Positions 1 to 64,000 of a stretch of DNA of 64,000 nucleotides are shown piece after piece (the stretch's first letter is position 1; every line of letters starts with the position of its first letter). This DNA is from Pseudomonas flavescens. Its GTDB lineage: Bacteria > Pseudomonadota > Gammaproteobacteria > Pseudomonadales > Pseudomonadaceae. The notes under the pieces are model-generated. The model was not told where the DNA came from, did not search any database, and was given only the letters and a program-made list of their open reading frames with translations. Location: positions 3,596,001 to 3,660,000 of the forward strand of contig NZ_JACBYV010000001.1 in assembly GCF_013408425.1 (NCBI RefSeq), read 5' to 3'. Made by a program: the position numbers and the translations under genes.

Positions 1-2
1 AA

Positions 3-1361
3 GCCAAGGCACCGGGCGACTCGGTGACCGCTGGCGCGATCAATGGCGAGGGCCGTCTGCTGATCGAGACCACCGCCCTGGGGGCAGAAACCGTGCTGTC
101 GCGGATCATCCGCCTGGTCGAGGACGCCCAGGCCGCCAAGGCACCGATCCAGAAACTGGTGGACAGGGTCAGCCAGGTCTTCGTGCCGGTGGTGCTGTTG
201 ATCGCGCTGCTGACCCTGATCGTCTGGCTGAGCCTGGGTGCAGGCCTGGAAAACGCGCTGCTCAATGCCGTGGCCGTGCTGGTGATCGCCTGCCCCTGCG
301 CCCTCGGCCTGGCAACGCCCACGGCAATCATGGCCGGCACCGGGGTGGCGGCCCGGCACGGCATCCTGATCAAGGATGCCGAAGCCCTGGAGATAGCCCA
401 CGACGTGAAGGTGGTGGCGTTCGACAAGACCGGCACCCTGACCTCCGGCGCACCACGTATCGCCCACCTGCAAACCATCGACATCGATGCCGACCAGGCA
501 CTGCGCCTGGCCGGTGCGCTACAGCAAGGCAGCGAGCACCCTCTGGCCAGGGCGGTGTTGCAGGCCTGCCAGGAGGCTGCCCTCATCCTTGCACCAGTCG
601 CCGCCAGCCAGGCCTTGGCCGGTCGCGGCATTGCCGGCCTGGTCGAGGGCCGATCGCTGCACTTGGGCAATCGTCGCCTGCTACAGGAAAGCGGCGCCAG
701 CGAGCCGGACGATCTGGCCAAAGCGGCTCAGGCCTGGGAAGTCGAGGGGCGTACCTTGTCGTGGCTGATCGAGCCGGGCTCTCCTGCGCGGGTGCTGGCG
801 CTGTTCGCCTTCGGCGACACCTTGAAAGAAGGCGCCCGTGAAGCGGTCGCTGCGCTGGGCAGCCGGCATATCGTCAGCCACCTGATCAGCGGCGACAATC
901 AGGGCAGTGCACAGGCTGTCGCCAGGCAATTGGGCATCGGTTCGGTTCACGCTCAGGTTCTGCCTGCGGACAAGGCGCGTATCGTCAGTGAGCTGAAAGC
1001 CGCTGGTGTCGTGGCCATGGTCGGTGACGGCATCAACGACGCTCCTGCCCTGGCTGCGGCGGATGTCGGCATCGCCATGGGCGGCGGCACCGATGTGGCG
1101 ATGCAGGCGGCCGGCATCACCCTGATGCGCGGCGACCCACGGCTGGTACCCGCCGCCCTGGATATCGCCCGGCGCACCTACGCGAAGATCCGCCAGAATC
1201 TGTTCTGGGCCTTCATCTACAACCTGGTGGGCATTCCCCTGGCCGCCTTCGGGTTGCTCGACCCGATGCTCGCCGGCGCCGCCATGGCGCTGTCGAGCGT
1301 GAGCGTCGTGAGCAATGCCCTGCTGCTGAAAACCTGGCGGCCCAACCACCTCGAGGAGTAA
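3..1361 (+). CDS. copA: Cu(+)-exporting P1B-type ATPase, C-terminal part (cut by window start)
   Basis: Pumps Cu(I) out of the cytoplasm using ATP. The frame is open from the first bases, so the N-terminal metal-binding domains lie outside the window. The visible part starts in the actuator domain and continues through a membrane pair, the CPC metal-binding helix ([11 protein letters not shown]), the phosphorylation motif DKTGTLTSG, the HP motif of P1B pumps (SEHPLARA) and the hinge motif [10 protein letters not shown], then the last two membrane helices. The next gene, 4 bp downstream, is the Cu(I) sensor cueR, which supports copper rather than Zn/Cd as substrate. The family is certain; Cu rather than Ag is inferred from CPC and context. 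Confidence 0.93.
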
Positions 1362-1365
1362 TGCG

Positions 1366-1797
1366 ATGAATATCGGACAGGCGGCCAAGCACACCGGGCT
1401 CAGCGCCAAGATGATCCGTTACTACGAAGCCATCGGCCTGCTGCCCAGTGCGGGGCGCAGCGAAAGTGGCTACCGCCAGTACGACGACGGGGATCTGCAG
1501 CGCCTGCGCTTCATACGCCGGGCGCGTGACCTGGGCTTCTCGTTGGCCGAGTCGGGCAAGCTGCTGGCCCTGTGGCACGACCGTGAACGGGCCAGTGCCG
1601 ACGTCAAAGCCCTGGCCGTGGAGCACATCGATGCGCTCAACGGCAAGATCGCCGAGCTCGAAGCCCTGCGCGATACCCTGCAGACCCTGGTCGACCACTG
1701 CCAGGGCGACCACCGTCCCGACTGCCCGATTCTCGATGATCTGCAGGCCGGTAACGGCTGTTGTCAGGCAGCCGGATTGCCCAAGGCCAGACGCTGA
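1366..1797 (+). CDS. cueR: MerR-family Cu(I)-responsive activator CueR
   Basis: 143-aa MerR-family regulator. The N-terminal winged helix begins MNIGQAAKHTGLSAKMIRYY, followed by a long dimerisation helix. Two metal-loop cysteines, C112 and C120, are spaced as in CueR, and Ser77 is present, the residue that distinguishes sensors of +1 metal ions from those of +2 ions. A CC pair lies near the C terminus. It starts 4 bp after copA and is probably cotranscribed with it. CueR normally activates copA by realigning a promoter with a 19-bp spacer; that promoter is outside the window. Its last 34 bp overlap the 3' end of the convergent HAD gene. Confidence 0.93.
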   Translation: MNIGQAAKHTGLSAKMIRYYEAIGLLPSAGRSESGYRQYDDGDLQRLRFIRRARDLGFSLAESGKLLALWHDRERASADVKALAVEHIDALNGKIAELEALRDTLQTLVDHCQGDHRPDCPILDDLQAGNGCCQAAGLPKARR

Positions 1798-2369
1798 AGC
1801 GCCGTGCAATCGGCGACGAAGTGATCGCTCAACTCCGGCCAGGGGTTGGTCGACAGGTTGACCAGCACGGTAGCGCTACCGGCGGCACGGCCACAGGCCA
1901 AATCATGGCGATGGTCGCCGACCATGACCATGTCCTGGGGCGCCACCTGCCAGCGGTCGGCCAGGTGCAGCAGGCCGCCAGGGTCGGGTTTCGGCGGCGC
2001 CTCGTCACGTCCGAGGATGTCGGCCGGCGCGAAGCAGTCGTCCACGCCGATGGCCTGCAAAGTCAGCAGCGCCAGCTCGCGAGCGTTGCGCGTCAGGATG
2101 CCGAGGCGCAGCCCACGTGCGTGCAGGCCGCGCACCAGCGCCACGGCCCCTGCCGCAGGCCGTGCGGCGATGGCCAGCTCGCGTTCGTGCTCGAGCAGCC
2201 AGGCGTGCTTGGCCCGCGAAACATCCGGGGGAAGCGCGGCCAGGTGATGCAGGATGTCGTCCTCGGCCGGGATATCCAGCGCCACGCGGATGGCGGCGAA
2301 ATCATGCACGGCGATGGTCAGGGTGCCGTCCATATCGAAAACCCAATGGGTGTAGCGCTGCAGGCTCAT
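1764..2369 (-). CDS. HAD-superfamily phosphatase (phosphoglycolate phosphatase-like)
   Basis: 201-aa cytosolic HAD hydrolase. Motif I is DMDGTLT near residue 13 (nucleophile Asp), a helical cap follows, the motif III Lys sits in PPKPDPGG, and motif IV is GDHRHD. The cap type and length fit the phosphoglycolate phosphatase / beta-phosphoglucomutase-like subgroup, but the substrate cannot be read from the sequence. It is convergent with cueR with a 34-bp coding overlap, so the two mRNAs are complementary at their 3' ends. It lies 43 bp downstream of the pilus operon on the same strand and may receive read-through. Confidence 0.85.
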   Translation of the reverse strand: MSLQRYTHWVFDMDGTLTIAVHDFAAIRVALDIPAEDDILHHLAALPPDVSRAKHAWLLEHERELAIAARPAAGAVALVRGLHARGLRLGILTRNARELALLTLQAIGVDDCFAPADILGRDEAPPKPDPGGLLHLADRWQVAPQDMVMVGDHRHDLACGRAAGSATVLVNLSTNPWPELSDHFVADCTALQRLALGNPAA

Positions 2370-2412
2370 CGCCCCTCCGGCAACTGCAGAATCGAAACCG
2401 CAGCATACCTGC

Positions 2413-3378
2413 TCAGTACATGATGATCACCGTCACGTTATCCGTGTAGGTGCCGACCGGTACGTTGGCCTGGGCAGGGTCGATGATGCCCAGGAACGGC
2501 ACGCTCTGCTGCAGGCCGTTACCGACCATGGGTTGCGTCTGGGTGGTGGTCCAGACGGTGGTGGTATTGGGGAAATACAGGTTGTAGTTGAGCCGATTGC
2601 TGCCGCTGGCCATGCGCCGCCAGGGAGCCTGAAAGTTCTGGCCGTTGTCGAAACCCACGGTATAGCCCTCGGTATTGGTGCAGGTGACACCGATGTTGCG
2701 CGTCACCGGCGCGAACTGGCTGACCAGCGCCTGGGTACCGAAATCCATCACCAGTTCGCTGTTGTTGATCACGCAGGCCTTGGTGACCACCAGGGTCACG
2801 GTGACCGATACGTTGGCACCTGCGCCCCAGGGGCTTGGCGGGTTGCACGCCAGCACGCCGCAGGAAGGCCTAGCGGCACCTGGGCTGAGCGCCCAGTTGG
2901 AGCAGATGCCCGCCACGAAAACGCCCGTACACACCGCGTACTGCCAGTTCAGGTTCAGCGTCGCGGTGTAGGTGCCTGCCGCCACGTTGGCACCGGTGGC
3001 GGTGCGATAGTAGAGAGGAAGCGTCCCGGTGCTGCCGCCCAACCCCAGAAGCGTGGCGTTGGTCAGTTGAACCTGCTGGCCGGTCTGCAGCCTGTTGCTG
3101 TAGCCGATGTCGGTGAACACCTGCAACGGGATCTGCTGCGAACCACTGACCAGCACGGGATTGTTGAGCAGCGTGACGCGGATGAAGTTGGTACCCAGCA
3201 GGGTCAACGTTCCAGTGCATTGCACACCGCCGCTACCTGCCGAGCTCTGCGGCGTGCTGATCAGGCTCAGCGAATTGCTCGTGCCGAGGCTCACCGCGGC
3301 ACCCGGCGTGGTGCAGACCGCCCAGGCGGCCCCAGGTAGCAGAGCAGCAAGAAGTAGCAGTGCACGAATAGCGCTCAT
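2413..3378 (-). CDS. csuE: Csu-type pilus tip adhesin (two spore coat U domains)
   Basis: 321-aa secreted protein with a signal peptide ending near AAWA and two consecutive spore-coat-U (SCPU) domains, about residues 20-165 and 185-321. This two-domain layout is that of CsuE, the tip subunit whose N-terminal domain contacts surfaces and whose C-terminal domain is the pilin domain. The C terminus (DNVTVIIMY) is the alternating hydrophobic donor-strand motif of these pilins. GAGGA sits 8 bases before ATG, and the gene begins 10 bp after the usher stop. It is last in the operon, as in Acinetobacter csuA/BABCDE. Confidence 0.88.
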   Translation of the reverse strand: MSAIRALLLLAALLPGAAWAVCTTPGAAVSLGTSNSLSLISTPQSSAGSGGVQCTGTLTLLGTNFIRVTLLNNPVLVSGSQQIPLQVFTDIGYSNRLQTGQQVQLTNATLLGLGGSTGTLPLYYRTATGANVAAGTYTATLNLNWQYAVCTGVFVAGICSNWALSPGAARPSCGVLACNPPSPWGAGANVSVTVTLVVTKACVINNSELVMDFGTQALVSQFAPVTRNIGVTCTNTEGYTVGFDNGQNFQAPWRRMASGSNRLNYNLYFPNTTTVWTTTQTQPMVGNGLQQSVPFLGIIDPAQANVPVGTYTDNVTVIIMY

Positions 3379-3388
3379 CGCTCGTTCC

Positions 3389-5716
3389 TCAACGACATGT
3401 CAGTGGCCCCACCAGGGACATTTCCTCATCAAGGCTTGCCAGTTCGAACCCCGCGGCGCACTGACCGCCATCGGGCAGCGCCACCTGCAGGCGATTGCTT
3501 TTCTGCAGCCCCTCGAAATACACCAGGCCATCCCAGCCAACGGTGGCCTGTCGGTCACGCCCCTCCAGGGTCACCTGGCTGCCACGGGGCAGCACCTCAC
3601 CGCGGCTGTCGATCAGCACGATGCTGGCGGCCACCACCCGACGCAGCTCGAAGTCGAGCATCGCACCACTGCCCTCGTGCACCGCGATGCTGCGCTCGAC
3701 CTCCGGGGTGCGGATATTGGCTGGCAGCCCCAGTGAATCGATGGCGTACTGGCCCGGGTAGTAGGAAGGCACCCAGGGCACCAGCAGATGCCCCCGGGAA
3801 TTGGTTTCGCCGAGCAGCTGGTGCTCGAAACTCACCGGCACCCCGGCATAGCCATCGGTGCTGACCAGCACGAAGGCGTCGTCGATGCGGTTGCTGGCAT
3901 ACACCCCGCCGCTCATCGCCACCACCGAGCCGCTGACATCGCCCCAGTAGGTGCGCCGCCCGCCATCGTCGTAGACGCCTGCCTGGTACTGGGCATGCCG
4001 CGCACGCCAGGTCATGTCGGCCTGAGCGTAGCGGTCGCCATTGCCAGCGGCATAGGCCAGGTTGTAGCCCACCCCGCCTTCACTGGGTGCACTGCGACCG
4101 AAGTTGCTGCGCTGCCGATAGCCACCCTCGCGATCACGCTCCAGGCCTACGCTGAAGGTCGAGCGCAGGTCGAAGGGGATCATCCATTGCAGCAGCGCGG
4201 AATAGCCGGGTTCACCGATTTCACGGTTGAGCGACAGGAACAGGTTGCTGTTGCCAGGCAGCCCGCGCGACCAGGACAGGTTGACCAGGCGGCTGCGGGT
4301 ACCGTCATGCATCTGGCTGGCAAAATAGCCGATGCCGATATTGCCGATGCGTCGGGGGTTCAGCGACAGGGTCACCTGGTCGGTGGTCTTCGCCAGCCCC
4401 GAAACCCCACGGCTGCTCTGCAGCGCGCTGATCACGCTGAGGTCGGCATAGGCTTCGTCGCGCTGCACGCGCTGCATGGCAAGGCCGAACAACGGCGAGT
4501 AATAGCTGTAGCCCAAGCTCAGTTGCTGGCCGCGCTGGCCATCGTGCGCGCTGTAGGAAACCGAGGTTCCCAGGGTGCCCCAGGTGCCTACCGCGAAGGT
4601 GCCGCCCACACCGCCCAGGCGCAGGTCATCAGCGCTTTCAGCATGGCTTTCCAGAGTGAAACCATCGCCCACGCCATAGCGGAACGTGCCACTGGCGGCC
4701 TGGCTGCCGTAGGCGAAGTTCTCCACACCGTAGTCCTGGCGCAGCTTGCCGACGGACAGCGAGTAATCGTAGAGCCCCTTTTGCAGCAGGGTATTGGTCA
4801 CGTAGAACGGCACGTCGGTGGCCACCTGGCGCCCCAGTGCATCGGTGGCCACCACGGTCGCGGTGCCGGCGCCGCTGATGAAGGGCACGCTGCTGATGGT
4901 GAAGGGGCCGGGGTTGAGCATTTCGCTGCTGACCCGGCTGTTGTTGATCAGCAGATCCACCGAGGTCGGTACCGCGGCATCGCCGCTGAAACTCGGCAAC
5001 GGGTAGGTGATCAGGTCCGGGCGCAGACCGAAGTTGCGCGATAGCTGCACCCCACCGATGCGCACCGCGCGATTCCAGGTCAGCGCGCCGGTGATCAGGT
5101 CACCGGCCTCGTAGCTGAGCATCCGCTGCTGGTCGTTGTAGCGCCAGAAGGTGTCGTAGCGAATGTAGCCATCACCCTGGGCACGGTTGCCTGCGAAGGC
5201 ATGCCGGTATACGCCGCTGTTGCTGAGCCGCCCCATGCTGCCGAACACCCGCTGTTCCAGCCAACCGTTGAGCAGGCGCGAGCCCTCGTCACTGTCGCTG
5301 TAATAGAAGTCGTAGTTGAGCAGCGCTCCGAACGAGCTCTGGGCCGCCACCCCTTCATAAACCTGGGTCTGCCCCACCGTCTGGTCGGGCAGCCAATCGC
5401 TGGGCAGGGTCAGTTTCAACTGCTGGAATTCCTGCTGGTAGTCGCTCTGCAGGCCCGGGATAACGGCCAGATCCTGCAAGCCGCTGGCGTCCTCGGCCAA
5501 CGGCACACCGACAGCGCGCAATTCGTCGCTGTCGACCAGATAACGGCCGGCGCGATAAGTCACCGGCACGATCCGCTCGGTCGACAGTTCATTGACCACC
5601 AGCTCCAGATAAAGAACGTACTCATCGGGCATCTGTTGTGCCTGCCCCGCCTGCCCCGCCAGCAGCAGCAAGACGCCGAGCCAATGAGCCAGGGCAGCGC
5701 GCATCCCTGAGGGCAT
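3389..5716 (-). CDS. csuD: Outer-membrane fimbrial usher (Csu type)
   Basis: 775-aa usher that forms the outer-membrane pore and assembles chaperone-bound subunits. A signal peptide (ends about GQAQ) is followed by an N-terminal chaperone-binding domain, a long beta-barrel rich in Tyr/Gly strands with a plug domain (VPTSVDLLINN...), and a C-terminal domain with a cysteine pair (QCAAG...LTCR). The length is short for FimD-type ushers but fits the sigma/Csu clade. A second in-frame ATG at 5704 is possible, but 5716 gives the complete signal sequence. The gene starts 26 bp after the chaperone stop. Confidence 0.92.
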   Translation of the reverse strand: MPSGMRAALAHWLGVLLLLAGQAGQAQQMPDEYVLYLELVVNELSTERIVPVTYRAGRYLVDSDELRAVGVPLAEDASGLQDLAVIPGLQSDYQQEFQQLKLTLPSDWLPDQTVGQTQVYEGVAAQSSFGALLNYDFYYSDSDEGSRLLNGWLEQRVFGSMGRLSNSGVYRHAFAGNRAQGDGYIRYDTFWRYNDQQRMLSYEAGDLITGALTWNRAVRIGGVQLSRNFGLRPDLITYPLPSFSGDAAVPTSVDLLINNSRVSSEMLNPGPFTISSVPFISGAGTATVVATDALGRQVATDVPFYVTNTLLQKGLYDYSLSVGKLRQDYGVENFAYGSQAASGTFRYGVGDGFTLESHAESADDLRLGGVGGTFAVGTWGTLGTSVSYSAHDGQRGQQLSLGYSYYSPLFGLAMQRVQRDEAYADLSVISALQSSRGVSGLAKTTDQVTLSLNPRRIGNIGIGYFASQMHDGTRSRLVNLSWSRGLPGNSNLFLSLNREIGEPGYSALLQWMIPFDLRSTFSVGLERDREGGYRQRSNFGRSAPSEGGVGYNLAYAAGNGDRYAQADMTWRARHAQYQAGVYDDGGRRTYWGDVSGSVVAMSGGVYASNRIDDAFVLVSTDGYAGVPVSFEHQLLGETNSRGHLLVPWVPSYYPGQYAIDSLGLPANIRTPEVERSIAVHEGSGAMLDFELRRVVAASIVLIDSRGEVLPRGSQVTLEGRDRQATVGWDGLVYFEGLQKSNRLQVALPDGGQCAAGFELASLDEEMSLVGPLTCR

Positions 5717-5742
5717 CGTTCAACGACCACCGAACCGCATGC

Positions 5743-6528
5743 TCACTGCCCGGGTATCGACAGGGGCTCTTTGCGCTCATTGACCATGGCCTCCAGCACC
5801 GCGCCATCAGCGCCCACCCCCGGTGGCAACGGCCAGCGCATCTGCGCGCCGGGCAACACGTAGCCGAGCAGGCCCTCGGCCACCACCTGCTGCTTGCCAC
5901 CGCTAGCGAACTTCACCGCCGACAATCGCGCATGGGCAGTGCCGTCGTTGCGCAGTTGCAGGAAGCGTGTGCCGCCTTGCTGCTGAATCCGGTACCTGAG
6001 TTTGGGCGCCAGGCTCTGCACGCTCTTGCCAGCCTGCTCGGTGGCGCCCTCCGGCGCGGCGCCGCTGCCGAATACGAACAGGGGAATCGAATAGCGCATC
6101 TGAAACTTCACACCCAGCTGCGGATCGGGAGCCGCATTGCTGTCGAGCATCTCGTCGATCAGCACCCGGTAGGCTCGCTGCACCCCGACCTGCGGCGCCT
6201 GCATGACCATCAGGCGGATCATCTGCCGCTTGCCCGGAGCGATGGTCACCACCGGTGGGCTACCGACCACCTCACGCTGCGCGTCGAGGCGATCCTCGAA
6301 GTCCGACTGTTTCCAGTCCATCACCCGTATCTGCAGATTGACCGGTGCCTGGCCGCGGTTTTCCAGCCACAACGCCACCGCTTTCTGCTCGGCCTCGATC
6401 ACCGGGTTGATCGGCCAGATCAACACCGAACTGGCTGCCCCCACATGGCCCGCGAACATCAGTAGTAGAACTAAGGCCCCTGCCCTGGCATGAAGAAAAT
6501 CGAGGTGCTGCCATGCCGCGCGGGCCAT
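5743..6528 (-). CDS. csuC: Periplasmic pilus assembly chaperone (Csu type)
   Basis: 261-aa PapD-like chaperone that donates a beta strand to folding SCPU subunits and delivers them to the usher. A hydrophobic leader (ALVLLLMFAGHVGAAS) precedes a first Ig domain (LIWPINPVIEAEQKAVALWL) with the conserved pattern and ...IRLM basic cleft region, then a second domain from about residue 140. The frame is open much further upstream, but AGGGAG placed 7 bases before the ATG at 6528 and the signal peptide fix the start. It lies 14 bp after the preceding subunit gene. Confidence 0.9.
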   Translation of the reverse strand: MARAAWQHLDFLHARAGALVLLLMFAGHVGAASSVLIWPINPVIEAEQKAVALWLENRGQAPVNLQIRVMDWKQSDFEDRLDAQREVVGSPPVVTIAPGKRQMIRLMVMQAPQVGVQRAYRVLIDEMLDSNAAPDPQLGVKFQMRYSIPLFVFGSGAAPEGATEQAGKSVQSLAPKLRYRIQQQGGTRFLQLRNDGTAHARLSAVKFASGGKQQVVAEGLLGYVLPGAQMRWPLPPGVGADGAVLEAMVNERKEPLSIPGQ

Positions 6529-6542
6529 GTGGATCTCCCTGT

Positions 6543-7097
6543 TCAATAACTCACGGTAACGGTCACCACGTCGCTGTAAACACCTGCGCTGGGCATCGGC
6601 GTAACGCTGAACAGCCGGGCATAGACCGGATAACTCTGAGTACCCCCAGCAGAGGGAAACGTCGCGCTGAGAGCCGTGGCACCATTGTTGCCGTCCCCCC
6701 AGACATTGCTGAAGGCACTGTCCTTGTATAGTTGATAACGCAGACGTTCGCCGCCTTTGGCCAGAAAACGCCCGTCTGTCACGCTGCTGGCGTTGGCCCC
6801 GGCACCAATGCCGATGGTCAGCGCGATGCCCGGCGTGCACTGCAGCACGATGCTGCCGCTGCCGGGTGTGCTGGTGCGGTTCACCGGGCTGCCAAGGCTG
6901 CCGAGCGGCCCGAAGTTGATGTTGCCGTAGCTGGCCACATCGCTGCCGCCGCTACCGAGCAGGCAACCGGCGGTGATCACCGCGCGGACCTGAAATTGCC
7001 GGTCGACGCGTTGCTCGTTGGTTCCGGTATCGGCGCGCGCATCCAGTGCAGCGAGCAGCATCGCAAACGGCCAGGCGCGTCGCAGCGACGTCACCAT
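6543..7097 (-). CDS. csuB: Spore coat U domain pilus subunit (CsuB-like)
   Basis: 184-aa secreted SCPU-domain protein: basic N terminus, hydrophobic leader ending near DARAD, then one domain with the conserved Cys pair (AGCLLG..., VLQCTPG) and the terminal strand VVTVTVSY. The frame stays open upstream, but ATG 7097 gives the only signal peptide and overlaps the previous gene by 7 bp, implying translational coupling. In Csu operons the two minor subunits between the major pilin and the chaperone (CsuA, CsuB) are thought to form the tip-proximal fibre. Confidence 0.85.
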   Translation of the reverse strand: MVTSLRRAWPFAMLLAALDARADTGTNEQRVDRQFQVRAVITAGCLLGSGGSDVASYGNINFGPLGSLGSPVNRTSTPGSGSIVLQCTPGIALTIGIGAGANASSVTDGRFLAKGGERLRYQLYKDSAFSNVWGDGNNGATALSATFPSAGGTQSYPVYARLFSVTPMPSAGVYSDVVTVTVSY

Positions 7098-7603
7098 TTC
7101 ACCGTGACGGTAACCGTATCGCGGTAGATGCCCGCCGCCGGGGAACGCTGCGCCGGAACCCGGCCATACACCGGCAGCCATTGATCCTGGCCAGTACCGG
7201 TGCGGCTGATGCCCACCGTGTTGTCCCAGACGGTCTGGTAGCTCGCCGAGGTGTAGAGGTTGTAGGCGATCTGCGCACTCGGCCCCTGCAGGCGCCGGGC
7301 ATTGACGTTGCCACTGCCACCTGCGCTGATCAGCACCTGATAGGGCGTATTGCTCAGGCAATTGACCCGCAGCGCGCCGTTCCCGGGCTGGCCGACCACG
7401 TCGAGCTGGCTGCGCAGAATGGAGTGGGTGCCGAGGTCGAAGGTGCCGAACTGACCAAGATCGTTCGCTGCGGTGCTGCCCGCGCTGCAGGCCGGCAGTA
7501 TCTCGGCGAACAGGCCGATGGTCGCGGTCTTGCTGGCAGCGCTGAGCAAACCGGGGGCAAGCGCAAGCAGCGCCACGAATTGAACGGGCCGGTAGCCGTA
7601 CAT
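7091..7603 (-). CDS. csuA: Spore coat U domain pilus subunit (CsuA-like)
   Basis: 170-aa secreted protein with a signal peptide (LLALAPGLLSAAS) and one SCPU domain carrying the family Cys pair (ILPACSAG, RVNCLSN) and a C-terminal donor-type strand (DTVTVTVKW). It is second in the pilus operon, between the putative major subunit and csuB, matching the position of csuA. Assignment as CsuA rather than another minor subunit rests on order, not residue-level evidence. Confidence 0.85.
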   Translation of the reverse strand: MYGYRPVQFVALLALAPGLLSAASKTATIGLFAEILPACSAGSTAANDLGQFGTFDLGTHSILRSQLDVVGQPGNGALRVNCLSNTPYQVLISAGGSGNVNARRLQGPSAQIAYNLYTSASYQTVWDNTVGISRTGTGQDQWLPVYGRVPAQRSPAAGIYRDTVTVTVKW

Positions 7604-7664
7604 GGCAATTCCCTGACAGAAAGCGGGGGGTTGGCAGGCGAGCGGACGAACCGCCTGCTGGCGT

Positions 7665-8198
7665 TTACCAGGCCACCGTCACCTGTACGGTATCGGTATA
7701 GGTACCCACCGACGGCACGGCCGCACGGGGCGGCACCTGGCCATACACGACGATCTCCTGGACCTCGCCATTGCCGGTCGAATCCAGGGTATCGCCGCCA
7801 TTGCTGCCGTCGCCCCAGGGCGTGGTACGGCCAGCATCCTGGAACAGGTTGTAGGCGATCAGATCGGTGCCGTTGCTCATGTTGCGCTGACCGCCAGCGG
7901 GGTTGCCGCCACTGTCGAGGGTCACGCTGTAATCGGTGCCGTTGTTGCACGTCACGCTGAACGAGCCACCGCCGCCAGAACCCACGGACTGCGCCTCCAG
8001 CGGCGCGGTGATGGCGGCAACGCTGCCGAAATCGATATTGCCGAAGGTCCCGCCGGCAGAACCGCCGTTACCCACGGTGCAGCCATCGGTGATGACCAGT
8101 TGAATGCCAAGCTGACCGGTAACGGTACCGGCTGCATTCGCCGTTGAGCCAATGGCCAACGCCAGAAGGGATGAAACCAGTAGCGCTGAACGCCGCAT
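7665..8198 (-). CDS. csuA/B: Spore coat U domain major pilin (CsuA/B-like)
   Basis: 177-aa secreted pilin. An ATG at 8252 is in frame, but ATG 8198 is preceded by CAGGAG seven bases upstream and begins a normal signal peptide (ending SANA-type, STANAAG). The mature SCPU domain is Gly/Ser-rich with a conserved Cys pair (TDGCTVG, VTCNNG) and the terminal strand DTVQVTVAW. It is first in the operon, as for the major rod subunit CsuA/B. The next 61 bp, before csuA, is the longest gap in the operon, leaving room for processing or an internal terminator that would favour this subunit. Confidence 0.87.
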   Translation of the reverse strand: MRRSALLVSSLLALAIGSTANAAGTVTGQLGIQLVITDGCTVGNGGSAGGTFGNIDFGSVAAITAPLEAQSVGSGGGGSFSVTCNNGTDYSVTLDSGGNPAGGQRNMSNGTDLIAYNLFQDAGRTTPWGDGSNGGDTLDSTGNGEVQEIVVYGQVPPRAAVPSVGTYTDTVQVTVAW

Positions 8199-8509
8199 AA
8201 CCGTCTCCTGCAGACTCGAGAAACTCCCATGCTCAGAAACCCGGATCGTCACATCCGGGTATTGAGAGGGAGACAGGACAAGGGTCGACCACGTTCAGGC
8301 GATTGCACGCGTCAATGAATCAGGCATGTTTTCACCAACCCCTCAATGCCATGCGCAACAGATTGATTGAAATGAAGAATATTTTTTGACGTAGGAGATA
8401 AGCGGGCAGACATGGGGCAGATGTCCTACAGAACAAAAGGACACCCGCTATCAGCGGACATGGAAAACTGTCTGACAAGTCAAGATGATGGCGTCATCGG
8501 GTTATCGTT
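8199..8509. promoter_or_regulatory. Intergenic region upstream of the pilus operon
   Basis: 311 bp with no gene. It must hold the csu promoter. I see an AT-rich patch (8371-8390) within GC-rich surroundings but no convincing sigma-70 or sigma-54 match. A perfect palindrome at 8239-8260 lies 41-62 bases before the csuA/B start. Next to the tesB 3' end is a weak hairpin (GATGA...TCATC, about 8483-8497) that may end tesB transcription. Confidence 0.4.
8239..8260. promoter_or_regulatory. Perfect 8-bp palindrome in the csu 5' region
   Basis: ACCCGGAT, a 6-base spacer CGTCAC, then ATCCGGGT. The position, about 41 bases before the csuA/B ATG, fits either a 5'-UTR stem-loop controlling translation or stability of the pilin mRNA, or a dimeric operator. 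The sequence alone does not decide between them. Confidence 0.45.
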
Positions 8510-9379
8510 TCAGCGCCAGTCTTCACGCAGTCGGATCAGGCCCTCCTGGGCCACGGAGGCGACCAGTTGGCCCTGGCGGTTGAACACGCTGCCGCGAGAA
8601 AAACCGCGGGCATTGCCAGCCCAGGGGCTGTCCATGGCGTAGAGCAGCCAGTCGTCCATGCGCAGGTTGCCGTGGAACCAGATGGAGTGATCGAGGCTGG
8701 CCACCTGCATGAACTTCTGCCACACCGATACGCCGTGGGGCAGCATCGAGGTGGTCAGCAGATTGAAGTCCGAGGCATAGCCAAGCAGGTACTTGTGGAT
8801 GGCAGGTGTGTCCGGCAACTCACCGTCAGCGCGGAACCACACGTACTTGACCGGCTCGCTGACCTTGGGGGCGAACGGATTATCGACGGTCACCGGGCGA
8901 ATCTCGATGGGCTTGTCGAACAGCACACGCTCGCGCACCCGAGGCGGCAACGAGTCGGCTACCAGGCTGGCCAGTTCGGTTTCCGAACGCAGCCCTTCCG
9001 GGCCCGGGACGTCAGGCATCTGCGCCTGATGGTGGAGCCCTTCTTCGAGGTACTGGAACGAGGCGCTGCAGGTGAAGATCGCCTTGCCCTTCTGCACCGC
9101 CGTTACCCGGCGGGTGCTGAAACTGCCGCCGTCACGCACGCGGTCGACCTGATAGACCACCGGCAATGCGGCATCGCCCGGGCGCAGGAAGTAGCCATGC
9201 AGCGAGTGCACATGACGATCGGCCTCGACCGTCTGGGTGGCCGCCGACACGCACTGGCCCAGTACCTGACCGCCGAAGAGTTGGCGAAAACCGAGATCCT
9301 GGCTGACGCCACGGAACAGGTTTTCCTCGATGGCCTCGAGGCTCAGCAGCGCCACCAATTCTTGCAGGACTTGACTCAT
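8510..9379 (-). CDS. tesB: Acyl-CoA thioesterase II
   Basis: 289-aa double-hotdog thioesterase that hydrolyses medium- and long-chain acyl-CoA to free fatty acid and CoA in the cytosol. The opening LVALLSLEAIEENLFRG, VFGGQ-like strand (LFGGQVLGQ) and HSLHGYFLRPGD are hallmarks of TesB; the catalytic Asp/Thr/Gln set lies in the second half (ASLDHSIWFH). The start at 9379 is supported by GGAGA 6-10 bases upstream; the ten extra in-frame residues above it are not family-like. Length matches E. coli TesB (286 aa). Confidence 0.92.
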   Translation of the reverse strand: MSQVLQELVALLSLEAIEENLFRGVSQDLGFRQLFGGQVLGQCVSAATQTVEADRHVHSLHGYFLRPGDAALPVVYQVDRVRDGGSFSTRRVTAVQKGKAIFTCSASFQYLEEGLHHQAQMPDVPGPEGLRSETELASLVADSLPPRVRERVLFDKPIEIRPVTVDNPFAPKVSEPVKYVWFRADGELPDTPAIHKYLLGYASDFNLLTTSMLPHGVSVWQKFMQVASLDHSIWFHGNLRMDDWLLYAMDSPWAGNARGFSRGSVFNRQGQLVASVAQEGLIRLREDWR

Positions 9380-9499
9380 ACGGTTCTCCACGGCCCCTAC
9401 CCAGGGCAATACTGCGACACGCGCGGGGTGCGCGGACGGTGAATGGTAATGCCTTTGCCGCCTGTCAGGAATCGCGGGATGGCGACGGAGGCGACAGGC

Positions 9500-10054
9500 T
9501 CAGCCCCGCTTCGGCCATTCGCCACGCGTGATCCGATACAGCAGGTGCTGGTATAGCCGGTGACCGGGCGCCAGTGCCGGATGCTCGAAGCCGCCAGCCG
9601 GCTGCATGCCGAGCGCCTGCATGACCCGCTGCGAGGGCACGTTCACGGCGGCCGTGAAGGACACCACTTGCGGCAGCTCAAGGCGCACGAAGGCGCAGTC
9701 CAGGGCCGCTCGAGCAGCCTCCTGAGCGTACCCCTGCCCCCAGTGCTCCGGCAGCAATCGCCAACCGATCTCCACCGCCGGCGTGAAGGCGGCCTCGAAG
9801 CCGACATGGGCCAGCCCGGTCATGCCAATGAAGCGCCCGTCGTGGCGATGCCGCAGCGCCCAGAAGCAAAACCCATGCTGGCTGAAGTGCTGCTGCAGGC
9901 GCGCCAGCAATGCCTGGCTCTGCTCAAGGCTCAAGGGCGCCGGAAAATGGCGCATCACCTGCTCGTCAGCGCACAGGGTCGCCAGGTCGGCGAGGTCGTC
10001 ATCACGCCAGGCGCTCAGGTACAGGCGCGGCGTTTGCAGCTCGATCACATCCAT
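9500..10054 (-). CDS. GNAT acetyltransferase, RimJ/RimL type
   Basis: 184-aa cytosolic N-acetyltransferase. It opens with the strand ELQTPRLYLSAWRDDDL typical of RimJ/RimL-like enzymes (Acetyltransf_3). The acetyl-CoA loop is in EHWGQGYAQEAA, followed by the C-terminal FTAAVNVPSQRVMQALGM. The open frame runs 90 residues further upstream, but ATG 10054 begins exactly at the family start. It is divergent from the deacetylase gene with only 48 bp between starts, so the promoters must overlap. The acceptor is unknown. Confidence 0.85.
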   Translation of the reverse strand: MDVIELQTPRLYLSAWRDDDLADLATLCADEQVMRHFPAPLSLEQSQALLARLQQHFSQHGFCFWALRHRHDGRFIGMTGLAHVGFEAAFTPAVEIGWRLLPEHWGQGYAQEAARAALDCAFVRLELPQVVSFTAAVNVPSQRVMQALGMQPAGGFEHPALAPGHRLYQHLLYRITRGEWPKRG

Positions 10055-10102
10055 TTCGCTTCTCGTGCATACTGCCCAGGGTTCACCAAACGCCGCCATT
10101 GT

Positions 10103-11023
10103 ATGCCCCTGCCGCTGATCTACCACGACGACTACAGCCCGCCCTTTCCGGAAGGCCACCGCTTCCCGATGGAGAAATTCCGTCTGCTGCGCGACCACCT
10201 GGTGGACAGCGGCCTGACCCGGGATGCCGACCTGCTGCGTCCGCAAATCTGCCCCGCGGACATCCTCGCCCTCTGCCATTGCCCCGCCTATATCGAGCGT
10301 TACCTGAGCGGCGAGCTGAGCCATGAAGATCAGCGCCGTCTCGGGCTGCCGTGGAGCCCGGCGCTGGCACGTCGCACCGTGCGGGCAGTGGGTGGCTCGC
10401 TACTGGCAACCGAGCAGGCGCTGCAACATGGCCTGGCCTGTCACCTGGCGGGCGGCACCCACCACGCCCACTACGATTACCCGGCAGGCTTCTGCATCTT
10501 CAACGACCTGGCCGTGATCGCCCGCTACCTGCTGGAAAGCGGCCAGGCGCATCGCGTACTGATCTTCGATTGCGACGTCCACCAGGGCGACGGCACCGCG
10601 CGGCTGCTCGAACACGTGGACAACGCCGTCACCGTGTCGCTGCACTGCGAGCAGAACTACCCGACACGCAAGGCCCGCAGCGACTGGGACATCCCACTGC
10701 CTCGTGGCCTGGGCGACCGCGACTACCTGAAAGTCGTCGACGACACCCTCGACTACCTGCTGCCCCTCTATCAGCCGGATATCGTGCTCTATGACGCCGG
10801 CGTCGACGTGCACCGCGACGATGCCCTCGGCTATCTGCAACTCAGCGACGCCGGCCTGGCTGCCCGCGACGAAGCCGTGCTGCATCATTGCCTGGGCCGC
10901 GACATTCCAGTGGTCGGCGTGATCGGTGGCGGCTACAGCAAGGATCGCCACGCCCTGGCCCGCCGCCATGGCATTCTCCATCACAGCGCCGCGCGGGTAT
11001 GGCAGCAACGAGGGCTCGGGTAG
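10103..11023 (+). CDS. Histone-deacetylase-superfamily amidohydrolase
   Basis: 306-aa member of the class II HDAC / acetoin utilisation / acetylpolyamine amidohydrolase superfamily, acting in the cytosol on acetylated amines or lysines. It carries the catalytic His pair (GGTHHAHYDYPAGFCIFNDL), zinc ligands in FDCDVHQGDGT and the later Asp (DAGVDVHRDD), and the Gly-rich VIGGGY motif. The 306-residue length is that of single-domain bacterial HDAC-like proteins. ATG 10103 matches the family N terminus (PLIYHDDYSPPFPEGHRFPM). An acetyltransferase is transcribed divergently, so an acetylation/deacetylation pair is possible but speculative. Confidence 0.9.
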   Translation: MPLPLIYHDDYSPPFPEGHRFPMEKFRLLRDHLVDSGLTRDADLLRPQICPADILALCHCPAYIERYLSGELSHEDQRRLGLPWSPALARRTVRAVGGSLLATEQALQHGLACHLAGGTHHAHYDYPAGFCIFNDLAVIARYLLESGQAHRVLIFDCDVHQGDGTARLLEHVDNAVTVSLHCEQNYPTRKARSDWDIPLPRGLGDRDYLKVVDDTLDYLLPLYQPDIVLYDAGVDVHRDDALGYLQLSDAGLAARDEAVLHHCLGRDIPVVGVIGGGYSKDRHALARRHGILHHSAARVWQQRGLG

Positions 11024-11129
11024 CTCCGCCCCCCGTAGGAAAGCACCCAGCTCACAGAATCACGGCCAACTGCTATCACCCGCCTCTGCCCACTGCTAGA
11101 GTCGCCGCCTTTCTCACAAGGATGTTTCC

Positions 11130-11630
11130 ATGCAAGCTCATGCCTACCAGGCGCCCGGCGCCAATCTCGAAGTAGAAAGCGTGTTCTGCCGTAATTGCGG
11201 CTCGCCCATCACTGCCACTGCGCAGACCTGCTCGCACTGCAGCGCCAACCAGAATCTCAACCCTCGAAGCAAGATCACCGCGGGTCTGCTCGCGCTGTTC
11301 CTTGGCGGTCTCGGTTTTCACCGTTTCTATCTGGGCCAGTGGTGGGGGCTGTTCTATCTGCTGTTCTGGGGCACCGGCATTCCCAGCCTGATTTCGCTGA
11401 TTGAGGCCATCGTATTCTTCTGCACCAGTGACCAGAAATGGAACGCCAAGTACGGGCGCACCAAGGGCAGTGCCTGGCTGATGGGCCTCGCCGGCGTCTT
11501 TGCCATACTGGTCATGATCGGTACCCTCTCTGCCATTGCCATCCCCGCCTACCAGAAATATGTTGAGCGGGCCAAAGCCGCCCAGGCCAGCATGCAACAG
11601 CAGGCCGAGCCACAATTGCGTCAGCAGTAG
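11130..11630 (+). CDS. Zinc-ribbon / TM2-domain membrane protein with pilin-like tail
   Basis: 166-aa inner-membrane protein. A four-Cys zinc ribbon (CRNCGS...CSHCS, about residues 19-37) is followed by a TM2 domain of two helices (ITAGLLALFLGGLGFHRFYLG, with the usual GFHRFYLG turn), then a third hydrophobic segment (LVMIGTLSAIAIPAYQKYVERAKAAQ) that resembles the N-terminal helix of type IV pilins. The C terminus is Gln-rich. AAGGAT lies 6 bases before the ATG. TM2 proteins have no settled role in bacteria. It is monocistronic between the deacetylase and the flavoprotein. Confidence 0.8.
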   Translation: MQAHAYQAPGANLEVESVFCRNCGSPITATAQTCSHCSANQNLNPRSKITAGLLALFLGGLGFHRFYLGQWWGLFYLLFWGTGIPSLISLIEAIVFFCTSDQKWNAKYGRTKGSAWLMGLAGVFAILVMIGTLSAIAIPAYQKYVERAKAAQASMQQQAEPQLRQQ

Positions 11631-11720
11631 CAAGCAACACGGGCGCCGACCTGTGCGGCGCCCATGCCCGATGGCGGAGCCTGCGTTAGAATGCGCGCCA
11701 GCCCAACTTCGCCAAATCTT

Positions 11721-12953
11721 ATGACCCAGAACTCCCTGTCCGCCGTCATCATCGGCGGCGGCCCCGCCGGCCTGATGGCCGCTGAAACCCTGGCGCTCAC
11801 CGGCGTGCGGGTCGACCTCTACGACGCCATGCCCTCCGTGGGCCGCAAGTTCCTCCTGGCCGGCGTCGGCGGGATGAACATCACCCATTCCGAAGCCTAC
11901 CCGGCGTTCGTCAGCCGTTACGGCGAGCGCCAAGGGCAGGTCGACGAACTGCTGCAAGGCTTCGACGCCGATGCCCTGCGCGCCTGGATTCATGGCCTGG
12001 GTATCGACACCTTCGTCGGCACCTCGGGCCGCGTGTTCCCCACCGACATGAAGGCAGCGCCGCTACTGCGCGCCTGGCTCAAACGCCTGCGCGAAGCCGG
12101 GGTGCACCTGCACACCCGGCACCGCTGGCTGGGCTGGAATGACGACGGCAGCCTGCGCGTGGGCACCCCCGAAGGCGAGCGCGCGGTCCACGCCGATGCC
12201 GTATTGCTGGCCCTGGGCGGCGGCAGTTGGCCGCGGCTAGGCTCCGACGGCAGCTGGGTCGCCCACCTGCAACGGGCCGGCGTGCCCATCGCCCCGCTGC
12301 AACCGAGCAACTGCGGTTTCGACGTGGCCACCTGGAGCCCGCTGTTGCGCGAGAAATTCGCCGGGGCACCGCTGAAGAACGTCGCCCTGGGTCTGAGCGG
12401 TGAGGCGCAGCGCCAGGGTGAGTTCGTGCTCACCGCCACCGGTATCGAGGGCAGCCTGGTGTACGCCCTGTCCGCCGGCATTCGCCAGCGCATCACCCGC
12501 GACGGTAGCTGCACGGTGCACCTCGACCTGCTGCCACAGCGCAGCGAAGACGCCTTGAGCAAGGCCCTGAGCAAGCCCCGTGGCTCGCACTCCATGGCCA
12601 AGCACCTGCATCGTCAGGCCGGGCTGGATGGCGTCAAGGCCGCGCTGCTGCGCGAGCTGACCGCCGCCGAGCACTACGCCGATCCCCAGCGCCTGGCCGC
12701 CTCGATCAAGGCCCTGCCCATCGAACTGCGCCAACCGCGCCCCCTGGAGGAAGCGATCAGCAGCGCCGGTGGCGTGCCTTTCGAAGCCCTCGACAAGGGG
12801 TTGATGCTGACCGTACTGCCCGGCACGTTCTGCGCGGGCGAAATGCTCGACTGGGAGGCGCCCACCGGCGGCTACCTGCTCACCGCGTGCTTCGCCAGTG
12901 GCCGTGTGGCCGGCCAGGGCATCGCCCGCTGGCTGCGAACCAAAAACCGATAA
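11721..12953 (+). CDS. BaiN/YhiN-type NAD(P)/FAD-dependent oxidoreductase
   Basis: 410-aa flavoprotein of the HI0933-like family. An FAD-binding Rossmann motif opens the protein (AVIIGGGPAGLMAAE), followed by GRKFLLAGVGGMNITHSE, the second nucleotide motif LALGGGSWPRLGSDG and the C-terminal FAD signature CAGEMLDWEAPTGGYLLTACFASG. All are characteristic of the subfamily first noted from Pseudomonas putida PP_4765. The start is ATG 11721; the frame is open upstream without family similarity. The reaction is not established for this subfamily. A glyoxalase-fold gene follows 21 bp downstream, probably in the same transcript. Confidence 0.9.
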   Translation: MTQNSLSAVIIGGGPAGLMAAETLALTGVRVDLYDAMPSVGRKFLLAGVGGMNITHSEAYPAFVSRYGERQGQVDELLQGFDADALRAWIHGLGIDTFVGTSGRVFPTDMKAAPLLRAWLKRLREAGVHLHTRHRWLGWNDDGSLRVGTPEGERAVHADAVLLALGGGSWPRLGSDGSWVAHLQRAGVPIAPLQPSNCGFDVATWSPLLREKFAGAPLKNVALGLSGEAQRQGEFVLTATGIEGSLVYALSAGIRQRITRDGSCTVHLDLLPQRSEDALSKALSKPRGSHSMAKHLHRQAGLDGVKAALLRELTAAEHYADPQRLAASIKALPIELRQPRPLEEAISSAGGVPFEALDKGLMLTVLPGTFCAGEMLDWEAPTGGYLLTACFASGRVAGQGIARWLRTKNR

Positions 12954-12974
12954 CCCCGGATCAGGAGGATCCCC

Positions 12975-13337
12975 ATGCTGACCAGCGTCGAACTCAAGAC
13001 CTTCATCCCGGCCAAGGACTACCCGCTCAGCCAGGCCTTCTACACCGCACTGGGCTTCAAACCCGGCTGGCAATCGGACGAGATGAGTTACTTCAGCAAC
13101 GGCGAGCACAACGCCTTTCTGCTGCAGAACTTCTACGTCAAGGAGCAGGCGGACAACTTCGTCATGCACCTGCTGGTCGACGACGTCGAAGCCTGGTGGG
13201 CCAACGTGCAGAAGGAAAAGCTCAGCGAGCGTTTCGGTGTGCGCACCATCGAACCGCAAGACCAGCCCTGGGGCATCCGCGAATTCATCATCTTCGACCC
13301 GAGCGGCGTGCTGTGGCGGATCGGGCAGAATATCTGA
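12975..13337 (+). CDS. VOC-family (glyoxalase-fold) protein
   Basis: 120-aa protein with one pair of beta-alpha-beta-beta-beta units (LTSVELKTFIPAKDYPLSQAFYTALGFK and the C-terminal PWGIREFIIFDPSGVLWRIGQ). AGGAG lies 5-9 bases before the ATG. VOC members include glyoxalases, resistance proteins and dioxygenases. This one keeps few obvious metal-ligand residues, a Glu in REFIIFDPSG being the best candidate, so the function is open. It follows the flavoprotein by 21 bp. Confidence 0.85.
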   Translation: MLTSVELKTFIPAKDYPLSQAFYTALGFKPGWQSDEMSYFSNGEHNAFLLQNFYVKEQADNFVMHLLVDDVEAWWANVQKEKLSERFGVRTIEPQDQPWGIREFIIFDPSGVLWRIGQNI

Positions 13338-13357
13338 GCGGAAAAAAGCACGAAGCC

Positions 13358-13393
13358 TGAATTGAGCGCAGCGATACCCAGGAGCGCTCTCGC
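13358..13393. repeat. REP-like element, copy 1
   Basis: Contains TTGAGCGCAGCGATACCCAGGAGCG, close to the copy at 22361-22406 and to the inverse complement at 15285-15310. These recurring GAGCG(C/A)AGCGATA(C)CC sequences between genes are typical extragenic palindromic elements. They can form small hairpins at 3' ends; here the element sits between two convergent genes. Confidence 0.55.
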
Positions 13394-13403
13394 AATGCGC
13401 CGT

Positions 13404-13859
13404 CTAGCTTTCGAGCGAAATCGTCTTTCGAAAGAACACCCGGGCGTAACCGTCCTCAACTGCCCGGCGCGTTTCCCGGTACCCCAAACGCGGGTAGAAG
13501 AGGATGTTCTCGGTCATCCGCTCGTTGGTGTACAGCTCGATGGCCACGCAACCCAGTTCCCGAGCCTGGTCTTCGGCGAAGCCCATCAGTTGCCTGCCCA
13601 GCCCCTGGCCACGGGCCTGATTGCAGACCGCGACGTTCTGCACATGCAGCACATCGCCCTCATGCTCCAGCACCAAAACGCCCCTCACCGCACCGTCCGC
13701 CTCCAATACGAACACCCTGTACCCTGCAATGACCTGGCGATAGTCATCGAGCATCGGCGCCGGCTGCCTGCCGATCCGTGGAATATAGGGGGCGTAGGCG
13801 TCGTGGACTATCGCGGTGATCGCGTCGACATCCACCTCCCTGGCGCGGCGTATCAGCAT
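13404..13859 (-). CDS. GNAT acetyltransferase
   Basis: 151-aa single-domain acetyltransferase. It has an N-terminal MLIRRAREVDVDAITAIVHDAY, the strand VQNVAVCNQARGQGLGRQLM carrying the Q/RxxGxG/A acetyl-CoA loop, and a C-terminal FYPRLGYRETRRAVEDGYARVFFRK. Its ATG shares one base with the stop codon of the helicase gene (TAATG), so translation is probably coupled and the two form an operon. The acceptor is unknown. Confidence 0.85.
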   Translation of the reverse strand: MLIRRAREVDVDAITAIVHDAYAPYIPRIGRQPAPMLDDYRQVIAGYRVFVLEADGAVRGVLVLEHEGDVLHVQNVAVCNQARGQGLGRQLMGFAEDQARELGCVAIELYTNERMTENILFYPRLGYRETRRAVEDGYARVFFRKTISLES

Positions 13860-15187
13860 TAACGCCCGCCCTTCGGCTTGCCACCGAAACTCGGCACCTT
13901 GCGGATGGCCTTGACCGGCGGTGCGGCAGGTTCGTCGCTCTCCATCCAGCGGCCCAGGCTGCCGGACTTGCCGCCCCCGACCACCTTGGGCTTTTTCGGC
14001 TTCTTCGGTTTTTTCACCACCAGACCGCCAGCCATCGTCTGCGGCACACGGTGGTCGGGGATGAAGTCCGGCTCGTCGACGCGCTGCACGATCTGCTGGA
14101 TCAGCGCTTCGATGGCCGAGAGCAGTTGCACCTCGTCGGCGCAGACCAGCGACACGGCCTGGCCGCTGGCCCCCGCGCGACCGGTACGACCGATGCGGTG
14201 CACGTAGTCTTCGGCGACGATGGGCAGGTCGAAGTTGACCACCAGTGGCAGGTCATCGATATCCAGGCCGCGGGCGGCCACATCGGTGGCGACCAGCACG
14301 TCGACTTCGCCGGCCTTGAAGCGCTGCAGTGCACGCAGGCGGGTCGGCTGCGGCTTGTCACCGTGGATCGCATCGGCACGAATGCCTGCGGCCAGCAGTT
14401 CCTGCTCGAGTTCATCGACGCCCTTGCGGGTCTTGACGAAGACCAGCACCTGCGACCATTTCTTGCTGCGGTACAGGTGCAGGAACAGCTCGGCCTTGCG
14501 CTTCTTGTCGACCGGAATCAGCCACTGCTTGACCGACTTGGCGGCGGCGTTGCGCGGGCTGACTTCGATGCTCAGCGGGTCCCGCAACATTTCACCGGCC
14601 AGGGTGCGAATGGCCTCGGAAAAGGTCGCGGAGAACAGCAGGGTCTGGCGCTTCTTCGGCAAGGCGGCGAACAGGTCGTCCAGCTCGCGGGCAAAGCCCA
14701 GGTCGAGCATGCGATCGGCTTCATCGAGCACCAGCACCTGCAACTGGGAAAACTTCACCGCGTTCTGGCGGTACAGGTCGAGCAGCCGACCAGGGGTGGC
14801 GACCAGTACGTCGAGACCTTTGCGCAGCTTCATCATCTGCGGGTTGATGCTCACGCCACCGTACACCGCGTAACTGCGCAGGGGCAGAAACTGCGAGTAG
14901 GTCTGCACGCTTTGCTGCACCTGCTCGGCCAACTCGCGGGTCGGCACCAGCACCAGGGCGCGCACCGAGTTGCTGGCGACGGTCGGGCCTTCCATCATCA
15001 GGCGCTGCAGGATCGGCAGGGTGAAGGCGGCGGTCTTGCCGGTGCCGGTCTGCGCCGCGGCCATCAGATCGCGGCCGTTGATGATCGGGCCGATGGCCTG
15101 GGCCTGGACGGGCGTCGGGGTCTTGTAGTCGAGGCCGTCGAGGCAGCGCAGCAGGGGTTCGATCAGGCCGAGGGAAGCGAAGGTCAT
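13859..15187 (-). CDS. rhlE: DEAD-box RNA helicase, RhlE-like
   Basis: 442-aa ATP-dependent RNA helicase that remodels RNA duplexes in decay or ribosome assembly. It has the Q motif (TPTPVQAQAI), motif I AQTGTGKTAAF, motif II DEAD, motif III SAT, motif VI HRIGRTGRAG and a lysine-rich C-terminal tail (KKPKKPKKPK) for RNA affinity. ATG 15187 gives the RhlE-like MTFASLGLIEPLL start; a TTG at 15208 in the same frame is less likely. Downstream the stop overlaps the acetyltransferase start. Subfamily assignment (RhlE versus SrmB/DbpA) is by overall look. Confidence 0.88.
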   Translation of the reverse strand: MTFASLGLIEPLLRCLDGLDYKTPTPVQAQAIGPIINGRDLMAAAQTGTGKTAAFTLPILQRLMMEGPTVASNSVRALVLVPTRELAEQVQQSVQTYSQFLPLRSYAVYGGVSINPQMMKLRKGLDVLVATPGRLLDLYRQNAVKFSQLQVLVLDEADRMLDLGFARELDDLFAALPKKRQTLLFSATFSEAIRTLAGEMLRDPLSIEVSPRNAAAKSVKQWLIPVDKKRKAELFLHLYRSKKWSQVLVFVKTRKGVDELEQELLAAGIRADAIHGDKPQPTRLRALQRFKAGEVDVLVATDVAARGLDIDDLPLVVNFDLPIVAEDYVHRIGRTGRAGASGQAVSLVCADEVQLLSAIEALIQQIVQRVDEPDFIPDHRVPQTMAGGLVVKKPKKPKKPKVVGGGKSGSLGRWMESDEPAAPPVKAIRKVPSFGGKPKGGR

Positions 15188-15240
15188 GGCGGGCAACGTG
15201 GTGGGCAATGGAGATGCCGCACAGTTTATCCTGTCCGGGT

Positions 15241-15333
15241 AGCGGCCGCTCAGTTGCAGCGCGGCGCTACCCGGGGATGAACACCCTGGGTAGCGCTTCG
15301 CTCAACGCCAGGCCACGAGTTCCGGCATGCGAC
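15241..15333. repeat. REP-like element, copy 2
   Basis: Between the helicase and the TonB receptor. It contains GGGTAGCGCTTCGCTCAAC, the reverse complement of the GTTGAGCG...GCTACCC unit seen at 13358 and 22361, plus a second GCGGCGCTACCCGGGG arm, so two units face each other as in paired REPs. Confidence 0.5.
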
Positions 15334-17715
15334 TCAGAACTCACCGCGCAAGGTGAACATGTAGCTGCGCGGATCGCCGTAGTAATTGCCGCGGCGCAGC
15401 TCACCCACGGACTTGTAGTACGTCTTGTCGAACAGGTTCTTGGCATCGAGGCCAATCGTCCAGTGCTGGTCGATTTTCCAGGTGGCCAGGGCATCGTAGA
15501 CCGCACGACCGGCGTTGCTCACTTCAGGGCCGTAGGTATCGGTGCTGTAGCCACTCTGCGCGGAAACGGCGCCGCCGACGGTCAGGCGATTGAGCGCACC
15601 AGGCAACTGATAAGTGGTCGAGGCACGCAGCAAGTGCTTGGGCGTCTGGTAGTCGGTGGGGCCGCCGCTGGCCTTGCTGGTCTGGTTGAAGGTGTAGCCG
15701 GCTGCCACCTGCCAGCCGGACAGCAGTTCACCACTGGCCTCCAGTTCGTAACCCTTGCTGCGCTGGATCTCGGCATTCAGGTAGCACAGGCCATCGATGT
15801 TCGAATCGCAGAGCGCGCCACTGGGGTCTTCTGCCGCCACGTCGTCCTGCTTGATGTAGAACAGCGCAGCGGAGAGATTCAGGCGTCCGTCGTACAGCTC
15901 GCCCTTGATACCGGTTTCGTAATTGACGCCAACGGCCGGATCGAGCAGCGAGCCCGCTGCCGTGCGGTAATCGCTTTGTGGCTGGAAGATGTCGGCGTAG
16001 CTGGCGTACCACGACCACTGGTCGTTGAGGTCGTAGATGACGCCGACGAAGGGCGTGAACTCGTGATCCTGACGATTCCCTGCCTTGGTTCCGCTGAGGG
16101 TCTCTTCGGTCTCGTATTCGTACCAACTCAACCGTCCACCCAGCACCACGCTCAGTGGCTCGCTCAGGTACAGCCGCGTATTGGCGTAAACCCCATAACG
16201 AGTCTCGGCGCTGTCGTTGATCGACGTCCAGGCGGCACGCGTCGGCCTGGCCAATGCCTGATGGTTCGGGTCGAACACGTCGATGGCGCCGACGCCCGCA
16301 GCGGTATTGATATTGGCGTTCTTGCTGTACTGCTCCTCGCGGGACCAGTTGCCGCCGACCATCAGCGTATGGCGCAGGCCGAAGGCTTCGAAGCTGCCGG
16401 AAAGGTTGCTGTCGATACCGGTGTTGGTCACGTCATCACTGCGGTACAGCGTTCGGAACAAGCGCGAGCCCGTATTGGTGGCCGGGTTGATCGCGCCTTG
16501 AGGCAGTGCCGAACGCTGATCGAAGCCCCCTTCAGCGCGGGTCAGCGAGGTCTTGCTGGTCCAGTCCTCGCTGAGGCGATATTCCAGGTCGGCGAAAACT
16601 TCGGTCTGCTCGCTTTCGTGGCGGTTCCAGTCCTGCGCCAGCGAGGTGGAACGGGAAACGCCGAGGGCCTTGCCATTGCTGTAGCGCGGCAGGCCGAAGA
16701 TCGAGTAGCCGCTGGTGACGCCCGTCTGCCGGCGCAGGCCAACGGAAAGAGTCGAGGCGTCATTGAGGTCGGCTTCGACGATGCCGTAGAACAGCGGCTT
16801 GCGGCTGGCTTCGCGGTCGTAGAAATACTGGCGATCTTCGTAGGCCACCAAGGCACGACCGCGCAGGGTGCGGGACTCGTTCAGCGCGCCGCTACCATCC
16901 AGGTCCATGCGGTAGAAATCGTCGGAGCCGGCGCGGGTGGTCACCGAGAAGCGCGGCTCGGCAGTCGGCCGCTTGCGCACCAGATTGACCGCGCCGCCCG
17001 GGTTGCCGTTGCCGACCAGCAGGCCGGCGGCGCCACGAAGAATCTCCACGCGGTCGTAAACGGCGGTGTCCGGGGTCATCCAGCCGGTGGGGCTGTGAAT
17101 CACGCCGGGCATGCCATCGACCAGATAGGCATCGGCGCCCAGCTCGAAACCCCGGGAATTGTACTGATGGTCGCCGAAGTTGCGCGTCTGCAGGGTGATG
17201 CCCGGTGCGCTGTAGAGCACCTGATCCAGGGAGGTGAAATTACGATCGTCCATCTGCTGGCGGGTGATCACGCTGACCGACTGCGGGGTTTCACGCAACG
17301 ACTGCGCGCCCTTGCCCAGGGTGACCGCACGGGTGGTGTAGGAACCGCTACCCTCGGTAGCGCTGCTCGCCAGATCACTGCTGATGGTGGTGGCCTGCAG
17401 GTCGAGCGCGGCGGACGGCCCGTGCTCCATGATCAGCCAGACGTCGCCGCTGCGCTGCACCACCAGCCCCGAACCGGCGAGCAGACGACGCAACGCATCA
17501 TCGATGGCGAAGGTGCCCTTCAGCGCAGGCGCCGAGCGGCTTGCGACCAGGCGATCATCGACGGCGAGGGTCACCCCGGCCTGGCTGGCCAGCTGCTTCA
17601 GGGTGGCAGCCAGCGGTTGCGCCGGCAGATCCAGTTCGACGGGGGCTGCCTGTACGCCCAGTGCCAGCGTCAGGGCGCTGGCGGTGACCAGTGTTTTCAG
17701 GGATGTGCGCAGCAT
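15334..17715 (-). CDS. TonB-dependent siderophore receptor with STN signalling domain
   Basis: 793-aa outer-membrane transducer. It has a signal peptide (TLALGVQAAP), an STN domain at about residues 28-80 (LDLPAQPLAATLKQLASQAGV...) that signals to the anti-sigma factor, a plug domain with the TonB-box region and NPGGAVNLVRKRP, and a 22-strand barrel ending in the terminal aromatic motif YMFTLRGEF. It is of the FpvA/FoxA class of ferric-siderophore receptors. The open frame extends upstream, but ATG 17715 starts the signal peptide. It is transcribed with the fecR-like gene 76 bp upstream. The siderophore cannot be named from sequence. Confidence 0.92.
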   Translation of the reverse strand: MLRTSLKTLVTASALTLALGVQAAPVELDLPAQPLAATLKQLASQAGVTLAVDDRLVASRSAPALKGTFAIDDALRRLLAGSGLVVQRSGDVWLIMEHGPSAALDLQATTISSDLASSATEGSGSYTTRAVTLGKGAQSLRETPQSVSVITRQQMDDRNFTSLDQVLYSAPGITLQTRNFGDHQYNSRGFELGADAYLVDGMPGVIHSPTGWMTPDTAVYDRVEILRGAAGLLVGNGNPGGAVNLVRKRPTAEPRFSVTTRAGSDDFYRMDLDGSGALNESRTLRGRALVAYEDRQYFYDREASRKPLFYGIVEADLNDASTLSVGLRRQTGVTSGYSIFGLPRYSNGKALGVSRSTSLAQDWNRHESEQTEVFADLEYRLSEDWTSKTSLTRAEGGFDQRSALPQGAINPATNTGSRLFRTLYRSDDVTNTGIDSNLSGSFEAFGLRHTLMVGGNWSREEQYSKNANINTAAGVGAIDVFDPNHQALARPTRAAWTSINDSAETRYGVYANTRLYLSEPLSVVLGGRLSWYEYETEETLSGTKAGNRQDHEFTPFVGVIYDLNDQWSWYASYADIFQPQSDYRTAAGSLLDPAVGVNYETGIKGELYDGRLNLSAALFYIKQDDVAAEDPSGALCDSNIDGLCYLNAEIQRSKGYELEASGELLSGWQVAAGYTFNQTSKASGGPTDYQTPKHLLRASTTYQLPGALNRLTVGGAVSAQSGYSTDTYGPEVSNAGRAVYDALATWKIDQHWTIGLDAKNLFDKTYYKSVGELRRGNYYGDPRSYMFTLRGEF

Positions 17716-17791
17716 GAGGGGTCTCGTGATGATCTCGGATACCCCTTGACGGAGCAGGCTGCGAAAAGCCCAACCTGGAACGCGAAAATTT

Positions 17792-18709
17792 TCAGCGCGG
17801 CAGCAACAGGGTGCCGTCGGCACGCTCCTGCAGGCGTACCCCGGCAAGCTGCGGCAAGGCCTGAACGAATGCCTCGATATCGGCCACCTGTACCACGGCG
17901 GTGAGTGTCTGCGGCATGACCGGCTGCTCGAGGCGCAGCGGCTTTTCGCGATAACGGGCAAGGCCGGCCACCACCTCGCCCAGGTCGGCCTGCTCGAAAA
18001 CCAGGCTGCCGCTGCTGAAGCCAAAAGCGCCCGCCGCCTTGCGATCCGAACGCCGCAGCCCGACAGACTCACGATAAAGGCCGACCTGATCGGCGCCCAG
18101 CTCGATGCGCTGCTCGCCGCTGGTCATCGCGACCCGGCCACGGGCCACGCTGACCTGCACGCGCCGGTCGAACGTCTCGACCACGAAACGCGTCCCCAGC
18201 ACCCGCACCTGTGCCGCGCCGGCATCCACCACGAAGGGGCGTTGCGGGTCGTGGCGCACGTCGAAGATGGCCCGCCCACGCAACAGCGTCAGATGCCGCA
18301 CGCGATCATCGAAGAGCACCTGGATGCGTGTATCGGCATCCATCTGCACCTCGCTGCCGTCGGCCAGCTGCATGCGCCGCAACGCACCGATGCCGGTGAA
18401 CAGTTGCAGTTCCTGGCGCGCGGCATGGCGGGCCAGCAGCCAGGCACCCAGGCCGCCGAGCAGCAAGCCGCCGAGCATGCCGTTGCGCAGGAAGCGCCGG
18501 CGCCCGACGTTCTCCATGGCGCCAGCCAGGGCACGGGTCTGATCGGTGCTGGAGAAGTCGCCCCACAAGCGCTTGAAGCTGTGAAATTCCTGAGCGTTGC
18601 GCGGGTCGGCGGCCAGCCAGTTGGCGAATACCTGGCGTTCGGGGTGATCGTCCGGCAACTCGAGCAGTCGCGCGAACCAGTGCGCCGCCTCACGACGCCG
18701 CGCGCTCAT
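17792..18709 (-). CDS. fecR: FecR-type anti-sigma factor
   Basis: 305-aa inner-membrane regulator. The cytoplasmic N-terminal anti-sigma part (EAAHWFARLLELPDDHPERQVF...WLAADPRNAQEFHSF) is followed by a single membrane helix at about residues 90-110 (GMLGGLLLGGLGAWLLARHA), then the periplasmic FecR domain (IQVLFDDRVRHLTLLRGRAIFDV) and a C-terminal STN-like segment. Its ATG overlaps the sigma-factor stop by 4 bp, so the two are translationally coupled. It holds the ECF sigma factor and receives the siderophore signal from the receptor's STN domain. Confidence 0.9.
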   Translation of the reverse strand: MSARRREAAHWFARLLELPDDHPERQVFANWLAADPRNAQEFHSFKRLWGDFSSTDQTRALAGAMENVGRRRFLRNGMLGGLLLGGLGAWLLARHAARQELQLFTGIGALRRMQLADGSEVQMDADTRIQVLFDDRVRHLTLLRGRAIFDVRHDPQRPFVVDAGAAQVRVLGTRFVVETFDRRVQVSVARGRVAMTSGEQRIELGADQVGLYRESVGLRRSDRKAAGAFGFSSGSLVFEQADLGEVVAGLARYREKPLRLEQPVMPQTLTAVVQVADIEAFVQALPQLAGVRLQERADGTLLLPR

Positions 18710-19254
18710 GGGCAGAGCAGCTCGCGGGCCTCGTGCAGATCGAGCAAGGCACGCACCAGGTGGCGCTCGACCATGGTGGTGCTGATCTGCAGCATCGCGG
18801 CGACCTCCACCTGGCGGTGCCCTTCGATACGCACCAGCCAGAACACCTCGCGGCAACGCGGCGGCAGGCAATCGAGAATGCGCTGCAGGGCATCCAGACG
18901 CTGCTGGAGGTCGGCCAGATGTTCGGCCGAAGGGACGAACGACGCGCCCTCGTCCAGATCCATGCGCGGCTCGCTGCCAGCCTCGGGAAACGGCTGATAG
19001 CGCGAAGCGTCGCGGTAATGGTCGATCAGAACGGAATGGGCGATGCGCCGCAGGTAGGCGTTGGGCTGTTCGATGACGCCACGCTGGTTGGCGAGCACGA
19101 AGCGAATGAAGGCATCGTGCAGCACGTCATAGGCACGCTGCACGCAATGGGTACGCCGGCTCAGGCTCAGCAGCAGATCGGTGTAGGCCCAGCGCAAATT
19201 GATTCCGCCCCACTCCATCATCCACCTCGGCCATGTTTCGACGGCGTCAGCCAT
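18706..19254 (-). CDS. fecI: ECF RNA polymerase sigma factor, FecI type
   Basis: 182-aa ECF sigma factor: sigma-2 region (YDVLHDAFIRFVLAN...PNAYLRRIAHSVLIDHYR), a linker, and sigma-4 (LPPRCREVFWLVRIEGHRQVEVAAMLQISTTMVERHL). Start: TTG at 19290 is in frame, but ATG 19254 fits the family better. It directs transcription of the linked siderophore receptor once released by FecR. A sequence resembling a Fur operator lies about 43 bases upstream, so iron should repress the set. Confidence 0.9.
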   Translation of the reverse strand: MADAVETWPRWMMEWGGINLRWAYTDLLLSLSRRTHCVQRAYDVLHDAFIRFVLANQRGVIEQPNAYLRRIAHSVLIDHYRDASRYQPFPEAGSEPRMDLDEGASFVPSAEHLADLQQRLDALQRILDCLPPRCREVFWLVRIEGHRQVEVAAMLQISTTMVERHLVRALLDLHEARELLCP

Positions 19255-19296
19255 CAGGGGGCGGGCAGTATAGAGAGCGCCACGAGGCAAAGTAAA

Positions 19297-19311
19297 TGAG
19301 AACTATTAGTA
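19297..19311. promoter_or_regulatory. Candidate Fur box upstream of the ECF sigma gene
   Basis: TGAGAACTATTAGTA agrees with the 7-1-7 Fur operator TGATAATnATTATCA at 10 of 14 positions. It is AT-rich within GC-rich surroundings and sits where the promoter of the sigma/FecR/receptor set must be. The match is moderate; the call rests on position and known iron control of FecI-type sigma genes. Confidence 0.5.
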
Positions 19312-19335
19312 GCCGACCGGCAACTGCGACGGCCG

Positions 19336-19941
19336 TTAACTCAGGGCACCGAGCAGCGCACGCACCTTGGCTGCGGACATGCCTTGCAACTGACGCAGGA
19401 AGTCGTGATCGACCACGCTGCGGCCGTATTGCTCGCGCAGCAGGCGACACAGATGCAGCGTCAGGTTGGCGGCCATTTCCGCGTCGGCCAGCGCCCGGTG
19501 AGCCTTGCCGGTGTCCGGCAGGCGCGCCCAGCGATTGAGGTTGCCAAGCTTGTGGCTCGGTGCGCCAGGCAGCAGACGCCGCGACAGCAACAGCGAGCAG
19601 GCGAACTGCTGGACACGCGTGCGGCCGATCAGGCCCAGCTCGGCGTCCCAGAACTTCTGATCGAAGGAGGCATTGTGCGCCAGCATCGGAATGTCGCCAA
19701 CGAACTCGGCGACCTCGTGCATCACCTCGGCTGCCGGGGGTGCGCTGCGCAGCATGGCGTTGCTGATGCCGGTCAGTTGCTCGATGAACGGCGGCACCCA
19801 GGCACCGCTGTTCATCAGGCTCTGGTAACGCGCGGTGATCTGCCCGTTCTCGATGATCACCACGCCTATTTCGGTGGCGCGGGCCTGCTGGGCCGGCGAC
19901 ATGCCGGTGGTTTCGAAGTCGATGACAGCAATGGGTTTCAC
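19336..19941 (-). CDS. DEDDh 3'-5' exonuclease (DnaQ-like)
   Basis: 201-aa exonuclease of the DnaQ/RNase T superfamily. Exo I is VIDFETTGMS (D and E metal ligands), Exo II is AHNASFDQKFW, and Exo III has H...AD in AHRALADAEMAANL, the DEDDh pattern. The small size without other domains resembles stand-alone epsilon-like nucleases rather than the polymerase III proofreading subunit. The 9-bp gap from the NYN gene upstream suggests one transcript of two nucleic-acid enzymes. Confidence 0.88.
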   Translation of the reverse strand: MKPIAVIDFETTGMSPAQQARATEIGVVIIENGQITARYQSLMNSGAWVPPFIEQLTGISNAMLRSAPPAAEVMHEVAEFVGDIPMLAHNASFDQKFWDAELGLIGRTRVQQFACSLLLSRRLLPGAPSHKLGNLNRWARLPDTGKAHRALADAEMAANLTLHLCRLLREQYGRSVVDHDFLRQLQGMSAAKVRALLGALS

Positions 19942-19949
19942 GTAAAGCC

Positions 19950-20429
19950 TCAGTGTTTCAGCAACAGATGCCCCTCGATGGGCACATAACGAGTGGCCGC
20001 GCGCACCAGCGACTGCGCGGTGAGCCCGGGAACGCCGTAGGCCACGGCTTCGACGCCATGACGTTGGCGAATGCGTTCGAGCAGCAGATCGAAATCGCCG
20101 TCACCGGAGGCCAGCACCACGCTGTCGACGTTCGCCGCCGCGTCCATCACGTCGATGGTGATGCCCACGTCCCAGTCCCCTTTTGCCGAACCGTCACTGC
20201 GCTGGATGTAGGGTTTCAGCTTCACGGTGAAGCCGAGGTTGCGCAGGATCTGCTGGAACTGCTGCTGCTTCGGATCGCCACGGTCGATGGCATAGGCGTA
20301 CGCCTCTACGATCTCGCCGCCGCCGGCCAGCTCGGCCCACAGCGCGGTGTAATTGAAGTGACAGCCATAGGCCTGGCGTACGGTGTAATAGAGATTCTGC
20401 ACATCGGCGAACACGGCTATTTTCTTCAC
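19950..20429 (-). CDS. NYN-domain (LabA/PIN-like) putative ribonuclease
   Basis: 159-aa protein with the NYN fold, a PIN-related nuclease fold. An acidic residue near the N terminus (AVFADVQNLYYTV) and the C-terminal cluster VLASGDGDFDLLLERI would bind metal. The pattern is that of LabA/DUF88 proteins. The RNA target is unknown. It is cotranscribed with the DEDDh exonuclease and divergent from the YciC-like gene across a 171-bp gap with no clear operator. Confidence 0.85.
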   Translation of the reverse strand: MKKIAVFADVQNLYYTVRQAYGCHFNYTALWAELAGGGEIVEAYAYAIDRGDPKQQQFQQILRNLGFTVKLKPYIQRSDGSAKGDWDVGITIDVMDAAANVDSVVLASGDGDFDLLLERIRQRHGVEAVAYGVPGLTAQSLVRAATRYVPIEGHLLLKH

Positions 20430-20600
20430 CGGACATCCTCACAAGGGCTCGCGCGGGGTGCACGGGTGGCCAGTATGCCAGTCTCGCGCCCCTCAGGTCG
20501 AAAGACGCGGCCCCGATGGTGACCACGACTCGTCTCGTGGCTGGTCGAGAAACCGACGCCCTCGTATGATGGCGGCCTGTTTTTCTGGCCGCGACTTTCC

Positions 20601-21260
20601 ATGAATCCCCTCGACGCCCTGCGTGACGCCTGGTTCTTCTTCCGGCAAAACCTGCTGCAGATCATTCTCCTGTGCCTGCCCTTCCTGCTGCTCGAAGCCG
20701 CGCTGAGCATGCAGCTCGAAGGTCTGGTCACAGCCGCCAAGGTGCCGCTCTACGATGTGCTGCTCGGGCTGCTCTTCTATCCGCTGTACAGCGCCGCGCT
20801 GATCCTCTTCATCGACGCACGCAGCCGGGGCGAGCAGCCGGCCAGGGGCGCGCTGGTCGCCATGAGCCTGAGCCTGTGGCCGCGCTTCGTGCTGCTGGCC
20901 GGCATCGGCACCCTGGCGATCATGCTCGGCGCCTCGCTGTTCATCCTGCCGGGGTTGTGGCTGATGGTGCGCCTGGTGTTTTCCGACTACCTGCTGGTGC
21001 TGCGCGGGGTGTCGCCGCTGCAGGCGCTGCATCAGAGCCTGCAACTGACCCAAGGCCATTTCTGGCCGATTCTGACCTGCGTGATGCTGGTCATGGTGCC
21101 GCCGTGGCTGGTTGGTTTCTGGGCCGGCGATATTGCCGCGGAGCCTGCCGGGCGCCTGCTGCTGGACCTGCTGCTCGGTCTCTTTCAGCTATTCACCACG
21201 GTGGTGGTGTTCCGCCTGTACATGCTGCGCACGGGCGACAACACCGCGCCGCTGCCGTAA
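20601..21260 (+). CDS. yciC: YciC-family inner-membrane protein
   Basis: 219-aa polytopic membrane protein with about six hydrophobic segments. The start MNPLDALRDAWFFFRQNL, followed by a long helix and the central ARSRGEQPARGAL, resembles the YciC (UPF0259) family of enterobacteria and pseudomonads. No biochemical role is established. It lies 39 bp upstream of the LacI-type regulator on the same strand, but nothing ties the functions. Confidence 0.8.
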   Translation: MNPLDALRDAWFFFRQNLLQIILLCLPFLLLEAALSMQLEGLVTAAKVPLYDVLLGLLFYPLYSAALILFIDARSRGEQPARGALVAMSLSLWPRFVLLAGIGTLAIMLGASLFILPGLWLMVRLVFSDYLLVLRGVSPLQALHQSLQLTQGHFWPILTCVMLVMVPPWLVGFWAGDIAAEPAGRLLLDLLLGLFQLFTTVVVFRLYMLRTGDNTAPLP

Positions 21261-21299
21261 TCTGCCGGACAACCCACCGTTCAAGACCGAGACGACCAC

Positions 21300-22340
21300 G
21301 TGGCAAGAAAATCGCGCAGAGAGCTGGCCAAAGACCGCGGTGACCTCGGCGACCTGCCGATCACGGTCAAGGATGTGGCCCTCAAGGCCGGTGTGTCACC
21401 GATCACCGTGTCGCGGGCGATCCAGCGCCCGGAGCTGGTCAGCGATGCCACCCGCACCCATGTGCTGGAAGTGGTGCGTGCCATGGGTTACGTGCCCAAC
21501 CTGATGGCCGGCGGCCTGGCGACCAGCAAGAGTCGCCTGGTGGCCATCGTGCTGCCGACCATCGCCAACTCGATCTACGCCAGCGTGGTGCAGGCCATCA
21601 TGGACCGTCTCGCCGAGGCCGGCTATCACGCCCTGGTCGGCCCGAGCGGCTACACCCCGGAGCATGAAGAAGCCCTGCTGGCCGCCATTCTCGGCCGCCG
21701 CCCGGATGGCATCGTGCTGACCGGCACCTTCCACACCCAGGCCAGCCGTGAGCGCCTGGCGTCCGCTGGCATCCCGGTGGTCGAGGCCTGGGACCTGAGT
21801 GAAGACGGCCTGGACATGCAGGTGGGCTTCTCCCATGAGCAGGTCGGCACCGCGGTGGCCGAGCACTTCTTCGCCAGGGGCTACCGGCGCTGGGCAGTGA
21901 TCGGCGTCGACGATCCCCGTGCGCTGCGCCGCTGCAATGCGGTGATCGAGCGCCTCACCGCCCTGGGTGTCGACGCCGTGGCGGTACAGACCTTGCCCCT
22001 GCCGGCGACCTGGGAAGTCGGCCGCAAGGGCCTGGCCGCGTTGCTCGATGGCGGTGAGCAGCCGGATTTCATCTTCTGCAGCTCGGACACCGTCGCCCTC
22101 GGCGTGCTCACCGAAGCCGCCAGCCGCGGCCTGAAGGTACCTGGCGACCTCGCCGTACTGGGCTTCGGCGATACCCTCAACGGCCAGTTCGCCAGCCCTG
22201 CCCTCTCGACGGTCAGCGTGAATGCCGCGGAGATGGGCAACCAGGTCGCCGAGGCACTGCTGCGCCGCTTCGACGGCCAGGGTGCCGAGGCGCGCGTCGA
22301 TACCGGCTTTGCGATCATCGAGCGTGAAAGCACGGGCTGA
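21300..22340 (+). CDS. LacI/GalR-family regulator (likely of gudD)
   Basis: 346-aa repressor starting at GTG. The HTH is at residues 22-45 (ITVKDVALKAGVSPITVSRAIQ), then the hinge helix (PNLMAGGLATSKS) and a periplasmic-binding-like effector domain resembling the GntR/GguR branch that responds to sugar acids. It sits directly upstream of glucarate dehydratase, whose promoter region holds two LacI-type palindromes centred on a CG step (GATAACGTTATC). The effector is probably a sugar acid or a catabolite of it; this is inferred from context. Confidence 0.88.
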   Translation: MARKSRRELAKDRGDLGDLPITVKDVALKAGVSPITVSRAIQRPELVSDATRTHVLEVVRAMGYVPNLMAGGLATSKSRLVAIVLPTIANSIYASVVQAIMDRLAEAGYHALVGPSGYTPEHEEALLAAILGRRPDGIVLTGTFHTQASRERLASAGIPVVEAWDLSEDGLDMQVGFSHEQVGTAVAEHFFARGYRRWAVIGVDDPRALRRCNAVIERLTALGVDAVAVQTLPLPATWEVGRKGLAALLDGGEQPDFIFCSSDTVALGVLTEAASRGLKVPGDLAVLGFGDTLNGQFASPALSTVSVNAAEMGNQVAEALLRRFDGQGAEARVDTGFAIIERESTG

Positions 22341-22360
22341 CAGGAAGCCGCTTCCCGCAG

Positions 22361-22406
22361 CCTGGGTTGAGCGCAGCGATAGCCGGGAGCGGGGTATCAA
22401 CCCAGG
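22361..22406. repeat. REP-like inverted repeat, copy 3
   Basis: CCTGGGTTGA and TCAACCCAGG form perfect 10-bp arms around a core with the shared GCGCAGCGATAGCCGGGAGC unit also seen at 13358 and 15241. It lies 21 bp after the LacI-type stop and may also terminate transcription. Confidence 0.6.
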
Positions 22407-22436
22407 CCACATCTAGAAAACGATTCACGGTTCCCA

Positions 22437-22460
22437 TGTAGGAGCCCGCTTGCGGGCGAT
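22437..22460. repeat. Pseudomonas REP palindrome
   Basis: TGTAGGAGCCCGCTTGCGGG followed by CGAT: the TGTAGGAG head plus a GCCCGC-TT-GCGGGC hairpin (22444-22457), the common REP class in pseudomonads that is mobilised by RAYT transposases. No RAYT gene is in the window. Confidence 0.75.
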
Positions 22461-22571
22461 CCATCTCGAATCACACCCACGCCATCACCTCCATCGGCCA
22501 AGCCTTTCAGGTGCCCCAATCACCCCAAAGGCATCTTCCGCAACCGCCAATCTGTAAATTCACGCTTGAAT

Positions 22572-22605
22572 GATAACGTTATCTGTTTATGATGATAGCG
22601 TTATC
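22572..22605. promoter_or_regulatory. Two tandem LacI-type operators before gudD
   Basis: The first site is the perfect 12-bp palindrome GATAACGTTATC (22572-22583). The second is GATAGCGTTATC (22594-22605), with one mismatch. Their centres are 22 bp apart, about two helical turns, so dimers would bind the same face of DNA. They lie 100-133 bp before the gudD start in an AT-rich stretch that probably carries the promoter. The LacI-type gene at 21300-22340 is the natural ligand. Confidence 0.7.
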
Positions 22606-22704
22606 TTCTCTACCACCAGCGACACCCGAAGCGATCCGTTACCGCTGCCCCAGCAAGGCAGCCAGACCATCCGCAACGCCGGCGACGGCAACAGGAGTCA
22701 AGCG

Positions 22705-24051
22705 ATGAACAATAACAATATCCACACAGGCACCCCGGTCATCACCTCACTGGAGGTCATCCCGGTTGCCGGCCACGACAGCATGCTGCTCAACCTGAGC
22801 GGTGGCCACGCCCCTTTCTTCACCCGCAACCTGCTGATCCTGCGCGACAACGCCGGACATGTCGGCGTCGGTGAAGTGCCGGGCGGCGAAGCCATTCGCC
22901 AGACCCTGGAAGATGCCCGCCAACTGCTGCTCGGCCAATCCATCGGCCAGTACCAGAAACTGCTCGGCCAGGTACGCCAGACCTTCGCCGACCGCGACTC
23001 CGGCGGCCGCGGCCTGCAGACCTTCGACCTGCGCATCACCATCCACGCCGTCACCGCCGTGGAGGCTGCCCTCCTCGACCTGCTCGGCCAGCACCTGGAA
23101 GTACCGGTCGCCGCCCTGCTTGGCGAAGGCCAGCAGCGTGATGCCGTGGAGATGCTCGGTTACCTGTTCTACGTCGGCGACCGCAACAAAACCGACCTGC
23201 CCTATCGCCAGGAAGCGGATGCCGACAACGCCTGGTTCCAGGTACGCAACGAAGAGGCGCTGGACGCCCAGGGCGTGGTGCGCCTCGCCGAAGCCGCCTA
23301 CGAGCGTTATGGCTTCAAGGACTTCAAACTCAAGGGCGGCGTGCTGCGCGGCGATGAGGAAATCGAAGCGGTCACCGCACTGGCCGAACGCTTCCCCGAT
23401 GCACGCATCACCCTCGACCCCAACGGTGCCTGGTCGCTGCAGGAGGCCATCCGCCTGTGCCGCGACCAGCATCACGTGCTCGCCTATGCCGAAGACCCCT
23501 GTGGCGCCGAGAACGGCTACTCGGGCCGTGAGGTGATGGCCGAGTTCCGCCGCTCCACTGGCCTGCCGACCGCCACCAACATGATCGCCACCGACTGGCG
23601 TCAGATGGGCCATGCGATCCAGCTGCAATCGGTGGACATTCCCCTGGCCGACCCGCACTTCTGGACCATGCAGGGTTCGGTACGCGTGGCGCAGATGTGC
23701 AACGACTGGGGCCTGACCTGGGGCTCGCACTCGAACAACCACTTCGACGTCTCGCTGGCCATGTTCACCCACGTGGCTGCCGCCGCGCCGGGCAAGATCA
23801 CCGCCATCGACACCCACTGGATCTGGCAGGACGGCCAGCGCCTGACCAAGGAGCCATTCCGTATCGAAGGCGGTCTGGTCAAGGTGCCGCAGAAGCCGGG
23901 CCTCGGCGTGGAGCTGGACATGGACGCCGTGGCCAAGGCCCACGAGTGCTACAAGGGCATGGGCCTGGGCGCGCGCAACGACGCAGTGGCCATGCAGTAC
24001 CTGATCAGCGGCTGGACCTTCGATAACAAGAAGCCCTGCCTGGTGCGCTGA
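22705..24051 (+). CDS. gudD: Glucarate dehydratase
   Basis: 448-aa enolase-superfamily enzyme that dehydrates D-glucarate (and L-idarate) to 5-keto-4-deoxyglucarate. Visible features are the KxK base pair (FKLKGG), metal ligands ([24 protein letters not shown]) and the His base region ([16 protein letters not shown]). The N-terminal capping domain has the family sequence [27 protein letters not shown] lies 7 bases before the ATG; the frame is open farther upstream through the operators and that part is not coding. No transporter or downstream ketodeoxyglucarate gene is linked here, so gudD appears to be a one-gene unit. Confidence 0.95.
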
Positions 24052-24129
24052 GCACGCTCGCAGTGCGGCCAACTGGGTGGGCTGAAGCGGATCGCCGCCC
24101 GGCCCGCCCTACGGCCGAACGCAGGCCTT

Positions 24130-24192
24130 TGTAGGAGGGCGCCATGCGCCCGAATCGCGGGCATGGACCAGGCGTCCCCGCCCGCTCCCACA
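24130..24192. repeat. Paired REP element
   Basis: One end reads TGTAGGAGGGCGCC..., and the other, read on the opposite strand, reads TGTGGGAGCGGGCGGGG. This is a head-to-head pair of REPs of the TGTAGGAG class, a usual mobile unit (BIME/REPIN) in Pseudomonas. Confidence 0.6.
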
Positions 24193-24216
24193 GGACTTGC
24201 AGTGCTGGCAGCCTAG

Positions 24217-24416
24217 CCGGGGTTCAGCTGGGCCTTGAGGCGGTCGCGGAAGCTCTGGATCAGCGGTTCGCGGGAGCGACCGCGGCGCAGGGCCAGGGTG
24301 AAGGGGGCCTGGTAGCCGAAGGTGGTCGGCAGCAGCACTTTCAGGCGTTTCTGATCCACCCATTGCTGCGCGTGGTGTTCCGGTAGATAGCCGATGTAGG
24401 CGCCGGAGAGCACCAG
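24217..24416 (-). pseudogene. Duplicated 3' fragment of gbuR
   Basis: 200 bp that repeat 24499-24698, the last 66 codons of gbuR, with a single visible base difference (GCGACCGCGG versus GCGGCCGCGG). The reading frame of the copy is intact and ends in its own TAG, but it has no matching start; the ATG at 24485 would fuse 25 unrelated residues to it. It is probably untranslated. The copy breaks off into REP-like sequence at 24417. Confidence 0.85.
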
Positions 24417-24422
24417 TCGTAG

Positions 24423-24440
24423 GGTGGGCTTCAGCCCACC
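24423..24440. repeat. REP-like palindrome GGTGGGCT-TC-AGCCCACC
   Basis: Perfect 8-bp arms with a 2-base loop, preceded by GTAG as in a common Pseudomonas REP class (GTAGGGTGGGCTTCAGCCCACC-type). It begins at the exact breakpoint of the duplicated gbuR fragment. Confidence 0.65.
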
Positions 24441-24494
24441 AAAACGGTGCTGCGCCCGCCCCATAACGACTGCTAACCCCTTCATGCACCGCGG

Positions 24495-25388
24495 TTAACC
24501 GGGGTTCAGCTGGGCCTTGAGGCGGTCGCGGAAGCTCTGGATCAGCGGTTCGCGGGAGCGGCCGCGGCGCAGGGCCAGGGTGAAGGGGGCCTGGTAGCCG
24601 AAGGTGGTCGGCAGCAGCACTTTCAGGCGTTTCTGATCCACCCATTGCTGCGCGTGGTGTTCCGGTAGATAGCCGATGTAGGCGCCGGAGAGCACCAGAA
24701 TCAGCTGCGCTTCCATCGACTCCACCGTTGCGGCGCTGTGCTTGAAGCCGTGGCGGGCCAGTTCGGCCTGGCTCCAGTAGCCACGACCAACCATGCGCTG
24801 CTGGGTGATCACTTCAGCAGGAATCCGCCGCTGGGCGTACAGCGGATGCCGGTCGCTGCAGTACAGCCAGTGCTGCTCACGGTACAGCGCCTGATAGACC
24901 AGCCCGTTGGTGCGTACCGAGAAGGCGCCGATGGCCAGGTCCAGACGATTTTCCAGCACCCCCAGTTGCAGCTCGGCAGGGCTGAGCACCGCCAGGTGCA
25001 GGTGTACGGCGGGGTGTTCCTCGCTGTAGGCACCGATCACCTCGGCCAGCGGCAGGGCCGGGTCGCTGACGGTGGAGTCCAGCACACCGAGGTTCAGGGT
25101 GCCGCGCAGCTCGCCCTTGAGCGCTGCCGAATAACGCTCGAAGCCTTCCAGCTCGGCCAGCAGCCGCAAGGTTTCCTGATGGAACAGTTCGCCCTTGCTG
25201 GTCAGGCTGAAACCACCCCGCCCCCGGTGACAGAGGACGATGCCGAGCAGCGCTTCCAGCTGGCTCATGTAGGTGCTGATCGCCGACGTGGAGAGGTTCA
25301 GCTCCTGCTGGGCGGCCGCGAACCCCTGGTTGCGCACCACACAGGCGAAGATGCGCAGCAGCTTGAGATCGGGCAGTGCGGACGACAT
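24495..25388 (-). CDS. gbuR: LysR-type activator of guanidinobutyrate utilisation
   Basis: 297-aa LTTR. The HTH is at residues 8-65 (LKLLRIFACVVRNQGFAAAQQELNLSTSAISTYMSQLEALLG), followed by a type-2 periplasmic-binding effector domain. It is divergent from gbuA, the arrangement of gbuR-gbuA in P. aeruginosa, where GbuR activates gbuA in response to 4-guanidinobutyrate. A palindrome typical of LTTR sites (25436-25455) lies between them. Its last 200 bp are duplicated downstream. Confidence 0.88.
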   Translation of the reverse strand: MSSALPDLKLLRIFACVVRNQGFAAAQQELNLSTSAISTYMSQLEALLGIVLCHRGRGGFSLTSKGELFHQETLRLLAELEGFERYSAALKGELRGTLNLGVLDSTVSDPALPLAEVIGAYSEEHPAVHLHLAVLSPAELQLGVLENRLDLAIGAFSVRTNGLVYQALYREQHWLYCSDRHPLYAQRRIPAEVITQQRMVGRGYWSQAELARHGFKHSAATVESMEAQLILVLSGAYIGYLPEHHAQQWVDQKRLKVLLPTTFGYQAPFTLALRRGRSREPLIQSFRDRLKAQLNPG

Positions 25389-25435
25389 GAAGAGGCTCCA
25401 GCAGGTTCATCGACGCCGCCAGTCTACCCGCCGAT

Positions 25436-25455
25436 AGTTCAGAAATCTCTGAACT
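25436..25455. promoter_or_regulatory. LysR-type operator in the gbuR-gbuA intergenic region
   Basis: AGTTCAG, six bases, CTGAACT: a perfect 7-bp inverted repeat of the TTCAG-N6-CTGAA form expected for LTTR activation sites, 48 bp from the gbuR start and 85 bp from the gbuA start. GbuR is the obvious binder. Confidence 0.65.
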
Positions 25456-25539
25456 GATTATTTGCCCACAGGGATTTGTCGCACCCCGTTCCCTGAACAG
25501 AATCGCCTCACGACAACCACAAGAAAGAGTGAGGCCACC

Positions 25540-26499
25540 GTGGACAACGTTCTCCACCAACCCCTGGGCGGCAACGAAATGCCCCGCTTTGGCGGAATCG
25601 CCACCATGCTGCGCCTGCCCCACGTGCAGACGCCCGACGAGCTTGGCAAACTCGACGCCGCCTTCATCGGCATCCCCCTCGATATCGGGACCTCGCTGCG
25701 CTCCGGCACCCGCTTCGGGCCCCGGCAGATCCGCGCCGAGTCGGTGATGATTCGCCCCTACAACATGGCTACCGGCGCCGCGCCTTTCGACTCCCTGAAC
25801 GTGGCGGACATCGGTGATGTGGCCATCAACACCTTCAATCTGCTCGACGCCGTGCGCATCATCGAAGCGCACTACGACGCCGTGCTCGAACGCGGCATCA
25901 TCCCCCTGACCCTCGGCGGCGACCACACCCTGACCCTGCCGATCCTGCGGGCCATGAAGAAGAAGTACGGCAAGGTCGGCCTGGTGCATGTCGATGCCCA
26001 CGCCGACGTCAACGATCACATGTTCGGCGAGAAGATCGCCCACGGCACCACCTTCCGCCGTGCCCAGGAAGAAGGCCTGCTCGACAGCGAGCGCGTGGTG
26101 CAGATCGGCCTGCGTGCCCAGGGCTACACCGCCGACGATTTCAACTGGAGCCGCCGCCAGGGCTTTCGCGTGGTGCAGGCCGAAGAGTGCTGGCACAAAT
26201 CGCTCGCGCCACTGATGGAAGAAGTCCGCGCCAAGGTCGACGGCGGCCCGGTGTACCTGTCTTTCGACATCGACGGCATCGACCCGGCCTGGGCGCCCGG
26301 CACCGGCACCCCGGAAGTCGGAGGGCTGACCACCATCCAGGCGCTGGAGATCATCCGCGGCTGCCAGGGCCTGAACCTGGTGGGCTGCGACCTGGTCGAG
26401 GTGTCGCCGCCCTACGACACCACCGGCAATACCGCACTGCTCGGCGCCAACCTGCTTTACGAAATGCTCTGCGTGCTGCCCGGCGTGGTGCGCCGATGA
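25540..26499 (+). CDS. gbuA: Guanidinobutyrase
   Basis: 319-aa ureohydrolase that cleaves 4-guanidinobutyrate to 4-aminobutyrate and urea with a Mn2+ pair. Metal ligands are in GGDHTLTLP, HVDAHADVND and SFDIDGIDPAWAPGTGTPE. The N terminus (LHQPLGGNEMPRFGGIATM) is nearly that of P. aeruginosa GbuA as I remember it, and the length from GTG 25540 (319 aa) fits; GAGG lies 5-9 bases upstream. It overlaps the next gene by 4 bp. It is probably activated by GbuR. Confidence 0.92.
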   Translation: MDNVLHQPLGGNEMPRFGGIATMLRLPHVQTPDELGKLDAAFIGIPLDIGTSLRSGTRFGPRQIRAESVMIRPYNMATGAAPFDSLNVADIGDVAINTFNLLDAVRIIEAHYDAVLERGIIPLTLGGDHTLTLPILRAMKKKYGKVGLVHVDAHADVNDHMFGEKIAHGTTFRRAQEEGLLDSERVVQIGLRAQGYTADDFNWSRRQGFRVVQAEECWHKSLAPLMEEVRAKVDGGPVYLSFDIDGIDPAWAPGTGTPEVGGLTTIQALEIIRGCQGLNLVGCDLVEVSPPYDTTGNTALLGANLLYEMLCVLPGVVRR

Positions 26500-26885
26500 G
26501 CCGCGTGGCCGAGGTTCGCGCGGCCGCCGCCGAACTGGTGGACGCCTTCGCCAGCAATGACACGACGCGCTACTTCGCCTGCTTCAGCGAGGATGCCACC
26601 TTCGTTTTCCACACCCTGGCACAGCCACTGCAGTCCCGTGAGGCCTATCAGGCGCTGTGGCGAAGCTGGCAGGCGGAGGGTTTCGCGGTGCTCGGTTGTC
26701 GCTCCAGCAATGCCCACGTCAGCCTGCAGGGTGAGGCAGCCATCTTCATCCACGACGTCGCTACGCACCTGCGGGTGGGCGGCGAAGAACTGCACCTCAG
26801 CGAACGGGAAACCATCGTGTTCCGCCGCGAAGAAGAGCGCTGGCTGGCTTGCCACGAGCATCTGTCAGCCCCAAGCGCCAGCTGA
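26496..26885 (+). CDS. NTF2-like (SnoaL/DUF4440-type) protein
   Basis: 129-aa single-domain protein with the cone-shaped NTF2 fold: N-terminal helix (AELVDAFASNDTTRYFACFSED), then the curved sheet ending WLACHEHLSAP. Its ATG overlaps the gbuA stop (ATGA), so it is translated with gbuA. A hypothetical gene of this type also follows gbuA in P. aeruginosa, to my recollection. The function is unknown; it may bind or process a guanidino intermediate. Confidence 0.82.
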   Translation: MSRVAEVRAAAAELVDAFASNDTTRYFACFSEDATFVFHTLAQPLQSREAYQALWRSWQAEGFAVLGCRSSNAHVSLQGEAAIFIHDVATHLRVGGEELHLSERETIVFRREEERWLACHEHLSAPSAS

Positions 26886-27037
26886 AAACGAGCGGACATC
26901 AGCGAGCCATCCGAAGCTCGCCGTGCCGGATACACCCTTGCGGGTTTGGAGCCCTGTCGGTTCCACGCGGCCTTGCCGCACTGCCAATGCACCGCCACCC
27001 GATGACTGTCGGGGGTGAATAACGGGGTCAGCGTGCC

Positions 27038-27305
27038 TAGGGTCTGTTGACGTTTCAGCGCGAGCCGCGTTGCCGCGAGAAATCTCGCCAGGCGAGGCGG
27101 AGGACGCAGGGAATGGTGTTCCCTTTTCAAGTCCTCCAACGACGCATGGCGAGATTTCCCGCGCAACCCGCAGGGCCGGGCCGGTTTTGCCGCGATGCGG
27201 CGTTTCTTGCCGGCTCATTTAGCCCGCTAAACCTCGCGGCTCGTGCCTTGCCTCGCGGCAAAACGGGCTCCGGCGCGGCCGTGCGTGAAACGTCAACAGA
27301 CCCTA
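27038..27305. mobile_element. MITE-like element with 20-bp terminal inverted repeats
   Basis: 268 bp bounded by perfect 20-bp inverted repeats: TAGGGTCTGTTGACGTTTCA at 27038-27057 and its reverse complement at 27286-27305. Each end includes TA, the target of IS630/Tc1-mariner elements, so the true element may be the 264 bp inside a duplicated TA. No transposase is encoded; internal palindromes occur (e.g. GAGAAATCTC). It sits between the NTF2-like gene and the first permease, splitting a cluster that otherwise looks like one unit, and fills most of the 461-bp gap there. Confidence 0.75.
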
Positions 27306-27346
27306 CACCGCCCTAATAAAAATCGTGACAGGCGCTGGAGAAACAC

Positions 27347-28846
27347 ATGAGCCAATCGACGCGTATCGAAACCTTCGGTGTCGAACAGATTCCCGACAAT
27401 CAACGCGGCGCCACCCCCATCGATCTGTTCCGTCTGATCTTCGGCGGCGCCAATACCTTCGCCACGGCGGTACTGGGCAGCTTTCCCGTGCTGTTCGGCC
27501 TGTCGTTCCAGGCTGGCGTGTGGGCGATCATCCTCGGCGTGGCGGTGGGCGCGGTGATTCTCGCGCCCATGGGCCTGTTCGGCGCACTGAACGGCACCAA
27601 CAACGCCGTATCGTCCGGTGCCCACTTCGGCGTGCACGGGCGCATCGTCGGCTCCTTCCTGTCACTGCTCACCGCCGTGGCCTTCTTCTCGCTGTCGGTA
27701 TGGAGTTCCGGCGATGCCCTGGTCGGCGGTGCCAAACGGCTGATCGGCCTGCCCGAGAGCAACCTGACCCTGGGCCTGGCCTACGGGCTGTTCGCGGTAC
27801 TGGTGCTGGTGGTGTGCATCTACGGTTTCCGCTTCATGCTGTGGGTCAACAAGATCGCGGTGTGGGCATCCAGCCTGCTGTTCCTGCTCGGCCTCTTCGC
27901 CTTCGCGGGGCCCTTCGACGCGGACTATGCCGGTGCCGTCAGCCTCGAACAACCGGGCTTCTGGGCCGCCTTCATCGGCGCCGCGCTGCTGGCCATGAGC
28001 AACCCGGTTTCCTTCGGCGCCTTTCTCGGCGACTGGTCGCGCTACATTCCGCGGCACACGCCCAAACGTCGCATCATGCTGGCCGTGCTCGCCGCCCAGG
28101 CCGGCACCCTGATTCCCTTCCTGTTCGGCCTGTGCACCGCCACGCTGGTGGCCAGCCAGGCGCCGCAGTACATCGAAGCCAACAATTACGTCGGCGGCCT
28201 GCTGGCCATCTCGCCGACCTGGTTCTTCCTGCCGGTGTGCCTGATCGCCGTGATCGGCGGCATGTCCACCGGCACCACGGCGCTCTATGGCACCGGCCTG
28301 GACATGTCGAGCCTGTTCCCGCGCCTGATGAGCCGCGCGGGCGCCACCCTGCTGATCGGCGTGGCGGCCATCGCCTTCATTTTCATCGGCCGCTTCGCCT
28401 TCAATCTGGTGCAGAGCGTATCGACCTTCGCCGTGCTGATCGTCACCTGCACCAGCCCCTGGATGGTGATCATGATCCTCGGCCTGATCGTGCGGCGCGG
28501 CTTCTACCACGCCGATGACCTGCAGGTGTTCACCCGTGGCGAGCGTGGCGGCCGCTACTGGTTCCAGCATGGCTGGAACTGGCGCGGCCTCGGCGCGTGG
28601 ATTCCCAGCGCGGCGGTGGGCCTGTGCTTCGTCAACCTGCCCGGCCAGTTCGTCGGTCCCCTGGGCGAACTGGCGGGCGGTATCGACGTCAGCCTGCCGA
28701 TCACCCTGAGCATGGCCGCCGTGCTCTACCTCGCCCTGCTCCATCTGTTCCCCGAGCCGGCCAGCGTCTATGGCCCCGCCGGCCCGCGCTGGATACGCCT
28801 GAAAAGCAACGCTGCGCCCGCCCTGAGCGATGCCGGGATCGCCTGA
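27347..28846 (+). CDS. NCS1-family cytosine/purine-type permease
   Basis: 499-aa inner-membrane symporter with about twelve helices. NCS1 features include the N-terminal GATPIDLFRLIFGGANTFATAVLG and the substrate loop around NAVSSGAHFGVHGRIVGSF. In this cluster its substrate is more likely a guanidino compound than a nucleobase (inference). A gene of this family lies at the same place beside gbuA in P. aeruginosa, as I recall. Expression may depend on read-through across the MITE upstream. Confidence 0.85.
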   Translation: MSQSTRIETFGVEQIPDNQRGATPIDLFRLIFGGANTFATAVLGSFPVLFGLSFQAGVWAIILGVAVGAVILAPMGLFGALNGTNNAVSSGAHFGVHGRIVGSFLSLLTAVAFFSLSVWSSGDALVGGAKRLIGLPESNLTLGLAYGLFAVLVLVVCIYGFRFMLWVNKIAVWASSLLFLLGLFAFAGPFDADYAGAVSLEQPGFWAAFIGAALLAMSNPVSFGAFLGDWSRYIPRHTPKRRIMLAVLAAQAGTLIPFLFGLCTATLVASQAPQYIEANNYVGGLLAISPTWFFLPVCLIAVIGGMSTGTTALYGTGLDMSSLFPRLMSRAGATLLIGVAAIAFIFIGRFAFNLVQSVSTFAVLIVTCTSPWMVIMILGLIVRRGFYHADDLQVFTRGERGGRYWFQHGWNWRGLGAWIPSAAVGLCFVNLPGQFVGPLGELAGGIDVSLPITLSMAAVLYLALLHLFPEPASVYGPAGPRWIRLKSNAAPALSDAGIA

Positions 28847-28919
28847 GCGCGCCCTCGACCGCTTCGCACACCGGGCGCCAGGCGCCCGGATCACCGCCAA
28901 GAAAAACGAGAACGAAACC

Positions 28920-30299
28920 ATGATCCTGGATATATCCGTAGTCATCGTTTACGCCGCCGGCATGCTGCTGCTCGGCTGGTATGGCATGCGCCGAGCGCGC
29001 AATCAGGAAGATTACCTGGTGGCCGGGCGCAACCTCGGCCCGGCCTTCTACATGGGCACCATGGCCGCCACGGTACTTGGCGGCGCCGCCACCGTGGGCA
29101 CCGTACGCCTGGGGTACGTGCATGGCATTTCCGGGTTCTGGCTGTGTGCCGCCCTGGGTGCGGGCATCATCGTGCTCAACCTGTTTCTCGCCAAGCCGCT
29201 GCTCAAGCTGCGCATCTTCACCGTCACCCAGATTCTCGAACGCCGCTACACGCCCATGGCGCGGCAGGCCAGTGCGGTGGTGATGTTCGCCTATGCGCTG
29301 ATGATCGCCGTGGTCTCCACCCTGGCCAGCGGCACCGTGCTGCAGGTGTTGTTCGACCTGCCCTTCTGGGTCGCCATCCTGCTTTCCGGTGGCGTGGTGG
29401 TGATCTACTCGAGCATCGGCGGCATGTGGTCGCTGACCCTCACCGACATCGTCCAGTTCGTGATCAAGACGGTCGGCCTGATGTTCGTGCTGCTGCCGAT
29501 CTGCCTGTACCGGGTCGGCGGCTGGGACGCACTGGTGGCGAAGCTGCCGGACACCGCCTTCAGCCTGACCACCATCGGCTACGACACCATCCTCACCTAC
29601 TTCCTGATCTACTTCTTCGGCATCCTCATCGGCCAGGACATCTGGCAGCGCGTGTTCACCGCGCGCAGCGAGGGCGTGGCCCGGGTGGCCGGCAGCCTGG
29701 CCGGCGTGTACTGCGTGATCTATGGCCTGGTCGGTGCGCTGATCGGCATGTGCGCCAAGGTCCTGCTGCCCGACCTGGCCAACGCCAACAACGCCTTCGC
29801 CTCGATCGTGCAGAGCGCTTTGCCCGATGGCATTCGCGGCCTGGTGATCGCCGCCGCGCTGGCCGCGATGATGTCCACCGCCAGCGCCGGTCTGCTCGCC
29901 GCCTCCACCACGGTGACCGAAGACCTGCTGCCCAAGCTGCGTGGCGGTCGCCCGTCCAGCCTGGGCATGGCGCGCACCTTCACCTTTCTCACCGGGCTGG
30001 TGGTGCTGGTCATCGCACTGATCGTCAGCGACGTGATCGGCGCCCTGACCCTGGCCTACAACCTGCTGGTCGGCGGCATTCTGATTCCCATGCTCGGCGC
30101 CATCTACTGGAAACGCGCCACCACCACCGGCGCGATCGCCAGCATGGCGCTGGGCTGCGGCACGGCACTGGTGTTCATGTTCCGCGATGGCCTGGAAGCC
30201 AATACGCCGATCTACTACAGCCTGAGCATCGGCCTGCTCGCCTTCGTGGTGGGCAGCCTGCTGACCCGGCCTCAGACGCGAGCCACGCGCATCGCCTGA
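28920..30299 (+). CDS. Sodium:solute symporter (SSS family)
   Basis: 459-aa inner-membrane Na+/solute symporter with about 13 helices, including the family regions GRNLGPAFYMGTMAATVLGGAATVG and AAALAAMMSTASAGLLAASTTV. ATG 28920 is chosen because the family starts at ILDISVVIVYAAGM; the open frame extends 30 codons further. It follows the NCS1 permease by 73 bp. Two unrelated permeases in one cluster suggest uptake of two related substrates or import and export. Confidence 0.88.
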   Translation: MILDISVVIVYAAGMLLLGWYGMRRARNQEDYLVAGRNLGPAFYMGTMAATVLGGAATVGTVRLGYVHGISGFWLCAALGAGIIVLNLFLAKPLLKLRIFTVTQILERRYTPMARQASAVVMFAYALMIAVVSTLASGTVLQVLFDLPFWVAILLSGGVVVIYSSIGGMWSLTLTDIVQFVIKTVGLMFVLLPICLYRVGGWDALVAKLPDTAFSLTTIGYDTILTYFLIYFFGILIGQDIWQRVFTARSEGVARVAGSLAGVYCVIYGLVGALIGMCAKVLLPDLANANNAFASIVQSALPDGIRGLVIAAALAAMMSTASAGLLAASTTVTEDLLPKLRGGRPSSLGMARTFTFLTGLVVLVIALIVSDVIGALTLAYNLLVGGILIPMLGAIYWKRATTTGAIASMALGCGTALVFMFRDGLEANTPIYYSLSIGLLAFVVGSLLTRPQTRATRIA

Positions 30300-30375
30300 G
30301 GCCTGCCATCGACTGCATGCCAGCGTGCCGGCTCGCAGCCGCCGGCACGTCAACATCCACTAAAAGGAAACTGCC

Positions 30376-31977
30376 ATGACCACCTGTGGGGAATTCCTCG
30401 TCAAGCAACTGCAGGCCTGGGGCGTCGACACCGTGTTCGGCATTCCCGGCGTGCACACCGTCGAGCTCTATCGCGGCCTGCCGCACAGCGGCATCCGCCA
30501 CGTCACCCCGCGCCACGAACAGGGCGCCGGCTTCATGGCCGACGGCTATGCACGGGTGAGCGGCAAGCCCGGTGTGTGCTTCATCATCACCGGGCCGGGC
30601 ATGACCAACATCGCCACCGCCATGGGCCAGGCCTATGCCGACTCCATCCCCATGCTGGTGATCTCCAGCGTCAACGAGCGCGAGCGCCTCGGCCGGGGCA
30701 ACGGCTACCTGCACGAGTTGCCGAACCAGCGCGCGCTGGTGGCAGGAGTCGCCGCGTTCAGTCATACCCTGATGAGCGTCGAGGAACTGCCCGACGTGCT
30801 GGCCCGTGCCTTCGCGGTGTTCGATGGCCAGCGCCCACGGCCGGTACACATCGAATTGCCCCTGGACGTGATCACCGCGCCAGCCGACCACCTGAACGTG
30901 CAACCCCGGCTGATCGCTTCACGCCCCGCCCCGCCACCCGCCCTGATCGCGCAGGCTGCACAGCGTTTGCGCCAGGCGCAAAGCCCGCTGCTGCTGATCG
31001 GCGGAGGCTGCGTGGCGCAGCCCGAGGCGGTACGCCAGCTGGCCGAGGCGCTGGATGCTCCCACCGCACTGACCATCAACGCCAAGGGCCTGCTGCCTGC
31101 CGAGCACCCACTGCTGCTGGGCAGCAACCAGTCGCTGCCGCCGGTACGCCAACTGGCACTGAACGCCGACGTGGTACTGGCCATCGGCACCGAGCTGGGC
31201 GAGACCGATTACGACGTGGTGTTCGACGGCAACTTCCGCATCGGCGGCGAGCTGATCCGTATCGACATCGACGCCGACCAACTGACCCGCAACCAGCAGC
31301 CAGCGCTGGCGATTCACAGTGACGCGGGCCTGGCCATCGAGGCGCTGCTGAGCGAACTGCCACACCGCGCCGGGGAAGTGCAAGGCAGCGGGGCCAAGCG
31401 GGCCAGCGCGGTTCGCCAGCAACTGGCCGAGGAATTCAGCGGCTGGGCCCACTATCGCCGCCTGTTCGATTGCATCCTCGAGGTATTGCCAACGGCGCGC
31501 TTCGTTGGCGACTCGACGCAAACCGTGTACAGCGGCAATCACCTGGTCGAACTGGACGGCCCGCGGCGCTGGTTCAATGCCTCCACCGGCTACGGCACCC
31601 TGGGCTACGGCCTGCCGGCGGCGATTGGCGCCAGACTGGCCGAACCGACGCGCCCGGTGATCAGCCTGATGGGCGACGGCGGTATCCAGTTCACCCTGCC
31701 GGAGCTGGCCAGCGCCGTGGAGGCGCGGGTCGGCATCGTCGTGCTGCTGTGGAACAACCAGGGCTATGGCGAGATCAAGCGCTACATGGAGCGCCGCGAC
31801 ATCACCCCGCTGGGTGTGGACATCTACACCCCGGACTTCCTGACCATCGCCCGCGGCTTCGGTTGCCTGGCCGAGCGTGCCCGCGACCACGCGCACCTGC
31901 AAGCCCTGCTGCGCGAGGCACCGGATGACCGCCCGCTGCTCATCGAACTCGCCGAAGCGCCGCCTTTCGCCCCCTGA
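30376..31977 (+). CDS. ThDP-dependent decarboxylase (likely 5-guanidino-2-oxopentanoate decarboxylase)
   Basis: 533-aa acetolactate-synthase-fold enzyme. The N-terminal Pyr domain carries the catalytic Glu (RHEQGAGFMADGYARVSG), a central domain follows, and the C-terminal PP domain has the ThDP motif GDGGIQFTLPELASAV...NN. The neighbours are guanidinobutyrase and an aldehyde dehydrogenase, which points to decarboxylation of 5-guanidino-2-oxopentanoate (2-ketoarginine) to 4-guanidinobutyraldehyde, the AruI reaction. The substrate is an inference from context; the family assignment is firm. AAGGAAA lies 6-12 bases before the ATG. Confidence 0.82.
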   Translation: MTTCGEFLVKQLQAWGVDTVFGIPGVHTVELYRGLPHSGIRHVTPRHEQGAGFMADGYARVSGKPGVCFIITGPGMTNIATAMGQAYADSIPMLVISSVNERERLGRGNGYLHELPNQRALVAGVAAFSHTLMSVEELPDVLARAFAVFDGQRPRPVHIELPLDVITAPADHLNVQPRLIASRPAPPPALIAQAAQRLRQAQSPLLLIGGGCVAQPEAVRQLAEALDAPTALTINAKGLLPAEHPLLLGSNQSLPPVRQLALNADVVLAIGTELGETDYDVVFDGNFRIGGELIRIDIDADQLTRNQQPALAIHSDAGLAIEALLSELPHRAGEVQGSGAKRASAVRQQLAEEFSGWAHYRRLFDCILEVLPTARFVGDSTQTVYSGNHLVELDGPRRWFNASTGYGTLGYGLPAAIGARLAEPTRPVISLMGDGGIQFTLPELASAVEARVGIVVLLWNNQGYGEIKRYMERRDITPLGVDIYTPDFLTIARGFGCLAERARDHAHLQALLREAPDDRPLLIELAEAPPFAP

Positions 31978-32026
31978 ATCACTCGACCTTTCCACCGCGC
32001 TCAGGCGCGGCTACCGGAGCATGATC

Positions 32027-33475
32027 ATGAACACGCCGCACTACATCGCTGGCCGCTGGGCCGCAGGCGAAGGCACCGAGATTCTCAGTGTCGTCGACCC
32101 CGCCCTCGCCCAGCCTTTCGCCGAGCTGCGTGCCGCCAGCACCGCTCAGGTCGACCAAGCCGTGGCCGCCGCCCGCCAGGCCCTGCCCGCCTGGAAGAGC
32201 AGCGCGCCAGCCGAGCGCGCCCGCTACCTGAGCGGTTTCGCCGCAGCCATCGGCGGGCGGCGCGATGCACTGATCGAACTGCAGATGCGCAACAACGGCA
32301 AGCCGCGCCACGAGGCCGAGGTAGACATCGATGATGCCGTGGCGACCTTCGCCTATTACGCCGATCTCGCTGCAGGCCTGGCCGACCAGCAGAACCGGCC
32401 AGTTGCTCTGGCAGCTCCCGGCTTCAGCTCGCACACGCGGTTGGAGGCCATCGGCGTGGTCGGCCTGATCGTGCCCTGGAACTTCCCCCTGGTGACCAGC
32501 GCCTGGAAGATCGCCCCGGCCCTGGCAGCCGGATGCACGCTTGTGCTGAAACCCTCGGAGGTCACCCCGCTGATCGAACTGGCCTACGGCCAGATCGCCG
32601 ACGAACTCGGCCTGCCTGCAGGCGTGCTGAACATCGTCGGCGGCAAGGCGGAAGTTGGCGCGGCACTGAGTGCCCATCCTCAGATCGACAAACTGTCCTT
32701 CACCGGCAGCAATGCCGTGGGCAGCCGCGTCATGCACAGCGCCGCCGAGCATTGCCGGCCCGTGACGCTGGAGCTGGGTGGCAAGTCGGCGATCATCGTG
32801 TTCGACGAATGCGATGTCGATCAGGCCATCGAATGGATCATCGCCGGCATCTGCTGGAATGCCGGGCAGATGTGCTCGGCGACCTCTCGCTTGCTGATCC
32901 AGAACGGCATCGCCGATACCCTCCTGCCGCGCCTAGCCGACGCGCTGAATGCCGTGCGTGTCGGTAACCCGCATGTCGGCAACCCGCTCAACGAGGAGAT
33001 CGACATGGGCCCGCTGAGCAGCGAAGCACAGTGGCACAAGGTCGGCGACTACCTCGCCATCGGCCAGCAGGAACAGCTCAACTGCCTGGCGGGCGGCCAG
33101 CCCCTGGCAAGACAGGGCTGGTTCGTGGCGCCGACGCTGTATGCCGATGTGCCCACCGACAGCCGTCTATGGAACGAGGAAATCTTCGGCCCGGTGCTCT
33201 GCGCGCGACGCTTCGATAGCGAAGCGCAGGCCATAGATTTGGCCAACGACAGCCGCTTCGGCCTGGTCGCCACCGTGGCCAGCGCCGACCTGCAGCGTGC
33301 CGAGCGGGTCGCCGCGGCACTGGAGGTCGGCCACGTGTGGATCAACTCGGTCCAGGCGGTGTTCGTGGAAACCTCTTGGGGCGGCACCAAGGGCAGCGGC
33401 ATCGGCCGAGAGCTGGGCCCCTGGGGGCTGGCCGCCTATCAGTCGGTTAAGCACGTGACCCGCTGCCTGGGCTAA
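32027..33475 (+). CDS. NAD(P)-dependent aldehyde dehydrogenase (likely guanidinobutyraldehyde)
   Basis: 482-aa ALDH superfamily enzyme. It has the PWNFPL cofactor motif, FTGSNAVG, the general-base Glu in LELGGKS and the catalytic Cys in NAGQMCSATSR. Of two close ATGs, 32027 is 7 bases from GGAG whereas 32021 is only one base away, so 32027 is chosen. Directly downstream of the ThDP decarboxylase, it would oxidise 4-guanidinobutyraldehyde to 4-guanidinobutyrate, the GbuA substrate (KauB-like reaction; inferred). Betaine-aldehyde-like substrates are the alternative. Confidence 0.88.
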   Translation: MNTPHYIAGRWAAGEGTEILSVVDPALAQPFAELRAASTAQVDQAVAAARQALPAWKSSAPAERARYLSGFAAAIGGRRDALIELQMRNNGKPRHEAEVDIDDAVATFAYYADLAAGLADQQNRPVALAAPGFSSHTRLEAIGVVGLIVPWNFPLVTSAWKIAPALAAGCTLVLKPSEVTPLIELAYGQIADELGLPAGVLNIVGGKAEVGAALSAHPQIDKLSFTGSNAVGSRVMHSAAEHCRPVTLELGGKSAIIVFDECDVDQAIEWIIAGICWNAGQMCSATSRLLIQNGIADTLLPRLADALNAVRVGNPHVGNPLNEEIDMGPLSSEAQWHKVGDYLAIGQQEQLNCLAGGQPLARQGWFVAPTLYADVPTDSRLWNEEIFGPVLCARRFDSEAQAIDLANDSRFGLVATVASADLQRAERVAAALEVGHVWINSVQAVFVETSWGGTKGSGIGRELGPWGLAAYQSVKHVTRCLG

Positions 33476-33490
33476 GCCATTTGCAGCACG

Positions 33491-36037
33491 CTACTTGCGC
33501 GGTTTGGCCCGCGCCGTGGGCTCGGCGATCAATGGGTCGTCGGGCCAGTAGTGCTTCGGGTAGCGGCCTTTCAAATCCTTCTTCACCTCGGCGTAGGTGG
33601 TGCGCCAGAAGTTGGCCAGGTCCTGGGTCACCTGCACGGGCCGCCGTGCCGGGGATAGCAGATGCAGCAGCACCTGCTGCCGGCCATTGGCGATGCGCGG
33701 CGTCTCGGCCAGGCCGAACAGCTCCTGCAAGCGCACCGCCAGGACCGGTGGGTGTTCGCTGTAATCCAGGCCGATGCGCGAGCCGGAGGGCACCGGCAGG
33801 CTGCGCGGTGCCCATTCGTCCAGGCGCTGGGGCAACGGCCAGGGCAACAGGGTCTGCAGCATCGACGGCAGATCGAGGTTGCCGAAGTGGCTCAGCCGGG
33901 TGACCTTGCCCAGGTAGGGCGCCAGCCAGGCATCCAGGCTGGCGAGCAGTGCCGAGTCCGAAACGTCCGGCCACTCGCTGCTCGCCTGGCTCTGCAAATC
34001 GAGCCCGCGCAGCAACATGATCCGCGCCTGCCATTGGCGCAGCTCGGGCGTCCACGGCAGCAGCGCTAGGCCCTTGCGGCGCACCAGATTGACCAGCGCG
34101 GCGGTGCGCGCCTCGGCGCTCAGTCCGGCCAGCGCTTCACGGGACAACACCAGATCGCCCACCTTGCGCTGCCGCTCGGCACGCAGCACACCTTCGCGCT
34201 CATCCCACTCGAGCAGATCCTGGCTGGTCACCTGTTCGGCCAGCACGGAGTCGAACAGCGCCGGCTCCAGTTCGGCGGCCAGGTAGATGCGTTCTTCACG
34301 CTGGCCCTGGCGGCTGCCCAGGTCGGCAACCACCAGCCAGGCGTGCTTCATCAGCGCATCGGCTTCGTTGAACAGCGCCGCACGGCCATTGGCCAGGCGG
34401 TATTCGGCGCCGCCCTCGCGACGCTGCCGGGCGACACGATCCGGGTAGGCGAAAGCCAGCAGCGCTCCGAGCCAGCGACCGCTCTCGGGGTCGCTCACTG
34501 CCTCACTGACCGGCACCCGGCGCAGATAACCCTGAAATTGCTTGGCCAACTGCCGCGCTCGCTGCACGCCGCCAGCAGCGCCGCGTGCCGCCCGGCTCTC
34601 GCCCGATAGCAACGCCAGGCGACTGTGCAAGTCGGCACCAGCGCCGCACTGGCCGCCGCGCACTATGTCGCGCTCGCCCAGCAGCGCCGCGAGATCACAG
34701 GCCAATTCGCCCAGCCCCAACGCCTGACCGCGCAGCAGCAGATGAGCGATACGCGGATGGGCCGGCAACTCGGCCATGGCCTGGCCGTGGGCGGTCAGCA
34801 CGCCGCGCTCGTCGAGGGCGCCGAGGCGCAGCAACAAGTCGCGCGCCTGGGCGTAGGCAGCGGCAGGTGGTGGGTCGAGCCACACCAGCTCGTCGACTTC
34901 GACGCCCCAGCGTGCCAGTTGCAGCGCCAGCCCCGCCAGGTCGGCCTGGAGAATTTCCGCCGAGGAATAGGCAGACAACTGCTCGTGCTGAGCCTGTGAC
35001 CACAGCCGGTAGCACACGCCGGGTTGCAGGCGCCCGGCACGGCCAGCACGCTGGGTGGCCGACGCCCGGGAAATGCGCCCGGTATCCAGGCGGGTCATGC
35101 CGCTGCCCGGGTCGAAACGCGGCACCCGCGCCAGGCCGGCATCCACCACCACGCGCACGCCGTCGATGGTCAGGCTGGTCTCGGCGATATTGGTCGCCAA
35201 CACCACCTTGCGCAGCCCGGCCGGTGCCGGCTCGATGGCCGTACGCTGGGCCGACAGCTCCAGCTCACCATGCAGCGGGCAGACGCGCACGTCGGACCGC
35301 CCAGCCAGCGCCTCGCCCAATTGTTCGGCCACCCGCCGGATCTCTGCCTGGCCAGGCAGGAACACCAACAGGCTGCCCGGCTCATCGGCCAGCGCCTGCA
35401 ATACGGTTTGCAACACTTTCGGCTCCAGCCATTCGCCGGCCTGCCAGGGGGCGCCCCAGCGGGTATCCACCGGGTACATGCGCCCCTCGCTGCGCAGCAC
35501 CGGGGCATCGTCGAGCAGCCCGGCCAGGCGCTCGCCCTCCAGGGTGGCCGACATCAGCAACACCTTGAGCGGCGCTTCACCGCTGTCGGCGCCGCGAAAC
35601 ATCGCCCGGCCGTTGAGGGTCAGCGCCAGGGCCAGATCGGCGTCCAGACTGCGCTCGTGGAATTCATCGAAGATCACCAGCCCCACCCCCTCCAGCGCTG
35701 GGTCGTCCTGCAGACGCCGGGCGAGGATGCCCTCGGTGACCACCTCGATACGCGTGCGCGGGCCGACCTTGCTGTCCAGGCGAATGCGATAGCCCACGGT
35801 CTCGCCGACCACTTCGCCGAGCTCGCTGGCCAGCCGCTCGGCCGCGGCACGCGCGGCCAGACGCCGGGGTTCGAGCATGATGATGCGCTGCCCGACCAGC
35901 CACGGCTGATCGAGCACGGCCAACGGCACGCGGGTGGTCTTGCCGGCGCCGGGCGGCGCTTCGAGCACCACCTCATCGCGGTCGGCCAGGGCACGGCAGA
36001 GGTCGGGCAGCAGGGAATCGATCGGCAGGGTATTCAT
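33491..36037 (-). CDS. hrpB: ATP-dependent helicase HrpB
   Basis: 848-aa DEAH/RHA-type RNA helicase. Motif I is APPGAGKTTRVP, motif Ia LEPRRLAARA, motif II DEFHERS, motif III SATL and motif VI QRAGRAGRLQPG. The HA2-like region and HrpB-specific C-terminal domain (VNLVRRKGLALLPWTPELRQWQAR...) follow. The length is typical (about 810-850). It is a single gene, convergent with the aldehyde dehydrogenase and 15 bp from its stop. HrpB has no firmly established essential role in bacteria. Confidence 0.93.
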   Translation of the reverse strand: MNTLPIDSLLPDLCRALADRDEVVLEAPPGAGKTTRVPLAVLDQPWLVGQRIIMLEPRRLAARAAAERLASELGEVVGETVGYRIRLDSKVGPRTRIEVVTEGILARRLQDDPALEGVGLVIFDEFHERSLDADLALALTLNGRAMFRGADSGEAPLKVLLMSATLEGERLAGLLDDAPVLRSEGRMYPVDTRWGAPWQAGEWLEPKVLQTVLQALADEPGSLLVFLPGQAEIRRVAEQLGEALAGRSDVRVCPLHGELELSAQRTAIEPAPAGLRKVVLATNIAETSLTIDGVRVVVDAGLARVPRFDPGSGMTRLDTGRISRASATQRAGRAGRLQPGVCYRLWSQAQHEQLSAYSSAEILQADLAGLALQLARWGVEVDELVWLDPPPAAAYAQARDLLLRLGALDERGVLTAHGQAMAELPAHPRIAHLLLRGQALGLGELACDLAALLGERDIVRGGQCGAGADLHSRLALLSGESRAARGAAGGVQRARQLAKQFQGYLRRVPVSEAVSDPESGRWLGALLAFAYPDRVARQRREGGAEYRLANGRAALFNEADALMKHAWLVVADLGSRQGQREERIYLAAELEPALFDSVLAEQVTSQDLLEWDEREGVLRAERQRKVGDLVLSREALAGLSAEARTAALVNLVRRKGLALLPWTPELRQWQARIMLLRGLDLQSQASSEWPDVSDSALLASLDAWLAPYLGKVTRLSHFGNLDLPSMLQTLLPWPLPQRLDEWAPRSLPVPSGSRIGLDYSEHPPVLAVRLQELFGLAETPRIANGRQQVLLHLLSPARRPVQVTQDLANFWRTTYAEVKKDLKGRYPKHYWPDDPLIAEPTARAKPRK

Positions 36038-36188
36038 CGAGGCTCCATCATTGGCCGGCGATTATACGGCGAACCGCCTCCCGGCTTCGCCGGTCAGATG
36101 GCATCGGAAGCTGCGTGTTCGCAGCGCCACAGCAGCTTTGCAATCCGTGCCTTGCTATAGTGGCGTCCACTTTTTCTGGAGGTGCTCG

Positions 36189-36608
36189 ATGCGCACGAAA
36201 TCCCGTGTTATCGGCGGCGTTCTCGCCGTTACATTGTTCACTCAACTCACCGCCTGCGGCACTATCTTCTATCCAGATCGTCGCGGGCAGATCGAAGGCC
36301 GTGTCGACCCGGTCATCGTCGGCCTCAACGCCATCGGCATCCTGTTCTACGTGATCCCCGGCCTGATCGCCTTCGGCGTCGACTTCGCCACTGGCGCGAT
36401 CTACCTGCCAGGCGGCCTGAGCGCCCAGGTCAGCCCGGACTCCCTGAAGGACGTGGTCGATGCCGACGGCAAGGTCGACACCGCCAAGCTCAAGGCCCTG
36501 ATCGAAACCCAGACCGGCCACAGCCTGCCGCTCGACGATCCGCGCCTGATCCAGCACAGCGGCAGCAGCGAACAGCTGGCAGCCTATGGCTTGATCCCCG
36601 CAGCCTGA
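36189..36608 (+). CDS. Small lipoprotein, YceK/YidQ-like
   Basis: 139-aa secreted lipoprotein. The signal peptide ends in the lipobox LTAC (Cys at about 23), then comes GTIFYPDRRGQ, a hydrophobic stretch (VIVGLNAIGILFYVIPGLIAFGVDFATGAIYLPGG) like YceK/YidQ proteins, and a polar tail. GGAGG is 6 bases before the ATG. It is presumably anchored in the outer or inner membrane. It lies 151 bp from the divergent hrpB start, with a TATAGT hexamer near 36156 as a possible -10. Confidence 0.78.
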   Translation: MRTKSRVIGGVLAVTLFTQLTACGTIFYPDRRGQIEGRVDPVIVGLNAIGILFYVIPGLIAFGVDFATGAIYLPGGLSAQVSPDSLKDVVDADGKVDTAKLKALIETQTGHSLPLDDPRLIQHSGSSEQLAAYGLIPAA

Positions 36609-36669
36609 TTGACCCGCGCAGCCCGTCAGCGATGACGGGCTCCCCACCTGCCGCCCCCATGGATTGCCC

Positions 36670-37557
36670 ATGACCCTCGCTCGCCAGCACGCTCGCCTGA
36701 TGCGTCAGGCCACTGCCGCCGCACTCTGCGTGGCGCTGACGCTGGTGCTGTGCAAGGCCGTCGCCTGGTGGGCCAGTGGCTCGGTCAGCTTGCTGGCCGG
36801 CCTCACCGACTCGCTGCTCGACAGCGCCGCCTCGCTGCTCAACCTGATCGCCGTGAACATCGCCCTGCGCCCCGCCGATGACGACCACCGTTACGGCCAT
36901 GGCAAGGCCGAGGCCCTCGCCGGGCTGGGCCAGGCGCTGTTCATCGGCGCCAGCGCGATACTCGTCGCGGTACAGGGCGTCGATCGCCTGCGCCACCCCG
37001 AGCCGCTCGATGCACAGGCACTGGGGATCGCGGTGATGCTGCTGTCCATGGTCCTCACCGTGGCCTTGCTGCTGTTCCAGCGCCATGTGGTACGGCAGAC
37101 CGGCTCCACGGCAATCCATGCCGACTCGCTGCACTACCGCTCCGACCTGCTGCTAAACGGCGGCATCCTCCTCGCACTGCTGCTCGCCTACTTCGGCTGG
37201 CAACAGGGCGACGCGCTGTTCGCCATCGGCATCGCCGCGTACATCCTGTGGAGCGCCTTCAGCATCGCCCGCCAGTCGGTCAGCGTGCTGATGGACCAGG
37301 AACTCGCCCCCGACGTCAGCACGCGCATGAGCGAGCTGGCCTGCGCAGTGCCCGGCGTGATCGGCATCCACGACCTGCGCACACGCCTGTCCGGCACCCG
37401 CTGGTTCGTGCAGTTGCACGTCGACCTGCCGGGCACGCTGAGCCTCAATGAAGCCCATGCGCTCTGCGAAAAGGTCGAGGATGCCATCCGCGCCGAATTC
37501 GCCCAGGCAGAGGTGCTGGTACACGCCGATCCCCTGGATATACCTGCACCAAGTTGA
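36670..37557 (+). CDS. fieF: Cation diffusion facilitator, FieF/YiiP-like
   Basis: 295-aa divalent-metal/proton antiporter (Zn, Fe, Cd). Six helices; the metal site Asp residues are in GLTDSLLDSAASLLN and the loop RPADDDHRYGHGKAEALAGLGQ. The C-terminal cytoplasmic ferredoxin-like domain has HDLRTRLSG and VQLHVDLPG. The ATG at 36670 is preferred over the TTG two codons upstream. The match to the E. coli FieF pattern is close; metal preference cannot be told from sequence. Confidence 0.88.
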   Translation: MTLARQHARLMRQATAAALCVALTLVLCKAVAWWASGSVSLLAGLTDSLLDSAASLLNLIAVNIALRPADDDHRYGHGKAEALAGLGQALFIGASAILVAVQGVDRLRHPEPLDAQALGIAVMLLSMVLTVALLLFQRHVVRQTGSTAIHADSLHYRSDLLLNGGILLALLLAYFGWQQGDALFAIGIAAYILWSAFSIARQSVSVLMDQELAPDVSTRMSELACAVPGVIGIHDLRTRLSGTRWFVQLHVDLPGTLSLNEAHALCEKVEDAIRAEFAQAEVLVHADPLDIPAPS

Positions 37558-37712
37558 TGCAGGCCATGCGCCACCAGAAAAACACTGAACCGCCGTCACG
37601 AAAGGCCAGTCAGCTTCAGTAAGCCCAAATGATTTGGGTGGGTCGCTCCCGGCTTTCCTCACCCTCGACCAGGGCGGCACCGGGAACCTATTCGTGATGA
37701 GAGGATTACCAC

Positions 37713-37988
37713 ATGAAGCGCGTATCCATGTTCGTCATTGCCGCCGTACTGGCCGCACCAGCCTTTGCAGCCGATGACCTGTGCACCGTCAACCTGCAGA
37801 AACTCGACAATGCCGTGGCCACCAAAGCCACCCTCGCCGATCCGCTGAAATCCCAGGTTCAAGAAGCCAAGAAGCAAGCCACCGATGCTCAGGCTGCTGG
37901 CGACCTGAAAGCCTGCGGCACCCACGCCGAGCGTGCCCTGCAACTGCTCGACGCCCCAGGCGACGACGGCAGCGGCGCAACCAGCTGA
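37713..37988 (+). CDS. Small secreted protein of unknown function
   Basis: 91-aa periplasmic protein: signal peptide ending AFA-A (residues 1-20), then a helical, Lys/Ala/Gln-rich segment with two cysteines (DDLCTVN and LKACGTHA) that could form one disulfide. Similar small helical proteins occur widely in Pseudomonas upstream of ssrA, as far as I recall. I do not recognise a function. AGAGGA lies 7-12 bases before the ATG, and a hairpin follows the stop. Confidence 0.75.
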   Translation: MKRVSMFVIAAVLAAPAFAADDLCTVNLQKLDNAVATKATLADPLKSQVQEAKKQATDAQAAGDLKACGTHAERALQLLDAPGDDGSGATS

Positions 37989-37995
37989 TGAGAAC

Positions 37996-38019
37996 CAGGC
38001 CAGCCGTAACGCTGGCCTG
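37996..38019 (+). terminator. Hairpin after the secreted protein gene
   Basis: CAGGCCAGC, loop CGTAAC, GCTGGCCTG: perfect 9-bp arms 8 bp after the stop, without a strong T-run (ATTC follows). Confidence 0.55.
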
Positions 38020-38044
38020 ATTCAGCAGGCGCAGTGCATGCCGG

Positions 38045-38073
38045 TCGACTCCACCCGACCTTTGGCGTACACT
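38045..38073 (+). promoter_or_regulatory. ssrA: Probable ssrA sigma-70 promoter
   Basis: TCGACT, a 17-base spacer, TACACT; the -10 ends 19 bases before the mature tmRNA 5' end, leaving a short leader for RNase P removal. Four of six -35 positions match TTGACA. Confidence 0.5.
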
Positions 38074-38092
38074 GCACGCCTTGCACGCTTTT

Positions 38093-38484
38093 GGGGCCGA
38101 TTAGGATTCGACGCCGGTAGCGAAGCTCGAGGTGCATGCCGACTTGGTAACAGAAGTCGTAAATCCACTGTTGCAACTTTCTATAGTTGCCAATGACGAA
38201 AACTACGAGGGCTACGCTCTCGCTGCGTAAGCGGCGCGACTAGTCCTTCTGGTAGCTTCGGCTCCAGCGATCACTAGGGGATGCCTGTAAACCTGAAGTG
38301 ATTGTCATGCAGAACAGGATCGCCGCGTAGTACGTTGTGGACGAAGCGGCTAAAACTTACACAACTCGTCCAAAGCACCCTGCCCGTCGGGCGGCTGAGG
38401 ATTAACTTAATAGACACGGCTAAGCATGTAGTACCGACAGTGGAGAACTGGCGGACGGGGGTTCAAATCCCCCCGGCTCCACCA
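38093..38484 (+). ncRNA. ssrA: Transfer-messenger RNA (tmRNA)
   Basis: Complete tmRNA of 392 nt that rescues stalled ribosomes. It starts GGGGCCGATTAGGATTCGAC and ends with a T-arm (GGTTCAAATCC) and GGCTCCACCA, so CCA is encoded. The tag reading frame is at 38189-38230: GCC as resume codon, then AATGAC..., giving ANDENYEGYALAA and TAA. Its 3' end is the attachment site of the integrated island, and the gene is kept complete at the left junction. Its own terminator has been displaced to 60301. Confidence 0.98.
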
Positions 38485-38485
38485 A
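38462..38485. other. attL: left attachment site (ssrA 3' end)
   Basis: TTCAAATCCCCCCGGCTCCACCAA spans the T-arm and acceptor end of tmRNA. The copy at 60274-60296 is identical except for one missing base (GGCTCCACC versus GGCCCACC). These repeats bound the integrase-bearing island. Confidence 0.88.
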
Positions 38486-38495
38486 CACAACATCT

Positions 38496-38522
38496 AAAGA
38501 CGTCCACGGACGTCTTTTTTTG
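38496..38522 (+). terminator. Rho-independent terminator brought by the island
   Basis: AAAGACGTC, CACG loop, GACGTCTTT followed by eight T residues, 11 bp after the tmRNA 3' end. It substitutes for the native ssrA terminator now at 60301. Confidence 0.88.
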
Positions 38523-38597
38523 TGCCTGAAATCCAGTAAATACGGGGCTTTCAGCACCACCAGTGTCCGTGAGCGTCCCGCAAGATCTATGTCTTTT

Positions 38598-38667
38598 GGT
38601 ATTCCAAATGGTATTCCAAGCCTGCAAGTGCTAATTTTTGGAATACCAAAGCCTCTCGTGGAATACC
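38598..38667. repeat. Four GGTATTCCA arm-type repeats at the left end
   Basis: Direct copies at 38598-38606 and 38610-38618, inverted copies (TGGAATACC) at 38639-38647 and 38659-38667. The last ends one base before the integrase ATG, so a bound integrase or excisionase would block its expression. Matching copies lie next to attR (60199-60219). Confidence 0.8.
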
Positions 38668-38668
38668 A

Positions 38669-39925
38669 ATGTGCGCTCAAGCTACTCGCCTTTCTGAACT
38701 CAAGATCAAAGCCGCCAAGCCTTTAGAAAAGGATTACGTCCTGGTTGATGGTGACGGCCTTCAGATGCGAGTGAGAATCAATGGCTCTAAGCTGTGGAAT
38801 TTTAACTACTACCACCCTGTGACCAAGAAGCGCATCAACATGGGGCTCGGTGCATATCCTGAGCTGTCTCTTGCCCAGGCAAGGAAAATGACCGTTGAGG
38901 CAAGGGAGCTCCTGGCCACTGGTATCGATCCGAAAGAGCAGCGAGATACCCTGAAGCAGGCTAAGAAAGCTGAAACCGAACATACTTTTCAGAACGTCGC
39001 GACGGCTTGGTACGAGCTCAAAAAAGATTCAGTAACGCCAGCTTATGCTGAGGACATCTGGCGTTCGCTGACGCTGCACGTTTTTCCGGATTTGGGCACC
39101 ACACCGATCTCAGTCATCAGCGCACCACAAGTCATCAACCTGCTTCGGCCACTCGAAACCAAAGGCAGCCTTGAGACCGTTAAGCGGCTGTCACAGCGAC
39201 TCAACGAGATCATGACTTACGGGGTCAACTCGGGACTGATTCACGCAAACCCGCTCAGTGGGATTCGCTCCGTATTTAAAAAGCCGAAAAAAAAGAACAT
39301 GGCGGCACTGGCTCCCGATGAGCTGAAAGAGCTCATGGTCGCAATTGCCAATGCCAGCATAAAAAGAACGACACGCTGCCTTATCGAATGGCAACTCAAC
39401 ACCATGACCCGGCCAGCAGAGGCAGCCACCACCCGCTGGGCCGATATTGACTTCGAAAAGCGTATCTGGACTATTCCTGCAGAGCGCATGAAGAAACGGC
39501 GCACACATATAGTGCCGCTGACTGAACAAGCACTAGCGCTTTTGGATGCAATCAAACCCTACAGCGGGCACCGCGAATACGTGTTTCCTGCAGACCGAAA
39601 TCCTCGAACCCATTGCAACAGCCAGACCGCCAACATGGCGCTAAAACGCATGGGCTTCGAAGGGCGCTTGGTAAGCCATGGCATGCGCTCAATGGCCAGC
39701 ACCATACTCAACGAGCATGGCTGGGATCCCGAGCTGATCGAGGTGGCACTTGCCCATGTCGACAAGGACGAGGTTCGCAGCGCCTACAACCGGGCAGACT
39801 ATATCGAACGCAGACGTCCCATGATGGCCTGGTGGAGCGAGCACATTCAGGAAGCAGCAACCGGCAACCTGTCGGTGTCAGCTATCAAGGAAAATCGGGA
39901 CAGAAAAGTCGCCCCGATACGCTGA
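38669..39925 (+). CDS. int: Tyrosine-type site-specific integrase (P4 family)
   Basis: 418-aa integrase. The N-terminal DUF4102-type arm-binding domain (LSELKIKAAKPLEKDYVLVDGDGLQMRV...YPELSLAQARK) is followed by a SAM-like core-binding domain and the catalytic domain with Arg (TMTRPAEAATTRW), the HxxR box (SHGMRSMAS), a later His (LAHVDKDEVRSAYNRADY) and the Tyr nucleophile. It inserts the island at the tmRNA 3' end. It is directed away from attL, with its ATG overlapping the arm repeats, suggesting autoregulation. Confidence 0.95.
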   Translation: MCAQATRLSELKIKAAKPLEKDYVLVDGDGLQMRVRINGSKLWNFNYYHPVTKKRINMGLGAYPELSLAQARKMTVEARELLATGIDPKEQRDTLKQAKKAETEHTFQNVATAWYELKKDSVTPAYAEDIWRSLTLHVFPDLGTTPISVISAPQVINLLRPLETKGSLETVKRLSQRLNEIMTYGVNSGLIHANPLSGIRSVFKKPKKKNMAALAPDELKELMVAIANASIKRTTRCLIEWQLNTMTRPAEAATTRWADIDFEKRIWTIPAERMKKRRTHIVPLTEQALALLDAIKPYSGHREYVFPADRNPRTHCNSQTANMALKRMGFEGRLVSHGMRSMASTILNEHGWDPELIEVALAHVDKDEVRSAYNRADYIERRRPMMAWWSEHIQEAATGNLSVSAIKENRDRKVAPIR

Positions 39926-40141
39926 TCAAGGGCTACTACCGGCCCGGGCGGTGTCAAAACGTGCACTGAGATCGACTCAATCAAAAGTCGACCTCCTGTA
40001 TCGCGTTTATTCCACGATCGCCCATTGGGTAGGGTGGCAAGCCCCCCTAAAACGTCCAGAGTTTACGTTTTTACAGAGCCTCTGCAAGAAACCGGTTGCC
40101 ATAGGGAGGCTTCCGCACCATAGAGGCGAGCTGGCACTGAG

Positions 40142-42124
40142 TTATGCAGCCCCACCCGCACCATCTGCCTCTCCGGCGATGCGAGGCGTGAACCACCGGT
40201 CATCGGGGATAACAAAACGAACGCTGGTATCGACTTCGGGAGCCAGCTGAAGGGTTAATGCCCAACGTGGGATCGACAGAGTAGCGGAGATATCGTCCAG
40301 GATATCCGTAGCTGAATAGGACGCCCTGTATCGAGTTAACAGCTCGTCGTTTTCGGGCTGAACATCCACCAGGATCTGCCGGCCATCGATGGTAATTGAG
40401 CTAAGCCGTCGCCGCTTATCTGCATCAAGGATATCGTCAGTTTCTGACGGGTGGGATTGAACAACCACAGTCCGCTTCCGATCATCGCCGGGATAGAAAT
40501 ACAGGTGCGCACCTGCTTGCTCCAACTTTGATCTGATGAATGCACGTACGTCTGAATACTCGTCTTTTGCCAGCAAAGCTAACGGCTTGGCCAGGTAACC
40601 AGCTTTTGGGGAATCGCGCAGAGCGCCTTGGCTGTTGAAATAGATCTCGTAAGTCATGCCAGCCAAGATGTACGTCGACACCTGCTCTGGAAAACGCTTG
40701 AGCCGCGTATCCAGGTTGACCATGAAATCCATTGCCTTTTGGGCGTTCCCGCACGCGGCCTGATAGATATTGCGGCCTAGAACGAACCAAGAGGTCGGAG
40801 GGAAATCCTCGCTAAGGATTGATTTGATCTTTTCTATAGCTGGGTTCTGAATGTACCAGTTGTGTGATTTCAGAGAGCTGATGATGTCATTGAGCTGACC
40901 TGGGGCATCTGTCTCATATGCTGCATCACGGTATCCCTCCAATTGGATGGCAGCCGCTATTTCATCCGGCAGGTCGTGAACTGCTTGGCCTGGTTGCGCT
41001 GGTAAGTTGTTAGGCTTGCCTTGATCTACATCAGCGTCCTGAACGTCAATCTCCGGCTCTGCCTGAGCGTTGGCTGCTGATACGGCACCTAGGGCCGTGT
41101 CTGGTTCGGCCTCAGGCTCAGCATGTGGCTCTGCCTGAACGGGCATTTCGATATCGGCGGGAAGCCCTTCGCTCCCCCCTAAGTCGATCTGGATCGCAGC
41201 GGCGAGCTGAGCGATGATCGTTGGATCAGTTTTGGATATACCCTGCACCAGAGAAGATAGGCTGCAGATCGAAACTTCGGAATGACCAACGATCTGCCGA
41301 AACTCCGAAACCAGGCGAGGATCAATGATCTTAAGCCTAGGGTTGATGTTCGGAACAGGTCTTAGGCCGGCGCGCGTGATATCTAGTCGTTTTGACGGGG
41401 CGTATACCCAGTCTGACTTCTCATCATTAGTCAAGAAAAGTACATGGGTAAAGTCAGCACGCCGCTCAGCGCTGTACTCAAGCAGCTCCAACCAAATGAT
41501 TAAATCGCCCAGGCGGTTTTCTGGCTTCCCTTCATCGCGAAATCCAGGTGGCAAGCGATGCTCGATACGTGCTGGCCCTTCTTTGGCTGCTCGTTCGCAG
41601 AGCTTGGCGAGGGGTGATTCAAGTACCGCTGTCCCCAGGTATTCTTGAATTTCGGCGTGGATTTCGTCGGGATCAAATTGATGCTTGAACGCTCGTGTGT
41701 ATTGCTTCAGCCCGTCGATGGCTTCTCGGAAGCCTGTTAGATAATCAGTTCGGGTGCCTGCATAGCTGGTCGCCCTGAGTACTGCGTCGTCTACAAACAA
41801 AGAGGCAGTATCAAGCATAGCTTCAAGCGCTTTCCTTGGCTGGTCGTCGCCTTTACCTTTTGGGGTGTAGGTGTGAAGCAGGTTCTCCCTCACTTTGGCA
41901 AGGTATTCACCGGCGCACCAGGCTGGTAGGTACAGGCGCTCTTCGCCAATAGCCCCCACTGCCCAGTCGAAAAATTCCTGCCTTGCTGCAGAGTGGAGCT
42001 TGAACAGGTAAGACAAAATGTTGGTATCGATGAATATGAGGGTGTCTTTGGATTTGGCCAAGTAGGCAAGATCTGTTAAGAAATCGTCCTTGGTTTTCTT
42101 GAGCAAATTGAGCCCGAGCAACAT
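40142..42124 (-). CDS. Large PIN-like-domain protein (DUF4935-type), possible defence effector
   Basis: 660-aa protein with three parts. Residues 1 to about 285 look PIN-like, of the kind described as DUF4935: the nuclease-type Asp is in LIFIDTNILSYLF, a conserved Glu/Asp region in RLGDLIIWLELLEYS, and the last acidic patch in VLFLTNDEKSDWV. Residues about 310-385 are an acidic Ala/Glu/Pro-rich linker. Residues about 390-660 are a helical C-terminal region with no motif I recognise. AAGGA lies 7-11 bases before ATG 42124. The role is unknown; PIN domains are usually RNases, and a single-gene defence nuclease is a reasonable guess. It is transcribed leftward, alone or after the PIN/ImmA pair. 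Confidence 0.72.
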   Translation of the reverse strand: MLLGLNLLKKTKDDFLTDLAYLAKSKDTLIFIDTNILSYLFKLHSAARQEFFDWAVGAIGEERLYLPAWCAGEYLAKVRENLLHTYTPKGKGDDQPRKALEAMLDTASLFVDDAVLRATSYAGTRTDYLTGFREAIDGLKQYTRAFKHQFDPDEIHAEIQEYLGTAVLESPLAKLCERAAKEGPARIEHRLPPGFRDEGKPENRLGDLIIWLELLEYSAERRADFTHVLFLTNDEKSDWVYAPSKRLDITRAGLRPVPNINPRLKIIDPRLVSEFRQIVGHSEVSICSLSSLVQGISKTDPTIIAQLAAAIQIDLGGSEGLPADIEMPVQAEPHAEPEAEPDTALGAVSAANAQAEPEIDVQDADVDQGKPNNLPAQPGQAVHDLPDEIAAAIQLEGYRDAAYETDAPGQLNDIISSLKSHNWYIQNPAIEKIKSILSEDFPPTSWFVLGRNIYQAACGNAQKAMDFMVNLDTRLKRFPEQVSTYILAGMTYEIYFNSQGALRDSPKAGYLAKPLALLAKDEYSDVRAFIRSKLEQAGAHLYFYPGDDRKRTVVVQSHPSETDDILDADKRRRLSSITIDGRQILVDVQPENDELLTRYRASYSATDILDDISATLSIPRWALTLQLAPEVDTSVRFVIPDDRWFTPRIAGEADGAGGAA

Positions 42125-42243
42125 TGCTTATTCCTTGGTTTGACCATGATTGATTGACCATAACTAGGCTGCGTGCCCATATCTACAGCCACCCTTTTGT
42201 CTACGACTCAGGGTTAGTGCTCATCTCTCGCTGGCCATCGTGG

Positions 42244-42891
42244 TTATGTCTCAGGATTGAGCTCAGGAGAGGGTGGCATTGTAGTAGGTACAGATGCTGA
42301 CGCTGCAAGGTTGGCAGCAAGATGCGTATTGAATCTGCACTGTAGTGCAAGGTCGTAAGCGACGTTGAAATGAGGCGCAAGGGAGCCACCCATTGACTGG
42401 TGCTGGCTGGTCACAGTGCAGTGATCAGCATCGGTAAGTAGATTCTTGAAGATGAGCCAAGAGTGCAGATGAGGGGTAGTCTGCGTGAGCGTGTTACCCA
42501 CGCTCACGGACAGCTTGCGCGCTTTCTGGTCATCGGTGATGAAGGCTTGACCGATCCTGGTCGCGAAAGCAATCGAAGATAACTCACCTTTGCCAAGTCG
42601 CCTCCGGCTTTCCAAATCCGCGATTGCCTGCAAGTCTCCAATGCTACAAGAATGGGGTTTGAACTTGCCTCGTTGCTGCTCACGTTTGAGCCGCTCTCTA
42701 AGCTCCAGGTCAGCTTCAGTTGGGTTCGTGCGGGGTTTGACCAGACACTCGTAATGGACGAATGCAGTCATGCAGAACTCACAATTCGCTTCCTGCGATG
42801 CCGCGTAGAGACGAGTAGATGACAACACATTCCAGACCGAACAAGTGTCTGCCACGTTCACCCGGTGGAATTTGGAAGGGTCAATGACCAT
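42244..42891 (-). CDS. Small PIN-like protein, toxin candidate of an ImmA pair
   Basis: 215-aa protein with a PIN-like pattern: Asp in NVADTCSVWNVL (about residue 14), Glu in VHYECLVK, Glu in GKGELSSIAFA and the paired Asp in AFITDDQKARKL. The C-terminal 70 residues have no recognised motif. Its ATG lies 11 bp inside the upstream XRE-ImmA gene, so translation is coupled. The order (regulator-protease first, PIN protein second) is that of known XRE-ImmA/PIN (DUF4411-like) toxin-antitoxin-style pairs. The frame runs farther upstream but has no better start. Confidence 0.65.
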   Translation of the reverse strand: MVIDPSKFHRVNVADTCSVWNVLSSTRLYAASQEANCEFCMTAFVHYECLVKPRTNPTEADLELRERLKREQQRGKFKPHSCSIGDLQAIADLESRRRLGKGELSSIAFATRIGQAFITDDQKARKLSVSVGNTLTQTTPHLHSWLIFKNLLTDADHCTVTSQHQSMGGSLAPHFNVAYDLALQCRFNTHLAANLAASASVPTTMPPSPELNPET

Positions 42892-44014
42892 GAAGGGATC
42901 GCCCGTAAAGTTTCGCGATTTCTGAAAGCTCGCTGTATCCACAAAGCAGGGCCTCAGATAGCCGCCCCAGACTGATAATGTCTTGGCTATAAGCGTCCAG
43001 GCAGAGGCCAACGTAGTAATCGGATAATCCACGCGCCAGCAAGGTCGCCTTTCGCACACGCTGCTGAGGAGACAGGCGTTCAGGGAGCTCCGGGTCGACT
43101 TTGGCCTCCCTTGGTACTCTATAGTGGCGAATCCGCCGGCTCGTCTCATTGTCGGCCAAGCCTGCTTCTTTGACAGCGATCCCCAAAGCATCGCAGCTCA
43201 CACTGAATTTATTGGCCCAGTGTTGGGCATCGCTTTCCGACCAACCAGCGGGATTTGGCAGCTTGTGAAGGACTTCCTCAGGCATGAGATAACAGGATGC
43301 GAATCGGTTCGCTCGCACCTCGTGCTTATCTGCCCCACCTCCCTGCAAGGTCACACTGGCGCCTTCACGGCTATCAAAAATGGAGTGAGCCATCTCATGA
43401 GCAGCGCTGAACCGCTGTCGATAGATGTCTTCACTGTAATTGACCAAGATGCATTTCCCAGCTGTGGGGTGCTGGATGAAAACACCCGAAATCTTGGAAT
43501 TGGAAAGCTTGCGGCGAAACACGTGGATACCTACTGATCGGAACTCAGTGTAGATGTCTAATGGCACCTGTCTTTCACCATGTCCCATCACTTTGCGCAG
43601 GGCCTTGGCTGCATCTTGCGCATGACCCTTGAAGTAGGTTCCTTTAGGTTCAAACAAGAACTCTTGGGATGTGCCTCTCAGTTCTTGGGTCAGGAACTGT
43701 TCAGTGTCACATAGGTACAAAAACTCCTGGATGGCCGCGCGGTCATCTTTCGAAAACTCCCGACCATGGGCTCTATACAAAGTTTCCGTCTGCTCGAACG
43801 GCGCGGTTTGCTCATTGGAGATAAAAAACTTGAAGTCGCACCGGTAGAAGTCGGCAAGGATCAGGATCTCGTCACCTGTTGGCTCAACAGCGCCCTTTTC
43901 AATTTCAGACAGCCGATCAGTCGAGATGGCCGTATCCATAGACACGTCATCCACCGTTATTTCTAACTGGTAGCGGTAACGCTGCAGTTTTTCACCGAGC
44001 GATTGAAGGTTCAT
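42881..44014 (-). CDS. XRE-HTH / ImmA-IrrE metallopeptidase fusion
   Basis: 377-aa two-domain protein. An XRE helix-turn-helix lies at about residues 5-60 (LGEKLQRYRYQLEITVDDVSMDTAISTDRLSEIE). The ImmA/IrrE zinc peptidase domain (COG2856) is centred on HEMAH (206-210), with a further ligand region in KHEVRANRFASCYLMP. Such proteins repress their operon and cleave partner regulators in response to stress. TTG at 44050 is in frame, but ATG 44014 starts at the HTH. It is first of the coupled pair with the PIN-like gene. Confidence 0.88.
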   Translation of the reverse strand: MNLQSLGEKLQRYRYQLEITVDDVSMDTAISTDRLSEIEKGAVEPTGDEILILADFYRCDFKFFISNEQTAPFEQTETLYRAHGREFSKDDRAAIQEFLYLCDTEQFLTQELRGTSQEFLFEPKGTYFKGHAQDAAKALRKVMGHGERQVPLDIYTEFRSVGIHVFRRKLSNSKISGVFIQHPTAGKCILVNYSEDIYRQRFSAAHEMAHSIFDSREGASVTLQGGGADKHEVRANRFASCYLMPEEVLHKLPNPAGWSESDAQHWANKFSVSCDALGIAVKEAGLADNETSRRIRHYRVPREAKVDPELPERLSPQQRVRKATLLARGLSDYYVGLCLDAYSQDIISLGRLSEALLCGYSELSEIAKLYGRSLHGH

Positions 44015-44178
44015 GTGCGCTGGATGTCCCAAACTGCAATGAAGAGTCAAAGTATCTTAACCTAGCTTATCCGGGAGGCAGACATTGCGGGGCCCCTTTT
44101 CTTCTGACGGATATTCGATTCAAAAAAATCTCAACCACACATAACTGCAATGACATCACCACCAAGAAGGTTCGTCCC

Positions 44179-44508
44179 ATGTCATTGCAGTGTCCTCGCT
44201 GTCACTCCCCCAAAGTTGCTTCATTCCATCAGGCCATGAAAGTCGGCGCAGCCATCGGCACCGTAGGCGGTGTCGCGCGGGGCGTCAGCGCTGCGCTGGC
44301 CGGCGGCCAAGCTGGTGCGCTAGTTGGCACTATCGCTGGACCTTTCGGCATCACGCTCGGCTATATATCTGGCGCCATCCTCGGCGGCCTGGCTGGCGGG
44401 GTTGGCGGCTGTGCGCTTGGCGCGCAGCTGGGCGATACGCTAGACCGCCATGTATTGGCCCACAACCTCTGCTTGCTTTGTGGTCATCGCTTCAACTTGC
44501 CGGCCTGA
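44179..44508 (+). CDS. Glycine-zipper / zinc-ribbon small membrane-associated protein
   Basis: 109-aa protein. CxxC pairs at both ends (LQCPRCHSPK and LCLLCGHRF) could form one zinc site when the chain folds back, around a long Gly/Ala-rich hydrophobic stretch of glycine-zipper type (AAIGTVGGVARG...IGGLAGGVGGCALGAQLG). Proteins like this accompany DUF932 genes in Pseudomonas islands, to my recollection; function unknown. It is divergent from the XRE-ImmA gene over 164 bp. Confidence 0.72.
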   Translation: MSLQCPRCHSPKVASFHQAMKVGAAIGTVGGVARGVSAALAGGQAGALVGTIAGPFGITLGYISGAILGGLAGGVGGCALGAQLGDTLDRHVLAHNLCLLCGHRFNLPA

Positions 44509-44604
44509 TCTGGCCGCACCACACCTTTTCTATCCATATCGTCCGGACGGTGCTGCGCTGGGCGCGGCGCTTTATGCCCGCCTGCACCCAAAGGAATCTC
44601 AACC

Positions 44605-45573
44605 ATGGCTCATCTCGTCGAAACTATGGCCTACGCTGGCGCTGCTCCGTGGCATGGCCTGGGCAATCAACTCACGCAAAAACAACCCATCGAAGTCTGG
44701 CAACGCGAAGCCGGCATGAACTGGCAGATCCAGGAAAGCTCTGTGCATTTCAAATCGGATGCCGTCGGCCACCTATGCGCCATCCACTCGTTCCCTGAGC
44801 AGAAAGTGTTGTTCCGTTCGGACACCAAGGCACCGCTGTCGGTGGTCTCCAATCGCTATCACACCGTACAACCGCGCGAGGTACTGGAGTTCTACCGGGA
44901 TCTCACCGAGGTCTCTGGCTACGAGCTGGAAACGGCTGGCGTGCTCAAAGGTGGCCGCAAGTTCTGGGCGCTGGCTCGTACCGGTCAAGGTGCTGCGATT
45001 AAGGGTAACGACCAGGTGAACGGCTACTTGCTACTGGCTACATCCTGCGACGGCACCCTGGCCACCACAGCAACGCCCACAACGGTACGTGTGGTGTGCA
45101 ACAACACCCTAACCATCGCCCTGGACGGCACCAGTCGAGCAATCAAAGTGCCGCACAACACCCGCTTCGATTCAACGGTGGTGAAGAAACAGCTTGGTAT
45201 CGCCGTCTCGCAATGGGACGACTTTATATATCGCATGCGTGCGCTGGCCGAACGCAAAGTGCAGTGGCATGAAGCGCTGGGCTTCTTTATGAACGTACTG
45301 TGCGAGACCAATCCGACCGGTGCTCTTCCCGAGGTGCTTCCCAACGAACGAGCACTGCGCAAAGTCCAGGAGCTGTATGAGGGCCGCGGTCGTGGCAGTC
45401 AGCTCGACTCGGCACGCGGCACCGCCTGGGGCCTGCTCAACTCTGTGACCGAGTTTGTCGATCACGAACGCCGTGCTCGCAGCACCGAGTACCGCATGGA
45501 CTCGGCCTGGTTCGGCCAGGGTGCGCAGATCAAACAGCGCGCACTGGACACCGCTCTTCAACTGGTCGCCTGA
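44605..45573 (+). CDS. DUF932 (phage/plasmid-like) protein
   Basis: 322-aa protein of the DUF932 family, common on plasmids and islands. It opens HLVETMAYAGAAPWHGLGNQL and has the conserved LSVVSNRYHTVQPREVLEFYRDL and VRVVCNNTLTIAL segments. AAGGAAT lies before the ATG. Linked here to a YqaJ-type exonuclease and a Gp3-like protein, a set that recurs on mobile elements and suggests a role in recombination or replication of the element; the activity is not known. Confidence 0.85.
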   Translation: MAHLVETMAYAGAAPWHGLGNQLTQKQPIEVWQREAGMNWQIQESSVHFKSDAVGHLCAIHSFPEQKVLFRSDTKAPLSVVSNRYHTVQPREVLEFYRDLTEVSGYELETAGVLKGGRKFWALARTGQGAAIKGNDQVNGYLLLATSCDGTLATTATPTTVRVVCNNTLTIALDGTSRAIKVPHNTRFDSTVVKKQLGIAVSQWDDFIYRMRALAERKVQWHEALGFFMNVLCETNPTGALPEVLPNERALRKVQELYEGRGRGSQLDSARGTAWGLLNSVTEFVDHERRARSTEYRMDSAWFGQGAQIKQRALDTALQLVA

Positions 45574-45594
45574 CCGCTTACTTACCCACCCCAT

Positions 45595-45628
45595 AACGCC
45601 CGATCAGCCTAGTTGCTGATCGGGCGTT
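45595..45628 (+). terminator. Hairpin between DUF932 and yqaJ
   Basis: AACGCCCGATCAGC, loop CTAGTT, GCTGATCGGGCGTT: perfect 14-bp arms followed by TCTATTTC. A strong stem but a weak T-run; some read-through into the downstream genes is likely. Confidence 0.75.
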
Positions 45629-45651
45629 TCTATTTCCGCAAGGTGATCGCT

Positions 45652-46652
45652 ATGACAGCTACTCCGTTGAGCAGCACCAGCAAGCCGCGCCCGGCGCTGC
45701 GCTTGATCAGTACCAAGGAACTACCGCGTGAAGATTGGTTGGCGGTACGCAAGCAGGGCATTGGCAGTTCTGATGCTGGCGCGGCCGTTGGCCTAAATCC
45801 CTATAAATCGCAGCTCGAACTATGGATGGAGAAAACCGGTCGCGATACCACGTTACCCAAGGCCGACCCGCACGACGAAGAAAGCCCGATGTACTGGGGC
45901 AATGTGCTGGAGCCCGTCGTAGCCTGGCATTACAGCAAGCGCAAGAAGAACAAGGTGCGGCGCATCAACGCCGTGCTGCAGCACCCTGATCCTGAGCTGC
46001 CTTGGATGCTGGCCAACATCGACCGGGAGGTGATCGGCGCTGACGATGTGCAGATCCTTGAATGCAAGACAGCCGGCATAAACGGCGCACGCCTCTGGAA
46101 AGAAGGCGTGCCCGAGTATGTGCAACTGCAGGTAATGCATCAGCTCGCGGTCACTGGCAAGCAGGCGGCAGATGTGGCGGTATTGCTGGGCGGCCAAATG
46201 CTGGAGATCCACCGCATCGAAAGGGACGAGCAGATGATTGCTCGCCTCATTGAGCTGGAACGAAAGTTCTGGCACTACGTCGAGACCGACACGCCACCGC
46301 CTGCTGATGGCTCTGCATCTGCTGAAATAGCGCTCCGATGCCTCATCCGGAAGACAACGGCCAGACCGTCAATTTCAGTGGCCGTGCGGGTTTGGCTGCA
46401 GCCTATCTTGAGCTCAAGGCTGTTCGCCAATCCATCAGCGAGAAGGAAACCCGCGAAGCCCAGCTCAAGCAGATGCTGCAACAGGCCATGGGCGATGCCA
46501 CCCGCGCGGAGTTCAGCCACGGTTTTATCAGCTGGAAGAAATCCAAAGACAGCAGCGTGCTCGATGTTGAAACCATGCTGAAGGATAAGCCCTACCTGCA
46601 GGTTCGCTACGCCAAGCTCAAGCAAGGCAGCCGGCGCTTCCTGATCGGCTAA
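45652..46652 (+). pseudogene. YqaJ-type phage exonuclease, frameshifted
   Basis: YqaJ viral recombinase/lambda-exonuclease-like gene that would resect DNA ends. The N-terminal nuclease part is intact: DWLAVRKQGIGSSDAGAAVGLNPY, metal Asp in WMLANIDREV, and ILECKTAG with the E-x-K pair. At about 46344 the family sequence jumps frame: CLxPEDNGQTVNFSG and the C-terminal 100 residues continue in the -1 frame to 46652, as if one T was lost (CTC ATC CGG for expected CTC TAT CCG). The unshifted frame reads on to 46581 with a nonsense tail. The nuclease core may still be made. A sequencing error is the alternative. Confidence 0.82.
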
Positions 46653-46740
46653 CTACCACCTCGCTCAACCACCCCCCCTTGGCGAGCCCATGCAGTTAGC
46701 GCTGCGTGGCTGGCCTTTTTTCGCTTGCAGGAGAATCACC

Positions 46741-47637
46741 ATGCTCAGAGGCCTGGCTATCACCCCACCGGTTCTAGGACGGATTTCAATCGGGAAAGTC
46801 ATCGAGAAAAACGGCAAACGCCTGCCAGAAAAAGATGATCAATTCACCATCACCTCGCAGGTACAAGGCAAGGACGGCTGGCTGCTGCACCCGCTCAATG
46901 ACGAGCTGCGTAAAAGCCAAGAAGACAAGCTGCGCAGCATTCCGGTACGGCTGCTGTTCAATGAACCAGAGCTGAATTTCCGCGCCGACTACACGCTGTT
47001 CGACCGCCAATCTGGGCGGCCGCTGTGCGTGGGCAATGGCGAGACCTGCAAACGCGTCACTCAGGACGGTATGCAATCACTTCCTTGCCCCTCGCCGGAT
47101 GCCTGTCCGCTGGCAAAGGGTGGTGCCTGCAAGCCTTATGGTCGGCTAAACGTGTTGATCGGTGATGACGACCCGATGGGTAGTTTTGTGTTTCGTACCA
47201 CCGGCTTCAACAGCATCCGCACCTTGGCCGCTCGCCTGCATTACTTCCAGGCTATTTCGGGCAACCGCTTGGCATGTCTACCGCTTGAGCTTCGTTTACG
47301 TGGCAAATCGACACGCCAGAGCCATGGCACACCGATCTTTTACGTCGACCTCACGGTACGTGGCGGCATCGACATGAGTGAAGCGCTACGCGCTGCCAAT
47401 GAGCTGGATGAGCAACGGCAAACCGCAGGCTTTCATCAAACCGCGCTGGATGAGGCGGCTCGTCGCGGCTTTGGTAATGGTGCTTTTGAAGACAGCGAAG
47501 AAGACAGCAGCGCTGTGATTGAAGAGTTCTTTTCTAACCCAGACGCGACATCTAGCAACACGCATAGCGAAGCACCATCACCCAGCACCAGCTCACTAGC
47601 CGGCAAGCTGGAAGTGCTTGCCGCTCAAACTCACTGA
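46741..47637 (+). CDS. Gp3-like / 'hydrolase or metal-binding' island protein
   Basis: 298-aa protein with a four-Cys cluster in the middle (ETCKRV...LPCPSPDACPLAKGGACKP) and the following GRLNVLIGDDDPMGSFVFRTTGFNSIRTLAARL, a pattern I associate with Gp3-like recombination-directionality-factor relatives; many are annotated only as hydrolase or metal-binding protein. The acidic C terminus (DSEEDSSAVIEEFF) is disordered. AGGAG is 9 bases before ATG 46741. With DUF932 and YqaJ it forms a plausible recombination module. The RDF relation is an inference from memory of the motif. Confidence 0.6.
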   Translation: MLRGLAITPPVLGRISIGKVIEKNGKRLPEKDDQFTITSQVQGKDGWLLHPLNDELRKSQEDKLRSIPVRLLFNEPELNFRADYTLFDRQSGRPLCVGNGETCKRVTQDGMQSLPCPSPDACPLAKGGACKPYGRLNVLIGDDDPMGSFVFRTTGFNSIRTLAARLHYFQAISGNRLACLPLELRLRGKSTRQSHGTPIFYVDLTVRGGIDMSEALRAANELDEQRQTAGFHQTALDEAARRGFGNGAFEDSEEDSSAVIEEFFSNPDATSSNTHSEAPSPSTSSLAGKLEVLAAQTH

Positions 47638-47644
47638 CCTATCA

Positions 47645-47669
47645 CCTGCCTGGCTTCAGGCAGGTTTTT
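47645..47669 (+). terminator. Rho-independent terminator after the Gp3-like gene
   Basis: CCTGCCTG, GCTT loop, CAGGCAGG, TTTTT. The next gene's GGAG follows at once, so it is initiated by read-through or is weakly expressed. Confidence 0.8.
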
Positions 47670-47680
47670 GGAGAACCAAG

Positions 47681-47923
47681 ATGATGCTATTACGATTTCT
47701 GCTGCATCTATTTGTATTCATTGGCGCGCTGGCGGCAGCCGGGGCGTTGGTCGTGAGCATTGTGCTGATGCTGCGCTTCCCGCCCTTGATGATCGCCGTG
47801 GGGTCGGCATGCTGGCTCCTGAACTGTTTGCTCAAACTGCAACGCAAAATACTGACCAAGAGAGCCCAACGAAAAACTCCGCCTCACAATAGTGATCCAT
47901 GCCAAGCGTGCAAAGCTCATTAA
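47681..47923 (+). CDS. Small two-helix membrane protein
   Basis: 80-aa protein with two hydrophobic segments (LLRFLLHLFVFIGALAAAGALVVSIVLML and PLMIAVGSACWLL), a short positive loop and a basic tail (KLQRKILTKRAQRKTPP) with two Cys at the end. GGAGAACC precedes the ATG. Its last 4 bp overlap the end of the convergent HNH gene. Function unknown. Confidence 0.6.
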   Translation: MMLLRFLLHLFVFIGALAAAGALVVSIVLMLRFPPLMIAVGSACWLLNCLLKLQRKILTKRAQRKTPPHNSDPCQACKAH

Positions 47924-49017
47924 GCCAGATCAGCGATTACCTCATGAAGAAGATCGCCACGCATACACTCCAAAACCGCAATATGACGTAGGCAGCGTTC
48001 TTCTTTGCCTAGCTGCTCTCGCTTCCATACGATGTCGTCCTCAATCAGTAATCGAACCGAATCAGCGTCCGGCTGCCAACCATAGCTTTTGTCTCGCGCT
48101 GACTTTGCGACAAGCACAGAAATCCCCCTGTCCAAAACGCCATTAACTGAATTTGTCCATCGACTGTCCAAATCCAGTGTCGCTACAAGCGTTTCGGCTC
48201 GGCGAGGGACAGTCGGATCTGTAATATTGATTTTTACTTGGCGAGAATTGGCTGGAGATATAACTGCAGTCACCACAACCGATGGTGCACCTGGCCTTAG
48301 CATCGGGTGATAAGTGCCATTCAAACCTGAAGCATCTGCCTCCCCCATAGGAGCCCTAGCAAGTTTCCAAGTAGAGTTACACCCCTTGCATGCAGAGAAA
48401 AGATTAGCAGGGTGAATAGCTAAGTGAGGCCATTGAGACTTTGGGAAGAAGTGGTCGCAATCATTGGCTTCATGTTTGCTACCCAACTCGCCCAACGGCC
48501 CATCGCAGTAGCCACAGACATCTGGAGACTGTGAGCGGAACGCTCTCATCAGAGTAGCTCGATCGATCCGGCCATTCGTCAGCGCGAACGGCGCTGGGTC
48601 GAAACCACTACTGGCTAACCAGTCATAGTACGGAATAGCTATACCCTTGATGCCATCTAACCACTCCGGAAATAGGCGTGGGAAGCGGAGCTCTGTCCCG
48701 GTGAGATTCCACTGAGTGTGGAACTGTACATCGTGGGTAATTGCGTCGGCTACCGAAGCGGCTTGAGCAGAGTCCGACTGTGCCTGAGTGGCCAGCATCA
48801 TGACTGCGCGTCCAAATATCGTGCGTTTTTTGGGGCTACCAATCCTGGCCCAAAACCACTTACCGAGCGCCGGTCCAAACTGCTTTACCAAAAGAGTGTT
48901 GTCATCTAGCCCCAGAGGAGGCGTGCGCAGCAACCAATCAAGCAAGCGTAATTTGGCTGAATACACCCGTCCTAAATTTTGCGATAAGTCGGTGGGTAAG
49001 CGCCTTTCATGAAGCAT
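47920..49017 (-). CDS. HNH endonuclease linked to type I R-M (PtuB-like)
   Basis: 365-aa nuclease. Residues 1-160 are helical without a recognised motif. The HNH core spans about 165-217: zinc Cys pairs CGYC (168-171) and CKGC (210-213), catalytic DH in DCDHFFPKS (188-189) and the conserved Asn in PANLFSAC (205). A C-terminal region of about 150 aa follows. AAGGAG lies 5 bases before ATG 49017, inside the end of the AAA gene, so the two are translationally coupled. An ATPase followed by this kind of HNH protein is the Septu (PtuA/PtuB) arrangement. It is last in the defence operon and likely the DNA- or RNA-cleaving effector. Confidence 0.82.
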   Translation of the reverse strand: MLHERRLPTDLSQNLGRVYSAKLRLLDWLLRTPPLGLDDNTLLVKQFGPALGKWFWARIGSPKKRTIFGRAVMMLATQAQSDSAQAASVADAITHDVQFHTQWNLTGTELRFPRLFPEWLDGIKGIAIPYYDWLASSGFDPAPFALTNGRIDRATLMRAFRSQSPDVCGYCDGPLGELGSKHEANDCDHFFPKSQWPHLAIHPANLFSACKGCNSTWKLARAPMGEADASGLNGTYHPMLRPGAPSVVVTAVISPANSRQVKINITDPTVPRRAETLVATLDLDSRWTNSVNGVLDRGISVLVAKSARDKSYGWQPDADSVRLLIEDDIVWKREQLGKEERCLRHIAVLECMRGDLLHEVIADLA

Positions 49018-51013
49018 GAAAGGCTCCTTCCAGTGAACGACGCCACGCTCGTTTAAGCTCAACCTGGAAATAACCAGGGCCCGTCTGGCGAATGAATGAC
49101 TCGAGCAGCGCCTTCATGGTTAGAGGCTTCACTACATCGAAATACAAAGCAAAGCGTTCAAAGCTTTCTAGACAATCGATCACGTAGCTACGGGTAAGAC
49201 CGCTCTCAGTTTGCTGCGCTAACTGTAGGATGCGACTTATGAGGTCATCGTCCCATGCTCCATTGTTGCGCCAGCACTGTTCGACTTCAGTGCCAAAATG
49301 CGCAGTCGCAATGAGTACTTCGAGCAAGCGGCTTGCTCTCCTGCCTACCGTATCCTGCGCTCCAAAAATATCCCGTAACGGGTGATCTCCGGTTGCACCA
49401 AATGTGTATGTTTGGGCATCCAATTTACGAAGACCGGACTCGCTGGGGCCAGAATCGTCCTCGGTAGTCGTCCGCTCTAGTACGATCAATTCATCTTTGA
49501 GCGCATCGGTAAGCATCAAGGCGGCATGGGTTGCAATCAGGACGTCGGCAGATGTGTGTGCCAAGGCATCATCAACCACTGAGACCACGTCTCGCTTCCA
49601 CAGATCATTGAAGTGGGTTTCGGGTTCATCCAGCAGCAATAGGGAGTCCTGACGTCCGCTCAACAAATGCAGCAGAGCCATTCTGCTCATAAACATCTGC
49701 TCCCCGTCTGACAGCTCTTCGTAGCGCATTACGCCAATGTCACGTTTAGCAGAATCGGGCGCATCGACTGGTATGGCATGTCGACGCAACCGCAGCAGTA
49801 CGTCGTCAAATAGTCCCTTCTGGCTCAGCTCCAAAAGCCGGGTAAATAGGTCAAAGCTGCTGGCATCCCTGGCTCCGCCTAGCAAGACCCACAAGGCTTC
49901 GCCTTGGCTACGGCAATTTTCCAGTTCATCACGGGCGGACGATAAGAATGATTGCCCCTGACCGTCGAATGGCCCTTTTAAGTCAAACCACACAGTGCGA
50001 CTTAACTCCACAGGGTGAGGCTCGGCAATCACCTCACTTGCGCAAAGCCACCAATCGTGAGCAGTTTCGCAAAGCTTCTGATCCCATTGAGCCGGTTGCA
50101 GGCGCGAGCAGAACGCGACCGAAACTAGATGATGCCAACCGCCAAGCTTCAGCAGCTCTTGCACCGAGTTCTTGTTGTCGTCACGGCTGCGCAGTTTGGT
50201 CATCGTGGCATCAACGTCCGAGCGCGATGGATAGTTTGTCGCTTCACCAAACGCCTGGGGCAACGTCACCGCCAGCAGCGCACACTTCAAAAGCGTGGCG
50301 TCCAATAGTACGGGACGGCGGAAAAGGTCAGACACAGTGGTGTCTGGGCCCATGGCCTGCCGAGGACTATCAGTATCGTTTTGCCGTACCGCTTGCAAGG
50401 CGCTTTCCTGAGCAGCGGTCCAGCCTGCCGGGCGTTCGTCGCTTTGCGTGCTGTCGTCGCCTTCCAGAAAACCATCAGCGCTCTGGTTACGGTTCCACAC
50501 AGAGCGCCACGGACGCAGGTCGCCGCTGGTGTAGGCCAACACGGCCGACGGCAATGCGATCTGTGGCGGTGAGCTGTCGCGCAGCGGCCAGGTGCCAGGC
50601 TCAATGAGCGCCGAGAAACCTGGGAGCGCCGGCATACCCATGAGGTTCAGGTGTTCGATGCAGGTATCGAACACCTCTTGTTCGTTCTTATCGTCAAAAG
50701 CAAAGCGCTCGTGCAGCCATAAACTGGCTTGCTGACGGTTGCCCGGGCAGTGCAGCAGCAAGGTACGGTGATTTGTGGAACCGCGCACGCCCAATTCGTA
50801 AATCAGACTGACCGGAAATGCCGGCACCCGCAGATCGGCTAGAGCCAGGAACACCTCGGCCACAGCACGTAGAAGATTCGATTTTCCGCTGCCGTTTACA
50901 CCCACTACAAAACGGATGGCGCATTCACGCGCAAGCGGTGATCCGCTGGCGAAACACACTTTAATATCTGAGATCGGCGGGTAGTTCTGCAGGTGCAGGT
51001 ATCGCAGGCGCAT
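49007..51013 (-). CDS. Restriction-associated AAA/ABC-type ATPase (PtuA-like)
   Basis: 668-aa SMC/OLD-like ATPase. Walker A is GVNGSGKSN (38-45), an ABC-type signature appears as LSDGEQMFMSRMALLHLLSG (about 435-455), Walker B is LLLLDEPETHF, and a switch His follows in LIATHAALML. It opens MRLRYLHLQNYPPISDI, the first strand of this ATPase class. GGAGG and a TAATG junction with hsdS fix the start at 51013. It is of the kind described as restriction-system-associated AAA family ATPase, and with the HNH gene it matches the PtuA/PtuB pairing; it may sense invading DNA and control the HNH nuclease. No TOPRIM domain is evident. Confidence 0.85.
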   Translation of the reverse strand: MRLRYLHLQNYPPISDIKVCFASGSPLARECAIRFVVGVNGSGKSNLLRAVAEVFLALADLRVPAFPVSLIYELGVRGSTNHRTLLLHCPGNRQQASLWLHERFAFDDKNEQEVFDTCIEHLNLMGMPALPGFSALIEPGTWPLRDSSPPQIALPSAVLAYTSGDLRPWRSVWNRNQSADGFLEGDDSTQSDERPAGWTAAQESALQAVRQNDTDSPRQAMGPDTTVSDLFRRPVLLDATLLKCALLAVTLPQAFGEATNYPSRSDVDATMTKLRSRDDNKNSVQELLKLGGWHHLVSVAFCSRLQPAQWDQKLCETAHDWWLCASEVIAEPHPVELSRTVWFDLKGPFDGQGQSFLSSARDELENCRSQGEALWVLLGGARDASSFDLFTRLLELSQKGLFDDVLLRLRRHAIPVDAPDSAKRDIGVMRYEELSDGEQMFMSRMALLHLLSGRQDSLLLLDEPETHFNDLWKRDVVSVVDDALAHTSADVLIATHAALMLTDALKDELIVLERTTTEDDSGPSESGLRKLDAQTYTFGATGDHPLRDIFGAQDTVGRRASRLLEVLIATAHFGTEVEQCWRNNGAWDDDLISRILQLAQQTESGLTRSYVIDCLESFERFALYFDVVKPLTMKALLESFIRQTGPGYFQVELKRAWRRSLEGAFHAS

Positions 51014-52953
51014 TACACGACCTCCAGATCGACTTGCCACACCTCTGCCTTGAGACTACGGGCGATGTCCTCTTTGAGATCATCTAGCGAGGAGTAATGT
51101 TGACCCTGATCTACTAGGTGGATGAAATCCTTGTCTTCCTCGTCTACGACCGTCATCACCTGGAACATCCCGCTCGCACCAGCATGCTCAGAAGTCTCGT
51201 AATCCAGCTGGATCTCAAAGTAATAGCGCTGCTGATCAACTCCGAGCGACAACGCTTTCCGCAATGCCTGCACATCGACCATGCGCGTGAACTCTTCCGG
51301 GCGCAAGGGACGAAAGGCTTTGAGGTAATCGCACTCTCCACTGTCCGGGTCATGCTTGGGTAAAGTGATTTTGGCGACCAGCCCTAGCGCTGCTAGTTGG
51401 CTCAAGGAGCGGCGAATGCGATTGCCGTGAAATTGGCCAAAGGCTTGCAGGCGCTCAGCCACGGCTGAGTCGTCGCAGAAGCGGGAAAATACTTCAGGAT
51501 CTTCCACGAATAAGGGCTGTCCGCTTTGCTGGCAATACTCGATGAATGCCGTCAGCACCTGGCGCTGAAACTCACTGAGGTCGGCAAGGAGTCTATGGCG
51601 CGCAGGGGGCACACTGATATCTGCTTGTTTAGTTAAGCTGGGTTTGGCGGCGCTATTCTGGGAAACCTTTGCTCCGTGTTTGCGTAGTAGCGCATCACGA
51701 ACCCTGCCAGCCTCGACTATTTCGTCCGTGTGAAGTGCTCGCCATTGGGCAGTCAACTCTCCAATCAAGGCTCTCTGAGTAATGATCTCCTGCAATTCAG
51801 AATACAACTCCAACTTGCTAAGCATCTGTGCTCGCAGTAGCTCAATTTCACGCACGAACTTAGCGAACGCCTCTTGAAGCAGCAATGGTGGAAGCGGCAC
51901 TGTTATTCGCCCCAAGCCTGTTGGGCTAACGTTCGCCATGCTGACAGCCTGTTTGGCTGAATTCAAAAGACGATATTTCCCGTAGGCACTGTTTAAAGTC
52001 GCCCAGAGGTATTCCGGCAGCATTTCTGGCTTTAAGCGAAAGCGTACGAGGTAAGAAGCAAAGCTGTATGTGCCGGTAACAGGGCGCCAAACAGCACATT
52101 TACCGACCAGCTCCTTGGAGTTCGTCCGGTTGAACAGCAGGTCTCCATCTCGCAACTCGGTAGAACTGATGTCTTTTTTCGACAGACTGGCGTACTTGAG
52201 GTTTGACAGGTCTATCCAGCCACTGGTGGTGATGCTATTCATACGCAACACCGCGTGCGTTCCAGTCTCACCCATGGCTTCGGATACTCCGTACTGGGAG
52301 TCCGCCACGTAGTCGCTAATTCGAACGGGATCAATCAAACCATCAGCAGTGAACCATTTACCAAAGTACTCCCAGTAAGCAGTCCGAATTAGGTGATCAA
52401 ATTGATCGCTGATGGATTTCTTGGCCTTAGCCACTACCTCCGTCTGCCGCAGCACATCGACGATTCGCTGTTGCTCGGGGAGTGTAGGAAGCGGGATCTT
52501 CACTCGAGAGAGGAAGTCAGGCGGTACCCGCTGCAAGCCTCCTGTTCCCACAAACGCAGCTGCTGCCCGATCACGAAAGGCTTTCTGCCGAATAAAACTG
52601 AAAACATATTCAGGAAGTACAACCCCGGTCGGGCGCAGTACATGAAACTCTGTGGACCCAAAGCCCAATCCATTTTCAAGATCGCGTGCGACCGCGGCTT
52701 TCCCGTTTTCCATACAAGGCGTAACTTTCGCGAATAGCACGTCACGCTCACGAAAACTCGTATAACCCTTGGCAACCTCTGTAAACGAACGGGTTTCTGG
52801 CTTGCTGATAACGCCGCTATCTTCATCGACAGCGGACATAGGTACAAAAGTGACGGTGGTGCCGTCATTGGGTCGATCTTCGGCAAGTAGCCGAGGGTTG
52901 AGCTCGCAAATATCTGTTAGTCGAGCTTGCTCCCACGTTTCAGGCAAACTCAT
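51013..52953 (-). CDS. hsdS: Type I restriction specificity subunit HsdS with C-terminal extension
   Basis: 646 aa, about 200 longer than a usual HsdS. Target-recognition domain 1 spans about 1-155 (ETWEQARLTDICELNPRL...), conserved helix 1 follows PLPTLPEQQRIVDVLRQTE (about 160-200), domain 2 spans about 205-355, and conserved helix 2 follows VPLPPLLLQEAFAKFVREIE. Residues about 410-646 are extra: a linker, a segment that looks like a winged helix (LSEFQRQVLTAFIEYCQQSG... RIRRSLSQLAALGLVAKITL) and an alpha/beta tail ending VWQVDLEVV. It overlaps hsdM by 4 bp and the ATPase by 1 bp. It directs sequence recognition; the extension may contact the ATPase. Confidence 0.9.
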   Translation of the reverse strand: MSLPETWEQARLTDICELNPRLLAEDRPNDGTTVTFVPMSAVDEDSGVISKPETRSFTEVAKGYTSFRERDVLFAKVTPCMENGKAAVARDLENGLGFGSTEFHVLRPTGVVLPEYVFSFIRQKAFRDRAAAAFVGTGGLQRVPPDFLSRVKIPLPTLPEQQRIVDVLRQTEVVAKAKKSISDQFDHLIRTAYWEYFGKWFTADGLIDPVRISDYVADSQYGVSEAMGETGTHAVLRMNSITTSGWIDLSNLKYASLSKKDISSTELRDGDLLFNRTNSKELVGKCAVWRPVTGTYSFASYLVRFRLKPEMLPEYLWATLNSAYGKYRLLNSAKQAVSMANVSPTGLGRITVPLPPLLLQEAFAKFVREIELLRAQMLSKLELYSELQEIITQRALIGELTAQWRALHTDEIVEAGRVRDALLRKHGAKVSQNSAAKPSLTKQADISVPPARHRLLADLSEFQRQVLTAFIEYCQQSGQPLFVEDPEVFSRFCDDSAVAERLQAFGQFHGNRIRRSLSQLAALGLVAKITLPKHDPDSGECDYLKAFRPLRPEEFTRMVDVQALRKALSLGVDQQRYYFEIQLDYETSEHAGASGMFQVMTVVDEEDKDFIHLVDQGQHYSSLDDLKEDIARSLKAEVWQVDLEVV

Positions 52954-54464
52954 TCCCGCCCCTCCACCATCGCTAGCAACTTGTCCAAGCCATTGATGAT
53001 GTCTTGCTCGGTGGTTTTGAGTGTGCCGATTAACTCAGCCACACTCTTGTCGCTCTTAAGTTGGGTGAAATCAAAAGGCTTGTACTGCCCAGCGGACAGG
53101 TTCCACTCGCGCGCCTCAATACAGTCCGGGTCGAGCAAGCCATCCTTGAGTGCGCCCTTATCGTCGTAAAGCCCATCGGCCAACATTGCTTGCACGTAGC
53201 TCGGGCGCACCCAGCCATCGGCATCGTGTGAGCCGATGAGCTGACCATCTTCACTCTGCCATTCGTCGTTGCGCGCCCAGTCACGCACAGACACCACCCA
53301 ATGCTTGGCCGCGCTGAGCTCAGTGGCCTGATCAATAGCCAAGCTGCGCAGGGTGACGTCGAAGCCGTCGAGTTTGGCGACTTCGCGGGCCGTTTCAGTC
53401 AGCTTTTCTCCGATGTCATGTACCGTCATGGCCTTGGGCGGCTGATTGCCTCGCAATAGGCCCAGTACATAGACGTCGCGTTGAACCTCAGCGAGTGCTG
53501 TCTTAACTAAGTCTTTCCAGATCGAGAGCGCTGGAGAGTCTTCTTTTTCGAAAAATGCCTCCATCTCACGGGCCAATTTCTTGAATTGCGCCTCAAAGGG
53601 CTTAGCTGCTTTTTTCCAAGCATCTATGAGTTCGGAATCGGTGATTTCTTCGACAAGGCGTGCGCTAATCGTGGCATTCCAGGCCTTTTGTGCAGCTGGG
53701 GTAAGTGCCTGTAGTGCCAATTCAATCAACACACTCCCAGAGGCTGACCGCACCTTCTCTTCAGCCTCTTTGGGATTGGCAGGAAGCTCGGGAAACAGCT
53801 CGCGTATACCCCACACCTGACCGTCCCACATGCTGGTGTCGGCTAAGGCTGAAAATGCCTCACCAGCAGGCGTAAGCTTGTCGGCGGTATCGCGCAGCAG
53901 GGCCTGACGCCACCGCTCAGTGTAAAAGCGGGGTTGCAACAGCGTTTTCTCATTGAGCTGCGCGCCTGAGCGTCCTTGCGAAATCCAGGCTTTGAACTTT
54001 TCAAGCGCATCCCACAGGTCGTTCTGTTGGCCAGGACGGGCACTACGCTTGGCATCTTTGGAGTAGCCGTCTTCCTCCACTTCATAAAACCAGACGTGTT
54101 CACTGAGTGGTGTGGCGTTGCTGGGCAAGGTTTGTTTGTTGTCACGGCGTGTGACTTTTCTGAAAATCAAGATGGAGGTCTTAACACCGGTATAGGGCTG
54201 AAAGACCCCACCTGGAAGAGAGATGACGCCCTCCACCACGTGCTCGGCAAGGAGCTCTCGGCGCAGGCGCACGTGAGCATCGGTATTACCGAACAGGACG
54301 CCCTCAGGAATGATCACTGCGCACCGGCCACCAATATCCAGCAAGTCGAGCATCAACCATAAAAAGAGAAGTTCGCTTTTATTGGTGATCGTGTCCCCTT
54401 TTTTCTTGCCGTGTCCCGTCCTGAATAAGGTTTACACCTTCTGCCCGAGAATCTGGAGAACTCA

Positions 54465-54863
54465 ATGGAGCAAGGTGCTAAACGTACGCAGCGTGATTAC
54501 TCGCTGACTTTTAAATTGTCGGTGGTCGATCAGATCGAAAAAGGCGAGCTGACCTATAAACAGGCTCAGGACCGGTATGGCATTCAGGGCAAGTCCACTG
54601 TTTTGGTATGGTTGCGTAAGCATGGTCGGCAGGATTGGAGTCAGGGGGCCTCGATTCGAGCCGGCAGGAGCCAGATCGTGACCGATCCCAAAGACCTGAC
54701 GCCCGAGCAACGCATCAAGGATCTGGAGCAGCAACTGCAGTTCATGAGCCAGAAGGCACAGTTCTTTGAAGCTGTGGTCGACGTGCTGAAGAAGGATTAC
54801 GGTGTTTCGATCGTAAAAAAGCGACCCGGCAAGTCATCTCGCAAGGGCAAGCCCAAGGGCTGA
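54465..54863 (+). CDS. IS3-family transposase OrfA
   Basis: 132-aa DNA-binding subunit: N-terminal helix-turn-helix (YSLTFKLSVVDQIEKGELTYKQAQDRYGIQGKSTVLVWLRKHG) and a leucine-zipper-like coiled coil (LTPEQRIKDLEQQLQFM). The slippery heptamer A-AAA-AAG near its 3' end permits the -1 shift that makes OrfAB. Alone it acts as a regulator of transposition. Confidence 0.92.
   Translation: MEQGAKRTQRDYSLTFKLSVVDQIEKGELTYKQAQDRYGIQGKSTVLVWLRKHGRQDWSQGASIRAGRSQIVTDPKDLTPEQRIKDLEQQLQFMSQKAQFFEAVVDVLKKDYGVSIVKKRPGKSSRKGKPKG
54815..54821 (+). promoter_or_regulatory. Programmed -1 frameshift heptamer A AAA AAG
   Basis: Lies in frame as GTA AAA AAG of orfA. Slippage by -1 continues into GCG ACC CGG of the orfB frame, which is open to 55684. 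A GC-rich stretch follows, but I did not model a stimulatory stem. Confidence 0.85.
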
Positions 54864-55684
54864 GCATCGTCAGGGCTTGCCAGTTTCTATCCATCAGTCG
54901 CCAGGCTTATTACAAGCACAACCGTGTTGCTGATCAGCGCGCTATACAGAATGAGCTGATCGCGTGTTATGTCCAGCGGTTAAGGCTTCGCCAGCCAAGG
55001 ATCGGCACGCGCAAGTTACATTACCTTCTGCACCGCCAACCCAATGACAGCCTGAAGGTCGGGCGCGACCGGCTATTCAAGATATTGGCCGAACACCGCC
55101 TGCTGGTACTGCCCAAGCGCGCGTATCACAAGACCACGCAGAGCTTTCATCGTTTTTATCGGCATCCGAACCTGCTCAAGTCTGGAGCTGATCAGATTAC
55201 GGCGACAGCGCCCGACCATGTTTGGGTGGCGGATATCACCTATCTGCCGGCCCGAGGCGGCCCGCTGTATCTGAGCTTGGTCACGGATGCGTACTCCCGA
55301 AAGATCGTCGGCCATCACGTCCATGAAGGCTTGCATGCAGAGTCCGTGGCGGTTGCCTTCAGGCGAGCACTAAAAAGACGCCAGGGTAACCAGGTACTCG
55401 TCCATCATTCTGATCGCGGAATCCAGTATTGCTCAGCGCTCTACCAGGCACTGCACAAATACCACGGTGTGCAGTGTTCGATGACCGATGGCTACGACTG
55501 CTATCAGAACGCGCTTGCGGAGCGGGTCAATGGAATTCTGAAGAACGAACTGCTGCTACGCAGCCCCAATGATCTAGAACAGGCCAGATCAATGGTTAGC
55601 GAGGCGGTCAGGATCTACAACACGGAGCGGCCGCATCTGGCCCTGAAATACAAAACGCCCGATGCGGTGCATCGGGCATTTTGA
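54821..55684 (+). CDS. IS3-family transposase OrfB (DDE catalytic part of OrfAB)
   Basis: About 287 residues in the -1 frame relative to orfA, read after slippage at 54815. An HTH_21 region (SISRQAYYKHN...PRIGTRKLHYLL) precedes an rve integrase core with the DDE triad: Asp in HVWVADITYL, Asp in LVHHSDRGIQYC, Glu in NALAERVNGILK. It ends YKTPDAVHRAF. No good independent start is seen, so OrfB is probably made only as the OrfAB fusion (54465-55684). Confidence 0.9.
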   Translation, partial: ATRQVISQGQAQGLSIVRACQFLSISRQAYYKHNRVADQRAIQNELIACYVQRLRLRQPRIGTRKLHYLLHRQPNDSLKVGRDRLFKILAEHRLLVLPKRAYHKTTQSFHRFYRHPNLLKSGADQITATAPDHVWVADITYLPARGGPLYLSLVTDAYSRKIVGHHVHEGLHAESVAVAFRRALKRRQGNQVLVHHSDRGIQYCSALYQALHKYHGVQCSMTDGYDCYQNALAERVNGILKNELLLRSPNDLEQARSMVSEAVRIYNTERPHLALKYKTPDAVHRAF

Positions 55685-56748
55685 GTACCGCAAACCTAGC
55701 TGAAACGGTGTAAACCTATTTCAGGACTAGACACCGCCACCGCCGACACGCGGGAAAAGTAAGGTGTCGGGCTCAAGATCGCCGCTGTCGACCGTACCGG
55801 TAAAGGGTGGGTTGGCCAATACGAACTGGTAGCTGCCTGGTTCCAACAGCTCCTTGAGCTTGACCTTTCCTTCGCGCTTGCTTAGTGAGTCGCCCTGCAG
55901 CAGGTGCGGGTCGTTGACGTCGTGCAGCACCAGGTTCATCCAGCCGATGCGGGCCATGGTACGGTCGTTATCCAAGCCGACGAAATTGGCTCCGTTGTGG
56001 ATAGCGGCGTATTGCTCAGGTGTTGCCGCAGCGCCATCGGTACGATGTGGAGTGCCGTCCCATTCGAGCACGAGGTTTTCTTGCGCTGAGTATTTGCGCA
56101 TCAGATGCTGCTGGGTACTGAACAAGAAGCCACCTGTGCCGGCGGCAGGGTCGATGACACGTTGGCCGGGCTCGGGGTCGAGCAACTCGACCATAAACCG
56201 GATCAGATGACGTGGGGTGCGGAACTGGCCATTCTTACCCGCCGTAGCGACTTCGCTGAGCAGGTACTCAAAAGTGTCACCCATGATGTCTTGGGCAGCA
56301 GAACCCTCACCAGCACGGGCGAAGAGCTGGTCGATAGCGTCAATAGCATCCGACAACACCTTGCCTTTATTAGGATCGAGCTGAAAGTAAGCATCAGCCA
56401 TGCGGTTATTCAAGCTGGCCAGCTCGGTGCCGTCAGCGCTAGTGTTGCTGAAATGCTTTTCGAGCTCGCGGAGCCAGGGAAACACTACGTCGATTAAGTG
56501 ACTCGGATTGGTTTTCTCATGGCGGATATAGCTCCACCTACAAGATTCAAACTCAGTATAAATTGACCGGAAACCACGCTGTAGCCGCTTGAAATCTATG
56601 TCTTCCAGTCGCTTAAGAAAGAGTAGATAGGTGATCTGCTCGACTGCCACCAAGGGGTTGGTGAGGCCGGCAGCCCAGAAGCGGTTCCAGAGTTCGTCGA
56701 CTTTTTTCTTGATATGAGGGGCAAGCATTCAGCAGTGTCCTTGATGGA

Positions 56749-59481
56749 TCAGGCAGTCTCATCCAATAAGTTGTTGGTGAGGCTGATGAGTTCGTCGATG
56801 TCTTGCGACGGAAATAGCGTTTCCACGCGCCCTACACGCGACAGCGGAGGTTCGTTGAGTGCAGCGCGGGTAATGCGCCCGTGGCGCAGCACAGCAGCCT
56901 TTACGGCCCGCAGGAAGTTGAGTTGGTTGGCACGCAAATAGCCGTGTGCGGCAATGAACGCATCGAACGCGGCATTGATGCGCTGCTCACGGTTAGGCAG
57001 GCGTGTGCCTTCGCAAAGTATGTGACGCAGGACTTCGGTCAGCGATGCGGCGGGGGCTTCAAAGGCTTTGCGCAAAGTGTCCTCGGTGACAAATAGATCG
57101 GCCTGGTTCAGCGTGTTGCTGATTCGTTCCAGCTCGTCGTCACCTACATGCTCGCCTTGCTTGAGCTTAGCCAACTCAGGAAGCTGGTTAGCCAGTCGGT
57201 GCACCAGTGCCTCTACCTGCTCGCGATAGCTTTCTGCAAAAGCACCTTCACCCGTGGGGCCGTAGATGATCCAACTGCGCTGTGTGATGCTGTCAGGCAG
57301 GTTGATTTCAACCGTGCGGCTGGGTGTTGTGGTGCGGTAGCGCATCAGCGGGGCGAATACGGTTTGTAGTGTGATCAAACGCGCCATATCCAAGTGCTGC
57401 CAAAAGCCGGCCGACTGAACCCAGGCACGTTGTTCAGCTACACGCTGCACCTGAGGGATGTTTTCGGCCAGACTTTCAATCGCCTCGTGAATGCGCTCAC
57501 GCACTTTGGCCTGTTCGCCTGCGTCACCTTTAAGCCAAGCCACTGAGAGACGCTCGCACCAAATGCGAAATTGAAGTTCATCCAGGCCAGCCAGTGGGGC
57601 TAGTCGCATCAGGGGGGCGATGGCTTGCGACAGGAGTTCAATTGCGCTTTGACTGGGCTTTGGCCATTGCGCTGCCAGCGCGTCGAGCTCGTCCCAGTGC
57701 GGACGTACATTGATGCTGTGACGGGGCAATGCCTGCAGCATCGCCTGCAGATCGGCAATGGTGGCTTGTGTATCTTGCTGCTGTGCTTCCAGGAGTTGCC
57801 ACTTTTCAAGCTGCAGTCGAAACAGGCGAACCGGTAGCGGTTCGCTGGGATGGTCGACCTCGCCGTCGGGTTTGAGCTTGAAATACGCGAAATTTTTCCA
57901 GTGATCGATGATCAAGAAATCTTTCTTGATCTCACCGGTGGCCTTGTCGGTATGCAGCCGCGTGCCGCGCCCGATCATCTGCCAGAACTTAACCTTGCTA
58001 AACACAGGCTTCGCGAAGACCAAGTTTTGGATGGCGGGGACGTCTACGCCGGTGTCGAGCATGTCCACCGAAATAGCCACACGCGGCATGGTGCGGTACT
58101 TGAAATCATCCAGCGTCGCGTCAGCGCGCTCCATATGGCTATCGATAATTTCAGCCATGCCTTGGCGCTGCAGCTCAGGATACAGACGGTTAAATCCCTC
58201 GTAGAGCCGCTTTGCATGGGCGTGGCTAACGGCGAAGATGATGGACTTGTGTGGTAGGCCGCGCACATCTTTGCGGCTCTTATCCATAAACTCTCGCACC
58301 ATGGCATCGTTGGTGCCTTGGTTGATGAATCCCTTTTCGATGTCACTGCCATCGAAGTTGAGCTCATCAAGCTCAACGCCTTGATCGCGAGCCATTTGTT
58401 TCAAGGGCTCGGGTAGTGCGTCACCTTGGATGCCCTGAAGCTGAAAATTGGTTTGTGCATCCAGCACACGGTAGTTGACCAGGTTCTGGTCGGCAATCGC
58501 TTGCTCGTAGCTGTAGTAGTAGCTGGGCGCGCCGTCACCGCAATCAAACAGTTCGAAAGTGTTGTGATCGATGTAGTCAGTGGGGGTCGCTGTCAGCCCG
58601 AGCTGGATGGCGTCGAAGTGATCGAAGACGGCCTTATATCGTTGGTAAATAGAACGGTGGCTTTCATCGGCCACGATCAGATCGTAGTAACCAACCGACA
58701 GGCGCGAATAAACCTGCATCATGCTGGGATAGGTTGAGAACTGAATGCGTGCGCCGGAGGTTTCGCCGGACTCGATGCGAGCCAAACTCTCGTTGGGTAA
58801 GTGGGACTTGAACTCCGACATAGCTTGGCGCACTAACTCCCGGCGGTCGGCCAGGAATAGGACTCGCTGCACGCGCTTTGATCGCAGCAAAGTATCAACA
58901 AGGGCGATGGTCGTCCGAGTCTTACCTGTGCCTGTAGCCATCACCAGCAAGAATTTGCGCTTAGCCGCATCTACCCCTTCAGTGACACGCCGAATAGCTT
59001 CGTTCTGATAGTCGCGGCCTGCGATCGCAGCGCTGATGGTGACTCCGCCCAGCGACTGAGCAAACTGCCGCTGATGGCGCAGTCGCTCTAAGTCGTCTCG
59101 CGTGTAGAACCCCGAGATTTTTCGGGGCGCATAGCGCTCACGATCCCAGAATTGAATCTCTTTGCCGTTGGTGAGAAAAATGAAGGGATCGTTACCGAAT
59201 TTGGCCTTGATTGCGTCTGCGTAGTCAGCGGCCTGACGCTTTCCAGCGAGCTCATCACGCGATGACCGCTTGGCCTCGACTACAGCAATCGGATTGCCAT
59301 CTGAACCGAGAAGAACGTAGTCAGCAAATTGCTCGGGGCCATAGTTGCCGGCGGGCTCGGCTGTTTTGAGCAAAAATTCTTCGACAAGAGTCCGCCTACC
59401 TTGAGACCAGCCAGCATGAGCAAGCTGAGAGTCGATGACCTGAGCTCTTGTTTGCGCTTCATTGCGGCTCGGAGTAGTCAT
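56749..59481 (-). CDS. hsdR: Type I restriction endonuclease subunit HsdR
   Basis: 910-aa motor-nuclease. The N-terminal PD-(D/E)xK nuclease has Asp54 and Glu69-x-Lys71 (DYVLLGSDGNPIAVVEAK). The helicase core has Walker A ATGTGKT (182-189), DESH (272-275), GLTATP and QMIGRGTRL. The C-terminal helical domain is EcoEI-like. It is the translocating and cutting subunit and requires the M2S methyltransferase. Its ATG overlaps the HTH gene by 4 bp, and hsdM follows after 20 bp. The gene is intact although its partner hsdM is broken. Confidence 0.94.
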   Translation of the reverse strand: MTTPSRNEAQTRAQVIDSQLAHAGWSQGRRTLVEEFLLKTAEPAGNYGPEQFADYVLLGSDGNPIAVVEAKRSSRDELAGKRQAADYADAIKAKFGNDPFIFLTNGKEIQFWDRERYAPRKISGFYTRDDLERLRHQRQFAQSLGGVTISAAIAGRDYQNEAIRRVTEGVDAAKRKFLLVMATGTGKTRTTIALVDTLLRSKRVQRVLFLADRRELVRQAMSEFKSHLPNESLARIESGETSGARIQFSTYPSMMQVYSRLSVGYYDLIVADESHRSIYQRYKAVFDHFDAIQLGLTATPTDYIDHNTFELFDCGDGAPSYYYSYEQAIADQNLVNYRVLDAQTNFQLQGIQGDALPEPLKQMARDQGVELDELNFDGSDIEKGFINQGTNDAMVREFMDKSRKDVRGLPHKSIIFAVSHAHAKRLYEGFNRLYPELQRQGMAEIIDSHMERADATLDDFKYRTMPRVAISVDMLDTGVDVPAIQNLVFAKPVFSKVKFWQMIGRGTRLHTDKATGEIKKDFLIIDHWKNFAYFKLKPDGEVDHPSEPLPVRLFRLQLEKWQLLEAQQQDTQATIADLQAMLQALPRHSINVRPHWDELDALAAQWPKPSQSAIELLSQAIAPLMRLAPLAGLDELQFRIWCERLSVAWLKGDAGEQAKVRERIHEAIESLAENIPQVQRVAEQRAWVQSAGFWQHLDMARLITLQTVFAPLMRYRTTTPSRTVEINLPDSITQRSWIIYGPTGEGAFAESYREQVEALVHRLANQLPELAKLKQGEHVGDDELERISNTLNQADLFVTEDTLRKAFEAPAASLTEVLRHILCEGTRLPNREQRINAAFDAFIAAHGYLRANQLNFLRAVKAAVLRHGRITRAALNEPPLSRVGRVETLFPSQDIDELISLTNNLLDETA

Positions 59482-59681
59482 TGCTCATTCCCTGAGTTTT
59501 GGTGCTCGTCTGCGCCACCCGCACGCACCCACTCATCGACCTCAGATAGCTGAAACTTCCATAGACGACCAACTTTGTGCGCCGGCAAAGCCTTACGCTC
59601 GCGCCAGCGATACACCGTGTCTTTGGCCACCCCCAAGTGAAGGGAAACCTGTTCGGCAGTGACCCAAGGTTCAGTGCTCAT
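59478..59681 (-). CDS. Excisionase-like helix-turn-helix protein
   Basis: 67-aa HTH_17-type protein (PWVTAEQVSLHLGVAKDTVYRWRERKALPAHKVGRLWKFQLSEVDEWVRAGG), covering nearly the whole protein. ATG 59681 is chosen because the domain begins there; the longer frame upstream is not family-like. It overlaps the hsdR start by 4 bp and leads the restriction operon, where such genes commonly stand and probably act as transcriptional regulators. An alternative is excisionase for the island, as it is near attR. Confidence 0.82.
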   Translation of the reverse strand: MSTEPWVTAEQVSLHLGVAKDTVYRWRERKALPAHKVGRLWKFQLSEVDEWVRAGGADEHQNSGNEQ

Positions 59682-59910
59682 TATGGTTACGCTCAAGCTT
59701 AAGCAGCCATAGTCGTTTAAAGTCGGCTGAAGTCTATCAGCATGAAGGACACTGCTGTAGTGATTCGCCAGTGAAAAACGGTGAAAAGCGCTGCACCTAG
59801 GAGCAGGATTCAGAAGACCAGCTATCGGCCCTCTCAAGGCATCCCCATCAGCAACCACCAAGAGCTGCTGATGCTCGTCGACCAAGAAGAGATAGGTCGC
59901 AATGAACTGA

Positions 59911-60120
59911 AAGCGTAATCACGGAATCAAGAGGCGCTGGAACCGTAAGCAATTCGCCGAGCGCTCAGCTGGCAAGAAGCAGGTCAACGTCCTGCTATCC
60001 ATAATGTTGATCGCCCGACTCGACTCGCTAGCCAAGCAGCACAGAGTGAAACGCGCTCAAATCATTGAGACCCTGGTGAGCAGTAATTCTGACGCTAGCG
60101 TGCCCCTTCATGTCGATTAA
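59911..60120 (+). pseudogene. Ribbon-helix-helix-like fragment without a clear start
   Basis: A 69-codon open frame (KRNHGIKRRWNRKQFAERSAG, then KKQVNVLL...IARLDSLAKQHRVKRAQIIETLV) that ends TAA at 60118. The second half has the strand-helix-helix look of CopG/Arc regulators. There is no ATG, GTG or TTG at a sensible place and a TGA lies directly upstream, so the gene has probably lost its 5' part or is frameshifted. It could once have regulated the neighbouring operon. Confidence 0.4.
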
Positions 60121-60198
60121 CGGAGGGGGCGCCGCCAGGGATAATCGGACGAACCTCTAAACTCATATCAGCATGCCGAGCTCGTTTTCAACCAGCCA

Positions 60199-60219
60199 AG
60201 TATTCCAAAAGGTATTCCA
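60199..60219. repeat. Two GGTATTCCA-type arm repeats near attR
   Basis: AGTATTCCA (60199-60207, one mismatch) and GGTATTCCA (60211-60219), matching the four copies in front of int. Repeats at both island ends are expected for arm-type integrase or excisionase binding. Confidence 0.75.
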
Positions 60220-60273
60220 CCGAGCTTTACACCCAAGATTTTCCTTTTATATTTCAAATATATACCCAGTATT

Positions 60274-60296
60274 TTCAAATCCCCCCGGCCCACCAA
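60274..60296. other. attR: right attachment site
   Basis: TTCAAATCCCCCCGGCCCACCAA, the same as attL (38462-38485) but for one missing T. Directly followed by the original ssrA terminator. Confidence 0.88.
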
Positions 60297-60300
60297 ATAA

Positions 60301-60342
60301 GCCTCTGAAGACCAAAAGGTTTTCAGAGGCTTTTTCTTTTTG
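60301..60342 (+). terminator. Displaced native ssrA terminator
   Basis: GCCTCTGAA (60301-60309) pairs with TTCAGAGGC (60322-60330) around GACCAAAAGGT, followed by TTTTTCTTTTTG. Its place just beyond attR shows it belonged to ssrA before the island entered. Confidence 0.85.
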
Positions 60343-60378
60343 CGTGTCCTTCCTGGCACTCCCAGCCTGACCACACAC

Positions 60379-61257
60379 TCACCTCTCCCCATCCAGAAAG
60401 GCGATCAATGCCTGCACCCGGGCACTTCTGTCCTTGCGAATGGGCACCAGCAGTTGAATCGGTGCACTGCCGAAGGACCATTGCTCCAGCAAACGCACCA
60501 GCGTTCCTCGGGCAATGCCATCGCGGACATCCCATTCGGACCTCAGTAGCAACCCGTGGCCCTGCTCCGCCCACTGGCGGGCGATAACGCCGTCGTTGCA
60601 TACCAGCGTTGGCTCGATCCTCACGGTTTGGCTGACGCCTGACCGGCGCACATGCCAGAGCGTCGCGTCCTCTTCATTCTCACGGATGCAGATGCAGCGG
60701 TGCGCAGCCAGCTCGCCGGGATTTTGCGGGCCGCCGTGGGTATCGAGGTATGCGGGGCTCGCGCAAAGCCATCGTTCATTGGTTGCCAGCGTTCGTGCGA
60801 CCCATGAGCTATCGCGAACCGCGCCTATGTGGATCACCGCATCGCTGTCATGACGGTCCGGCCAAGGGGTTTCGCGCAGGTCCAGATGCACCTTGAGCGA
60901 GGGATGGCGCCGGGCGAACCTGGAAAGCAAGGGAGCCACGAATTTGCGCCCATAGCCGAACGAAGTGGCCAGACGCAGCGTTCCGGTCAGTTGCCCTTGA
61001 GGCTCGCGAAACGTTTCACAGAGGCCATCGATTCGCTCGAGAAGCGCGACGCTCTCGGCGGCCAGTCGCTCCCCTTCGGCGGTCAGGCTGAGCCGCTGCG
61101 CATCGCGGTTCGCGAGCTTCGCGCCCAGGGCGGCCTCGAGCTTGCGCAGCCGCATCGACAGAGCAGGAGGCGTCACGTTGAGCATTCGTGCCGCGGCGCT
61201 CAGCGAGCCAGCTTTCGCCAACGTGGCGGCAAGGCGCATGTCTTCGACGGAGATCAT
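60379..61257 (-). CDS. LysR-family transcriptional regulator
   Basis: 292-aa LTTR: HTH at about residues 5-62 (MRLAATLAKAGSLSAAARMLNVTPPALSMRLRKLEAALGAKL), then the effector domain (LTGTLRLATSFGYGRKFVAPLLSRFARRHPSLKVHL). It resembles the DsdC/AaeR-like subgroup that often controls a divergent transporter or oxidoreductase. It is divergent from the TauE/SafE permease over 184 bp, so that gene is its likely target. Confidence 0.88.
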   Translation of the reverse strand: MISVEDMRLAATLAKAGSLSAAARMLNVTPPALSMRLRKLEAALGAKLANRDAQRLSLTAEGERLAAESVALLERIDGLCETFREPQGQLTGTLRLATSFGYGRKFVAPLLSRFARRHPSLKVHLDLRETPWPDRHDSDAVIHIGAVRDSSWVARTLATNERWLCASPAYLDTHGGPQNPGELAAHRCICIRENEEDATLWHVRRSGVSQTVRIEPTLVCNDGVIARQWAEQGHGLLLRSEWDVRDGIARGTLVRLLEQWSFGSAPIQLLVPIRKDRSARVQALIAFLDGER

Positions 61258-61441
61258 TCAATTTTTCTTAAGGATTGATAAAGCCTGGTTGAACCACAGC
61301 TTAATGCAGGGTGAGTACGGTTGCACTTCGGCTCCCTACCCGAAGAAGACCAATGGACGCGTATCGACCCGCCAGGAAAACGTCAGACACCCCGCATGGC
61401 TCCCGCCCAACCACAGGCCCTGAACCTCAGGCAGGCTTTTC

Positions 61442-62203
61442 ATGGACATGATCCTCGATTCGCAAACCCTCCTGATACTCGCAACCGTCGCGGTGGCGGC
61501 CGGTTTCATCGACACGCTCGCGGGCGGCGGTGGGCTCATCACCATTCCGGCGATGCTGCTCATGCAAGTTCCGCCCGTACAGGCAATCGCGACGAACAAG
61601 CTACAAGGCACTTTCGGCACATTGGCGTCGACGCTGACGCTGATGCGCAGGCGACAAGTGACCTGGGACGATATCAAGGCAGCCTGCCTGTCTTCGTTCA
61701 TGGGCGCCTCCTTGGGCGCTGCGGCCATCCAGTTCGTCGATGCATCGGTGCTGGATCTGTTGATCCCCATCGTGCTCGTGAGCATCGGGCTGTACTTTCT
61801 GCTGGCACCAAGCGCAGGTACCGTGGAGCGCAAGCCCAGGATGGGCAGCGGCTTGTACAGGTCCTGCATCGTTCCGCTCATCGGCTTTTACGATGGCTTT
61901 TTCGGCCCAGGCACGGGCTCGCTCTTCTCGCTTGCCGAAGTCGCGCTGCGCGGCCGCAATCTCGTACGTGCCACCGCCTCGGCGAAGGGCATGAATCTCG
62001 CCAGCAACATGGCCTCGCTGGTGGTATTCATCATTGGCGGCAAGGTGCTGTGGATTCTCGGGGGCACCATGGCCATAGGGCAGGTGATTGGCGCTTATCT
62101 GGGCTCACTGGTGCTGATGACGGGAGGCTCCAGGCTGATCAGGCCGCTGATCGTGATCGTTTGCTTCGCCATGGTAGGCCGCTATCTGTATCAGCACCTC
62201 TGA
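61442..62203 (+). CDS. TauE/SafE (TSUP) family permease
   Basis: 253-aa inner-membrane protein with about eight helices in two halves. The start IDTLAGGGGLITIPAMLL and the repeat-half equivalent GFYDGFFGPGTGSLFSLAEVAL are the family's two signature loops (resembling E. coli YfcA). It probably exports or imports an organosulfur or small organic anion; substrate not deducible. Expression is presumably set by the divergent LysR regulator. Confidence 0.88.
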   Translation: MDMILDSQTLLILATVAVAAGFIDTLAGGGGLITIPAMLLMQVPPVQAIATNKLQGTFGTLASTLTLMRRRQVTWDDIKAACLSSFMGASLGAAAIQFVDASVLDLLIPIVLVSIGLYFLLAPSAGTVERKPRMGSGLYRSCIVPLIGFYDGFFGPGTGSLFSLAEVALRGRNLVRATASAKGMNLASNMASLVVFIIGGKVLWILGGTMAIGQVIGAYLGSLVLMTGGSRLIRPLIVIVCFAMVGRYLYQHL

Positions 62204-62441
62204 CGCCCCTCCCCGCCTCGGGCCCAATTCTCATCAGGGGCAGTTCAGGGTTGGCCCAAGGGCCACACGGGCTGATTACGATATTCCAATAACCCAGAAC
62301 GGTGGCTCGGTTTCCCTGGCCAGGTTCCAGCCTGAAGCAACCACGCATTGGAGGGCCGCTGCGGCAGGCCCCAGCGGACGCCAGTGATGCAGCCCAATAC
62401 TCATGCGGGACCTGCTTGCCGGTGGTTACCCGCCCCACTCC

Positions 62442-62717
62442 TTACCTCCGACACCTCTCCCGCATCGCCGCCTTATGCGCGGCCTTCACCAGATCGCAGG
62501 CATCTTCGGTAAGCAGGTGGGCGGCTGCGCTGATGTTTTGTACGTCCATGGCGTCAGCATGGGCGATGGTCATGGCGGCGAGGCTGTGCAGCAGGCCGCG
62601 AACTGCGCTGAGGCGTTGCTGGGCGCTTTCGTGCAGGTCGATGTAGGAATGGCTGGTGTCGATCAGTAGTACGGGAGTGGTGGTTGGATTGCTGGAGAGT
62701 GGGATGAAGTCAGTCAT
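62442..62717 (-). CDS. DUF3077/DUF6124-type small protein
   Basis: 91-aa cytosolic helical protein (DLHESAQQRLSAVRGLLHSLAAMTIAHADAMDVQNISAAAHLLTEDACDLVKAAHKAA) of a kind frequent and often multicopy in Pseudomonas. Function unknown. Its ATG overlaps the 3' end of a 24-codon leader ORF by 8 bp, and a long structured RNA region lies upstream, so translation is probably controlled. Confidence 0.82.
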   Translation of the reverse strand: MTDFIPLSSNPTTTPVLLIDTSHSYIDLHESAQQRLSAVRGLLHSLAAMTIAHADAMDVQNISAAAHLLTEDACDLVKAAHKAAMRERCRR

Positions 62718-62784
62718 GATGCTGGCCCTCCTTGAATTCAGGATGGCAGCGTGCGGACGGATTGGGGGCGTGGGTGTGCTTCAT
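62710..62784 (-). CDS. Leader peptide ORF coupled to the DUF3077-type gene
   Basis: 24 codons (MKHTHAPNPSARCHPEFKEG and four more). AAGGAG lies 10 bases before the ATG and belongs to the CACACAAAGGAG element that can be sequestered by upstream RNA. It stops 5 bp inside the downstream gene, so ribosomes ending here could restart on that gene. The frame also continues upstream to 62997, giving a 95-residue form (TTG start) resembling Icd/Ash-type ORFs of phage immunity loci. Confidence 0.5.
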   Translation of the reverse strand: MKHTHAPNPSARCHPEFKEGQHHD

Positions 62785-62793
62785 GGCTTGATG

Positions 62794-62990
62794 CTCCTTT
62801 GTGTGAGGAACCGCCACGACCTGCTGCAAAACAGGATTGGGTGGCGGCTGTACGCAGGTTTGCAGACCGGACACAAAGGAACCCGGCGCGCTCGAAAGCG
62901 CCCTGCGCACAGCCACCATAAAGCGAAACAGCGGGCACAAAAAAACGCCTGCTGTCGAACGGTGGCGCCTGTGCGCCTTTGTGTGATCGG
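62794..62990 (-). ncRNA. Alternatively paired leader RNA (C4/P4-immunity-like)
   Basis: In minus-strand order there are five elements. A (62961-62990) carries CACACAAAGG and GCGCACAGGCGCCACC. B (62902-62917) is GGTGGCTGTGCGCAGG. C (62865-62879) is CCTTTGTGTCCGGTC. D (62840-62858) is CCTGCGTACAGCCGCCACC. E (62794-62808) is CCTCACACAAAGGAG, with the leader RBS. B and C can pair with A, or with D and E. When C pairs with E the RBS is hidden. A 5' segment that mimics the RBS side is the plan of the phage P1/P7 C4 and P4 CI antisense immunity RNAs. No experiment or folding program was used. Confidence 0.55.
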
Positions 62991-63147
62991 GCTGCAAAAC
63001 CCGGTCGCTGGATTTACAGCGACGCGCGCAGGGTAGCGTGGGGAATGCTCGAGGGCAAGCCAGCGCCCTCCGCGTAAAGGTTGCAATATGGATAGGAAAC
63101 CGGCGCGCTGAACCAGACGCATCGGCAGTAGTTGGTAAAAGACATAA

Positions 63148-63483
63148 ATGAAAATTCCGGCTCGCTTGCCGGCTTTGGGAGTTGCTGTCTTTGCGGCAAT
63201 CAGCCTGCCCCTCATACTGCTTTCATGCCAATCCGTCAGTGCGAAAGAGGCCGATCTTTTCACGTACCGTCCTGTCAGCCGCAAACAAATCCGCCCTTTC
63301 AACGCCGCACACCGAATAACGAGAGGGCGCGCACAAGCAGCTGAAATTTGTGCCATGCCTGTACGAATCGCTTCTATATTCTGCTGTTATCCGGGTCGCC
63401 CCAGAGCCCGCCCTTTAACCCGATATCAGGCCTCCCATGACTACACCTGCAGAACTGTTGGCACCCCTTCAAGGAAACGATGA
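63148..63483 (+). CDS. Uncertain small secreted-protein ORF
   Basis: 111 codons. The first 32 look like a lipoprotein signal peptide (LGVAVFAAISLPLILLSCQSVSA), but the remainder is Arg/Cys-rich and looks non-coding, and it overlaps the RraB-like gene by 47 bp. It may be a decayed or very short lipoprotein gene, or chance. Confidence 0.2.
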   Translation: MKIPARLPALGVAVFAAISLPLILLSCQSVSAKEADLFTYRPVSRKQIRPFNAAHRITRGRAQAAEICAMPVRIASIFCCYPGRPRARPLTRYQASHDYTCRTVGTPSRKR

Positions 63484-63793
63484 TCCTGATGCACGTGTGT
63501 TGCTGCAGATGGCGCAGGCCGGGGCGGATTTGAGAAAACCGCATGTGCCTGAGTTCGTCTTCGAGGTCGAGAAAGAGTCGGCGGCTCACGCGCTGGCAAC
63601 CGAGCTGGCAAACCTCGACTACAGCGTGCAGATCTACGCCCCTGAGCAGTCAAACCCGGCCTATCAAGTGATTGCCATACGCACGATGGTGCTTGAGCTG
63701 CATGCCCTGATTCAGCTTTCGGAGCGGTTCGAGTCCCTGGCGCAACGACACGGGGCGGTATATGACGGCTGGGGGGCGGAGATCGTCGAGTGA
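63437..63793 (+). CDS. rraB: RraB-like ribonuclease E inhibitor
   Basis: 118-aa acidic cytosolic protein with the RraB fold pattern: LQGNDDPDARVLLQMAQAGADLRKPHVPEFVFEV, then HALATELANLDYSVQIY and the C-terminal RFESLAQRHGAVYDGWGAEIVE. RraB binds the C-terminal scaffold of RNase E and changes which mRNAs are degraded. Length and the DGWG-type end match the family. Its position beside a DUF3077-type gene and an autotransporter says nothing on function. Confidence 0.85.
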   Translation: MTTPAELLAPLQGNDDPDARVLLQMAQAGADLRKPHVPEFVFEVEKESAAHALATELANLDYSVQIYAPEQSNPAYQVIAIRTMVLELHALIQLSERFESLAQRHGAVYDGWGAEIVE

Positions 63794-63841
63794 GGCAGGA
63801 GCCGGTGGCCGAGGGTTGCACCTCGTAACGAGGTAGCCACT

Positions 63842-63868
63842 GCCTGCGCGGCATTGCACCGCGCAGGC
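63842..63868. terminator. Hairpin between rraB and the autotransporter gene
   Basis: GCCTGCGCGG, 7-base loop, CCGCGCAGGC: perfect 10-bp arms between convergent genes; no T-run on either side, so termination may be weak or rho-assisted. Confidence 0.6.
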
Positions 63869-63875
63869 TCTGTGC

Positions 63876-64000
63876 TCAGAACGCGATATTGAGCCCCAGA
63901 CGAACACCGTGGTCTTGGTAACCATCGCCGACCTGCCCGGAGTAACCCAGGTCAAGACTCGCTTGCGGAGCGATCCTGGCGCTGACACCGAGTTGTAGAA
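63876..64000 (-). CDS. Autotransporter-type outer-membrane beta-barrel, C-terminal end (cut by window end)
   Basis: The last 40 codons of a minus-strand gene: LGVSARIAPQASLDLGYSGQ, then VGDGYQDHGVRLGLNIAF and stop. The alternating strand pattern and terminal Phe (BamA recognition) are those of an autotransporter or similar beta-barrel C terminus. The passenger is outside the window. Confidence 0.75.
   Translation of the reverse strand, partial: LQLGVSARIAPQASLDLGYSGQVGDGYQDHGVRLGLNIAF

Follow-up and report, generated by a model that had tools for sequence, protein, structure and literature searches.

A type I restriction-modification operon of Pseudomonas flavescens carrying a PtuAB-like ATPase/HNH pair with a mosaic ATPase: a possible composite defence system

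The operon described here lies on the minus strand of a stretch of 64,000 nucleotides of Pseudomonas flavescens DNA, which we call the window, and joins a type I restriction-modification (R-M) system to an ATPase gene and an HNH nuclease gene (Table 1). The gene set, coordinates and junctions proposed in a first-pass annotation all agree with the open-reading-frame coordinates: the HTH gene and hsdR share an ATGA overlap, a 20-bp gap separates hsdR from hsdM, hsdM and hsdS again overlap by ATGA, hsdS and the ATPase gene meet in TAATG, and the ATPase and HNH genes overlap by 11 bp. The further proposal that the six genes form one unit holds as far as these junctions go, and fails in this strain at hsdM, which is interrupted by an insertion sequence (IS). 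Pfam recognises the domains of all type I R-M subunits, i.e. a motor/nuclease R, an N6 methylase M and a specificity subunit S, and HsdR reaches 272 bits with NF046051, below the cut-off of 550. The HTH protein is likely the regulator of the operon; homologues stand immediately upstream of hsdR in five other loci (L020, L022, L023, L024 and L026), and it scores 58.8 bits with NF047737, below the cut-off of 80. Scanning positions 54300-60400 for promoters gave just two promoter-like sites, both on the plus strand at ~60.1 and 60.2 kb, compared with 3.8 in shuffled sequence. The GC content of the window falls from ~0.65 to ~0.54 at 38 kb, and a tmRNA gene and an integrase-like open frame (38669-39925, read by eye) adjoin this drop. 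The operon therefore probably sits on an acquired island. A search for a second ssrA 3' end, as would mark the far island edge, returned a single site only, both in the genome (two mismatches allowed) and in the window (three allowed).

Table 1. Features of the operon, with positions numbered from the first letter of the window.
Feature	Position	Strand	Basis and remarks
HTH_17 DNA-binding protein (MAD1-like), 67 aa	59478..59681	-	PF12728 at 2.5e-14; first gene of the operon
hsdR, 910 aa, EcoAI/EcoEI-like type I motor subunit	56749..59481	-	ResIII, EcoEI_R_C, HSDR_N
hsdM, N-terminal part	55734..56728	-	HsdM_N and N6_Mtase; start at 56728
IS3-family element splitting hsdM	54412..55733	+	orfB model match; repeats by eye
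hsdM, C-terminal part	52950..54411	-	match to Pantoea HsdM; 52953-53933 is the C-terminal extension
hsdS, 646 aa, specificity subunit	51013..52953	-	Methylase_S; last ~216 residues are the C-terminal extension
ABC-type (AAA_21) ATPase, 668 aa, PtuA-like	49007..51013	-	Pfam, NCBIfam, motifs, fold
HNH nuclease, 365 aa, PtuB-like	47920..49017	-	PtuB core match, motif, fold

The first-pass annotation implied an intact hsdM. This is contradicted by an IS3-family element of 1,322 bp that lies on the opposite strand to hsdM and whose orfB scores 206.8 bits (cut-off 160). Its ends, read by eye, are imperfect terminal repeats (TGTC...GACA) with CCG flanking each side. The hsdM frame runs for 333 codons up to a stop inside the element at 55727 and resumes past it, the two parts aligning with the intact HsdM of a Pantoea plasmid over residues 1-335 (at 92%) and 330-817 (at 87%). 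Because two further copies elsewhere in the genome align at 100%, we take the insertion to be recent. With hsdM split, this strain has probably lost the R-M activity of the operon, and the genes downstream of the element are possibly silenced by it. HsdR, HsdM and HsdS of this system are thus not all intact in this genome; hsdM is intact in related loci surveyed below, such as L008 and L022.

The ATPase and HNH frames, on the other side of hsdS, are both intact. Their suggested relation to PtuA and PtuB is upheld: when solved structures are searched by profile and by fold, PtuAB entries rank first for both proteins. The two are remote PtuA/PtuB relatives; in one ATPase fold search PtuA ties with Rad50, whose heads score nearly equal, and the global TM of the ATPase Foldseek rows is just 0.22-0.33. 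Across 38 ATPase sequences, V37-K44, S435-E438, L461-E465 and H496 are invariant. We take these stretches to be Walker A (38-45), the signature SDGE (435-438), Walker B LDEPE (461-465) and the histidine H496; the Walker A, signature, Walker B and H-loop of a PtuA-type ABC ATPase are all intact. The HNH motif residues are C168/C171, D188/H189, N205 and C210/C213/N214; the protein is named an HNH nuclease from a PtuB core match, this motif and its fold, Pfam having returned no match for it at 1e-3. The H, N and zinc cysteines of the PtuB fold are thus intact, in a gene placed directly behind that of the ATPase. Against curated models the HNH protein reaches 24.3 bits with NF041761 (PtuB; cut-off 150) and 20.7 with TIGR02646 (cut-off 52.15), and NF041760 (PtuA) is unlisted for the ATPase at 1e-3. 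These cut-offs are a weak test, since a clear Septu pair elsewhere in the same genome (L103; 569.7 bits with a PtuA model and 358.6 with a PtuB model) also falls below them (PtuA 60.7 of 500, PtuB 49.7 of 150, TIGR02646 31.1). On this weak test we rejected the class Septu and use PtuAB-like instead. Three other classes were rejected as well: retron I-A, as none of ten scanned window proteins is a reverse transcriptase; MADS (MAD1 58.8 of 80 bits, MAD2 91 and 22.8 of 720 for the two hsdM parts, MAD5 33.1 of 400); and TIGR04435, with which the ATPase scores 102.5 bits at a cut-off of 300.

Kinship with PtuA/PtuB fits an explanation that we consider rather unlikely, namely that the pair is a stand-alone Septu-like module, simply carried along in the R-M operon and detecting infection by itself. 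Among 72,556 plasmid records, tblastn gave one close relative, an intact R-M-S-ATPase-HNH operon of Pantoea agglomerans (ATPase 88%, HNH 81%) in which the HNH is annotated 'hypothetical protein'. Searching genome contigs with a three-ATPase alignment yielded 39 loci (one, L047, being the Herpetosiphon record in the query), which were mapped by seed BLAST with window, Pantoea and Herpetosiphon seeds and by profiles trained on the same loci. With Pantoea added there are 40 loci, and in 39 of them an HNH gene stands behind the ATPase gene; it is split over two frames in L029, and the remaining locus, L043, breaks off within the ATPase. Directly before the ATPase lies hsdS in 33 loci, a count that includes contig-end pieces (L012, L031, L034) and a short remnant (L029), or a second methylase in 4, together 37 of 39 readable loci (L033 is unreadable). 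The latter four are the Chloroflexota loci L046-L049, ordered MT1-S-MT2-ATPase-HNH. In the remaining two, hsdS or methylase pieces lie upstream past a transposase: in L028 it parts hsdS pieces from the ATPase, and in L045 it has a second-methylase match on one side and, on the other, the unnamed frame that precedes the ATPase. No free-standing copy of this clade was thus seen among these loci, which argues against the stand-alone explanation. Where 6.5 kb or more of upstream sequence is available (32 loci), hsdR was found in 29 (not in L029, L045 and L049). The junctions of the ATPase gene with hsdS and with the HNH gene usually overlap or abut; hsdS and the ATPase gene overlap by one base in 13 loci, as in the window, and by four bases in 11 (L045, with an hsdS match of 16 bits, is omitted). 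Spanning Pseudomonadota, Cyanobacteriota, Chloroflexota and one Bacillota MAG, the gene order is conserved far beyond chance; the recurrence on which the first-pass annotation had made its composite idea depend is borne out, and uniqueness to this genome is rejected. At the same time the system is rare, with ATPase matches at 1e-10 in 2 of 369 genomes of the class, the window's own included. In G338, from this class search, R, M, S, ATPase and HNH follow in order with an extra frame between R and M. Among viral contigs, two stretches matched the ATPase and none was confirmed.

NCBI's model TIGR04435, built for restriction-associated AAA ATPases and covering the ATPase only, draws a wider circle. 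It matches 10 of 398 genomes of the phylum at 1e-15, one of them above the cut-off, at 12 places that read as 11 genes (both places in G365 belong to one split gene). Context was read for nine of these, the window included and G465 and G608 left out: seven lie behind hsdS (G704, G603, G768, G365, G721, G464 and the window) and two lie outside R-M in the fetched stretch (G777 and L103). The likeness to our operon extends to gene order, as the TIGR04435 member L096 and its relative L097 are also arranged R-M-S-ATPase-HNH. The ATPase of L099 reaches 655.7 bits against PDLC00293, the PtuA model of PADLOC, and a PtuB model gives its partner 287.6; the HNH partners of L096, L097, L011 and L035 had no NCBIfam match at 1e-3. 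Taken from these matches, PtuAB-like pairs behind hsdS are present in several PtuA clades. There are also related pairs that stand outside R-M operons (L100, L010 and L103, the Septu pair of this genome), in favour of the pair acting alone. TgvAB speaks for the same: on VPI-2 of Vibrio cholerae it is embedded among type I R-M genes, and it is reported to protect without them, if more weakly against several phages (PMC11411939).

The R-M subunits themselves carry features that follow the pair. In intact Pseudomonadota operons near the window HsdM measures 815-856 residues, and the window subgroup has a C-terminal HsdM extension of ~330 residues. Among 398 genomes (1e-60, at most two best candidates per genome), HsdM relatives were found at 25 places in 24 other genomes, of which context was read for G704 only, and none aligns past residue 494; in the other 29 of 30 plasmid records with HsdM relatives the alignment ends by residue 497. 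Searched alone, the last 327 HsdM residues give one match among the 72,556 plasmids, that of Pantoea, and two among 378 genomes (the window's own and G768; at most five best candidates per genome), and whole HsdM at 1e-100 matches 2 of 381 genomes of the order (the window's own and G1061; at most two best candidates per genome). All four loci with an extended HsdM, each of them the window itself or already among the 40, carry the ATPase and HNH genes. HsdS has an extension too, of 121 to 217 residues across 19 loci, and its last 206 residues match the Pantoea plasmid only among the 72,556 plasmid records. Neither extension matches Pfam at 0.1, and the hsdM of L023 has no match in the E. coli genomes searched. 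That the subgroup extensions were found in these operons only speaks against a pair that merely travels with them. On the other side, the long HsdM extension is absent from cyanobacterial operons with the pair (HsdM of 625-634 residues) and from the distant pair-carrying operons L096, L097, L098 and L099 (554, 528, 488 and 493 residues); the pair is kept there all the same, as a stand-alone module would be, and because HsdM is short in these operons, docking on its extension cannot be a general rule.

A further pattern lies within the ATPase. Before any tree was built, the HNH proteins were divided into type alpha (window, L008, L022 and L016) and type beta (the rest). Alpha is set apart by a single branch in the HNH tree (SH-aLRT 100, 30 rows) and in the tree of ATPase residues 440 to the end (100/100, 25 rows), whereas it is scattered in the tree of ATPase residues 1-409 (AU p 0.00015, 26 rows, in which L053 is identical in sequence to L014; the starred branches force 3 changes) and in the HsdR tree (p 5.7e-6, 20 rows, a quick tree). 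Single pairs of loci tell the same story: the window and L011 share 97% identity in HsdR, 78% in ATPase 1-409, 42% in ATPase 441-668 and 22% in HNH, while the window and L016 share 56 and 63% in the two ATPase parts and 49% in HNH. L041 presents the reverse, with a foreign ATPase N-half (40% to L028) ahead of a beta C-half (89%) and HNH (64%). Rank correlations of pairwise identities over 19 loci give rho of 0.91 for HsdS extension and ATPase N-half, 0.86 for C-half and HNH and 0.32 for N-half and C-half (0.84, 0.82 and 0.31 without L032 and L041), the first two being inflated by linkage as they compare DNA neighbours. In the same 19 loci the HsdS extension correlates with HsdR at 0.77, with the ATPase C-half at 0.43 and with HNH at 0.38, and the target recognition domains (TRDs) correlate with nothing (at most 0.26); the N-half correlates moderately with HsdM (0.56-0.67, or 0.34-0.44 without L032 and L041). 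Scanned in 60-residue blocks over 21 loci, the correlation of the ATPase with HNH rises from 0.29 (361-420) to 0.68 (401-460) and stays at 0.75-0.83 thereafter, and that with ATPase 1-300 falls across the same step from 0.77 to 0.38. In a Mantel test against HNH the value of residues 481-668 was reached by 0 of 2000 permutations and that of residues 1-300 by 53 of 2000. Within 17 beta loci the switch is only faintly expressed (correlation with HNH 0.23-0.46 for blocks of the N-half and 0.43-0.56 for those of the C-half), so the two-module pattern is carried by the alpha/beta contrast and L041. For these comparisons L043, L029, L057 and L047 (the same record as L009) were dropped before the identity matrices and 42 loci kept, with matrices of 19 loci for the correlations (L011 lying outside), 21 for the block scan and 17 and 18 for the beta-only check. 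Judged by these trees and identities, the ATPase is a mosaic, its first ~400 residues tracking HsdR and the HsdS extension and those from ~440 on tracking HNH, with the switch point between ~400 and ~440, and the two HNH types have been exchanged repeatedly between operons in Pseudomonadota.

This mosaic cuts both ways for a stand-alone pair, since an HNH cassette that moves independently of the R-M genes is what such a pair would show, and an ATPase N-half that tracks HsdR and the HsdS extension is not. Co-variation with HsdS and HsdR would be expected equally of an extra nuclease of restriction, with ATPase and HNH loaded on DNA that is R-M-bound, nicked or cut and degrading it with no abortive infection. 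We think this improbable. PtuAB of E. coli ATCC25922 is reported to act on nicked phage DNA (PMC11555353), in its favour, but reports on other PtuAB pairs point to tRNA-Tyr, which is depleted by the PtuAB of retron-Eco7, a pair neutralised by the reverse transcriptase and msr-msd (PMC11555353), and cleaved by a Septu (PMC13096335). HsdR also retains motor and nuclease-type domains of its own, leaving no obvious need for another nuclease.

The explanation we prefer, at about an even chance, is a composite defence operon in which an EcoAI/EcoEI-like type I R-M system has a built-in PtuAB-like effector. Such an operon appears somewhat better supported than a hitch-hiking pair because of the HsdM and HsdS extensions private to the subgroup and the co-variation of the ATPase N-half with HsdR and the HsdS extension. 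The composite system of the first-pass annotation, with ATPase and HNH as a second line, therefore gains from these two observations and loses by the distant operons that lack a long HsdM extension. As to how it might work, the N-half of the ATPase (the Walker A lobe and an insert) would contact the R-M complex and sense its state, in the window subgroup perhaps via the HsdS and HsdM extensions, and the C-half would hold the HNH protein. An R-M complex blocked by an anti-restriction protein, or engaged on invading DNA, could then act as trigger; the ATPase would change state and free the HNH nuclease to cut tRNA or DNA, stopping the infection, with the HNH cassette being swapped between operons. 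A more specific version, which is possible but doubtful, is a guard in which the ATPase acts as a two-sided adaptor, its Walker-A half forming the R-M side (in the subgroup docking on the added HsdM and HsdS domains) and its signature/Walker-B half the nuclease side, and in which recombination within the ATPase gene swaps nucleases in the way that hsdS has its TRDs swapped. The simplest version, whereby absence of R-M alone frees the toxin, is argued against, unless expression has been lost, because a broken hsdM stands beside open ATPase and HNH frames both here and in L011 of Pseudomonas benzenivorans, where hsdM is in two frames. For this strain, polarity of the IS element could account for the survival of the open frames.

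ABC ATPases that act with R-M systems were reportedly described by Krishnan et al. in 2020. A precedent is PrrC, which shows that such a guard exists: EcoprrI, to which it is linked, keeps it silent, and Stp turns it on once R-M is neutralised (PMC2610378). Like the pair, it is an effector with an ABC ATPase and goes with a type I R-M operon; unlike the pair, it is a single protein that carries a tRNase site of its own, whereas here ATPase and HNH are separate genes whose gating we infer. PARIS (AriA/AriB) and the OLD-ABC plus nuclease dyads also place an ABC ATPase and a nuclease beside modification-based defence, BREX or R-M-like, for which such pairs are described as a backup, with AriA detecting Ocr and HNH dyads reported (PMC12839542); they differ in the nuclease of PARIS and in their BREX hosts, and the accessible text holds no analysis of shared extensions or swaps. 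TgvAB, DarTG2 and the Septu known from Hma operons are likewise two-gene modules within a modification-based operon (PMC11411939, PMC12255303, PMC8565338), with other effectors or host operons; here the pair comes last, directly behind hsdS. From the PtuA/PtuB of Septu and retron I-A, which share the ABC ATPase followed by an HNH protein and keep the motif residues, our pair differs in the length of the HNH protein (365 residues against 205-258 in ten PtuB chains), in its place behind hsdS and in having no reverse transcriptase among the scanned proteins. The general idea is already published; what this analysis adds are the subgroup extensions and the swap boundary. Within the accessible parts of the literature, our searches found neither the five-gene R-M-S-ATPase-HNH unit, nor the HsdM and HsdS extensions of the subgroup, nor an exchange boundary inside the ATPase.

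The mosaic ATPase offers a boundary, open to testing, at which a half for sensing would meet a half for the effector, and the HsdM and HsdS extensions of the window subgroup are candidate docking sites. If the adaptor version is true, one operon would have two exchangeable parts, one for recognition and one for the response when recognition is blocked. If the composite reading is true, the PrrC principle, in which a type I R-M system holds an effector, would extend to PtuAB-like effectors, and PtuAB would look like a general effector that works on different sensors, be it a retron, an R-M system or alone.

The HsdR closest to that of the window (97%) belongs to Pseudomonas benzenivorans, in which hsdM lies in two frames, like the broken hsdM of the window, and the adjoining ATPase and HNH genes are open. 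This two-frame hsdM is either a second break of the gene or a sequencing error. Other relatives have been struck by mobile elements or decay: in locus L028 an IS200-like transposase separates hsdS pieces from the ATPase, in L045 the ATPase has an IS1595-like element upstream, and in L029 the HNH is in two frames and hsdS is reduced to a remnant. An AAA-HNH pair in Azospirillum is close to hxsD, a His-Xaa-Ser system gene, and no hsdS is annotated around it within the stretch shown.

Elsewhere in the window, GC content falls at a tmRNA gene (ssrA) followed by an integrase-like open frame, which together likely mark the start of a genomic island; a search for a duplicate of the 3' end of ssrA found none. 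An HTH plus ImmA/IrrE-type protein is adjoined by a PIN-like open frame, recognised by eye, with which it could form a toxin-antitoxin or defence pair. A separate, clear Septu pair is present in the same genome, with a SIR2/ThsA-like gene nearby.

Features of the window and of related loci (L-numbers, positions within the fetched locus; G000, the window's genome)
Feature	Position	Detail
tmRNA gene, then integrase-like frame	window 38093-39925	tag ANDENYEGYALAA; integrase read by eye
HTH + ImmA/IrrE-type protein, beside PIN-like frame	window 42244-44050	Peptidase_M78; PADLOC RmrA models <=78 bits
Separate Septu pair	L103:5984-8030	G000:C1 about 778000-780000
PtuA of separate pair		476 aa
PtuB of separate pair		214 aa
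SIR2/ThsA-like gene	L103:10194-11171	ThsA model 96.9 bits
P. benzenivorans two-frame hsdM	L011:5617-8070	
Azospirillum AAA-HNH pair	L010:6121-8582	
Methylobacter ATPase/HNH	L041:10004-11830	

In the Methylobacter locus, a C-terminal ATPase half and an HNH, both of the beta type, go with a foreign ATPase N-terminal half: exchange within the ATPase also goes in the opposite direction.
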